Positions 1 to 64,000 of a stretch of 64,000 bases of DNA are shown piece after piece. This DNA is from Oasisia sp. SBJ-2009 (lineage: Eukaryota; Annelida; Polychaeta; Sabellida; Siboglinidae). The translations under genes and the position numbers were made by a program. The notes beneath the pieces were generated by a model. It saw nothing but the letters and a program-made list of their open reading frames with translations. It was not told the DNA's origin and searched no databases. Positions within the stretch are counted from its first letter, which is position 1; each line of letters starts with the position of its first letter. The DNA is taken from assembly GCA_964017155.1 (NCBI GenBank), contig OZ024856.1:5506813-5570812 (forward strand), given 5' to 3'.

Positions 1-1
1 G

Positions 2-1198
2 GTCGAGTGTATGGAGCGCCGTCTGGTTGCAGGTGAGCACAAGCAGGTGACGTCTGCGATGGACATGATCCTGCAGAAGTTGGTCGAGGACCCACAGAGC
101 AGCAGCTGTCCCAACATCAGCTACGCCGACTACCGCGGTCCCGTCGCCAGCACCAACCCCACGGGCTCGCCCTTCGCGACCGGCACCGGCATCACGCGCA
201 TGGACTTTGGCGGCGGCATGGGCAACAGTGGCGGTGGAGGCGGCGGCATGGGAGGCGGTGGGGGCGGTACCGGCATGGGGCTGTTCGGGAACATCGGAAA
301 CGGCATCAACAACCTGAACCTGAACGCGGGGAGTGCGCTCGGGAATCCAGCGTTTGAGAATCTGCGCGCCACCCTGCGGAGCAGCGGCTACACGGAGCAG
401 GCGACCGAGGAGATCAGTGCGGCCATGTACACCCTCGCCAACTACGGCTTCCTCGGGCTCGGCCTCGGGCTCGGAGGACTCGCCAACTTGGGTGGGCCCG
501 GGTTCGGATTTGGCAACATGGGCAATCAGAACCCAGGTAACTTGACCCTGGGGAACCTGGCGGGCATACTCGGGGGTGGCGGCGGCGGTGGTGGTGGCGG
601 CGGGGCAGGTAACGCGAGCGGCGGCTCGCTGCTCGGGAACAACCCGGGGAGTGGCGGCGGTGGATCGGGTGACGGGGGGAACCTGAGCGTGTTCGGGCCG
701 GTGGGAAACACGACGACGACGATGGCAGGGGGCGACACCGGGACAGGATCGGGGAGCTTCTTCGGGTCGAGCGGCGGAGAGCATTATCCCGGTGGCGAAT
801 CACTGTTCAGCGGCGGGTCCAATTTTAGCGCGGGCGGCGGCGGCGGCTATGCAGCATCCAATCAGAACTCTTTCGGGCTCGGCACAGGCATTGGGTCGTT
901 CGCGGCGGGATCTGGCGAGGGTGGGGAAGACGCGAGCACGGAGAAGGAGATGGAGGTGGGGGAGCACATCGTGGGCGCCATCCTCGGCCCCGGGGGGCGG
1001 GGCATTGTCGAGCTGCAGAAGTTCACCGGAGCTAACATACAGATATCTAAGAAGGGCGTCTACGCACCCGGCACACAGAACCGCATCGTGACGATCACGG
1101 GCACGGCGATGTCCGTGCAGCGTGCGCAGTTCCTCATCCAGCAGCGCATCGTCCAGGAGCAGGCAAAACGCAACCGCCAGGGCCAGAACACTCGCTAG
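2..1198 (+). CDS. NOVA: NOVA/Pasilla-type KH-domain RNA-binding splicing factor, terminal coding exon (5' partial)
   Basis: The frame is open from base 2, so this is the 3' part of a gene that begins left of the window. NOVA proteins bind YCAY (UCAU) RNA in the nucleus and control alternative splicing. The first ~35 residues match the end of KH2, followed by the family signature EDPQSSSCPNISYAD and NPTGSPFA. A long spacer (about residues 60-310 of the ATG-initiated frame at 11) is dominated by glycine runs. The C-terminal ~75 residues are a KH3 domain: VGAILGPGG, then IQISKKG, then APGTQNRIVTITG. The stop is TAG at 1196-1198. Two things are odd. Vertebrate NOVA has an alanine-rich spacer, whereas this one is glycine-rich. 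The KH3 GxxG loop reads G-P-G-G where vertebrates have G-K-G-G. GC content is much higher than in the flanks. Identity is confident; the gene symbol is given at family level. Confidence 0.93.
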   Translation, partial: VECMERRLVAGEHKQVTSAMDMILQKLVEDPQSSSCPNISYADYRGPVASTNPTGSPFATGTGITRMDFGGGMGNSGGGGGGMGGGGGGTGMGLFGNIGNGINNLNLNAGSALGNPAFENLRATLRSSGYTEQATEEISAAMYTLANYGFLGLGLGLGGLANLGGPGFGFGNMGNQNPGNLTLGNLAGILGGGGGGGGGGGAGNASGGSLLGNNPGSGGGGSGDGGNLSVFGPVGNTTTTMAGGDTGTGSGSFFGSSGGEHYPGGESLFSGGSNFSAGGGGGYAASNQNSFGLGTGIGSFAAGSGEGGEDASTEKEMEVGEHIVGAILGPGGRGIVELQKFTGANIQISKKGVYAPGTQNRIVTITGTAMSVQRAQFLIQQRIVQEQAKRNRQGQNTR

Positions 1199-3792
1199 TC
1201 ACACGCCGCCATCAGCATCATCGTCCCTCATTCGACACCTCAGACAGTTTAGTCAGTCGTCGCGCGTCGACGTGTTGGCGTTCATTCACCACGTTGCCAA
1301 CTCACACCGCGCCCCGTAGTTGGTGGGCGTGACAGACGCTTCTTCTTGTCGTGGGCTCGTCATCATCATAGTTCGTTCTTTCGTGATGGTTGCAAGTTCA
1401 CGACGGCGGTCACGACTCGTTCGTGGCAACATATTGTTCAGGGATGGTCAGAGTTTTTCGGTGACAGGTACGATTTGGTTTGGTCACACAATTCATCAGC
1501 AGCTGTCATGAATCGTTAGTTACGCTTGTTGCCATTCGTCTTGGTAATTTGTTTCCCGTTTTCGTCATTTTATATCCGCTACGCCGATCGTCGCATCACC
1601 CCACTGAAAAAAAAAACTGGAATCATCTCTCGGAACGTATCCCGTTCACTTTCAACAAGGTGCCATTCTGTGCATTTCATTGAGTTGGAGTCAGTTGAAG
1701 TACCTCGTCGCCTGCACTGTAAATATCCTACTGCTGCTACCACGTTACATTCACAGAGCTATAGATTTAACAGACTGGATGATACTCCCGACAGGAGAGT
1801 TCTGTCCGTTACACGATGGACACTATACACTGGCGACAGTGTAGACATCATTGATGTGACGGTCGTATAAATGTACTTGTTGCCTCGGTGGATAGTTTGT
1901 TGTATTTATGTAGTTCTTCATTACATAAAGCATTGCATTTTACATATTTGCTTTTCTTCCTGTTTGTCCACCAATCTGCCGTTGTCACGCGGACGTCCTC
2001 AGCGCATGCTCTGTCATCAGTCATGCGTAACACATTGTGGAACAATTTCAGTCATGCATAACACATCATACTCATGCATAACAATCCCAGTCATGTATAA
2101 CACATCATTGTTCATGCGAAACAGTCTCAGTCAAGGAAAAAATCACTTACATCAAAGTTTCCAATCATCCATTAACACACGTTGCACACTAGAATGAGTT
2201 ACAGCTGCCCTTCAAGAAATTATTTCAATATCCTTCTCTACAGAATTTCCCAGTTGATATATAGCTACGATTAGTTAATTATTTTCTGTTACTTCAGTGT
2301 CAAAGCATCATAAACATGACACAGCAAAAACAGATACAAATGACACATAATCCCGAAAATATTTATTATCTGCTATTTATAGATAAATATACAAAATTTG
2401 GTCCCGGTATTGGATCATGCACACAGCAATCACACATTCTAGATATTCAACAGCGTTTGCAAAACAAAATCGCTCTAGTCCAATCATGTTTTATTTGTCT
2501 ACTGCACCATTACCAAGCCTCACTTTACACCTGAATCGTCACTGCCGCTCATCTTGCCACCATGATGTCAGTGACTTGTCACTCTTCATTGTCATGCGTC
2601 GTCGGAGAAGATTCGCTCATGGGAAGGTGGGTCATTGCCTCTGCCTCTCGTTCGTTCTCATTTTCTCGCACCTTCCACCGGTTATGTAAATCGGTGCAGG
2701 ACATCTAGTCGAGGAGTCTAGGACTTGGTTGTTTCCTTCCTTTGGGGATAGGGTTGTCTAACATTGTGACACTCTTCCAAGGGATTGGATGATCTTTGTC
2801 CTAGCTCTGTTCCTGATTTTTTTTCTTTTGTTTAAATAGATTAAAACACTCACTTTAATTACTTGCAAAAGTATTCGTCTGTATGTCTGAGTGCTAAAAT
2901 ATCCTAAGGAAGAACAGCATAAGAACCAGTTTAAAGATGAGGCCATCTGTTGTAATATTTTATTTATATTATTTTCTTGAGACAACTGCCCACCAAGTTA
3001 TGCTTGCGATTTGAAAGTTTTCACCCTGTTGGTTTTCAAATTGACAAAAATCAAGTTACAAATGTGATGCAGTAATACTGCTTTACACTGAGGTTCAAGG
3101 ATATTTCCATGTTCAACACAGCTAGTGCAGTATGACTTCCCATTGGAAATGTCTATGGTGGCTAATTCCAAGTAGACATGAAGACTGCTTCTTTTTATTG
3201 AGTGCATCTAGTCAAACACTTGATATTGCAAGAATGGTATCCAGTACACATTTATAACTTGTGTAATTTCACTTCCAGACGAGTGTAGCTAATGCCACAG
3301 AGCTGTCCATGTGTGGTGCTGAGGGTTGGAGACGGAGAACGGCATGAAAGACAGCTGCTTCACAGTTCCCTTGATGGAAGGACATCATACCAAAGGTATC
3401 TGTGTATACCCTAACAATATATACCAAACTTCCGGATATAAAGGCACATGCAATATTTATGTCAAATTGCTTTTTACTACCTTCTGCCTGTTTGCTCATT
3501 GGGAACATAGGCCATAAACGCAGGAATGCCACTGTTCTCAGTTTGTGGCCATTTTCTTCATCTCTGGGTGCAGCCCACCTCCTTTGTTTCTTGTTCTGTC
3601 TCTGACCAGGTGTTCCATGGCCTTCCTCTTTGCATCTTCCCTGGGGGTTCTATGTCATGGCTTGACAGGTGATGGTTTCTGAAGGTTTCCTAAGTGTAAC
3701 CAACATATCAGATAATTTTTATTTACGATAATACTGTTTTACAAAAAGATCAGTAATTCCGGATTCGAATATATACAATGCCATATCAAAGT
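1199..3792 (+). other. Probable NOVA 3' untranslated region
   Basis: No supportable coding sequence follows the NOVA stop. The sequence becomes AT-rich with many in-frame stops. It contains a dense UCAU cluster (listed separately) and no convincing exon on either strand. I infer it is transcribed 3' UTR because the first convincing AATAAA in a clean context is near 5975. Confidence 0.45.
2014..2172 (+). promoter_or_regulatory. YCAY (UCAU) cluster downstream of NOVA stop
   Basis: Nine TCAT tetramers plus CCAT and TCAC fall in about 160 bases, several inside an irregular tandem repeat of the form CAGTCATGCATAACA. YCAY clusters are the known NOVA binding signal, so this is a plausible autoregulatory site in the gene's own 3' UTR. 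The motif count is seen directly; the function is inferred. Confidence 0.4.
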
Positions 3793-4025
3793 TCAGGCAA
3801 GTTTATTCTCTGCATTGCTCCAGTTCACTCTTTTGTATGAATGACCACCGACAGTTACAGTTATTGGTGTATAGAGTCTTTGTGTGGCTGTCACAGTGTG
3901 GCTGACAGGTTTCCAGAGAAGTTCAGATGGTGTACGATTGAACAGTTCTGCCAGGGAGCAATCTGTAATGTACTTTGTTCTACAGGCTGGTTACAGATAT
4001 ATTTTATGAGAACTTACATTTACCT
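3793..4025 (+). repeat. tRNA-derived SINE, old 5'-truncated copy
   Basis: This shares the diagnostic body of the SINE copies at 9277 and 22738: GCATTGCTCCAGTTCACTC, then GACAG..., TTTCCAGAGAAGTT, GATGGTGT, GCCAGGGAG and a terminal ATGAGAACTT. The tRNA-like head is missing and divergence is clearly higher than in the 22738 copy. Confidence 0.6.
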
Positions 4026-6647
4026 TTTATGTGTGCTTCAGGACGGCGTCGTGAGAAGCTAAGATGTGTCACTGTGTGGGGTTGGAGAAAAGTGACACCC
4101 CAAATGGAAACTGATAATGTAAGTTTTGCATATACCAAGGTAGTGTTATTTACGGTATAAAACTGCTCATGTTTGATGTGTTCGTGCTGCAGATGTTGGT
4201 CAAGTGTCAGTCGGTTTCTTTACTTTTTCCTTCCTGGAATATTAGCAGATCACTAAGATGTTGGTTTGATTGAATATGTCTAATACCAGGTTCATAAAAC
4301 CACTTAAGTCCACATGTTCAAGACTCCTTGTTTCAACTATAAGGACTCATTAAATGTAATAAATCCATGTGATTCCCTACATTTAAAAGACAATAATACA
4401 TCCAGTGTTAGAGCGGCTGATGTTAAAATTGATCGACGATCCCGTCTTGTGTCTGGTTTGTAACAACTGATCATGTTTGCCTCTGTTAATTAAAGAGTAT
4501 ATGCATGTGTTATTTCAAAAATACTAAGCATGGGTGCAGCCATCTTAGGTTTATGTGATACAGGGAGGTGTTGTTTTGTGATTGGTCAAAATATTGGTGC
4601 AGGAGGCATACATACATATATGGGAGAATGTAGTATGATACACTATGTTTGGCGCAGGTGAATGAGATTAAATATGGCTACTAAAGCCTACTATATTACG
4701 GTAGTAACAGCTTGCTGGAGCAATTAAATGTATGTTCTTTCAAAACGTTTTTAGATATTTGATATAAGTATGTACTCCCAAATTATCCAGCGAACTCCCA
4801 AATATAAATGAAGTAGTAGTTCTGTGGACTTCCAGCAAATTTCTATGTAGTATATAGAAAACATTTCCAAAGGGGCCCCATAATATGCCATAATATGCTG
4901 CATTTGCTGCACGATACCAGAACTCACTAAATGTGGCTTTTGTTTACATTTCAGATGACACAGTGTGATCCATTTCACTGTGCAGACTGGACATGACACC
5001 ATACAGAGACCACAGGGACTGGCTCCACTGTTTAGTGAGAATTAAATTAATGACAGCAGTTAAACGATTTGGCACTTGAATTGCCACACTCAATCGAACC
5101 AGTACTATGATTTTGCAGAATGGAAAAGGGAAAGAGCAATTTTCAGCTCAGTGACTGCAGTTGGCAGACATTCTATCGGAAACTAATTCAGGTATATCAG
5201 CCTAAGTACAGTGACAGATTGCTACTAATGTCGCCCTCGGGTCTGGGCTAAAGCGACTTGAACAGTGAAGTCACCGAGGTGACCATATTAGTGGGATTAA
5301 TTGTGTACACTTTGTTATGGAAATGATAATGGGATTCTCCTAAGGTGACTGTTATTACAAAATGCAAATATGTGTGGTGGTCATGTTATTGAGGTGGCTG
5401 TGAAGTGAAGTTTGACAGTAGTTATACATACATATTAGTAGTTATACATGTGTAATATATATTATATATATAATAGAAATGCATGATTACACAGCAGCTA
5501 CATGTGTGATTATGTTGCTTGATAAATGTGTGACAGATGTTTGATGAGTTGTGAAGTGGTGTGGCACAGTGCAGTGCCCTGCTCACTAATGTGTGACACT
5601 GTGCCAGTGTAGGTGTGACAGTTAACTGGTTATTTGTCATAGATGTGTCGGACTGTTACTGGTGTGAAATGTAACTTGATCTTGTTATTCTAATGTAATG
5701 ATCCGGTTTCTTGGCTCATTGTTAATTAGTCAGTTATTTTCCTCTCAAGAAACTTTTTTCTTTGTTTTTCCGTATATTTCAGCTGCCTCTCACAGTCTTC
5801 TTCAGCGGATTTAATTTCACGGTCGTGTCACATGACTTACATCATGTATTCTAAAGATAGTTAATTTGTTTTAAGTGTGGATATTCTCTGTAGCATTGAC
5901 ACCTTATGATGTCATTTATATTTATGTAGAAACCGAAATGTTGTATGGTGCATGTAGTCTTGTGTTTGAATGCAAATAAAGTGCTATGTCAAACAGTATT
6001 GCAATATGCAACATGTTTACTTGCAAACATTGTATCTAGTATTTACAGGAAAGTAGATTTTGTAGGTGTTAGTTGCAATTATGTATGCTAAATATGATTT
6101 CTAGTTGCTTAATAATATTTCTGTTTATCTTGTTTTAAATTATTTCCGCAAAACTGAACATATTCACTAGACATTCGGACAAGGTAGCTTGCACTATTTT
6201 GTTTGGGTGAAATCATTGAACAAACTATGAAATTAATTCAGATCGACTCTGAAAGAAAATGTGGAAACAAAATGCGGTAGAGGTCTGACTAGATTATGTA
6301 TTTTAGTTAATATCAAAACTTAAAAACAATTTCAATCCTGCAATTAAGGTAAAAAAAAATTATGAGCATGCATTGAAATTATTAACGCAGCCTTGCATGT
6401 GACTAAAATCATACACTACAAACATGAACATCATAAAAAACAATCCTAATTATTCACACATTCTAAGGGAAAAGAATACTATCAAAGACGGACAGATTTA
6501 TTTATTATTCATTTTTTACCCCAAATGTACATATGAATATATTTATAACATGAAAATATATAGGTCAAGGAGACATGTTGCTAACATGAGACCCCCTTTT
6601 AATAATAAGTTGAACTAGAAAATACAAATAGTAAATACAATTGAATA
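4026..6647. other. Gene-free AT-rich stretch (NOVA 3' region and intergenic)
   Basis: No exon is supported on either strand. It holds a TA-rich simple repeat around 5440-5475 and the polyadenylation signal at 5975. After about 6000 the sequence is AT-rich intergenic DNA up to the TTAA transposon. Confidence 0.4.
5975..5980 (+). terminator. Candidate polyadenylation signal for NOVA
   Basis: AATAAA in the context TGCAAATAAAGTGC, with GT/T-rich sequence downstream. It is the best candidate for the 3' end of the NOVA transcript, which would make a 3' UTR of about 4.8 kb. Earlier AATAAA-like sites exist. Confidence 0.35.
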
Positions 6648-9073
6648 TTAAAGGAAGCCAAAAGGGAAATATTACGTGATATGCACGTGAAAGAGCTAAT
6701 ACAAAGCAACCATTCTGAACGGTAATCACATTTTTAACGACAGTGGTTTATTAGTAAAATAATTTCAAAGTGGATAATTTCACTGAAATCCTCGGCTCCG
6801 TAGAGGCGGCCATTAACGCGCCCCGGTCCGCCTCTTCCTGTTGTATAACCATTCAGCACGCAGAACCGGCCTTAAAGTCACGTGTCCGATGACGCATAAT
6901 AATGCTTATCGCCGTTGTAAACACAATGTTGTCAGATACCCGAACTTCGAAGAAGAACATCCGTTCGAAGAACCTTGCTTCGAATGGGATGTTTCTCATC
7001 GTATATAGTGGGTCAAGATCCGCAGAAACGTTGGCGACGTCGAGTTTTGAAATTTAGAGCTGTGCAAACGATATTGGCGCGATATTTAATCACCAACGAT
7101 AGTCGTTGAAACGGGTTACCGGTCGAAACCTTCCATCGCCGTAGCCAAGTCAGCGCGCGCAAGAAGGTTAGTAAATATTAAGTCTTCTGTGTCTAAATTA
7201 TTTAAATCTTGTACCATTAGACACATTGCGATGTCTGTCGTTATGACTTATGTACATACTGATATATTTTATAAACATCCACCACAGTTAACGTTCTAGA
7301 AGGTATGTACATGACATGGGATCATGGAGCCGCTAACTAGGTCTAGGACCAAGTCCAAGCGAGTTAAACCGTTCGATATTGTTATTCATTATTATTAGTT
7401 TTATTTTATCCTACATTGAATGGTATCACGTTTGCATGAACAGAGGCATATAAATAAGGTAAAGCTACATGTGTTAAACATGACCGTAACATTAAAACAC
7501 AGCTGAATGCAAGCCAGATCATAGATGTCCCCATCAATTCGCATGAACGATAATATAGCACCTAGATTTTGGTTGGTTTATTTCATTCTCTGGGCAATCA
7601 ATACAGATTGAAATAGGTACATAAAACATGCAAAATATATTTGTTAAAATAGATTGAAATAATATATAATTTAAAACATTAGCATAAATAAAAAATTAAT
7701 TAAAAAAGTAGAGAATAATTTATTTGAAATGTATCTATAAAGGTAAATTAAATATGTTAAGACATTAAAACATATTTTCTTTGATTATTTGAATAAACTT
7801 AAAAATTACTTTAATAAAATATTTTAATAAATACTTTAAAACATTAAAATAAATAGGTCTAAAGAATAAATTAAGGTTTTACAATATTCACTAAATAAGT
7901 TTTCAAAAATACTGCCTTTCATAGTTACGCAGTTCCTATTTTCAGGTTGACCACTGTGAATGTGCCAGCATGCCTGCAATATTTTTCAGTAAATATATTA
8001 TTCAAACATCACAAACTGGCATTGCGAATGTTGTTTTCAATCATGTTATTCGTTCAGCGAGACACACAATTACAAATTCTGTGTGCTGTGTCAGTTCAGA
8101 TACTAATACATTGATACTAGGACATGTTACAGGCTTACAGTAAAGGATGAATAATTAGCTATGATGAGACATAACTTATGTACTGTAAAAATTACTTTGC
8201 AAATTTGCAATATTGCCTTTATTGGTAGGTAGAGTTTCTTGAAATATTGGGACACACTCAGCAAACAAGAAGAAACATTAACACACCCCAATAACAGACT
8301 AGCATAATATACTAGATGGAACGAGTCAACGAGGATTTGTAGATATCCCACAAGATCAGTCGGTAAACATTTGGTACCAGTTTCTTCCCCACAATAAGAG
8401 TGCAAATCACTAACCTAATTCAATAATAATTTAATCCAATAGTTTAGCAAGTAAGTCAGATGATCCACCATGCACATTGGCGTGATGTGTCAATATGACA
8501 TTTTGCCAGTTAAAATATACATTGTCATAGATATTCCTGTTCGATTGATATTTTGAGGTGCCAACGTTTATGTTTATTGGATAATAGAATCTGAAGCACT
8601 TAAATGTCATTATAATTTTTTTTTTTATTAAAGACAACCACACTTGATAACAAGCCACTGTATATAAGATACAACATGACACAAATATTTAGCAGTACAG
8701 CATGTCCTGTTTATTTATAGGATGGAACCATGGCTCTAGCAAGAACGTCCGGCCACGTCCTAGCGAACCTTGACAACATGGCTGTTTTCTGGTCAAGACG
8801 CAAGTAATTGGAGCTGCAGAAGACACTACAGCTGTATGTTTACCTGCAGATCCACCACACTGTGGTGGGAAGAATGAGTGAATGGTGAATTACATCTTTG
8901 TCAGAACTCTGGCCGCTGCCCACAACGACTGTCCATGTCAGAATTGCAATCCTTGGTTCAGATATGCCCTAGCTAATGAAAGAAGGTCTGCTGGTGTCAA
9001 GAGTCAGTTGATTTGTTCATTGACAATCCAACTGCTTATTCACAAATCAACTGATAATTCGCAAGGGCAGCAG

Positions 9074-9233
9074 TCAACAAGTGCCAAGTGTTATCCTAGA
9101 TCTTGTTCTCTGCTGAGAGCACAGAAGTTCGATCTTATGGCCGGTATACACTGGTATGACTCTCTGTACCCTTCGACCAAGCCTGTCATGGATCCACCGG
9201 GTAAAATTCTCTGTATATGGCCGACTTGGACTC
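9074..9233 (-). pseudogene. Exon-like remnant resembling P2X7-type C-terminal zinc (ballast) domain, inside TTAA element copy 1
   Basis: On the minus strand a TTATTTTATTTCAG acceptor is followed by a 52-codon open frame beginning SPSRPYTENFTRWIHD, then RLGRRVQRVIP, ending at TGA (9074-9076). The run F-x-x-W-x-H-x-R-L-G-R-x-V-x-R-V-I-P resembles the segment of P2X7 receptor C-terminal-like domains just before their conserved cysteine. The expected following cysteine is absent and the frame then stops, so it looks broken or incompletely spliced. The match is from memory of the family and is tentative. The opposite strand carries a 121-codon open frame (8882-9247) that I regard as a shadow. Confidence 0.35.
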
Positions 9234-9276
9234 CTGAAATAAAATAAGGCTTAAATAAATATATCAACTATGTATA

Positions 9277-9738
9277 GTGGCACAGTGGTTTAAAGCTTTG
9301 GACTTGGCTTCAGACTCTCAACTACGAGAACGAAACCATGTGCTGCTGTGTCGAACCTTGGGCAAGTCTGTTCACCCGTCATTGCTCCAATTCACTCGGC
9401 TGTGTAAACAAGTAACTGGCTATTGACAGTGGTGGATATTTGTAACACGAACCGTCTTGATTCATTAATTACAGCTTGGCTGGATGCTTCCCACAGTCAT
9501 GAGATGGTGTTTAACTGAATAGGTATGCCAGGGAGTAAAGTGTAAAGCACTTTGGACAATGCCGAGCAGACATGGGGTCAAATACGTTGACATTTATTTA
9601 AATACAAATACTCTTGAGGAATCCAAATACATTTAATTACTAAACATCAATTACAGTTACTTAAAACTATTTAAATACTTTCAAATACAAATGTATTTGA
9701 CCCCATGTCTGAGGATTGGATACTGCACTATATAAGAA
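9277..9738 (+). repeat. tRNA-derived SINE carried inside TTAA element copy 1
   Basis: The tRNA-like head TGGCACAGTGGTTTAAAGC is followed by CTTTGGACT, GTGCTGCTGTGT, the core CCTTGGGCAAG, then CATTGCTCCAATTCACTC and the tail GGATACTGCACTATATAAG. It is homologous to the SINE at 22738. It is split by a 145 bp MITE at 9567-9711, so the SINE was in the transposon before the transposon duplicated. Confidence 0.7.
9567..9711. mobile_element. 145 bp MITE nested in the SINE
   Basis: The perfect termini CAGACATGGGGTCAAATAC and their reverse complement bound an AT-rich core. It lies exactly where the related SINE at 22738 is continuous. The target duplication is at most 2 bp (AG) and not secure. Confidence 0.65.
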
Positions 9739-12670
9739 CTGTGTTGACAGGTGACATATGAAAATGGAGGTAACTCAATCCATTATCATTGTAGAAAATA
9801 CAATAGAATACATGTTCTGTTTTTATAAAATCACTGGAACTTTTTTCAATTCTCACATAGTGGACAACTGGCCATGCTACTCGAAATGTTCTAGAATGAT
9901 CCTACATCATTTACTGTTAAACCTAATTTGTTGGGTATATTTCTACTATGGAATAATATGTGGTGTTTTCATTGTATGAAATGTCATTTGTATTATATAA
10001 AATGTTTGGTGTTCTGGTTACTCTAATGTTATTTTCATTGTCAATAAATTGTGAGCAACACATTTCACTGTTGTTATAAATACATGAACATAATATTATA
10101 CTTACATCTTTGTTGGCAGATATATGTGACAGTTGTCTAACATTTGGAAGCACTGTCTGCTCGAAACACAGACTATAAAATCCATGGCCATTTGTAATAT
10201 ATCATGGCACATCTGAAACAGAACCAGATGTATAAATGAGTTTTTTATGAATAAGAAATATTATTAGCACAATATAGAACATCACAGCTACTATTATGGT
10301 TACCTTGACACGACAACAAAGTTACATTGCAATTAAGACCACCACAGAATATACATAAATATATCCACATATGTTATAGTTTAGAATATTTGTTCTGCTA
10401 GTTGTGTTACTTTTACCCAGTTCAAAATGGTTATTTTTAATAGAGACATATATTCAGCTAAAAACAACTTTATTATTCAGCATGAAGTTGATTTCATAAA
10501 GAACATGGGTGGTGATTTTCTTTCTTTATTTAGCCCTCCAGAATTAGGCTCCAAACCCTCGCTTTAAATATACCACGCCTATTAAAAGAACAATCAATAT
10601 TGACACACATCTGTTTTTTAGTCGCACAGGTCATGCTATGTCAATAATACAAAAAACATGCCACATTCGCTGCTGTTAATATAATAATGTCCAGTATTTG
10701 AAAAAACAACAATTAATCTGCATTTTTTCCACATTTCAATGATTTGTGGGCAATTTGGAAATTGATTCCTGAAAACATGGGCGAAGGACCGAGCCTGTCA
10801 CTCTGTCAGTCTGTGTCAGGCTGAGATAAATCGGAGAGCCATGACCCCATATGTGATATGATGTGTTTCAAATTGGGTAACTTCAAGTTGTGTATAACAT
10901 ATCCGACACTACACCACTGACTTGGAGAATAATACATGACATGGCTGTGACTAAGTAGAAACTGCCGAATTCCGGGACCGAATGCGAGGTGGCCATCAGC
11001 ATATCTGTCAGTGACAGTGTCACTGACCCACCATCGACTCCGTTGGCGTTGATATTTTAATTACTTAAATTAACATCCAGCCCAGATTTCATAATGAACA
11101 TTTAGGGCAACATTTCTCATATTAGACACATAAATGCTTACCTTCACCGACAGATTTTTGAGTCTTCCTCCTAACAATACAGTTACAGTAACGGGTATCC
11201 ACAGTAACAGCATACATTCGCCTTTCGAAGTTTCGGCGAGTTTCGACCACTTGTCGATCACTCAATGTCGCCTCGGCTTGTTACTCGCCTCTGCATTTCG
11301 GCTTCCGGCGGGTCTTCTTTACCAGGTTTACCAGCGCGTTCAGTTCTATCTTGAAAATGTTGGCCCTTATCGTTGCAATCGAAATTCAGCTATTTCTGAA
11401 CGAAAATCAGGTCGGTTCGCCTACACGAATCGGATGTACACAGCGCCACCTAGCGATTATTTTTAAATACAGAATTGCCAGACTGCGAGCATTATTGACG
11501 TCACACATCAGTCAAAATGGCGCAACTTACAAACTTTGATAGAAAAGGTGTTCAGATTTTTTTTACTACTAAACCATTGACATTAAAAATGTGATTACCG
11601 TTCAAAATAGTTTGTTTTTATTTACTCTTTCACGTGCATAGCATGTAACTTTTCGGTTTTGCGTTCCTTTAAAATATATATAAAAGTGTAAAACCTTTTG
11701 GAATTATATATGTATAAGTCATTCTTTAATAAATGTTATGTAAAGAATTATACATTGCAGATACATATATAATATTACATTATACAGCGTATACTACTAT
11801 TAAATAGTACATCAGTCTATTATGTATATCACAATGGCATTTATTGTTCATTATGAAATAGTTTTTAGTGTATGTTGTGAAACCATATTATGCTACCATA
11901 TAGTATACATGTACATACTATTGAACAGAGTTGTACTCCGGAGACCATATTACATAGCACATACCAGCTGAGGACGGCACTTCTCTCAGGTAGGAGAAAA
12001 ACGCTCTGAAAAGCTAAGCATATCAAAAACTTAATTAAAATACCTATACCATGTTTTCTGAAGAAGAATAACACCGCCAATTTGCGGTTCAGAAGCCATG
12101 CAGTGGACAAATGAAGTGAATGAATATATTATAGAAAGAGGTGGAGAGAGTCACTTTTTTACAGTTGTCCAAAGTTAGCATTATTATTGTATTTATGGTT
12201 TCATTGGTTTAATTATTTTATGTCGATTAACTATAAAATATTTTGTTGTAAACATTATTTACTATTCTAGTCTATCCTCAAATTCTTCTATAGGCATTTG
12301 TTGCTTATACGTGCTTCAGTCTGTTGATTTTGAAGTTTTGGGAAAACTTCCAATTTATAAAAAATTATTCCCTGACTAAAACGAGCAACTACATCTTCTG
12401 CTCTGCTCTAAATTTAACCTTGCAATTATTCAAATAAAACTGAATTTAATTATTATATTTATACACCCAATAAATAATATAACTTGTCTTTTTAACTTCA
12501 GGAGAAAATATTGATAACTGTTTTCCTGGCTGTGGACAACAGTTTTATTGTTTTTTTCACATTATCATATCAGTGCATGTATGCATCTTTTTACAGTTTG
12601 ACCTTAGGTAATCCCCAACACGTAACTTCCTTATTTTCGAACGAAGAGTTGTACGAAGACGAGGTCGACG

Positions 12671-12692
12671 TGACGTCAATTTAACCGGAAGT
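12671..12692. promoter_or_regulatory. CRE plus ETS-like motif pair, candidate promoter
   Basis: A perfect palindromic TGACGTCA (12671-12678) is followed six bases later by CCGGAAGT inside ACCGGAAGTGG. The local sequence is unusually rich in CpG for this window. This pairing is typical of housekeeping promoters. Which gene it serves is unknown; the TJAP1-like gene 5.4 kb downstream is the nearest candidate. Confidence 0.3.
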
Positions 12693-15600
12693 GGATTTCT
12701 CCTCTGGAAGTTGACGTAGATCGAGTTTCGTTGAACTGATGTCAACGTGTGAGAGTTTTACATGTATTATGAAGGTAGTTGACATGTAATTGATCTGTAT
12801 TGATTATCTGGTGAAAGCAACAGGTGTGAGTATGAACCAGGTCCTCGCACCATTTACATTTATCGCTCATGGGATGGTTAAAGACAGCTGCAGACGACGT
12901 CATTTGGGTTAGGTCAAGGCGACGCCAACGACGACGGGTCGGATGTTGTTGTTTGTGGACGTGTTACTGTTCAGTGTAATTGCTTAGTAGTTTTTTAATC
13001 GCCGAATGATGTTCATCATTGTGTTTTAAAACAATATGCAGTATTGTTTTCATCGCCTTCGGTGTACCATTAGTACAACATTTTAATTTTTTCAAGAAGT
13101 TGCATTTGACTGGGTGAAGTTGTGTCGTGACCAGGTTGTATAAGTCAGCGTTGTTCCACGTACCAACCAACCATTTGTCATTTGACTTAAACAATTAAAA
13201 AACAAGGGACGTGTGGATTCTACTTCATCATGTTTGACGGTAGGTGCTTAGGTGGACGTGTGGCAGATTTGTCAACAGCTGTTGGCAGTGCGATTTTTGA
13301 ATGGTTGTTTTACTTAACCTCAGACAATCAATGCCAGTAATCACAAATGATTTCTGATCATTCATACTTGGTAAGTCTTCTACAACTAGGAGTAATTGAC
13401 ATACTGTCAGTTAACATGTTAGGGTAGCTGTTTGAAATTATGGCATAGCTAACTGAACAATTCTGGAGAGTTCAGAGTAAGACAGTATCAAGTATGGTAA
13501 CTGGTGTTTATACTTATTGAGTTTGGGTAATTTACATCTAGGTAAAACAACCTTGTTCCAAATTTAAAGATGCCCCATCTAGCACATCTACATTGTTGCA
13601 CTGTTGTTGTGACCACGTCAAATTGTACATAGAAACAACGTGATTCTGTTGAGTTGCATGATTTTACTTGAAATTGTCACGTATTCACCATGTTTATAAC
13701 ACGTTGATGGTGTCACAATGGACCATTTTCTACATAGAAATTACATTATTTTGTGTGGTCACAGTTATGTGATCACCACATGGATATTTCACAGGTATGA
13801 CACGCTATTATTACGTTTACTACACGTTACAATCGTATAAAAACAGTTTTGTTTGTAACATTGGGTTGATTGCATTTTTCGAGCCCCAAAACATGCAGCA
13901 GTGCTTATTCATAATTGATATATGAAATGGTGACAGTTATGATCATCAATATCTTGCAAGGTGGCACCAATATATTGTAGCTGTTTCCTTACACTGCAAA
14001 GGTGAACTCCGAGTGTTTGTTGGCGTTATCTGTCCCATGGTTGCGTGATTGTGTTTCATCCTACATCGTCTACTTTGTTCTTTATATGTTTCATCTCTGC
14101 TGGTCCATTTCCATTATTGTTGCATAACATAACAGTGATCACACCGTACTGACATAAAAAAGTTGTGCATTGTCAATTCATATATCTTTCTGAAAAATAT
14201 TCAAATTAAATACAAATCATTTCAGTATTACAAAACACATATGAAGCAGGAAGTATTGATTTACCCAATTTATATACATTTGTGTTGGTGAGGAATCTGG
14301 TCATGGTTGTTTACAGCTTTACCATTTCTGACTTCTGGTGACTATGGATCCCACGGTCATTCTGCAATTTCAACACTTCATTTTCCAAAGCAAGAGGCTG
14401 GCCTCAGGACTTTTTTGATCATCATCATGTTCTCAGTCTATGATGTCACCAATGTTACCAACGCATATATGGGTTTCTTCTGATCACCAGATGTCAATTC
14501 AGACAATGCCTTGTTCAGTGTTGGTTACACTGGCATAGCACCTTATCCTGTTGTGTGGTATTAGTTATACCTATAGTGATGAGTGTTGCTGGCAATGGAT
14601 TCATATGTACAACTGCCATCGTTTGGAGAACACTGCATTTTTCCCATGTTTTTTTCCCCATGTGTATTAAAGAACATTCATGGTGTGATTGGTCGGTGTT
14701 GAGGTGGAGCAATTGCTTCTTGAGTTTTCAAAAAAAAAACTATTAACAATGACATACTTTGGGTAAATTACTCAGTCTGAAACAGTGACATTAGTACTGT
14801 TTCAACCAATCCCCAGTAACGTTCTTCCATTTGGCATTGGCAGTGTAGATTTGTTCTAGATGAGTCTGTCTGGATATACATAATTGCATTGTATATTTGC
14901 TCTCCACCCAACAAACACTTTATGCTTCTACTTTGTGTACATTTAGCCTCTTGGGCAGATTCAAGTAACATCTTCATTTCAGGGAGTCAAGCAAATGGAT
15001 GTGGAGGTACTGCTCTCAATGTTTAGTTGGCAGCCATAACCTACATACACTGTAGCACTAGATCAAGCCACAGTTGTTGCATTCTGAAGATAACACTTCC
15101 TGTTCTTTCCCTGATTGTGGATGCATCAATAAAGTGCATTGTTCTGACACTGCATTCAGAAATGTCGACCAGAACATGGCTATTTGGAGATCTTTAGCTG
15201 CCTGGTTGGACGTGGAGCTGTTCATGTCAAGCAATGTTATTAGTGATTGTAAAGTAATGAGAACATTCATCATCATCATCCTTGTGCAGCCACAGTGACA
15301 GTGTCCCATGGTTGGGCATGCTGCTTTCACATCTGCGTATCTTCTACTATCCTCTGCCAGAACATTATATAATAATAATATACATATATTGCTTACTGTT
15401 TGTAGCAAACAGATTCCAGAATTATGAACGTATCGCATTCAGAATTATGATCATGTGACTCAGTGTATAGATTGGTAGTATGCGTGGTATGCATAATTCC
15501 TGAAAATCTTTCACATATTCCATCCACTTTTGACTGCAGCTGACTGCTGAAATAGATGCCACTCAAATTTCTCTCAGTCTTGTGGCTGGTCGACACAGTC

Positions 15601-15889
15601 AATGTAGTTGAGGGCGTAGTCATTGGTGATTGGTAAAAGTCTCCCAGAACTAGGTCAAATGTTGTGGCTGTCACTGATGGTCAGTCCAGTACATGTGCCA
15701 CTTGATCCCTTGTAATGTCAATCCACATATGCTCATGTGATACCATCTCCAGTCTTGTCATCTCCTCTTTCAGCACAACATCTTGTGTTCAACTGTGTTC
15801 TAATTTTGCTTGCCTTCAGGGCTCAGGCCTATAGGTTTACCTCAGCATGCACACAGTCCAGCCCAAATATGGATTACCAAGTCAGATCC

Positions 15890-16200
15890 AACTTCTGGTG
15901 AATCCAGCACAGCCTCCTCCATTATTACCTGTCTGATGTCACCCGACAGAGTTGTTTAATGTCATGTTAATTTTTTATTTTGTCATGCCACATTGTTCTG
16001 GGTTGACCTCTCTTCCTCTGTTCCGCAATCATTCCCAGCATGATGTTTTTGCAGGGATGATGTTCGCATGACATTACCAAAATAAAGTAGTTTTTGATAG
16101 CCAGAACCACGTCTCAAATGCTTGGGTGCGTCATCGATCATTTCTAGTTGTGGTTCAGGTTTCAGATGCACCTGTTGCCACTGGCAAAACCATAGCATTT
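15890..16200 (-). pseudogene. Decayed non-LTR retrotransposon C-terminal fragment
   Basis: The minus strand reads YFGNVMRTSSLQKH in one frame and continues in a neighbouring frame as GMIAEQRKRGQPRTMWHD. This is the common 'LGHVMR...LEK...G...GRPR..W.D' tail after the reverse transcriptase of many non-LTR elements. Frameshifts and stops show it is dead. Confidence 0.55.
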
Positions 16201-16974
16201 ACGATTCTTATTTTTTAGCAATGCAAGATAAATGCTCTACAATAACATATGGACATCAGCCAGCCAGCCAGCCAGCCATGGATATCAGTTATGCAGGATA
16301 AAAAAATTTGCCAGTCACACATGTTGATTTTGTGGCAGACACATGCATGTTAACTGGCACATATACAAGCCAGTTCAGGTATGCATTATGACCTGAAATA
16401 AACTACAAACATACATGCCACTGTACACCCACCTTCAGAGCATAATTGACAATAATTTATACGTATGATTTTTGAAGACTTGCTCCGTATTTTGTAACTA
16501 TCCAGTGATATATCTACCCATCCAAAAAATTGTGTTTGTTCCGTCAAAATTACAGATGGACAGGCCTTTACATAAAGCTGTAGATATCAGCAACAAAAAA
16601 TACCTTATTCTTATAATTTATGTTGTTTTTCTTCCAAAAAAGGCACTAGTCATCACTTGTGCCACAATGCCTGAACTACTCAGTCGTGACAAAGTATTTT
16701 TATTGTCTGATATTGGAATTTTCGGCTTCATAAAGCTATGATAAAAACAAACCTAACCTGTAATTCAATTAGCGACACATTACACGGTATCCTCATGTGA
16801 GATGGTTAGGTCAGTTCTCTGACTCACAAGTTTGGGTGGATGTAGAGATAGAGACATCTACTCTGGCAGTCCTCTCTCTACCTATCATGTACATTACCCC
16901 CAGTGTAACGTCTCTGACATGCCCTGTTGTAGGACATACCAGTGTTGTTACGGTCTACTACTACAGACAGTCAT

Positions 16975-17481
16975 GGGCCCAGTTTCACAGAGCATACTTA
17001 AGACGTCGTAGAGGGCGATAACCCATCGAAAGTCTAAAACGTCATATAGTTGCGTTTCACGAGTCTGCTCTATTGTTGCACTTAGCTGCACCATGTATTT
17101 AGTGGTCATAACTTTACGCTAGTTGAAATATTTATGGTATGATCCCGAAGTTGAAATATGTACGGTATGCTCCCGACACGCCCACTCTCAACATACAGTA
17201 ATTATTTTTAATGTATATCGTTTACATTCATCATAGCTTCCCATTTGCTATACGAATGACAAAGGCGGCAGCTAGAAAGAAAAAGGATGTTCAGACACAG
17301 CACAAATACAGGAATTCCCCATCGCGACCTAACTAGGTCAATTCTAATTCGTTTTAGTTGTGCCAATGCTAAATTGGTCTCATGAAACCGACCGCAAGCT
17401 GCATTGACTATTCGTTGTTAGCTGCGACCAGTTGACCGCATAATTGCATGTAAAGTTACCCGGCTTTATGAAACTGGGTCC
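16975..17481. mobile_element. Harbinger-like MITE (about 0.5 kb)
   Basis: The ends are GGGCCCAGTTTCACAGAG and, reverse complemented, GGACCCAGTTTCATAAAG. Termini of this form are common in PIF/Harbinger-type MITEs of marine invertebrates. I could not find a clean 3 bp target duplication. No coding sequence is evident inside. Confidence 0.45.
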
Positions 17482-17795
17482 TGGTCCATAGGCATACCTA
17501 GTTTTATAGTTGGAGTGGCTACTACCACTCTGCTAGTCTAATCACTGGGACCTGGGACTCTAGTCGTCAAGCCATAATGTCAGATTCCATAGAGGCGATG
17601 TCTGGGCCAAGCTGTGGATAAACAATGATTGTGCAACGTTCCAAATTCTAGACACCTGGTTCATATTGTGTTTATTTAGCTAATGATATCATACTATTAC
17701 TTTGTGGAAAAAGTGATTGTGACAGTTTTGCATTTCTTCCTCTCTAGCTCCAATATCATCCCTTATTTAATGTAAGTAGAGTTTATATATTTATT

Positions 17796-17798
<3 letters not shown>

Positions 17799-17860
<62 letters not shown>
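17799..17860. repeat. (AT)n microsatellite
   Basis: About 31 uninterrupted AT dinucleotides. Shorter (AT)n runs also occur near 19891-19920, 26400-26426 and 30400-30424. Confidence 0.95.
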
Positions 17861-17866
<6 letters not shown>

Positions 17867-18112
17867 CTGTATATATATTAGTATATACCAGTTGTTTTTT
17901 GCAGAAAATTATTACCTTTATGGTAGTGTACAATTTCAGAAAAGTGTTATGATAAATTCCTTCCTGAAACAACTGCCATTTCACTTTAATTAGTTCTGAG
18001 TCAACTAAACAAATGGGAGCACGGTGTATGCAATTAATTGTACTGTTGATTAATATTTGTGCAACTTTATATTTCAGATATATGTAGCGTCCACAAGTGC
18101 GTGACTGGTGGC

Positions 18113-26344
<8,232 letters not shown>

Positions 26345-26742
26345 TTGTGGCATGTTGTCTATATGTGGTAAGTTTATGTACATGTGTATATAATTATATG
26401 TATATTATATATATATATATATATTGTAGGTGCGTCTTTCTTTCCTGACCTGTGTCGTACAGACTCCAGTGTGACGTCAGATATGATGCAGTACCATTTG
26501 CTCAGTTGCATTTAATACTGTAAAAGGTATAAGATCAGTGTAGTGAAATCCAATGCTGGAATGGGGGAAGACCCTTTTGTATATCAGTGTTGTGTCAGAC
26601 GTCACATAGTTGGAATAGGTATACGCATGTATGTTTCTGGTCATGATTACTAGTTATAAGAGATAGCTGTGTAGGTTCATTGGTTTGTCGTCAGCAACAA
26701 TAAGATTACCATGAACACTGACATACATTGAAAGAGCTTTAT

Positions 26743-26748
26743 AATAAA
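26743..26748 (+). terminator. Candidate polyadenylation signal of the TJAP1-like gene
   Basis: AATAAA lies 399 bases after the stop codon at 26344. It is the first canonical signal after the stop in a reasonable context. Confidence 0.4.
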
Positions 26749-27147
26749 GTTCAACAATTTGGCCTCTCAAATATTTATTCCCCAAAGTGGTAGTTGTTAC
26801 GTCGTGCAATTGTATATAAATATTGAAATGGTAAGGTGACTTGATAATATTGGTCAACATGTTGTGCATTGAAGTGCCGGGCCAGGCAAGGTATATTTGA
26901 TGCCACGACGTGTTTGTAATAGTAGCAGTATGTGCATCTCTTGTGGTTCAGATGTCTATGATAACTGGCCACACTGTCTCTTTGGTGCCCGGGGACATAA
27001 AAGAACGACCAAGGACAGAACACACCCAGGTGGTGACAGTCCTTGGTGTTAGCATAGAACGTTGTCTTTGTCATGGTATATGAGGAAGACTGGAAAGTCC
27101 AGTGATGACTGGTGTCTACTAATCACATCAACTATACTGACTTGTTA

Positions 27148-27334
27148 AAGCGACATGGTCCGTTCGTGGCTTTTTATTTTTATTGCAAAATCATGTTATA
27201 CGGTATAAATTATACCTATTATAGCGTAAAGCCAGTCAAAATATGTTTTCTTGTACCATTTAGGGGTTGAAACTTACACTGATTAACATGGTTTTGCAAT
27301 AAAAATTAAAAGCCATGAACAGACCATGTCACTT
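27148..27334. mobile_element. Short TA-flanked MITE
   Basis: Termini AAGCGACATGGTCCGTTC and, reverse complemented, AAGTGACATGGTCTGTTC, with TA on each side. The arms extend about 50 bases through a shared TTTTTATTGCAAAA. Confidence 0.7.
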
Positions 27335-28535
27335 TATCGCTGTATTGGAACATAACCGCCACTACAACTGGTAGTTGTATACAATGTAATGGTGATTTAG
27401 TTCTTCTCCTTATGTCCATGTAAGTCATGCAATTACTTTCATGTTTGGCTTATTCGGTGGTAAACGGCAACGCTTTTGGTGTTGGAAAATTGTATCCAGT
27501 AACGTGACTTCAGTATTTATCGCATATGCAATGAATGTGCTGGTGTCTCCTTTTTGAAATATGCAATTGTAGTACTAAAAACTCTGAGTTTGCATGAAAG
27601 TGAAGTGGTGGATTGTAGTCGTATATACTGTTGTAATATTTTACACGTGGAAGGTTGTAGAGGAACAGTATTTTGTATTCGTGAATCTCTGCGTACGTTT
27701 AAAGTTGCCAATATTATACCCATGTATTTTTTAAGTAATTTACAATCCAAAGCAGTCATCTCACTGACATTAGGAATGTCAGCAGTTTGCTTTTTGGGTC
27801 ATCTGACATTTATTTTCTGAAGTGGAATGAAAGTACAACTCACACAATTATCCTGTGCTTCATGCAAGTGTCTACTGTATACAAAAAGTTATCTCGAAAT
27901 AACCAACCCACGAATCCTGCTGGTTTAAGGAAGCCTCGACAAATAAAATATTTGTTCCCTGTTCAAATTCACACTTGTTTTTAGTGTTGAAGCCAGTTAT
28001 TTTCACATTCTCCCCACTTGTGTGTATGCTACAGAAGTGTGCTTGTGACTTCCTCTAGACGTGTACTGTAGCTGTGCATTTAGAGCAAACAGTTGCGATG
28101 GCAGTGCTGCATGTCATCAAGTTCTAAAGTTGCATTGTCAGATTTTATATAAACAGGTCCAGTTATTCGACATCCCCGATATGCTGTATATTATAATTTA
28201 AAATTCATATTTAAAATAGTTCATAATGTAAAATCACATAATATGCACTGGTAGGAGAACATTGCACAAAAGACAACAAATTATATCCGCATGTCATTAT
28301 TATGGAGCTGTTGACCAGTGATTTTGTAAAGTATAATTAATAAAAAAAAACTCCCATAATGACACGTATAGTAGTTGGTATGACCATATAAGTAATTATA
28401 CACTTTTAAATGGTAGTTTACCTCAGAATGCAACTTTAAGATGTACATAGAAGATGCTATGCCTGCTCATCGTTTTACTAACCCCTCCTGTGAATTCTAG
28501 TAGATACAATACATTTAAATTAGTCTAAGCACCTG

Positions 28536-28735
28536 GATATTTAGTGTACACAGTCAGGCCCTGTGACTCAGCAATGATATTTAGTGTACACAGTCAAGCC
28601 CTGTGACTCAGCAATGATATTTAGTGTACACAGCCAGGCCCTGTGACTCAGCATTGATATTTAGTGTACACAGCCAGGCCCTGTGACTCAGCAATGATAT
28701 TTAGTGTACACAGCCAGGCCCTGTGACTCAGCAAT
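28536..28735. repeat. Minisatellite, 5 x 40 bp
   Basis: Five head-to-tail units of exactly 40 bp, each starting GATATTTAGTGTACACAG and ending CTGTGACTCAGCAAT, with only a few substitutions between units. The copies must be recent or homogenised. Confidence 0.95.
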
Positions 28736-31700
28736 ACTAAAATACTACCCTGTATAAAGTATGTCATGCACAGAATGTAGTGGTTTCTGTTTCAGCTTTA
28801 TGAAGCATTATGGGGGTGTCATGATAATCACTGTGTAACGATTAAAAAAGAAAACATGTCTGGCTATATAATCATTGATATCAGGCTTATAGCAGGAATT
28901 ATTGTCAGGTTTTTTGCATTTCAACGTAATTAAAGTACCAGTGGGTATCACTACATCATTTGTCATTATACCAAGTAATTGTCCATGAACATTTGATGTT
29001 ATTGCTCGATATTAAACACACCCATGTTCTATAAATGAACTGTATAGCAGCAATGCCATGTTTGCAATGAATGCGAATTATTCCATATTATAATATTGAT
29101 TCTACATGGTGATGGTCTTTCTCAAAACGAATGCTTTCGAGGTGTACACACCAGATTCATGAAGTGCGTGCGTGCGTGCGTGCGTGCGTGCGTGAGTGCG
29201 TGCGTGCGTGCGTGCGTGCATGAGACGTTCCGGTCCATAAAAATAAGTTGGTAGTTGTTAATGACAATCTGCTTACTTATGCATGTCATGTGACCATGGA
29301 ACGCTTGAGTCTCAAATGTTGTGTCCAGTAGCGTTATGAAGTCCTATTATGTTGTGTAATTAATTGATGAGTTTTATGAAAAGCTTATGTGTAATACTTC
29401 GTTCAACAAACACTCCAGTAAATTATTTATAAATAAACATTGTGTTACCATAATAATACAAATACATTTTAGGATTGATACGTTTGGGCTTGCAAACGAA
29501 TATCATGTAAAGCTGATGGTGAATGTCATTATTCACTTTGCATTGCCAAGTATTGGGGTATTTCTGATGGGTTCCAGTGCAAAAATCCCTCTTGGTATGC
29601 TCTTGACATATATGTTGCTTGAGATATATGTTGTTGGCGGCAGCGAATGTACCTGAGTATTATGTATAGTACAGTTCCGGCACCTATGAGTTATAGTTGC
29701 AATAAATTATGCAATAAAGAGGTATCATAAGTTGATGGTTTAAAAAAGACACACATTTACCTGTTGTTTGCAGTAATATTGACCAATACTTAAGGTAGGC
29801 TTCAGTTACTCATAACAAAACAAGTGCGGACGTGCGAAAACAGCTAGTTATCCTAGATTTGAGATACACTGGATTTATACGTGTGCACCAACTAAAAACT
29901 ATGGCATGGACTGTACCTACAAAATAGGTTAGTGAATGGAAATGGGCCCTGGCTTACATCGTGTGCTAAGAACTGGAGTATTTCCTTCCATCTCTATAAA
30001 AATGTTTTAGTAACTTCTCTTAGTCTTAGACGTTATCCAGTATCCTGCACTAAGCCGGCTAAGGCTTAAGCCTAAGCCAAGGACTAGAGTTGTGACTTGT
30101 GTACCCTATACTATTCTATAGACTATACCGTTAAGCCGGTATATTTATATGGTTTTGAAACTGGTTTTGTGACATTGCCAGTGGACATACTAAAAGTAAG
30201 AGGTCTTTTGGAACTTCCGTAAACATGTAAACTTCATAAAAATTGAACGTATAAAGACACCCCGGCCTTCTTACGACCAGAAGACCGGATGGTACAAGTT
30301 AAACAATGACGTTGTGTGGCGCCACTGTTACCACACGTTTCCTGCAAAGAGCATGCATAGAAAAAGCCGTATAGCGCGTACCGTATAATGTATATTATAT
30401 ATGTATATATATATATATATATATACGGTAGCGTATGGAAGCAAATGGCATACAGCTCTATTAAGGACATCGCCAGCGGAACGTGTCGCCTGTTGGGGCT
30501 GAGGCATATTAGAGGCACTAAAACACTACGTCTACGACTGCATCCCTTTGAGGCTTATCAAAACACCTAACAAATGCACACCAGAAAACGCTAATTGCAC
30601 CCCCAACTTGCCAACGTATATTTAATAGAGCATGACATGGTTGCCTCACACCAAAAGCATTTTTATGCCGCACACAGACATTGATCCCATTATGTCGACC
30701 TCCGTTGTGTGGTGTCAATTTGTATGGTGTTCTAAGTGAAATGGCACGATTTAGGGAAAGGTGGCATAAAAACCTTGCCTAAGGCTAAGGCTGTGTCACC
30801 CACTAGGCCAATATATCGGCCGTAAGGTGCTGTCGCATTTTATCGATCAGACGCAACGCTTCCGCCTTTGGTATACGTCACATGCAAATGCAGCATGTTA
30901 TTCCACACGCGGGGATGTTTAATTTTGTCAGAAAAGTCAACACATTGACTTTATGCATCGCTGCTCTAATGTGAATGTTGCAAAGTCGTCATGACATGTA
31001 TCGATCAAAAATAAATGTGTAGCACAACTGATTACTACTTCTTCATGGACATGGACAGTGTGAATAAATATAATATCATTCATTTTTCGTTTATCCACCA
31101 ATTTTGGTTCTCTGTAGTTTTTGTCGAATAAAGGAAATGTGTGGATAAGTGAAATACCCAATTAAGCCTTAATTGTGCGTTAATAAACAACGTATGTCGA
31201 ACACTGAGAACGATTTTTTAATTAGGCCCTATAAACGCGCTGCAAGTTATTCTTTCAACATCAGTATTATATTAAGCCGTTTTAATTTTGACTTAGCTCA
31301 GTCAGAGAAGTTTATTCATCGCATTATTGCGTTCTTCACACAAACCAAGGCTTTATTATTGAGTAGACCTATTATTAATGAATAAATGAATGTTTATTCA
31401 ACAACAACAAAACAGTAATAGTACAACACATTATGGGAAAACTAATACAATGCAATACAATTTCATTATTGGTAAGTTGCTGCTGCTGTTGAAGGGACAT
31501 GGCAGAAGTCATGTGACTTGTAAGACGCTATGCCATTTTCAAACTAAAACAGTAATTGTAGTAAGTACCTCTGACAATAATTAATTGACAGGAGTCTGTG
31601 GGTGGTGTTCATCTTTTTTTAACATAAAATAGTTTGCAATGTCTGTTATCATGCTTGTGTACAGATGCAGTTAGTTAAAAAAAAAACGCTTACAAGTACA

Positions 31701-34384
31701 CAACCTTCTAAGCAGTGGTTGTTTGCTTTATAAAGCTTAATCATAGTCTTATGTGTAATTAAATCTTGAAATTAAAGAATTTTTTGAGCGGTGAAAAATT
31801 CAGGTGTATTACCATGGGAATGGTATTCAAGGTTATAGATAATTCGCATAGCTTGTTTCTGCAACAGCAGCAATACGACATGCATGTATGATATAACGTG
31901 ACTGGTAATGGTATAATGTGCGTAATTATTTAGTTCCCTGCACATGGGAGGCATTATTTTAAAGGAAGCCAAAAGGGAAATATTACGTGATATGCACGTG
32001 AAAGAGCTAATACAAAGCAACCATTCTGAACGGTAATCACATTTTTAACGACAGTGGTTTATTAGTAAAATAATTTCAAAGTGGATAATTTCACTGAAAT
32101 CCTCGGCTCCGTAGAGGCGGCCATTAACGCGCCCCGGTCCGCCTCTTCCTGTTGTATAACCATTCAGCACGCAGAACCGGCCTTAAAGTCACGTGTCCGA
32201 TGACGCATAATAATGCTTATCGCCGTTGTAAACACAATGTTGTCAGATACCCGAACTTCGAAGAAGAACATCCGTTCGAAGAACCTTGCTTCGAATGGGA
32301 TGTTTCTCATCGTATATAGTGGGTCAAGATCCGCAGAAACGTTGGCGACGTCGAGTTTTGAAATTTAGAGCTGTGCAAACGATATTGGCGCGATATTTAA
32401 TCACCAACGATAGTCGTTGAAACGGGTTACCGGTCGAAACCTTCCATCGCCGTAGCCAAGTCAGCGCGCGCAAGAAGGTTAGTAAATATTAAGTCTTCTG
32501 TGTCTAAATTATTTAAATCTTGTACCATTAGACACATTGCGATGTCTGTCGTTATGACTTATGTACATACTGATATATTTTATAAACATCCACCACAGTT
32601 AACGTTCTAGAAGGTATGTACATGACATGGGATCATGGAGCCGCTAACTAGGTCTAGGACCAAGTCCAAGCGAGTTAAACCGTTCGATATTGTTATTCAT
32701 TATTATTAGTTTTATTTTATCCTACATTGAATGGTATCACGTTTGCATGAACAGAGGCATATAAATAAGGTAAAGCTACATGTGTTAAACATGACCGTAA
32801 CATTAAAACACAGCTGAATGCAAGCCAGATCATAGATGTCCCCATCAATTCGCATGAACGATAATATAGCACCTAGATTTTGGTTGGTTTATTTCATTCT
32901 CTGGGCAATCAATACAGATTGAAATAGGTACATAAAACATGCAAAATATATTTGTTAAAATAGATTGAAATAATATATAATTTAAAACATTAGCATAAAT
33001 AAAAAATTAATTAAAAAAGTAGAGAATAATTTATTTGAAATGTATCTATAAAGGTAAATTAAATATGTTAAGACATTAAAACATATTTTCTTTGATTATT
33101 TGAATAAACTTAAAAATTACTTTAATAAAATATTTTAATAAATACTTTAAAACATTAAAATAAATAGGTCTAAAGAATAAATTAAGGTTTTACAATATTC
33201 ACTAAATAAGTTTTCAAAAATACTGCCTTTCATAGTTACGCAGTTCCTATTTTCAGGTTGACCACTGTGAATGTGCCAGCATGCCTGCAATATTTTTCAG
33301 TAAATATATTATTCAAACATCACAAACTGGCATTGCGAATGTTGTTTTCAATCATGTTATTCGTTCAGCGAGACACACAATTACAAATTCTGTGTGCTGT
33401 GTCAGTTCAGATACTAATACATTGATACTAGGACATGTTACAGGCTTACAGTAAAGGATGAATAATTAGCTATGATGAGACATAACTTATGTACTGTAAA
33501 AATTACTTTGCAAATTTGCAATATTGCCTTTATTGGTAGGTAGAGTTTCTTGAAATATTGGGACACACTCAGCAAACAAGAAGAAACATTAACACACCCC
33601 AATAACAGACTAGCATAATATACTAGATGGAACGAGTCAACGAGGATTTGTAGATATCCCACAAGATCAGTCGGTAAACATTTGGTACCAGTTTCTTCCC
33701 CACAATAAGAGTGCAAATCACTAACCTAATTCAATAATAATTTAATCCAATAGTTTAGCAAGTAAGTCAGATGATCCACCATGCACATTGGCGTGATGTG
33801 TCAATATGACATTTTGCCAGTTAAAATATACATTGTCATAGATATTCCTGTTCGATTGATATTTTGAGGTGCCAACGTTTATGTTTATTGGATAATAGAA
33901 TCTGAAGCACTTAAATGTCATTATAATTTTTTTTTTTATTAAAGACAACCACACTTGATAACAAGCCACTGTATATAAGATACAACATGACACAAATATT
34001 TAGCAGTACAGCATGTCCTGTTTATTTATAGGATGGAACCATGGCTCTAGCAAGAACGTCCGGCCACGTCCTAGCGAACCTTGACAACATGGCTGTTTTC
34101 TGGTCAAGACGCAAGTAATTGGAGCTGCAGAAGACACTACAGCTGTATGTTTACCTGCAGATCCACCACACTGTGGTGGGAAGAATGAGTGAATGGTGAA
34201 TTACATCTTTGTCAGAACTCTGGCCGCTGCCCACAACGACTGTCCATGTCAGAATTGCAATCCTTGGTTCAGATATGCCCTAGCTAATGAAAGAAGGTCT
34301 GCTGGTGTCAAGAGTCAGTTGATTTGTTCATTGACAATCCAACTGCTTATTCACAAATCAACTGATAATTCGCAAGGGCAGCAG

Positions 34385-34544
34385 TCAACAAGTGCCAAGT
34401 GTTATCCTAGATCTTGTTCTCTGCTGAGAGCACAGAAGTTCGATCTTATGGCCGGTATACACTGGTATGACTCTCTGTACCCTTCGACCAAGCCTGTCAT
34501 GGATCCACCGGGTAAAATTCTCTGTATATGGCCGACTTGGACTC
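34385..34544 (-). pseudogene. P2X7-type C-terminal domain remnant in TTAA element copy 2
   Basis: Same sequence as the remnant at 9074-9233, at the constant 25311-base offset, with the same acceptor and the same terminal TGA. Confidence 0.35.
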
Positions 34545-34587
34545 CTGAAATAAAATAAGGCTTAAATAAATATATCAACTATGTATA

Positions 34588-35049
34588 GTGGCACAGTGGT
34601 TTAAAGCTTTGGACTTGGCTTCAGACTCTCAACTACGAGAACGAAACCATGTGCTGCTGTGTCGAACCTTGGGCAAGTCTGTTCACCCGTCATTGCTCCA
34701 ATTCACTCGGCTGTGTAAACAAGTAACTGGCTATTGACAGTGGTGGATATTTGTAACACGAACCGTCTTGATTCATTAATTACAGCTTGGCTGGATGCTT
34801 CCCACAGTCATGAGATGGTGTTTAACTGAATAGGTATGCCAGGGAGTAAAGTGTAAAGCACTTTGGACAATGCCGAGCAGACATGGGGTCAAATACGTTG
34901 ACATTTATTTAAATACAAATACTCTTGAGGAATCCAAATACATTTAATTACTAAACATCAATTACAGTTACTTAAAACTATTTAAATACTTTCAAATACA
35001 AATGTATTTGACCCCATGTCTGAGGATTGGATACTGCACTATATAAGAA
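34588..35049 (+). repeat. SINE with nested MITE, TTAA element copy 2
   Basis: Duplicate of 9277-9738, including the nested 145 bp MITE at 34878-35022. Confidence 0.7.
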
Positions 35050-36983
35050 CTGTGTTGACAGGTGACATATGAAAATGGAGGTAACTCAATCCATTATCAT
35101 TGTAGAAAATACAATAGAATACATGTTCTGTTTTTATAAAATCACTGGAACTTTTTTCAATTCTCACATAGTGGACAACTGGCCATGCTACTCGAAATGT
35201 TCTAGAATGATCCTACATCATTTACTGTTAAACCTAATTTGTTGGGTATATTTCTACTATGGAATAATATGTGGTGTTTTCATTGTATGAAATGTCATTT
35301 GTATTATATAAAATGTTTGGTGTTCTGGTTACTCTAATGTTATTTTCATTGTCAATAAATTGTGAGCAACACATTTCACTGTTGTTATAAATACATGAAC
35401 ATAATATTATACTTACATCTTTGTTGGCAGATATATGTGACAGTTGTCTAACATTTGGAAGCACTGTCTGCTCGAAACACAGACTATAAAATCCATGGCC
35501 ATTTGTAATATATCATGGCACATCTGAAACAGAACCAGATGTATAAATGAGTTTTTTATGAATAAGAAATATTATTAGCACAATATAGAACATCACAGCT
35601 ACTATTATGGTTACCTTGACACGACAACAAAGTTACATTGCAATTAAGACCACCACAGAATATACATAAATATATCCACATATGTTATAGTTTAGAATAT
35701 TTGTTCTGCTAGTTGTGTTACTTTTACCCAGTTCAAAATGGTTATTTTTAATAGAGACATATATTCAGCTAAAAACAACTTTATTATTCAGCATGAAGTT
35801 GATTTCATAAAGAACATGGGTGGTGATTTTCTTTCTTTATTTAGCCCTCCAGAATTAGGCTCCAAACCCTCGCTTTAAATATACCACGCCTATTAAAAGA
35901 ACAATCAATATTGACACACATCTGTTTTTTAGTCGCACAGGTCATGCTATGTCAATAATACAAAAAACATGCCACATTCGCTGCTGTTAATATAATAATG
36001 TCCAGTATTTGAAAAAACAACAATTAATCTGCATTTTTTCCACATTTCAATGATTTGTGGGCAATTTGGAAATTGATTCCTGAAAACATGGGCGAAGGAC
36101 CGAGCCTGTCACTCTGTCAGTCTGTGTCAGGCTGAGATAAATCGGAGAGCCATGACCCCATATGTGATATGATGTGTTTCAAATTGGGTAACTTCAAGTT
36201 GTGTATAACATATCCGACACTACACCACTGACTTGGAGAATAATACATGACATGGCTGTGACTAAGTAGAAACTGCCGAATTCCGGGACCGAATGCGAGG
36301 TGGCCATCAGCATATCTGTCAGTGACAGTGTCACTGACCCACCATCGACTCCGTTGGCGTTGATATTTTAATTACTTAAATTAACATCCAGCCCAGATTT
36401 CATAATGAACATTTAGGGCAACATTTCTCATATTAGACACATAAATGCTTACCTTCACCGACAGATTTTTGAGTCTTCCTCCTAACAATACAGTTACAGT
36501 AACGGGTATCCACAGTAACAGCATACATTCGCCTTTCGAAGTTTCGGCGAGTTTCGACCACTTGTCGATCACTCAATGTCGCCTCGGCTTGTTACTCGCC
36601 TCTGCATTTCGGCTTCCGGCGGGTCTTCTTTACCAGGTTTACCAGCGCGTTCAGTTCTATCTTGAAAATGTTGGCCCTTATCGTTGCAATCGAAATTCAG
36701 CTATTTCTGAACGAAAATCAGGTCGGTTCGCCTACACGAATCGGATGTACACAGCGCCACCTAGCGATTATTTTTAAATACAGAATTGCCAGACTGCGAG
36801 CATTATTGACGTCACACATCAGTCAAAATGGCGCAACTTACAAACTTTGATAGAAAAGGTGTTCAGATTTTTTTTACTACTAAACCATTGACATTAAAAA
36901 TGTGATTACCGTTCAAAATAGTTTGTTTTTATTTACTCTTTCACGTGCATAGCATGTAACTTTTCGGTTTTGCGTTCCTTTAA

Positions 36984-37314
36984 TCTTATATGTCGTTGTT
37001 CATTGCATTAATCTTGCATTCTGCAACTCTCTGTCTTGTCAATATAATTTTCCAATAACTTATCATGCCCCAAATAGGGCAGGTCTACTTATTTGTTTTA
37101 ACATGTATTTAAACACTGTTCATATAACATGCAATGTGAAGACAAAATGGCGCAAAAAAAATAGGAAACAATACTTGAGATTTACGCTAACACAACAAAA
37201 GTAAAACAAATGTGAGACATATACCATAATTAATTAAAAGGCAATTGCGAGCTGTGTCGTTTAGTTCAGAAACACTCAACAGGTATGTTTACAAAAACAT
37301 CGGCCTTGACCTAA
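36984..37314. other. Short upstream region of the microprotein cluster
   Basis: AT-rich, with an AAAATGGCGC motif near 37145 that resembles a YY1 core site. This is the only sequence left between transposon copy 2 and the first microprotein ATG, so any promoter for that gene lies here or in the transposon. Confidence 0.3.
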
Positions 37315-37548
37315 TTGCCCATGCGCGTGAAAAACGCATTCGATGACATGTTCGATTTCCAGGAAAGAAAAATATGCGTTTTTCTGGGTTTGTCGTTTCT
37401 GACAGGTGTTGCGTTTGGCATTATTGGTGCAAGATATGCATTTCCTAGTCATCATGAACGTAGTCGTAGTGGCAGCACTGGCAGCAGACCGAGGGTAAGC
37501 TTTGTGAATCAAAATGAAGCAAGTGACGTTGCCAAGCGCCACCAATAA
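37315..37548 (+). CDS. Mitoregulin-like single-pass microprotein, paralogue 1
   Basis: 77-codon frame, not a known named gene. Residues 17-40 form a single hydrophobic segment after a basic residue: RKICVFLGLSFLTGVAFG. This carries the G-[LV]-[SA]-F-x2-G-x3-G core shared with the frames at 38007, 50141 and 50862. The rest is polar, with a serine/arginine stretch. A strong splice donor GGTAAGC begins inside codon 61 (exon end 37494, phase 0), so the true protein may be the first 60 residues plus a downstream exon I could not place. By analogy with mitoregulin I infer a mitochondrial or other inner-membrane microprotein. A promoter has not been identified. Confidence 0.6.
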   Translation: MPMRVKNAFDDMFDFQERKICVFLGLSFLTGVAFGIIGARYAFPSHHERSRSGSTGSRPRVSFVNQNEASDVAKRHQ

Positions 37549-37931
37549 AAATACAACGTGCATTATTAAATCAAAATGATCTGACGTGCACGCCAAAAAC
37601 ACCAGTATAAATCATCGGATTATAAACAGGAAGACCGACGGTAATCACGGTAAGTGTTGCCTTCTTCGTTATATTCTGTATAGCATCAATATTGAGGTCA
37701 TTGATGATTGACATTGGCGGCCCGGTGGATGAACAACAAGAAATATTGACATGATGATAGCCATCCATAATGAATGCCTGTACCGAGTGGCCGTGCACAT
37801 TTTAGTTTTCCGATGTTTTCAGACGCTTACAACACGACTAAGATATACCACATTTTAGTACTATTGTTATAACAAAATTTCGTTAGACAACTAAAATCAC
37901 GACGCGCAGTTTCCGGGAGTTAGTCGCACTA

Positions 37932-37957
37932 CTTCCGTTTGGTCGCTCTGTGACGTT
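37932..37957 (+). promoter_or_regulatory. ETS and CRE-half motifs upstream of microprotein 2
   Basis: CTACTTCCG (reverse ETS core CGGAAGT) and TGTGACGTT lie 50-75 bases before the ATG at 38007, in a CpG-containing stretch that differs from the AT-rich surroundings. Consistent with a TATA-less promoter for a ubiquitous gene. Confidence 0.3.
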
Positions 37958-38006
37958 TCGTCCTTGACATTAATTTTGGATTGCTGCCTAGTAGGCGCTC
38001 TGCGTC

Positions 38007-38171
38007 ATGGTGCAATTATCTGCAAAATCGTTTGTCGCCTTCCTTGGAGTTGCATTCTTTTCTGGAGTAGTTTTGGGATATCTGCAAGAAACATTTGTTC
38101 CTTTTCAAACAAACTATTCGGAAGTTAAAGTTCATCAAACTTTATCAAAGACAGATCTGTCGAACATATGA
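38007..38171 (+). CDS. Mitoregulin-like single-pass microprotein, paralogue 2 (54 aa)
   Basis: A complete 54-codon frame, ATG 38007 to TGA 38169-38171. It is below usual gene-finder length limits. Residues 7-25 are AKSFVAFLGVAFFSGVVLG-like: a basic residue, aromatic and hydrophobic residues, then the G-V-A-F-x2-G-x3-G core, then a short polar tail. The hydrophobic core aligns without gaps to the frames at 37315, 50141 and 50862, and the start lies 692 bases after that of paralogue 1. No splice donor is evident inside the frame. Role inferred as a membrane microprotein related to mitoregulin; it lacks the long basic amphipathic tail of mitoregulin. Confidence 0.65.
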   Translation: MVQLSAKSFVAFLGVAFFSGVVLGYLQETFVPFQTNYSEVKVHQTLSKTDLSNI

Positions 38172-38367
38172 TTTGTTGAACATAAGGATGGCGAATACTG
38201 AATAGCACCGATTGATGATTGACAGTGTCACTGGCATAGTGCGAGACATCGTCTGTATCTACAGGTTAAGGTTTAAGCAGACTACGACAGTTATGGTAGC
38301 AATGTATCGATGCGTCTTTTATTCGGACACCCTTTTATTCACATAGGTGCATAGGTTCAACAGTCTG

Positions 38368-38407
38368 ATGTCTGCTGCAGATGTGCTATGGACGCGGAGT
38401 GTAGCAG
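38368..38407 (+). CDS. Possible short first coding exon
   Basis: ATG with 13 codons (M-S-A-A-D-V-L-W-T-R-S-V-A) then a strong donor GTAAGT at 38408, phase 1. It could be the first exon of a gene whose other exons lie beyond the transposon stack. Its phase fits the exon at 51945-52003, but so does the donor at 50980. Not supported by homology. Confidence 0.25.
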
Positions 38408-38944
38408 GTAAGTGTACGTACTTGTTTTTGGTGCAATTTACACCCGCAAAATTATTAAATAATAAATATAACTTATTATATAAATAGCAGCTTTTATATA
38501 ACTTCTTTGGCGGTGGCGTACGTTGCATGCTTTTGGCTTATGTTGTTCTTTAAACAAAATTGGCATTGCCATAATAAGTTTAGTCGACAAAATATGCAAA
38601 ATGGCAGGAAACGGCGCATTATCGCAGCATATAGCGTGCAACCTCTAGCAAGCAGCCGTCTATGCTGAAACAAGGACAGCCGATGCTGTAAAAGAAGACA
38701 GTGAGCACAGTAACTGTCTATAATTGGACACAAACAAGCGGGACGATGAAGAAATATTTTGAAGAAGATAATATAATACCACACATAAATAGGGGAATGG
38801 GCGGGTAAAGTGGGCCCCCTAACCGTCGGTCGACCTTCATTTGACATGTATGTTCCAAAAAGGAATTTTTTTGCTACAATACCTAGCTTTATATGTTGAC
38901 TAAGTATACGCATAGTCTATTTACTTTATCTTAATAAATATAAC

Positions 38945-39975
38945 TCTTTCATGGCCGGTCCGAAGCCCTGCTAGACAAAGAGGAGGATTGGGCAAAGAGC
39001 TTACAATCCTTTCCCGTAAAAAAAGAGATTGTTACAAAAACATCAACCAAAAGAACTCCCCAAATAGCAAGGGAACGACGGGTCTACAACATCATAGCAC
39101 TAGGGCTATGTGAAACGACGTGGACACCGTCGGGACAAGTCAGACTGAATACGGGAGAAATGATTCTGTACTCGGGGCTTGAAGAGGAAGATGCACATCA
39201 CGCAGAAGACGTGGCACTCATGTTGTCAAAAGAGGCACATCATGCTCTCATTAGCTGGGAGGCAGCGGAACCAAGGATCATCTTTGCCTCGTTCAAAAGA
39301 AAGAAAGAAAAGATCAATCTAAACATCATTCACGCACCCACAAATGACAAGAATGAAGAAACAAAAGAAGACTTTTACAACAAATTGCAGACATTGTGTG
39401 ACATACTGAAGGAGAAGAACATGATAATACTCATGGGAGAATTGAACGCCAAAATCAGATCAGACAACAGCGGGTACGAAGAAGTTATGGGCAAACAGGT
39501 ATTTGGCGGCAAAACGAATGAAAACGACGAGATGTTGGCCGACTTTTGTACCACACCGCAGAATTCATAAGGCAACCTGGGTAGCACCCAGACCACAGAA
39601 CAGAAAATAAATCGACCATATCTGCATAGGACGAAGGTTCAGAAGAGCAATGCAGGATGTGAGAGTACAGACAGGGGTCAATGCAGCCTCAGACCACCAT
39701 CGAGTACTGGCCAGAATGAAGATGAAGTTGAAGAAGAGAGAAGTCAACAGGCGCACCAGAACACAGACTTCCTAAAGGACAGAGTGACGACAGAGACCTT
39801 CCGACTTACAATCAGAAACAAATAGGAAGCCCTACAAGACTTCTTAAGGAAACATGGATACATATACACAGTGACAACAGATTAAGCGGAGATATGGACT
39901 AGCGAAGTTCTCGGAAAGGAGAAATACCAACAGAAAGACTGGATTTCTGCAGACACTCAACAAAGTGCAATGAGG
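38945..39975 (+). pseudogene. RTE-like non-LTR retrotransposon, endonuclease half (dead)
   Basis: AP-type endonuclease motifs appear in order: a GLCETTWTPSGQ start, APTNDKNEETK, LMGELNAKIRSDNSGYEEVMG, and a downstream DHxR-type region in other frames. In-frame stops and frameshifts break it. It is continued at 42832 after a foreign insertion that entered around codon context WISADT. Confidence 0.85.
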
Positions 39976-40041
39976 TACTACAATAATCAATCCGACAGAG
40001 GGCGCTCTAACGCAACTAAGGTCTTAGTGCCGTCTTTCACG

Positions 40042-40741
40042 TATAGAGCGTGAAAGTCTCGCGCGCGAAAACGAGGCTGGGGCAGTTGGTGGCAGGAAGT
40101 CCATATTCACCGTGTTAACATATAGGACTTTGTTTTGTTGTTGTAATAATCGAACTGTTCCCAAATAGCGTATTTCAGTTATATTGTCCGAAGGAATATT
40201 ACAAGCAGAAGCAACGGAACACGTTGCCGGTGACAATGCTCACGGAAATCATGAATTTTAATCGATTATTGTGGTGGTTGCCATGGCATTAGCGGCAAAT
40301 ACTTGTGTTTGGCGATCTTGACTAATAATGATGAGTACCATTTTTCGCGCAGTAGAACCTGTTTGGGGCAAACGTATACACGTGTTATGATTATGTGCAT
40401 TTAGACAACTTGTCAGATATAAGTGCTTATTGAAAACACAACGTACAGCAATGAAAAATCCAAATCCGTAAAAGACATATACGGCCTAAAATCGTGTATA
40501 TTATCTTCACTACGTAAATCGCTATATGTCTATGATAGTATGGTAAACTCAATATTAAATCGGACATTTAAGATGAGAAAGGTATAACACAAGATATTTA
40601 TGACCTGATTTTACTAGTATTTATCAGTCGGAAGCTACAACTGTCATCCATCGTTAGAATATTATTCTTGTGTCCAGTCCCCAATCAGCTCCAGTCGCGC
40701 AGAGTCTCGCCATGTATCGTGACCCATTTACAGGCCCTATA
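40042..40741 (+). mobile_element. TATAGGGC MITE, copy A
   Basis: Starts TATAGAGCGTGAAAGTCTCG and ends CATTTACAGGCCCTATA. It is homologous throughout to copy B (40738-41287) and to the inverted copy C (51117-51826). Termini TATAGGGC-x-TGTAA suggest TA insertion. Confidence 0.75.
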
Positions 40742-41287
40742 GGGCGTGTAAGTCTCGCGCGCGAAAACGAGGCTGGGGGCAGTTGGGGGCAGGAGGTCCA
40801 TATTTTCCATGTTAACGTATAGGACTTCGTTTTGTTTTTGGTTGTAATAATCGAACGGTTCCAGTCTAACTATTTCAGTTATACTGTCCGAAGGATTATT
40901 TCAAGCAGAAGCAGTGGAACACTTTGCCGGTGACAATGATCACGGAAATCATGAATTGTAATCGATTATAATGGTGGTTGCCATGGCAATAGCGGCAAGT
41001 ACTTGCGGTTGGCGATCTTGAATAATAATGAAAAGTGCCATTTTTCGCGTAGTACAACCTGTTTGGAGCAAACGTACACATGTGTTATGATTATGCAAAT
41101 TTAGACAACTTGTCAGATATAAGTGCTTATCGAAACCACAATGTACAGTAATGTAAAATGCAAATCCCGTAAACTATTTTATTGTGTATTATTCATGTGA
41201 CCAGTCCCCAATTGTCTCGCTTAGACCCCAATGAGCTCCAGTCGCGCGGAGTCACGCCATTTATCGTGACACACTTACGGGCCCTAT
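40738..41287 (+). mobile_element. TATAGGGC MITE, copy B, tandem with copy A
   Basis: Begins at the TATA that ends copy A and finishes GGGCCCTAT. It is about 150 bp shorter than A because of an internal deletion. Shared blocks include CTCGCGCGCGAAAACGAGGC and GGTGGTTGCCATGGCA. Confidence 0.75.
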
Positions 41288-41289
41288 TC

Positions 41290-42725
41290 TTGACGTGTGT
41301 AAAATGCGGAACGTTTTGCCGAAAAATTGCGGAACGCTTGTTTAAATCATCCTACAATCAGCTGTTGAACTCACATGACTCCGAAGCATCGCACATAGCT
41401 GATTATGGATACAATCTGACATGTCCGTCAATGTGAAGGCATAATATATATACATTAATGTACATTTACAGCCGATGGAACGTCGACTGGTGGCCCGACG
41501 ACAGGTGTGTTTGCGCGATGCCGGAACGGATGTTTAAAATCATCTACAGCTCGCCGTATACATCACACGAGACTGCGACTTCACACGTAGTTAAATATTG
41601 ATGTCGTATAAAAAATTGTCAATATGAAAGCATAATGTCTACATTAATGTACATTTACTTTCGATGGAACGTCGCGGGACGTTCGATAGAATTCAGAGCC
41701 TAGATCAGTAGATGGCGTCGTTTTGGCTGTTCTGTCTATTAAGCACACATACGGCATGCACACACATACACCCTATCGCTGGCCACGCGCCTGCACATCC
41801 AATAGCTTACCCTTCATATATATGAAAAGGTGTTTCACTATATAGGGAAAGGGTGGCATAATTGTTTTGGTCATGGTTTCTCTTAATAAAAGCTGAGCAA
41901 CGACATCAACATGGAAACCTAGGGCTAGGCTGGTGCACAGTTTCTTTTAACAAATAATTACATGCAGCCGAATCCAGACAATAATAGCATTATGTACACT
42001 ATTTACAATGACCTCACGCTGGTTTGATTGACACTATCAAATGTGTAAATGTAACCAAAATTAAATTCATTATTTTGATAAATAAACAGCAAAATTCACC
42101 AAGTGACACCAACCTTAATTGCACGGCCGAATACGATACAATGTAACATATTTTACCCGCCTAACATCGCGCAATGGCATTCATTGATATTAGTCCCAAA
42201 CAAATAAAAAATGAGTATGTTTTGTAAGATCATGTGATCGGTTCGCGGGAGGAAAACGTGGGCCATTTCTATATAATATCGGGTGGATAGTTCAGAGACC
42301 AAGAACGTGATCAGTGCACGGGACCGCGCCCTTTCTACTGTAAATGTGCATTAATGTAGACATTATGCTTTCATAATGACGGACATGTTATACGATATCA
42401 ATATTTAACTATGTGTGAAGTAGCAGTCTCGTGTGAATCATTCGGCGAGCTGTAGTCGATGGTTTTAAACAGTTCTGGAATCGTTCGAGCACACTTGTTG
42501 CCAATGTTGGGCCACCAGACGACGTTCCATCGGCTGTAGATGTACATTAATGTTATATTATGTTATTAACGTTATAATATTATGCCTTCACATTGATGAT
42601 TGACGGACATGTTAGACTATATCCACAATTAGCTATGAGTATGACCATGTGTGAGGTTTCGGAGTCATGCGAGTTCAACAGCTAATTGAGGATGATTTAA
42701 ACAAGCGTTCCGCAAAACATGCAAA
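41290..42725. repeat. Large inverted repeat with duplicated units
   Basis: The left arm (about 41300-41690) carries two tandem units around ACATTAATGTACATTTAC with CGATGGAACGTCG. The right arm (about 42340-42725) carries the same units inverted, including CATGTTAGACTATATCC and CAAGCGTTCCGCA. The centre is AT-rich. It resembles a fold-back transposon lying inside the retrotransposon. Confidence 0.65.
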
Positions 42726-42732
42726 CAAATCT

Positions 42733-42810
42733 ACGTTAGTCGCTAAAGGCGCTGATACGCAACTAGGGTCTAGTTGCGTATCAGCGCCTCTCTACTCTAG
42801 CGACTAACGT
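42733..42810. repeat. 78 bp near-perfect palindrome
   Basis: Outer arms ACGTTAGTCGCTA / TAGCGACTAACGT enclose inner arms GGCGCTGATACGCAACTAG and their exact complement, separated by only GGT. A related AGGGCGCT...ACGCAACTAAG occurs near 39991-40021 at the other end of the insertion, so these are probably the insertion's terminal structures. Confidence 0.85.
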
Positions 42811-42831
42811 GGGTTTGTGGAACCCCACCGA

Positions 42832-43965
42832 GGAAAGAAAAGAAAGGCGCAATTAACAACAGCCGAACGAGAGCAGCAAAAGCAACAGCACAGGAAGAGT
42901 ATACAGAGGCAAACAGAGCAGTCAAGAACAGCGTAAAAACAGACAAGGAAAACTTCATTGCAGACCTACACAAAGAAGCAGAGGATGCATCAGCCCAAGG
43001 AAATATGAAACAACTATATGACATAACAAGAACATTAGCAGGAAAGTACAAGCACAGGCCCATCAAAGATAAGAATGGCAATGTACTTACCAGTGATGAA
43101 GACTAGTTGAAGAGATGGATGGAACATTTTAAAGAACTACTGAACCGGCCACCACCTCAGAACACTTCAGACATCGCACCAGCTGAAAAAGTACTCCAGA
43201 TAAACTGCGAAAGACCAAGTAAGGCAGAGATTGGGAAAGCCATCCATCACACGAAGAGAGGGAAAGCTTTCGGTCCAGACAAAACTCCTGCGGAGTCAAT
43301 CAAGGCTAACATAGAGACCTCCACAGAGATACTAAATGATCTAATCGGGAAGAATTAGTAGCACGAAGAAATACCAACTGAATGGAAAGAATGGTACCTC
43401 GTGAAGCCCCCAAAGAAAGGAGATATGCAAGAATGTCAGAACTACAGAGGGTTAATGCTCCTATCAGTACCCGGAAATATCCTCAACAGAGTCATCTTGG
43501 ACACACAGAACGCACGGGTGGATGCCATGCTCAGAGATCCCCAAGCTGGCTTCCATAAAGGCAGGTCATACACCAACTAAATAGCAACACTCCGAATCAT
43601 TGTTGAACAATCCATGGGATGTGACTCATCCCTGTATATAAACTTTGTAGATTACGAGAAGGCATTTGATAGTTTCGACAGATATATCCTCTGGGAGCTT
43701 CTACAGCACTGTGGGATACCAGATAAATGTATATCTCTTATAAGAAATTCTTTTGAAGATATGGCATGCAGGGTCATTCATGCAGGACAACTTACAGACT
43801 CTTTCATGATGAAGACAAGGATTCTTCTGCCACCATTCTCATTCCTTGGCGCCATAGACTGAATCATGAAAAAGACTACAGAAAACAGAAGAAATGGGAT
43901 CCATTTTACATCTTTGAGTCAGTTGGAGGACCTGCACTTTGCGGGTGACCTCGCTCTCCTCACAA
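42832..43965 (+). pseudogene. RTE-like non-LTR retrotransposon, linker and reverse transcriptase half (dead)
   Basis: Resumes the element broken at 39975 with EEYTEANRAVKNSVKTDKE and LYDITRTLAGKY, then WMEHFKELLNRPPPQ, GKAFGPDKTPAES, NYRGLMLLSVPGN-like, QAGFHKGRS and FVDYEKAFDSFDR. The catalytic FADD box is altered to FAGD, and there are several stops and frameshifts. Confidence 0.85.
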
Positions 43966-44390
43966 GATATCTTTCGTGCCAAACAAACAATTACGTCGTT
44001 GTGTCCCCTGGCGGGTCTCTAAACACTACTACCGTTGTTTTGACTGCATTGCATACCAGGAAAGCTATGACAGTGGGAGCTCACTTTGAACAAGGGGCCC
44101 ACTTTACCCATCCTTCCCCTACTCTTGGTTATTAGGTTGGCGATCACATCAAGTAGTGAAGTTCGTTCTGATTGTGGTGTCTGTGTACATTACCTGTTTT
44201 GTATTACAAATTAAATAATGGCAAAGCGATTTGAGCCAGTGGATATTCTATTCTATATAAACCGGGGGTGAAATGTGCCAGGGTTCCCGGGGTTCGTGCA
44301 CCCTGGATTAGCTGTCAGGCTATAGATTCATCTTTAGGGGCCCGAATGGCTCGTTAAAATTTGCCAGTGTTACAGCACTGTTGTTACAAT

Positions 44391-47300
44391 CACGGGCGTC
44401 GATCGGTGGGGGACGGGGGGGACGCGTCCCCCCTCCACTTTTCAGGGTGGGGGGACAGCATAGGAATTGTCCCCCCCCCCCCACTTTTCAGTTAAGAAAA
44501 ATTGCGAGGCATATAGCCTGATTCAACACTCCTCTCTCTTAAAAGCCGCTACATAGGACTAGCTAGACAATAAAGTTGCGATATGAAGTTCAGCCAAGGT
44601 ATTTATCGCAAATTAACACGAGGCAAACAAGTTTTCGGGCATGTTTTGCTGTTAGTGCGCCATAATCCGTGATAGTTATTTAAACAAACGTAATATTTTA
44701 ATGTTTTTTATATTTTAATATTTTAATGTATTGAACGAAATTTTAGACACCTCTTCACAGTAGTCATCACAGGAGAGCTATCGAACAGCCCGTGACATTT
44801 ATACAAGAAATGCTTTGTTATTTCGCTGCACATTGATGATTTTAAATTTGTCGCGGATACGCAGAAAGGCCAATCGGAAAGTTTATAACTACCGGAAAAA
44901 TGTAAGCCGCTGCCGGTGTAGCGGTCCAGAACGTCGAACGTTAGAGGTTCATGTCAAAGGTTAGCGGTTCACGTCTCGGCATCGTGGTCGTTGTGCAGAA
45001 AAATTAAAGAGTGTAAAAAGCATTGATTTTAAACTCTTTGGAGAAATGGCAAGAACACGCGCGCGCTGGAAACTGTAGTGTGCAACGTAGGGGGTCGAAA
45101 AGTAGGTCGTCGCTACAGCACGCAGAAATGATTTATTATGTAATACAGTCGCCGCGGGGGTCATGGACTCGACATTCTGGCGCGGGGTCAAAGTTTATCG
45201 GCCACATGAGGTCACCTGAAGTTACGCCAATTCAGCGCGCATGTGCATACATGGAACGACGTTCTGGATCGCTCGACGTTCTCGACCGCCACACCGGGCT
45301 CTATCAGTTTACAACCTTGTGTTGATATTATTAATAGGCTCTAGCCATCAAGCACATTTTAAATGATGAAATTTGTGTTGCACTTTCACCCCTCGCCTCG
45401 CCGGCAGAGGGGGCGGATTCCTGCACTTTGTGTAACATAATATTCCCATTTGATTGATGACAAATTTCTTTGCCAAAATGTTGGATTGGGAAGTTCTACA
45501 CAGGCACAGCATGGGCATCGATCAGTGGGGGACGAGGGGGACGCTGACCACCCCACGGCCTGAGAGGGTCAGCTTAAAAAATTTCCTTATACTTTTTCAG
45601 TTCATAAAACAAATTTATAGGCATATATAGCGAGACTAATCACTCCCCTCTCTTTAAAACCCTACATCGGTCTAGTAGTAAAATTAATAATAAGAACTAA
45701 ACTTCCGACTACCTAGTGGAAAATCACTAGATAAATTGCTTGGTTGGCAGCAGCCCGCAACTTTATCAAAGTCCAGTAAATAGTCATCATGCCGGGCTCT
45801 GTCATTTTGCACCCTTGTATCGATATATAGCCATCAAGCACATAATAGATTATTAACTTTTTTTGCCCTGTCACCCCTTGGATTGCATCCTGGTCGGAGG
45901 ATTTGTGCACTTTGCACACACCGCGCACACACCGCACCGACTAGTCGGCGTAAAGCAGTCGGCCGACTGCAGTCGGTTTGGTGTGTGCGCAAAATACGCC
46001 GACGGTCGGCGTTATTGCGCCGATTAACGTCGATTAGTGCGGATTCAAATGTTGAATCGGCGTTAATTCCCAGTCGGCGCTAATCCGCAGTCGGCGTTAG
46101 ATAAGGAGGTATCCGGTGACAACTTGGCGCCGCAGGCGTATATCCGATGACGAGTCGGCTTGGTGTGTGCACGCTTTTTTCATAACCCGACGGTCGGCGT
46201 TAAGTTTGCCATTAGAAATCATAAGGTTTTCATGTGAAAAACCTCGTCATACCTAAGCCCGGCGTATTTTTTAGTTTCCATGCCTACTCTGACCACAAGT
46301 TTTACATTTCTACTTTCATATTTTACTGACCTGGTGGGTAACCCAATTTTTAGAAAGTAATGTATTATTTTTGTGCTATTCCCGTTGACCCATTACCGTA
46401 TATTCTTTTTCTACAAGCCGGAGCAACAAATAAATGTAATTTTGCCTTTGTTTCCCGCTTCCAAGGGGATTCTCCATTTTGTATCTTGTGAACAGCGGTA
46501 CCGCTGGTGGCGCCGCTGCCGGGGCATAAATTAAAAGCCTTTTACAAATCCGCAATGCGCCGCTAGCGGTTAACAACGTTTTTGAATATTTCGTTGGGTG
46601 TGACTGAATTTCAAGATAACTATTAATTGGAACGGATAAATATAATTTCTTTATTTAAATTACAGTTCGGCGCTACGCCTTTCTTTGCAGGAACACTGGC
46701 CAAATGCTCAAGACATTTCGTCGTGAACGCTGACGACGAAGCTCCGTCTTCATACGTAACATATTTCGGCACTTATGCAGAATTCGGACCCATCTCAGTT
46801 TTGCCATTATAAGTTTATAACTGTATATTTGCCTATATTGGATACGTCACACAAACGCTAATCCTAAACATGATCAATCAGCTTTCCAAGGCATATTTAT
46901 GTTTCACAAATATTCCATTTTGAGACCCAAATAGTGCTCCGATTTGTGCCAGTCGCAAGCGCAGCGGTGCATACGGCATGGCGCCGTGCACATAGAGTGA
47001 GCGATAAACAGTTTGTTTATGCCGACCGCGCTTTCTTTTCGACCTCAAAAGTATGTTAAGACGCGCTGTTTAAAAACATAAATATTCACAAGATGATGTT
47101 AAATGATTGAATTAACTAAATCAAGTATCAAATGATGGCAAAGATACAGTTACAGCGTCAATGGTTGAGGTGGGTCCGAATTCTGCGTAAGTGCCCGTAT
47201 TTCGTTTACAGGATTGCCGTTTCATGTACTTTTGACAAATATACCAAGACCAAGTGTTTATTGTAGATGGACTGAAGCACATCGTTAAATCCGTGGTCAT

Positions 47301-48116
47301 TGGCAATCATTCCATAAAACAAGTGTGAAATTAATATTATTTACGCAATTCGTCGATTAAATTTACGTCCCTGGCGCACTTTCGCCGCCAAATCACAAAT
47401 GTGGACACAAATCCGAAAAGCGACGCTACCGTTGAAGACGAATTCGTTGGATACGACTAATAATTATACTTCAACATAACTGTTAACTGGAACGGTGATA
47501 TTTTAAGTAAACACAAAATGAGTAAACACGCGAATTAATAGTGGATTTGAGGATACCGCTAGCGCCGACGGTCGACGTTAGTCGGGTTGGTGTGTGCGGG
47601 CAACAGTCCGCGTTAGTCGGCGGAACTAATTGGCGTCTACCACGGACCAATGCTAACGCCAACTGCCAACTGCAGTCGGCGTTAGTTGGTTGGTGTGTGC
47701 GTAGCATAATTTGATCTCATTTTAGTGATGACAAATTTCTTTGCCAAATGTGGGATTGGGAAGACCTACACAGGCACCCCTGTAAGCTCTGCATCTTGTC
47801 ACTCTATGAATCAGGCAAGCAGTGTTGGGTCCAAAGTCTACCCCCAAATGTTCATTGATTGGGGTAGGCCATGCCCCTCTTCAAATATATGTTGCCAACA
47901 TAACTACTATAAATAGCATAACATAAAGGCTTTTTTTATTTAGAATTAGCACCAGACCAACAATGAATTATGTTTTATAAAAAAAAATACTTGTGTATTT
48001 CAGGTCATATATATATATATAAATATATATAAAACATATTATAATATATATTATATGACATGTATATAAATTGGTTCCCCGTCCCCTCCACTTTTAAAAC
48101 CGGATCGACGCCCCTG
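44391..48116. mobile_element. hAT-type DNA transposon with 8 bp target duplication (3.7 kb)
   Basis: Flanked by the perfect 8 bp duplication GTTACAAT (44383-44390 and 48117-48124). The ends are CACGGGCGTCGATCGG and, reverse complemented, CAGGGGCGTCGATCCGG, both followed by G-rich strings. An internal partial copy of the end occurs at 45513 and a shared block (TGACAAATTTCTTTGCCAAA) at about 45460 and 47730, indicating an internal duplication. No intact hAT transposase frame was found. A second element is nested at 45923-47701, and a copy of the arm found at 60631-60718 is present near 44815-44910. Confidence 0.8.
45923..47701. mobile_element. TCGGCG-rich transposon nested in the hAT element
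   Basis: Ends CGCACACACCGCACCGACTA and, reverse complemented, CGCACACACCAACCAACTAA. Both subterminal regions carry many copies of GTCGGCG or its complement, plus TTGGTGTGTGCG. The interior is unlike its host. No transposase is readable. Confidence 0.6.
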
Positions 48117-48735
48117 GTTACAATATTAGCTGAAAATGTATTATCTTGTATTCAGGCACAATTGTATAGCCACTTGCCACTTCTAGTCACAGCCTAATTA
48201 AAGCTGAGAAGGGGAAGATCGTCGCTGGTCAGACGAAATCAATAACTTAATTAAGTAATATTGCCCACTTTCACCTTTCTATGCATGCTACGATTGTTTA
48301 CACAGTTGCCGACTATTTGTGGGTAATGCCAACTTTCTGACTAACAATTTATAATAAAATTATAGAAAACGATTATTTGCTCTCTATAATTACTTTTTAA
48401 TTAGTAGACATCATTTGGGAAATGCGTCTAGACAATTTGTGTTATTTTAAATAACACATTAAATCTCTGTAGGCTAATCAGCCCCCCATTTCTGAATTTA
48501 CCGTCAATGCTGATGGATTTGCGTGGCTGCCATAATATTATGGTCAAGTATCGAATAAACAAGTGAAATTAATAGGGTCGGCATGTCATTGTGTATGAGT
48601 GATTATATCATGATTATGCAGTCAAGTCTTGTTCTATCCCTCCCTCCCTCCCTCCCCGTGTGCTTGATTTGAATAGTTATATAACTTGTTAAATTATTTG
48701 AATGCATTGTAATAACATTATATCGACATATTTGT

Positions 48736-49641
48736 TTATTTACTCATAGATGGTAAGTTATGAAACGTGTCGTCTTGACTGATGGAGTGAACACCACCTC
48801 GTTGGCGCTCATCTCGGTTGGTCCTTCGTCTTGACCTAGCTCGGGATCTTGGTCGCCCAGAAGAGTGTCGTCTTCCTCCTGCGCCAGACGTCCAACCTGT
48901 AGCCTGCCGACATACTCGCTGCCAGTGATTGAGTTTCCCACATGCGTTACACCTACTGCCCTCTGCTGGACATCGATCTGTGGGCGCATGATGACGTCCG
49001 CATTTTACGCACGTAGGTGCCTCCTCTCGACGTCCGCTTGGCTCATGTGTTCTCCGCGACCGGCTGACGTGACTGATGCTGCTAGCGTCTCATGAGAACT
49101 GCTGCATGTTGGCCAGTGTTGCTTCATGCGTTCTAGCAACGTCCATCGCCGCGTCAAGTGTTAGTGTCTCATCACGGCACAGTAGCTTTTCTTGCACTTT
49201 CCCGTGCCGGACACCCACTACTAACTGTTCGATCAACCTCTCCTCGGTTTCTGTAGTATCACGGAACTTGCATTTACGCGCCTGCGTCTTGCAGCGTGTC
49301 ATGAATTCGTCAACTGTCTCAGAGCTCAACTGCCTGAATTTTTGCAGATGAAAACGGCTCAGCCTGTAATTAGACTTGGGTTCTATCAAAGCCTGGAATT
49401 TAGCCCAAATGACCTCAACGTCTTTCTTATCAGTTTCACTGAGGTCCCACGTATTGTACATTCGCCGACCCTCCTGTCCTACCCATAGCAGGATGTAGGT
49501 CACTCGTTCACTCTGCCCTTTTTCAGCAAAGGGCCCACTGAAAATCAGTTCGCAATATTGACGGAATGAACGAAACTCCGTGGGTAAATCAGTGGCTAAC
49601 CAGTTCATGCGGGGCGGCTCTATACCTGACAGATCACCCAT
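48736..49641 (-). pseudogene. gag: Ty3/gypsy-type retrotransposon gag, one in-frame stop
   Basis: The minus-strand frame starts at 49641. Capsid-like features are seen: MNWLATDLPTEFRSFRQYCE, RVTYILLWVGQEGR, RLIEQLVVGVRH and ARTHEAT. The frame is interrupted by TGA at 49090-49092, then continues in the same frame to two CCHC zinc knuckles (CVKCGRHHAPTDRC and CNACGKLNHWQRVC) and an arginine-rich tail, ending at 48736, beyond the element boundary. No protease, reverse transcriptase or integrase follows. Gag packages element RNA into particles; this copy is non-autonomous and probably dead. Confidence 0.85.
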
Positions 49642-50008
49642 GGCTGCCTATTAATGGCAATGTATATCACTTACTCAGTGAGAACAACAAATCGAACCTG
49701 GCCAGCGTCGGCGGTGCCGCGTGCGTGTTGACCTATTTACGAATGTCGAAAGCGCCGGATTCAACCGTAGCTGCCACCATGAAACGTGTCGTCTTGGCCT
49801 GACATCTGTGTAGTCGGATTGTCCGACTCATCTCGCATTCATACATGCATATCTGATTCGACACCAGAAGTACTGAACAAATCACTTTATTACGATTACA
49901 TGCGGAGAGAGGGATAACACTGATCGACCTCGAGTCTTGTCATCTTCCAAGACCGATCTCTTGGACTGCATATGTCGTTCTATGCATTTACATTGGCATA
50001 CCATCACA
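48761..50008 (-). mobile_element. Gag-only LTR retrotransposon bounded by a 5 bp duplication
   Basis: Target duplication AGTTA at 48756-48760 and 50009-50013. A 229 bp 5' LTR occupies 49780-50008 (termini TG/CA). The primer-binding site TGGTGGCAGCTACGG starts immediately next to it at 49779 on the minus strand. At the other end only the last ~17 bases of an LTR (TGAAACGTGTCGTCTTG on the + strand) remain. The right edge lies 133 bases before the mitoregulin-like ATG. Confidence 0.8.
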
Positions 50009-50133
50009 AGTTACACGTTTGCCTAAATTCTAGCGTGTGTAATGGCGTTTGTAACCTCAGGCAAGTAGTCAGCGGAGTGCTGCACACGGTGGCGCCTCAC
50101 AGTGGATACTGGATAACCTAGAGGTTGTTTACC

Positions 50134-50214
50134 ATGCAAGATGTCAACTTCTGGGAAGTCGTTTGCTGTATGGATGGGACTTTCTTTTATAGCTGGTATA
50201 TTGATAGGGTATAA
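50134..50214 (+). promoter_or_regulatory. Upstream overlapping reading frame at the mitoregulin-like start
   Basis: An ATG seven bases before the main ATG, in a better context (ACCATG), opens a frame of about 26 codons that ends inside the main coding sequence. Ribosomes choosing it would not make the microprotein. Regulatory role inferred. Confidence 0.35.
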
Positions 50215-50368
50215 AATAAAAGGTTTGCGTATCAAATATCTTCAGGCCAAACGAAAATACCTGGAAAGAAAATTGGCCGAAACTCGGAAGAAAATCGACT
50301 GTGAAGCTGGAGCGGGAGAAACGGGGACAAACAACCAGCGGCTCTGTCAGCGGCCGGCGTGCCCATAG
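50141..50368 (+). CDS. Mitoregulin (MTLN) homologue, single-pass microprotein, paralogue 3
   Basis: 75 codons, ATG 50141 to TAG. Mitoregulin is a small mitochondrial inner-membrane protein linked in mammals to fatty-acid oxidation, cardiolipin binding and respiratory supercomplexes. Residues 4-53 align to the human 56 aa protein without a gap, with 17 of 50 identities by hand. These include the membrane segment G-L-S-F-I-A-G-I-L-I-G-Y, the basic helix (L-R-x-K-Y-L) and the tail KLAETRKKID. The last ~22 residues are an extra, low-complexity extension. An ATG at 50134 in another frame overlaps this start (about 26 codons), a possible translational brake. A gag-only LTR element ends 133 bases upstream. 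Start choice rests on alignment with the mammalian N-terminus. Confidence 0.8.
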   Translation: MSTSGKSFAVWMGLSFIAGILIGYKIKGLRIKYLQAKRKYLERKLAETRKKIDCEAGAGETGTNNQRLCQRPACP

Positions 50369-50861
50369 AGTCACTTAGTACGAGTGCTAGAGGTGTCGTA
50401 ATAACGGCTTGACACTGATTTGTCGCATTCTAACGTAGTCACTGCATTATCCTTCATCTCCGTGACGCGTGGAACAATCGATCGTCAAGACGTAGTGGTG
50501 TGGACGATAATTAGGTAAATTGACTTATGGTATGTGCAGTAGCCGCTAGACGTAACATTTTTGACCGGTAGCCCTCTGCCGGCAAAGGTTCACGTCAGGC
50601 GTCTGATCCGTTGTTTGCGTGAAAACGCAAGTCACGCATTTTTTGAAAAGGAAACATAGGAGTATAACAAATCTAGGACGTTAAAGACGCTGTGATCAAA
50701 ACGATGGAATGTGAATTGTTGTTGGGAAACGTTGGATGCAGGGAGTAAAGAGCGACAACTAATTTATTAGCTGCCGCTGGCGCTTCAGTTTCGTCTGCTC
50801 AAGTTCAATTGATCAGGCGCTGGATTCGTATTAATAACGCCTCCCTTGTTACCCTCTTACC

Positions 50862-51047
50862 ATGTCTATCGATGCCACAGTTGATGTTGGCGACAAGCGT
50901 TTTGCTTTGTTCTTGGGTGTTTCGTTCATGATGGGATTTGCTGTAGGGCATTCAATTTGTCAATGGGCTGAGAAGTACAGTAAGTCAAGCAGAACTTACA
51001 GAGATTTTGCTGGAATGGGTGGATTCAGGGGACTCACCACTGTGTAA
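50862..51047 (+). CDS. Mitoregulin-like single-pass microprotein, paralogue 4
   Basis: 61 codons, ATG 50862 (context ACCATG), TAA 51045-51047. Residues 11-30 (DKRFALFLGVSFMMGFAVGH) carry the same G-V-S-F-x2-G-x3-G core as the three sister frames, followed by a short amphipathic basic helix. The start is 721 bases after paralogue 3. A strong donor GTAAGT at 50980 interrupts the frame after codon 39, in phase 1, compatible with the exon at 51945. The short unspliced form and a longer spliced form are therefore both possible. Function unknown; membrane microprotein related to mitoregulin by inference. Confidence 0.6.
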   Translation: MSIDATVDVGDKRFALFLGVSFMMGFAVGHSICQWAEKYSKSSRTYRDFAGMGGFRGLTTV

Positions 51048-51116
51048 TCAGTGTAAGTAACCTGATAATTAATGAGGCTGATAAAAATTGATTGCAATAA
51101 GCCTGTGTATTTAATA

Positions 51117-51826
51117 CTATAGGGCCTGTAAGTGTGTCAGAATACATGGTGAGACTCCACGCGACTGGAGCTGTTTGTGGACAGGACACTAATTATATTC
51201 TAATTACGGATAACAGAACTTTGTAGTTTCCGATTGATAAATATTAGGAAAATCAGGTCATAAATATCTTGCGTTGTACCTTTCCTTTCTCAACTGTCCG
51301 ATCTAATATTGAGTTTATCACACTGTCATAGACATATAGCGATTTACATAGAGCAGATAGTAAGAACGAATTTAGGCCGTATTTGTCTTTTACATGGTTT
51401 GCATTTTACATTGCTGTACATTGTGGATTCACAACAGTTCGATATGCAGTCATATCAGACAAGTTGTCTAAATGCACATAATCATAACGTGTACAAACTA
51501 CAAATGTACACATTTGCCCCCAACCATGTTGTACTGCCCGAAATATGGCATTCTTCATTACTTGTCAAGATCGCTAAACACAAGTACTAACCGCCGATGC
51601 CATGGCAACCACCATAATAATAAATTATTGTGGTAATTCTTACCAGCAAAGTGTCACACTGTTTCTGCTTGTAATTATCCTTCGGAACATGTAGCTATTT
51701 TGGGTTATTTGGGGACAGCCCGATTATTACAACCAAAAACAAAACAATGTCCTATCTTTTAGCATTGAGAAACTAGACTTCCTGCCCCCAACCTCGTTTT
51801 GGAGTGCGAGACTTACATGTCCTATA
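51117..51826 (-). mobile_element. TATAGGGC MITE, copy C (inverted)
   Basis: Reverse complement of the family at 40042 and 40738: starts CTATAGGGCCTGTAAGTG and ends ACTTACATGTCCTATA, with the shared GCCATGGCAACCACC near 51600. It lies in the 3' flank or intron of paralogue 4. Confidence 0.75.
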
Positions 51827-51944
51827 ATATGGATCATGTCACTTGGTGAACTACAACTCTTGTTTTGTAGTGTTGCAACTTGAAAAACTTGCATGTTCTA
51901 AGTGTAGAAGGGAATTTTAACAGTATATGTATATATTTTTACAG

Positions 51945-53534
51945 ACGGACTCTGGATCATTTCAACAATGTTGATCCATCGTTGTGAAGAAGAACTAGCA
52001 GAGGTAAGCACTTATGTATCTTGTGGAGGAGACAAGCTTAATAATGTATTACTATGCTAACATATAATTATTGTAATAATGCAACATGAATTCTTATTTT
52101 TGTTGTTTGCTTTTCATGAAGTTTGCTCACTGCTGTAAGGCTGGCATCGATATTAAATTATTATATGGCCAACTAATTATGCTAATGCATGTAAATAGAA
52201 TATTTGTGAAGATAATGACCAGTATTTCATAATGATGCTGAAGTTGTTCCATAGATGACTGGGATTGTTGCAGTTCACACGGCTGTTCCAATTTCCAGCT
52301 TGTTAGGTTTATCCTACTCAATAACTTTGTTGTAATTTGAGGCATCTTGTGAATATAATTATGGTTTGTAATCAGGCTGCACTGGCTGCAAAACTGGCTG
52401 CACTCCATCGACCAGATATCAATTATATATATCATACCATCATAACAGTACAAAATAAGAAAAATACCATACCAATATTTCAGGTACTACCTACTAATGT
52501 GTGGTACACGTCTATTAATTGTTGTTATTGTAATTTATAAAGGTGGGTGTAGCTTTTATATTTAATGGATCAACTACACTCAGTACTGGGTCATTCCATA
52601 TGAATGGGGTTGCTGTCATCTCTTTGAGATCAGTGTGGTGAGAGCCTTTGGTAAGATTAGAAAGAATAAAATATTTAGTGTTCTAGCTTAAATAGTTTTC
52701 ACTTTATGGCAGTTTGAAATTTGGGACTTATCTAATTTTTCGACAGCTTGTTAATAATAAATAATTTTATTCACATTTCACTACTCAATATCTTCTGCAC
52801 TCTTTAGCTGTGTCAGTGAAATTGTGTGGAGTTCTCTATAATGTAGAGATTACATAACTACAATTAGAACACAAATACACTGTATGGTTAATATGCAGCA
52901 AGTTGATAAACATCATGTTTTTATTCAAAATACCACTCACGATAGGATTTTCAGACCCTGATTGCGAGCAAAATACACATGCCTTAGACACAAATTGTAG
53001 ATATTTGATATCTAAACATATAACTGTGCAAATCTGAGAAATATGGCAGGTCTGGTAGCTGGTGCAGAAGATATTGACTAGTGAAATGTGAATAAAATTA
53101 TAAATTTTTAACAAGCTGTCGAAAAACGTCCATGTCCCAAATTTCAAACTGTCATAACTATTTAAGCTTGAACGCTCAGATTTTGGATTCTTACTGATCT
53201 TACCAAAGGCTCTCACCATGCTGATCTATTCAAAAATCTAAGAGATGACAGCAACCAATTTCTGGAATTTTGTTTGCGTTCACTAGGAATGACCCGACCC
53301 TACTGTGAAAATGTTCATTCATTCATAATATTAAATGTTTTCTAATTGCAGATGCCAAACATGAAAACATGTTACTGTGTGCAGAAACACGAGAGACTTA
53401 CTGAGCGACTTGAGCTCTGCAAATATACAAGCATCAGATATGATAACAAAACTGCTTTGGCAAGATACTCGAGTCATAATAGACTCTTGGACAAGTACGT
53501 GTGGATGAATCCATCTTCATATGTGTCAACATGA
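51945..53534 (+). CDS. Two terminal exons of an unrecognised small gene
   Basis: Exon 51945-52003 (TTTTTACAG acceptor, GTAAGC donor) and exon 53352-53534 (TCTAATTGCAG acceptor, TGA stop) join in one frame: GLWIISTMLIHRCEEELAE, then MPNMKTCYCVQKHERLTERL and, near the end, SSHNRLLDKYVWMNPSS. The product is charged and helical with several cysteines. I do not recognise it. The first exon needs a phase-1 upstream donor. Both 50979 (end of the paralogue 4 membrane segment, giving 119 aa in total) and 38407 fit. AATAAA at 53839-53844 is a suitable 3' end signal. The intron contains a 0.7 kb fold-back MITE. Confidence 0.5.
52588..53295. mobile_element. 0.7 kb fold-back MITE
   Basis: Ends GGGTCATTCC and complement. 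Arms of roughly 250 bases share GGTTGCTGTCATCTCTT, GGTGAGAGCCTTTGGTAAGA and TCACATTTCACTA. It is intronic, ending 57 bases before the exon at 53352. Confidence 0.75.
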
Positions 53535-53838
53535 CCACACCATCTGAACAAGCTGTGACAAATATTTGTAAATGTGTGACATTTTGTGTTAATCTCAGAT
53601 TTAAATTTGTTTCTCTGCATTTATTCTGCATATCATTTTACAAATTAGTACTTTCAGCAATATGGTTTCGGCAATATGGATGCATGCGTACGACACCCTA
53701 ACGTTGCAACTGACCACACTATCGTATTGACTAACACAGTACTTTACTAAAGCCAAGCTAAAATAAAAAATTGGTAGTTGAGCAAGTTGGTTTAACTGTT
53801 TAAACATTTACAAAATCTTAATTCATAAATTGTTCTGT

Positions 53839-53844
53839 AATAAA
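53839..53844 (+). terminator. Candidate polyadenylation signal
   Basis: AATAAA in TGTAATAAAGTTATG, 305 bases after the TGA at 53534. Confidence 0.4.
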
Positions 53845-54174
53845 GTTATGCATATGTTCAGTTACCAATCTGATAAACGGTTTATTATTTATTACACTTC
53901 GGACTTGTATCTAACAAGATTGTAAATGACAATAACATAAATTTTTGCTAACTATTAAATGCCATTTTCCATCTGTGTTTTTAGTTACTGGTGCTATAAT
54001 TAATTAAGACATTTCTATAAAATGTTATTTCATGCTCAATTTGTGCAAATCTAGCACAAGCAATGAGAAGACTGGATACGTGAATAAATCAATTTTTATT
54101 CAAAATTGCATTCTGGCTTAAATTACCATTTTGAATTTTAAGCATTCTTGACGATGATATATATACGTATATGT

Positions 54175-56545
54175 TATATATATATCTGCTGTCCATCGCG
54201 CCCGATGATGACATCTGTGTAGGGTATTGTCCATGTGCTTTGCTCGTCGGTGAGATATTAGTCCAATCTGAGCTGAAAAGCCTCTCCCACAGTTGACACA
54301 GAAGATGATAGCTGCAGAAGCATCAGGAAAGCCACGGCGGTGATTGTGATCATGTTGGTATTTTTTTTTGTTATCTTTTCTTCAGTAAGACTCTTCTTTG
54401 TGAATGGCATGCCTCCACTGTTGTCGATCTTGTGCAAGATCATCCCCGGTGTGTAGCCTTTAGGTGTCGTTTCACTATATCTTTATCGCTGCCGTTGTCC
54501 AACATGAAGACGTTTCCTTTGGCTAATTCCCCATAGAACACAGCCTGTGGGACTCTGTTGTCATTCAAACGTGTGATATGTCCAGTTCAACGGAGTTGGA
54601 AAGTCATTAGAGTGGCTTCTAAGCGGGACATACTAGCCCGTCTCAAGACTTCAACATTTGGAATGTGGTCTTTCCACGAGATCCGCAGGATTTGTCGTAG
54701 ATGTCGGAGATCCACTTGGGAAAGTTTCCTAAAGTGGCGACGGTAGAGAGTGTATGTCTCCGCTGAGTACAGTGGTGTTGGAAACACAATACCTTGCACT
54801 TTGTGGATACTTTAATACCATGTTGTGACCATATACGTGCTTCCAGAGTCCTTCAAAGGCACAAGAGGCAGCAAGAATACGGTTGTTAATTTCCACATTA
54901 ATGGTGTTGTCAGATGCAACAGTACTGCCCATGTATGTGAAGTTATTGACTGAATTTCGTGTCGTCCCATAGCTTTCAACATTTGGATCGATTGAGGTTT
55001 GTCCGTGTGGCGGTTGGTAGAGCGTCACAGGTTTCTTTGTATTGATTGTAAGTCCAAATAGGGTTGCAGCTTGTTCAAACTGTTTGCATATCTCTCTGGT
55101 GTCTTCTAGTGTATGTGCATCATCTGCAAATAGTAGTTCACGAATGCAGGGTTCTCAAGTTTTTGTGCTTGCCTTTAGTCTAGCCAATTGAAATAATTTT
55201 CCATCAGATGTAGTGCGGATGAAAACTCCTGCACTAAGGTGTTCGGACACTGTAGACAGTAGTACTGCCGGAAAGAGAGTGAATAAGGTCGATGCCAAGA
55301 CTCATCCTTGCTTAAGTCCATGGCTAATTTCAAATGGATCAGTAGTTGATCCACCAATATACACTGCTCCAGCTATACCATCATGCAATTCCTGAATTAT
55401 CTTGACAGAAGTATCGGGACATCCGTATCTCCTTAGTAAGATCCGCAAGGTTGACCTGTCCACTGTCAAAACCTTTGGACAAGTCAATGAAGACCACATA
55501 TAGGCTTTGTTGTTATTTATCTGCTTTTTCCTGTAGTTGTCGCAAGGTGAATATCATGTCGACTGTAGAGCGTGAGCGACGAAATCCACTTTGGCTTTCT
55601 GGAAGGATCACCTCTGTAATGGTCTGTAGTCTTATCAGAAGGATTTTTGCCAGAATTGTCCCCGCAGTTGAGAGTAATGAAATGCCACGATAGTTTCCAC
55701 AGTCACTCCGTGCACCCTTCTTTTTGTATATTGCAATTGTCAAAGCTTCTTTGAACTGTTGTGGTAGTTCTTTCGCTGTCCAACAAATGCCGTAGAATTT
55801 CAGCAGTTGGGCATGAAGAGCTGTGCCTCCATAATTGTATAGACTTCAGCAGGTCCTGGTGTTTTTCCTGATTTTATTAATTTTATGGCAGCTAAGATTT
55901 CCTCTAATGTTGGTGAGTTTGCCGTGTCTTCCTGGAGTGGATATTGATTTATTGACGCCAGTGCTTCTTCTCTAGCAATTGTTCGGCAATTCAGTACGTC
56001 GCTGAAAAATTCCCTCCACCTAGACACAACTGTTGATTGTTCTGTGAGAATTTGTAAGCCTTCCGGCATCTCTAATTGGCACATCAGCAGATTTCTGTAG
56101 ACCATAGACCTGTTTGATTGCAGCGAAGAAACCTTTTGTAGAATTTTCGTCGGCTAACTGTTGTAGCCAATTGTGCTTGTAGTTCATCAGCTTTTTTGTC
56201 CCACTAAGCATTTTGCATTACTCGCAGCTTTGTTTGGCAATTTTGCTTGCGCATGGCATAGCGCTGTTTTCGGTTTCTTGTCTGTTGGGACAATAATGCG
56301 TTATGTGTCCTACGCTTTTCGTCTAGCAGTGATAACATCTCATTATTTTCATCAAACCAATCTTGTTGTTTCCTGGTTGTGTGCCCCAGAGTGTCAACAT
56401 GTTTCGTCCACTTTCTCACAGTCTTCCAGTGATTATTAATCGTGCCATTGTATGAAAGGTTCATCGTGTTGGTTTTCATATGCGCCATTAACACTGTCTG
56501 CATCTCAGAATCTGCCAGTTTACTGACATTTAGTTTATTCACAGG
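54175..56545 (-). pseudogene. Non-LTR retrotransposon, 5'-truncated and decayed, with C-terminal zinc finger
   Basis: The minus strand shows, in several frames, a linker (WLQQLADENSTKGFFAAIKQ), WREFFSDVLNC, a reverse transcriptase core (DCGNYRGISLLSTAGTILAK, SQSGFRRSRSTVDMIFTLRQ, FEISHGLKQG), the NFTYMGSTVASDN and LRQILRISWKDHIPN tail, and finally a C2H2 finger CVNCGRGFSAQIGLISHRRA with KH, near 54195-54305. No endonuclease is present. Frameshifts and stops make it dead. Clade not assigned; a Jockey/CR1-like group is plausible. Confidence 0.85.
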
Positions 56546-57838
56546 TGTTTATTCGAGGTGGCTTGATATGGAGGTTGCACAATGATCAGTGATCGGTTGA
56601 ACCTTAAAACTTTCAGCAAACCGTATATGTTATATACGGTTTCCTGAAAGGTTCTATTGAAGATTGGTGATTAATCTCAGAATGCAACTTGAAGTGCTCT
56701 ACACGTCACATACTTCTCAATTTCAAAATCCAGAATTTCAGGTTCACAAATAACTTACAGCTACACCCTCTCTGTGAACACCCAACTATAGATAAGGCAT
56801 ATTTGATAACGGTTTATAATCTATGAAAAATCTAACCAAGTCGCAAAATGTCCAAGCATCTATGTCAGCTAGCGGGCACATTAGTGTGGTGTTGATAGTA
56901 TATTTTGCTCGATGACCCCGGTGTGATGTTCAACTTGGGATTGCCAAGCAACAAACGTTAGCGTGGCATTATGTTGTAGCATTGCAACTTTCCTGTTCAG
57001 TGGCACCACTTTAATTGAAGGGGGCTGAAACACTTGAGCAACCAGTGCTAAAATATCAGAAAACACCATTAAGAGCATATGCAACCTTGATTTGACGAGA
57101 ACGCAGCCACGGTATTGTAAAATATTTTTCAGACTTGGATATGATTGACCACTTTTTCCGATTATTTTAATCGATAGGCATTTCTGGCAGAAGAACAAGA
57201 ATATGGTACAGTATTATATGTTGTAAGCACCATATAATTATTCCCAATTCTGTATACTGCGCCATTAAGAAGGCTTTCGTTTGTTACGAATCGTCGAAAT
57301 TTAACCTTTTTTCGTACACCCGTATACAACCGATTTGTTTTACCTATTTAGCGTGTAAATATATAATAAACTATCTACCTACCATTTATAACGCGCCATT
57401 ATTCTTGTTTCTCCGCAGAACTGTCTAATGCATTAATGATGAAGTAAATCGAAAAAACTTTAAAATGTACACTGCGTAAACAGGAACGAGTCGAACCAAA
57501 TGCACCTTGAGCATTTGTCAATATCCAAGTTTGACAAAAATAAATGTACTGTAGCTCTGTATTCATTAAATTATGGTCATATATCCTCTAAATGGTATGT
57601 ATATTCCTATGTTTGGGCAATGGTTGTTCAAGCATTTCAGCACCACTTTAATGGCTATACCAAACAACTAATCCACAGTCCGTATAACGCATGTGTCACA
57701 AAAGCAATACATCTACACGTGCGTGCGTGTGAACATGCGTATGTAATATCTAGCACGCACACAGAGGGCTGCATGCATCCGAATCATAGCAGGAGTAACA
57801 AAAACACGTATATCAACAATGTCACCACACGCATGCTA
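56546..57838. other. Intergenic stretch, no gene seen
   Basis: AT-rich. Short open frames on both strands at 56881-57198 and 57500-57859 lack domains and splice signals. Contains a short palindrome CCGTATATGTTATATACGG near 56621. Confidence 0.4.
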
Positions 57839-57844
57839 TTTATT
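57839..57844 (-). terminator. Candidate polyadenylation signal of presenilin
   Basis: AATAAA on the minus strand, 115 bases after the presenilin stop codon. Confidence 0.45.
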
Positions 57845-57958
57845 CATTCAAAGTCGTAACGCAACGTTAATTTGTGCTAAGTTGGTTTTAATACATGGTA
57901 TAGCTGGTCAAACTTTGTAACGCTATTGCCTGCACACTAGTCAACTCCGCACAGCCGG

Positions 57959-60900
57959 CTAAATGAAGACTTGATTATAAGCACATTCTTCCATGAATGG
58001 CTTCACAAATGTACTTGTACAAAAATAGAAGGTGAGACCGAAGGCTACAGAGACCGGCAATGCCGGTAATGCCTTCTTGACGACGATCAAACACAGAAGT
58101 GTGATGGCCAGTCCCTGAAACGAACAACTACCATGTTAGCTGTTATTGTGAGCGAGGCAATATATCAACTTTGATATCCCATAGGCAATTCATTACGCAT
58201 GAATTGGAATTTATGTAATTTAATGACGTTGTAAATGTGTTATTCCGAGTTATCAACTAGATACGACATGCGATTTTTCTATCGCCTTTTTCTATTTTAT
58301 TCGTGGTCGTTTATAGTCATCCACCATCATCAAACAAACACCCACCCATCAAGGGAACACTAACCATACTACACGGTTTTTGCTAGACTAACATTCGCTA
58401 GCACAACACTTGGTCATACGAAGCCACTCGGCACCTCCATCGGTGCACGTACTGGTAATTTGGCTAACAATAATGCAGCATGAAAGTCACATGTGTTTTC
58501 AATGGCGTACAGCTGTTTTGTTCAACCTTGGAGTATTCATTCCGAAAATTAACGGATACTATACGTACGATGAGTATAGCAACGAAGCACGCCAGTGTAG
58601 TGTTCCAGTCTCCAAGAGCTGAGGCTTTTCCTACCAGCATACTGTAGAAAATGAAATCGCCCAGTCCTAGCATTACTCCATCTGAAATCAGTAATTGATT
58701 GGGTCTTGTCAACTCTGATAAAGACAGTTAACATGTAACGTCTAAGTCTGAGTAAGACACTCAGCTACCATTGGGCATTTCGCGGCGTCGTTCCAGACAT
58801 CGGGAGACAGGCGAGAGAGAGCAGATATGATACGGATTTTAACTAAATTTATGGAGTAATTATTTTTAATCACATTATGGCTTGTATACGTCACAAACCT
58901 ATATTGCATAATGGAATAATTGTTTACTGTTAGTGACTAAGTAAAACAATTCGAAACAAACGAACTAAGCCACCGATTAGTTTATTGTAGCGCGTAATAG
59001 ATGGCGTGCTGATAAATTTTAGTTCTGTAAACTGTGGCAGGTGGCTCAACTGGTGGGAACGGGGCGCGTGGCAGGCGCGTGACGATTATAAAAAAAAGCA
59101 GTACAGGAAATGGAGCTCGACGCCGAGTTCAATGAAATCGCCTGCATTTCTGATTTCAAAATGTTGACGCTTGCCAGTGAAACTTCGATATACGCGCGAA
59201 CTGCTGAAATTAATTATCATTATTTTATGACACTGTGTGTTTTGCCGTACGCAGTGTAAACGTGCAGAAGTAAAACTTCGGTAATCTTCCAGTTAACTGG
59301 CCCCAATAATCGAAAAATCCGTGGAAAAAACGTTTTGAAAACGTCTTAATAATTTAGGACAGTTAACTGGAAGATCTGATTAATGATACAGATTGATACG
59401 GATTCTTACAAAATTTTAGGTTAAAAATACGGATTGCCATCCCAAAAATGTGGCATGTCTGAGAGAGAAGCTGTTGTTTTTCAATCAAGCTATATTGTTC
59501 CTCAAAAATGGAACCTTTCCACCAGACAGAACACTGGGGCACGTGCTGTAGGTTAAACACATTGTCAAGTGTCTAAGCGTCTCACGAAATACCGACGTGT
59601 TTCAACCCGCATTGACAGGCAACCACATAGGTGTTCGGAAATGAGGGATAGGTTAGAAAGAAAAGAGGGAACGATTGGATATGCAGAAAAGGATGATCAG
59701 GAAAAGACGCGATGCATGCATATTCCAATGCCTACTTGTAGACAGGCACGTTGGAAGGGCGGGGAGTGGGAGACAGAGTTACAGGGAGAAACATAGTGCA
59801 GGCAAGCAGGATAGCCGATTGTTTAGACTGGGAAAAGGTCAACACGCAAAGTTAGGATTTCCAAGCGACATGCACATTGCACATGCGGCGAAAAAAAGAT
59901 ATTCATATGTCATTTGTACAAACATGGATGTTATTTTCACGCAAATGCGGAAATCAAATCGCTCTACACGAATCGTATCCGGGCGCAGGAATCGTGTAAG
60001 AAAATCTCTTTGGTACATGACGTCACTACAAGGTGTTTCCGGATTCGCATGCAGTGCCCGCGTGTACATGGAATCCTAGCCTTTATAAGGCAACTGGTGC
60101 TTACCCTCTTTCAAGTAGCTGCGTGACACGGCCAACTGGAGCTTCTGGTATTCAACCACAGCGTGGTCGAGTGGTTGCGTGGGTGGTTGGATGGTGAGTG
60201 CAGGCACACCCGTCACAGACGACCCACTCGGCGTGGCAGGCAGGATCACCGCTGAAATACGTAGTCACGCTTACATTTTCCCGGTCGTTATGAACTTTCC
60301 GATTGACATTTCTGCGCATGCGCGATACATGTATAATCACCAATGTGCAGCGAAACTACAAGGTATTTTTGGTATAGGTGGCACGAGCTATTCGTTAACC
60401 CTCCTGTGATTATTACTGTGAAGAGTTGCTTAAAATGTCGTTCAATACAATAAAATATTACGTTTGTTTCAATCATTGTCACGGATTATGGCGCTCTACA
60501 GTCAAGTGATTTACGCTTGCTATCAAAACATGCTTCAAAACTGGATTGCCTCGTGTTAATTTGCGACAAATAAATTTGCTGAGATGTTATATACATCCTA
60601 GCGAACAACCCGTAGTATTTATACCATGCTTTGTCATTTCGCTGCACATTGATGATTTTACGTTTATCGCGCATGCGCAGAAACGTCAATCGGAACGTTT
60701 ATAACGGCGGGAAATGTAACCGTTACAACGTCATTCAACTAAACATTATCAGGTGTATGTCGAAGAAAAACAAAATAAAAATAATAGCCTAATACTGCGT
60801 GATCATTGACAAAGACATATCGTGTAGGCCTGACGTGAATGCTCTTTCTGATGTAGCAATTATACGTATTCTATTACTTCACTGATACAAGGTAATGTTA

Positions 60901-63360
60901 CGAATTCATTACAAAGAAAACGTCCTACCAAAGGAGGATCAAGTTGCGTATGCGTGACGTAAATTCACCAAACCAAGCGAGGTACACCAACTGGTTAGCA
61001 ACACTACTGATATTTATGCGTGTCGCTATCAAAAATAAGTTGCTGACCTGGAGGAGGTCTGACGTTTTCACGTGACTCAGCCATCGTTGCTATGTTCCAC
61101 AACATCGTCGCTGAAATATGACGATCATCGGTTTTTCATATGGTACTACAGTTGTAAACTGCTAGTAGATTCAGGAGCCGAGCTATACTTACTGTGCACA
61201 AACACCTATTATAAGGCCACACTGTGCACCATGCATGCATACATAACGGTTTGTCTTTACAAATCGGAGCAATGCAGCAAATGCGGCGATGCACATGTCG
61301 TCTTTCATTGTTATGTCTACTGTGCAGGCTATACATAATGTAGATATGTCACTATAATACATAAGCATAACTTACATCAGAAAGTGGCACAGTCAGTTGA
61401 GAAAATATAATTTAAGCGAGAACAAACGATTAGCCTAAATACATGGCTGATACGACAGGTTGTGTTGTAATACCATGCCCGTAGTGTGGTTGATTTGTGG
61501 GGTTATGTTTTCTCCATTGAAGCTCAACTAAACCCCAAACTTCCAAATGCACCCCAACAAAGGTTCACCAAAACCCTCCAACTACACCCGCTTTCTTCAG
61601 AACTGCAACGACACTCCCTTTAGGGTAACCAAAAATTTCCAACTACACCCGTCCGTTAAAAATCTAACTGCAATCCTTTCAGAGTCGCAAAATCCTATCT
61701 GTTGAAACCTCCAAATGCCTTTGTGATCACCAACATCTGTAACTGCACCTCTCCCTATAAGGATCACTAATAAACCTCCAATCGCACCCCGTCTTATAGC
61801 TCAAACTATCAAACTCGTGTATATTCAACCTGAATACTCTTTGCCTTAGCTTACTACCTTCATATCACACCACCCAAGCATACGCGTATGAATACACCAT
61901 GCAACTTACACGAGTAGATAAGTGCTGGGAAGACCTTCCTGTCTCTATCCTGCGCAGTCTCCACTAGCTTCTTCAGTGGGCCGTGTGGGCTCAACACAGC
62001 GACAATATCTAACATACGCAGAGAAAGTACGTTTTAACAGTTTAGCCTGCTGATTCATTGGCCGAAACCGTTTGAAAAGTTGTCCCGATTTGTGACGCTT
62101 CGTCGTATGTTTTGTATGACCAAACAATATTATCTTTTAATTTACGGACTTACTAAATTAACTAAACACAACGTGGCGGACGGCAAACCCCTTCAACATG
62201 TTTAGAACAGTTACTGAGTAGTCAATGAAAGCCTATACTAATAAACACCCTTCTTTAAATGTCGTGCACCTACCAGCTTCAGTAGATCCACGCATAGACG
62301 ACAATAACATACTGTACATTAAACACATTTGTTTGATCAACGTCCGTAGTCAGTTTCATTATAACATATCCATGAATCTGACGACATGCCAAGAAAATAA
62401 CATGCATTTTCAAGCAGATCAACGGCTCTTAATATTTTAGTCTCTTTCAAACACATTGTAATGCGTGTTCAGATGACGAATTAATGTGCGTGCGTGCGTG
62501 CAAGCATCTTGTGTCACAAACGACACACCATACTCACCCCATAACGCAACGATGACCAGTACAGACCACGTGGTCCAGTCTGGCAGATGTTTGATGAACA
62601 TAAGAGAGACGAGAGCACTGATGACGATCATGTACGTCTGCTGCACCAATAACGGACCCCTGCAGTGGATGACGATCATCCCGATGACGCCGAAGTTCCA
62701 CACAAGCATTGCCGTTGTGAAGTCGTCGATCGCCACGTTGTAAGCTTTCAGCAGCTCGCTGATTGAAACGCAATACGCATACTTCAAACAGGACATTAGT
62801 GGCATCATTAGTTAGGATATCAGGAAGGGGGCAGACTGTGCAGAAATGCATGCTATGCAGTGGCGCAAGTATACACAAATATAAACTATTACAAAAACTG
62901 CTTGAATGGTCTTAGAAAGCCTAAACATGTCGATGACTATGGGATACGACAAACCTCGACGGCAATTAAAGAGACCAAATATAAATCGTTCTAACTGGGA
63001 TCATACAAAGCCTATAGTATAAATAAGACGATAATCCACTTGACGGCAAGCTGTCCAGAATCGAAACAAAAGCGATTTCTTAAAAATTACCGCTCGGTAA
63101 GTTTTCTCTTTGACCAATCGACGTTGTAGTTTTGCAAAATGAAACTGAAATGAGCAAAATTCGAACCGAGGAGGCACAACTGCGTACTTGCGTACTTGCG
63201 AGAGACTTACGATGTCGTGCGCCGAGTGCTGACGTAAAGTTTTATAGACTGCGCACCTAGCTGACCAAAAACAAAACATAAAACACACTTACTGTATATA
63301 CAATAATCCAAAAAAGAACAGCATCAGGAAAGTTGCGAAGAACATCCAGGCTTGGAGAAG
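57959..63360 (-). CDS. PSEN: Presenilin, catalytic subunit of gamma-secretase (5' partial, seven exons)
   Basis: Minus-strand exons in order: 63293-63360, 62538-62758, 61910-62008, 61048-61110, 60105-60251, 58569-58681, 57959-58114 (TAG). All phases agree. Presenilin is the multipass aspartyl protease that cuts Notch, APP and other proteins within the membrane. Seen: the TM2 helix [18 protein letters not shown], then [31 protein letters not shown] and [11 protein letters not shown]. The first catalytic Asp is in a codon split between exons two and three ([13 protein letters not shown]), then [19 protein letters not shown] short loop follows, then the second Asp in [19 protein letters not shown], the KKALPALP motif and a C-terminus ending V-F-I. 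The residue before the first Asp is Trp where presenilins normally have Tyr. One donor is GTCAGC, which is weak. The N-terminal exons are right of the window. Confidence 0.96.
59284..59375. repeat. Short inverted-repeat element, intronic
   Basis: Perfect 16 bp terminal repeats ATCTTCCAGTTAACTG and complement enclose a 92 bp unit with a second internal palindrome (ACGTTTTGAAAACGT). A MITE or regulatory hairpin; no clear target duplication. Confidence 0.55.
60272..60718. mobile_element. 447 bp MITE in presenilin intron with NRF1-like sites in both arms
   Basis: Ends TACATTTTCCCGGTCGTTAT and, reverse complemented, TACATTTCCCGCCGTTATAA, with TA at the tips. Both ~85 bp arms contain CTGCGCATGCGCGAT, matching the NRF1 consensus, and CAATGTGCAGCGAAA. 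The left end lies 21 bases from the start of the presenilin loop exon at 60251, on its acceptor side. A related arm occurs near 44815-44910. Confidence 0.75.
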
Positions 63361-64000
63361 CTGAAAAATAAATACATGTTTTCAATAGCATAATCGACAT
63401 TATAAATCACTCTATTTTGAATAAATGTATGACAACTTTTAGCATATTGTATTTAAGTGCCCCAACTTTTGATATATTTCAAGAAGTGAAACTATATGCA
63501 ATTCTAAGGCATTTCTATGCCTATAGCAAAATTGATATTGCCTGGTATATTTGATATTGTTTTTATGTAATTATTGTTCTTATTGTTTTTAGTATTATTT
63601 TATTTTCAATAGTATTGCATTTAATTTAATCAACCTATGATTGAAACCTTGATACATACACTTATAAAAGATTTATATTTATAAAGGATGATGACAAGTA
63701 TATTTGATATTGTGTGTTTTATGCTTGTAATGTTCTTATTGTTTTTGTTATTGTATTGTTGTTTTAAGCATTTCTGAAGGCTCATTTATTCAAACGAGCC
63801 TTTGTTCACGAACACTGACTTTCATTTAAAGGTGTCACTCGTTTTGTCTTTTAATGTTTGATTTAATTATGTATTTATTATTAACTTTTTATCCTGAGCC
63901 ATTTTTCTTATCTTAAATTTATAATTAATTTATTTTTAAACTTTATTTCTTAATGATATTTTAACTGGACATTTGATGCCACGTTTTTATAATGTTGAAA
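63361..64000 (-). other. Presenilin intron (partial)
   Basis: Very AT-rich. No exon was found between the acceptor at 63361-63363 and the window edge, so the preceding presenilin exon is off the window. Confidence 0.6.

Follow-up and report, generated by a model that had tools for sequence, protein, structure and literature searches.

The window, i.e. the whole 64,000-nucleotide stretch of annelid DNA analysed here, contains four short open reading frames (ORFs) on the + strand, all of them confirmed and designated ORF1 to ORF4. Mitochondrial gene order and genetic code point to an annelid source. ORF1 (37321..37548) encodes a microprotein of 75 aa with the core ERKICVFLGLSFLTGVAFGIIGARY and a tail rich in His, Ser and Arg; ORF2 (38007..38171) a microprotein of 54 aa with the core AKSFVAFLGVAFFSGVVLGYLQETF; ORF3 (50141..50368) a mitoregulin (MTLN) of 75 aa, in which a membrane helix would be followed by a basic amphipathic helix and a variable tail; and ORF4 (50862..51047) a microprotein of 61 aa with the core DKRFALFLGVSFMMGFAVGHSICQW. 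The starts given in an earlier note on this DNA for the last three ORFs (38007, 50141 and 50862) hold, but the one at 37315 is a TTG within the open frame. The ATG of ORF1 is at 37321, and its Met is also the start Met of the ORF1 relatives P0008 and P0012; consequently, the ATG spacings within the two pairs are 686 and 721 bases.

To our knowledge, mitoregulin, a tiny mitochondrial membrane protein, is believed to be absent from invertebrates. The earlier note had claimed that one member of the cluster matches it, and ORF3 bears this out: it matches Pfam family PF22002 with E = 2.6e-12 and 46.9 bits, against a curated cut-off of 27, and aligns to 49 of the 56 model positions. Further Pfam matches of ORF3 are weak (COX14, E = 0.0079; LapA_dom, E = 0.016). 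ORF3 is the sole above-cut-off match among the nine PF22002 matches listed across the genome, and PF22002 is found in each of its seven relatives. Its KD hydropathy peaks at residues 8–26, its tail carries a net charge of +9, and AF2 predicts a single helix at residues 4–55; with a mean pLDDT of 62.8, confidence in this prediction is moderate. At that level of confidence, ORF3 is predicted to have one N-terminal membrane helix and then a basic amphipathic helix, as in mitoregulin. PDB searches returned two matches for ORF3, both weak and uninformative, and none for ORF2. Judging by its sequence, ORF3 is probably the orthologue, or the nearest relative, of vertebrate MTLN. Unless the gene was transferred, a score above the curated cut-off in an annelid would place the origin of mitoregulin no later than the ancestor that annelids share with vertebrates. 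A review (PMC11920140) describes mitoregulin (MTLN, MOXI, LINC00116; PF22002) as the product of a single gene, with an ORF of 56 residues that is conserved in vertebrates. Like it, ORF3 is one short ORF with an N-terminal membrane helix and then a basic helix, and the core is shared with ORF1, ORF2 and ORF4; unlike it, the annelid ORF3 has an extra tail of ~20 residues after the MTLN-like part, and the gene is linked to three paralogues, with a fourth probable elsewhere in the genome. Five of the seven ORF3 relatives (P0003–P0007) end in GVVITA, whereas P0001 and P0002 end like ORF3 of the window. A remnant of the probable ancestral C-terminus, ...STSARGVVITA followed by a stop, lies at 50374..50412 on the + strand, out of frame with ORF3, and the tail of P0003 aligns at 50323-50409, in a frame other than that of ORF3.

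All four ORFs share an ungapped core ending in G-[LV]-[SA]-F-x2-G-x3-G, as had been proposed, and the form G-[LVIAM]-[SAT]-F-x2-G-x3-G is present in 17/17 compared sequences (fragment P0013 was left out). The S/A/T-x3-G-x3-G membrane core occurs in ORF1, ORF2, ORF4 and a probable further member on another contig (the C10 member, see below), and also in vertebrate MTLN. In ORF1 this core, with an S-x3-G-x3-G face, lies at 37378..37419 (+ strand), according to motif scan and AF2 helix; the helix is predicted for residues 2–40, with a mean pLDDT of 67.2 overall and 90 at residues 21–30. The similarity is limited to ~20–35 membrane-helix residues, a region of strong composition bias. The sole Pfam match of both ORF2 (14.3 bits, E = 0.038) and ORF4 (17.9 bits, E = 0.0028) is MTLN, in either case under the cut-off, and Pfam searches with ORF1 and the C10 member gave no match. 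Among the relatives of these paralogues, P0009 matches MTLN with 16.9 bits (E = 0.0059, also under the cut-off) and P0011 with 11.9 bits (E = 0.21), level with its S_100 match; P0012 has no Pfam match. Because ORF1, ORF2, ORF4 and the C10 member miss the PF22002 cut-off, we class them as paralogous relatives and not as MTLN members. When 1,639 ATG ORFs were searched with a model of ORF3 and its seven relatives, the next four were ORF2 (3e-5), ORF4 (7.2e-5), ORF1 (0.044) and the C10 frame (0.69), the C10 DNA being part of this set because ORF1 had found that frame. Leave-one-out E-values among the 1,639 ORFs were 2.3e-6 for ORF2, 2.4e-7 for ORF4 and 2.7e-4 for ORF1, and a single hhalign comparison of the MTLN set with the ORF1/2/4 set gave a probability of 90.9 and E = 1.1e-6 over 22 columns. 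In a tree of the core, ORF1 and the C10 member group with a support of 0.78 and ORF4 joins both at 0.87, but its 25 columns are too few to rest on.

The tails had been said to differ completely. This is so in general, but the ungapped match between ORF3 and ORF4 spans 35 residues, being the only one among the ungapped matches to ORF3 that extends past the core, and the match between ORF1 and the C10 member covers ORF1 residues 5–60. The net tail charge is +4 in ORF1, −1 in ORF2, +3 in ORF4 and +4 in the C10 member, against +9 in ORF3; by this measure a strongly basic C-terminal helix is absent from the former four.

In searches of the 764-Mb genome at E up to 10, with the best candidates scored (two in each search), the only second match of both ORF2 (19.3 bits) and ORF4 (19.1 bits) was ORF3. 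ORF1 finds a frame on another contig, C10:44617788-44617949 (E = 0.032), and in the reverse search this frame finds ORF1 (E = 1.42). Taken singly, the second matches of ORF2, ORF4 and the C10 frame have E-values near 1, and their weight rests on the loci matched. The C10 frame starts in the context ACCATGG and is flanked on its own strand by exons resembling sushi repeats. It is probably a fifth member of the family. The proposed tandem cluster of four mitoregulin-like microproteins is upheld as four linked, related ORFs, but only ORF3 passes the Pfam cut-off, and since the probable fifth member is on another contig, the family is not wholly tandem. Another match of ORF1, at C12:30930357 (E = 6.6), was rejected for its two in-frame TGA codons. 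Besides ORF3 and ORF4, the PF22002 matches listed for the genome comprise seven with E = 1.4–10, and the G-x-[SAT]-F-x2-G-x3-G core is in none of the six inspected (L003–L006, L008 and L009; the seventh, at C12, was left out). L005, L008 and L009 represent one C12 repeat, in which SF-x2-G is present and the other two glycines are absent. A control search with PF22002 gave a below-cut-off match in one of 14 genomes (E. coli). Viral contigs scanned with the MTLN alignment yielded 95 pattern matches, none confirmed; the window has no Rfam match at gathering scores; and the molluscan haemocyanin family, also searched for, matched neither this genome nor any of 14 control genomes, so that this result is uninformative.

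We propose, with a probability of roughly 0.7, that these ORFs belong to a family of annelid genes that arose from mitoregulin, in which duplicates keep the oligomerising helix, tails diverge and glycine faces co-assemble in the mitochondrial membrane. The sequence tests support the earlier idea that invertebrate paralogues diversified their tails around a single retained glycine-zipper helix. ORF1, ORF2, ORF4 and probably the C10 member would be old duplicates of mitoregulin, with the membrane helix retained and the tail replaced. Each microprotein would put one helix into a mitochondrial membrane, where the glycine face would pack helices into homo-oligomers and, together with the ORF3 product, into hetero-oligomers. 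Which lipids or proteins an assembly touches could then depend on the diverged tails of its members, the paralogues acting as accessory subunits or as competitors. Expression of ORF1–ORF4, their mitochondrial location, (hetero-)oligomerisation and division of labour are what we infer. Vertebrate Mtln is reported to be mitochondrial, membrane-inserted, cardiolipin-binding and self-oligomerising (PMC11920140). Sloth1 and Sloth2 of Drosophila (eLife 2022, PMC9681215) are comparable as diverged neighbouring paralogues encoding single-pass microproteins, and are mitochondrial and non-redundant in one pathway; they differ in sharing one bicistronic transcript and in being tied to complex III, whereas the ORFs within each pair here are ~460–490 bases apart. 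The glycine-zipper proteins MIC10 and STREMI, both small and mitochondrial, are similar in having GxxxG faces in their membrane helices, linked to homo- and hetero-oligomerisation, and differ in their two membrane segments and inner-membrane MICOS role (PMC13303939). Because the helix is fixed and the tails vary among these natural paralogues, the two halves of mitoregulin are separated, so that the disputed roles of helix (self-association) and tail (lipid or protein contacts) become testable with natural variants. More tentatively, mitoregulin could have arisen before vertebrates, within a more ancient group of animal glycine-zipper microproteins that form mixed mitochondrial membrane complexes through one conserved helix, with tails setting the partners; vertebrates would have kept a single branch of that group. 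It is rather improbable that the family, although real, acts in another membrane (ER, plasma membrane or secretory) and that ORF3 alone retained the mitoregulin-like location: ORF2, without a basic tail (charge −1), would fit such a scenario, but ancestry and core in common with a mitochondrial protein argue, if indirectly, against it.

Another scenario holds that only ORF3 is a mitoregulin and that ORF1, ORF2 and ORF4 encode single-pass microproteins of separate origin, with helices that acquired the common packing motif S/A-x3-G-x3-G by convergence. Convergence is easy for short hydrophobic segments, and the Pfam matches of these three ORFs are absent or sub-threshold and the tails align poorly. 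However, the ORFs are linked within 14 kb on one strand and have exclusive second matches in the 764-Mb genome. The ungapped scores of the six ORF1–ORF4 pairs (45–67) are also far above chance: compared with 245 other window ATG ORFs of 40–150 aa (three longer ones were excluded), none of the four scores higher than 37, a value that is reached, and composition-keeping shuffles of residues within the core matched the real score in 2/3,000 cases for ORF1–ORF2 and in 0/3,000 for every one of the five remaining pairs. Moreover, a looser core motif occurs four times in 264 kb of chromosome (six frames), each time in one of ORF1–ORF4, and nowhere else; order-2 Markov simulations (20 × 264 kb), which model average composition and leave membrane-protein genes outside, produced eight loose matches and no strict match over all 20 runs. 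We therefore regard convergence as quite unlikely; as far as sequence statistics can establish them, the ORF sequences, their common core, conservation and relatedness are secure.

Close, conserved relatives of all four window ORFs are present in other material. P0008 and P0012 are 99% and 83% identical to ORF1, each with one difference in the last 19 residues, and P0012 has the start and stop of ORF1. P0011 has those of ORF2, and P0009 is 92% identical to ORF4, with start and stop alike. P0010 is identical to ORF2 over 54/54 residues and reads beyond its stop; the differences, 0/54 in the ORF and 9/33 in the aligned downstream frame (Fisher p = 7.5e-5), suggest that ORF2 is under constraint. 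A second profile search for relatives of ORF1, ORF2 and ORF4 returned the same six proteins, out of 51 candidates, and nothing new. That ORF3 is functional and the other three are decaying duplicates or non-coding look-alikes might be argued from the tail of ORF3, frame-shifted in this lineage, and from P0010 reading past the ORF2 stop, but this is very improbable given that start and stop are unchanged in at least one intact relative of each of the three, that P0012 differs from ORF1 at a single one of those 19 residues, and that ORF2 is unchanged in P0010 despite the diverged flank. Equally remote is the idea that these frames belong, as exons, to larger spliced genes and are not microprotein genes in their own right: by eye there are a donor-like GGGTAAGC in ORF1 (~37493-37500; missed by the stricter pattern AGGT[AG]AG) and an acceptor-like TTTCCAGG ahead of the ORF1 core, and the C10 member sits between presumed sushi-like exons of the same strand, but P0012 retains the ORF1 reading on either side of the candidate splice sites, start and stop are kept there and in P0011 and P0009, no AGGT[AG]AG donor lies within any of the four ORFs, and the C10 member has its ACCATGG start.

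Interspersed repeats occur in the spacer between the pairs (38172..50140), as do LINE-like frames and, on the − strand, a gag frame. The spacer had been described as nearly all mobile elements, which is borne out only in part: there is a Retrotrans_gag match at 49093-49647 (− strand, E = 3.8e-6), one recurrent 1.7-kb piece (44000-45700) has at least 94 genome matches, its own place included (best 40 of 3,843 candidates scored), and 19% of 38172-50140 recurs within the limited DNA compared. The frames 38944-39570 and 43119-43862 are presumably LINE-like; Pfam found nothing in them at E up to 0.01. The suggestion that the ancestral cluster was compact finds support for the ORF3–ORF4 pair only, as P0003 and P0009 appear, from equal lengths, to share a 1,878-base contig. 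The near-equal spacing within the pairs is not evidence for a duplicated pair, an origin we rejected because ORF1–ORF3 (45) and ORF2–ORF4 (52) are not the best-matching combinations. Finally, CpG upstream of the ORFs is 1.35 for ORF2, 1.21 for ORF4, 0.86 for ORF3 and 0.58 for ORF1, against 0.81 for the window, and the enrichment upstream of ORF2 and ORF4 only is a hint of promoters.

Judged from its sequence, ORF3 (50141-50368, + strand) is a mitoregulin. It matches the Pfam mitoregulin family (MTLN, PF22002) with an E-value of 2.6e-12 and 46.9 bits, above the cut-off of 27, and the next Pfam matches, COX14 (E = 0.0079) and LapA_dom (E = 0.016), lie far under their own cut-offs. Across the 764 Mb genome, ORF3 alone scored above the PF22002 cut-off among the nine matches listed (125 candidates scored). 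The domain is present in all seven protein relatives of ORF3, P0001 to P0007 (proteins counted, not species). The first 56 residues of ORF3 are conserved (identities of 46/56 with P0006, 45/56 with P0007 and 53/56 with P0005), and the tail beyond them is variable among the relatives. Five of the seven relatives end in GVVITA; P0001 and P0002 end as ORF3 does. GVVITA is probably the ancestral C-terminal end of mitoregulin, and the tail change in the window probably lineage-specific. A GVVITA end is still legible in the window at 50374-50412, but out of frame with ORF3. Extra residues ahead of the common start are listed for P0004 (25) and P0005 (2). The AlphaFold2 model of ORF3 consists of a single helix (residues 4-55) of moderate confidence (mean pLDDT 62.8).

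Three further short ORFs on the same strand, ORF1 (37321-37548), ORF2 (38007-38171) and ORF4 (50862-51047), align with ORF3 over a membrane-helix core free of gaps: ERKICVFLGLSFLTGVAFG in ORF1, AKSFVAFLGVAFFSGVVLG in ORF2, GKSFAVWMGLSFIAGILIG in ORF3 and DKRFALFLGVSFMMGFAVG in ORF4. Ungapped scores across all six pairs range from 45 to 67, compared with a highest score of 37 when the four were set against the remaining ATG ORFs of the window (245, each of 40-150 aa). When core residues were shuffled, 2 of 3,000 trials for one pair scored as high as the real alignment, and 0 of 3,000 did so for each of the other five. The loose motif G-[LVIAM]-[SATG]-[FLIM]-x2-G-x3-G, searched in six frames over 264 kb around the locus, matched only at the ORF1-ORF4 places; in 20 simulations, the loose motif turned up at a rate of 0.4 per 264 kb and the strict one not at all.

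Taken at the level of sequence, ORF1, ORF2 and ORF4 are relatives of ORF3. MTLN is the sole Pfam match of both ORF4 (17.9 bits) and ORF2 (14.3 bits), in each case under the cut-off, and ORF1 has no Pfam match. Among their own relatives, P0009 scores 16.9 bits against PF22002, and P0011 reaches 11.9 bits (E = 0.21), on a par with its match to S_100; P0012 gave no match in the Pfam search. We built an HMM from ORF3 and its seven relatives and ran it against 1,639 ATG ORFs of at least 30 aa, drawn from 264 kb of the ORF1-ORF4 contig and 20 kb of contig C10, the latter included because ORF1 had found a frame there beforehand. Right behind ORF3 ranked ORF2 (3e-5), ORF4 (7.2e-5), ORF1 (0.044) and the C10 frame (0.69). 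When one family was left out per run, the values were 2.7e-4 for ORF1, 2.3e-6 for ORF2 and 2.4e-7 for ORF4, and the C10 frame, part of no model, scored between 6e-4 and 0.02. In genome-wide searches with E up to 10 (two candidates scored in each), ORF3 was the sole second match of both ORF2 (19.3 bits, E = 1.2) and ORF4 (19.1 bits, E = 1.17). Individually these scores are weak; their weight lies in both searches landing on the neighbouring mitoregulin in 764 Mb.

ORF1, ORF2 and ORF4 each have relatives, six proteins (P0008 to P0013; proteins counted, not species) among 19 candidates, and a wider profile returned the identical six among 51 candidates. P0013 is a fragment that matches P0012. Start and stop positions are identical to those of ORF1 in P0008 and P0012, of ORF2 in P0011 and of ORF4 in P0009. 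P0010 continues beyond the stop of ORF2 and therefore serves as a control: 54 of 54 residues are identical to ORF2, compared with 24 of 33 in the aligned downstream stretch (Fisher p = 7.5e-5; the downstream stretch is the top-scoring local alignment and lies in a different frame, and neighbouring sites are not independent). Over the first 42 positions of ORF1, P0012 shows 5 differences; the following 14 hold 9, including a gap of three, and the last 19 hold 1, so that the far tail of ORF1 looks constrained as well. P0003, an ORF3 relative, and P0009 are each assigned to a single 1,878-base contig, and P0001, another ORF3 relative, and P0008 each to a single contig of 1,720,826 bases; the equal sizes suggest a common contig within each pair. 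If the contig of P0003 and P0009 is indeed one, the ORF3-ORF4 neighbourhood is conserved.

The C10 frame (C10:44617788-44617949, - strand; MGDLPDEKLLVVIGLTFVSGVAVGLLVGKYGGFVCRCGSGSCSTGKKGSM), which ORF1 matches with 37% identity (E = 0.032), is a probable fifth member of the family. Its start context is ACCATGG, and it has no Pfam match. A reverse search with the frame minus its first Met matched nothing but the frame itself and, at 19.4 bits (E = 1.42), ORF1. The frame sits between exons, all on one strand, which we take to resemble sushi repeats, and it could therefore be an alternative exon.

Counting the C10 frame as the fifth member, all five proteins carry small residues (S/A/T, G, G) at positions i, i+4 and i+8 of the core, on one helix face. 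Oligomerisation of MIC10 and STREMI, both small mitochondrial proteins, is attributed to GxxxG motifs (PMC13303939). For vertebrate Mtln, PMC11920140, citing other work, reports self-oligomerisation and a location in a mitochondrial membrane. Together with the helix face, these reports lead us to propose, by analogy, that the annelid proteins might form mixed oligomers via their common helix, with contacts that would be specified by the differing tails. The tail of ORF3 is helical and strongly basic (+9), that of ORF2 near neutral (-1), and those of the other members moderately basic. A precedent is Sloth1/Sloth2, described in PMC9681215 as diverged, adjacent mitochondrial microprotein paralogues acting jointly but non-redundantly. 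No description of an invertebrate mitoregulin family appeared among the literature matches listed (titles and abstract openings), and nothing was found on mitoregulin and annelids together; in both cases, most subscription papers and all preprints lay outside the literature searched.

The region is flanked by an open frame with a NOVA-like KH exon (2-1195, + strand), truncated by the window edge, in which a NOVA-type KH domain stands behind a glycine-rich stretch (best solved relative, NOVA-2), and by a presenilin exon (62440-62811, - strand; PF01080, 100.2 bits). The two copies of a 5,028-base direct repeat (6645-11672 and 31956-36983, 25,311 apart) differ solely at the third base, and the second copy stops 337 bases ahead of ORF1; the repeat is either an artefact of the assembly or a duplication of very recent date. 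Inverted copies of another repeat (77%) lie in the spacer (40085-40742) and right behind ORF4 (51117-51792). For an open frame of 155 residues, partly proline-rich, at 25877-26344 (+ strand), Pfam gave nothing with E up to 0.01.

The genome searched comprises 764,102,534 bases in 33 contigs, including a contig of 15,483 bases (C33) that carries COX1 (L041, 1501-2841). COX1 contains six stops in the vertebrate mitochondrial code, every one AGA, and none in the invertebrate code; it is also stop-free in codes 9, 13, 14 and 24. In a visual comparison with the best solved relative, serine stands opposite five of these AGA codons and alanine opposite the sixth. The codon usage speaks against a vertebrate host. 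Third codon positions have a strong A bias; in the 447 codons, TGG, AAG and AGG are absent and TGA (11), AAA (8) and AGA (6) are used. Pfam matches on one strand give the order nad4L, nad4, nad1, nad3, nad2, cox1, cox2, cox3, with nad2 placed as a Proton_antipo_M protein and the LSU rRNA between nad4 and nad1. Between cox2 and cox3 lies a frame of 60 residues that resembles atp8 and has no Pfam match. The order from nad4L to cox3 equals the gene listing for two siboglinid annelids in Table 2 of PMC10815697, a listing that presumably follows genome order; the animal could, as a guess, be a siboglinid. The order also agrees with the annelid blocks given in PMC2667193.
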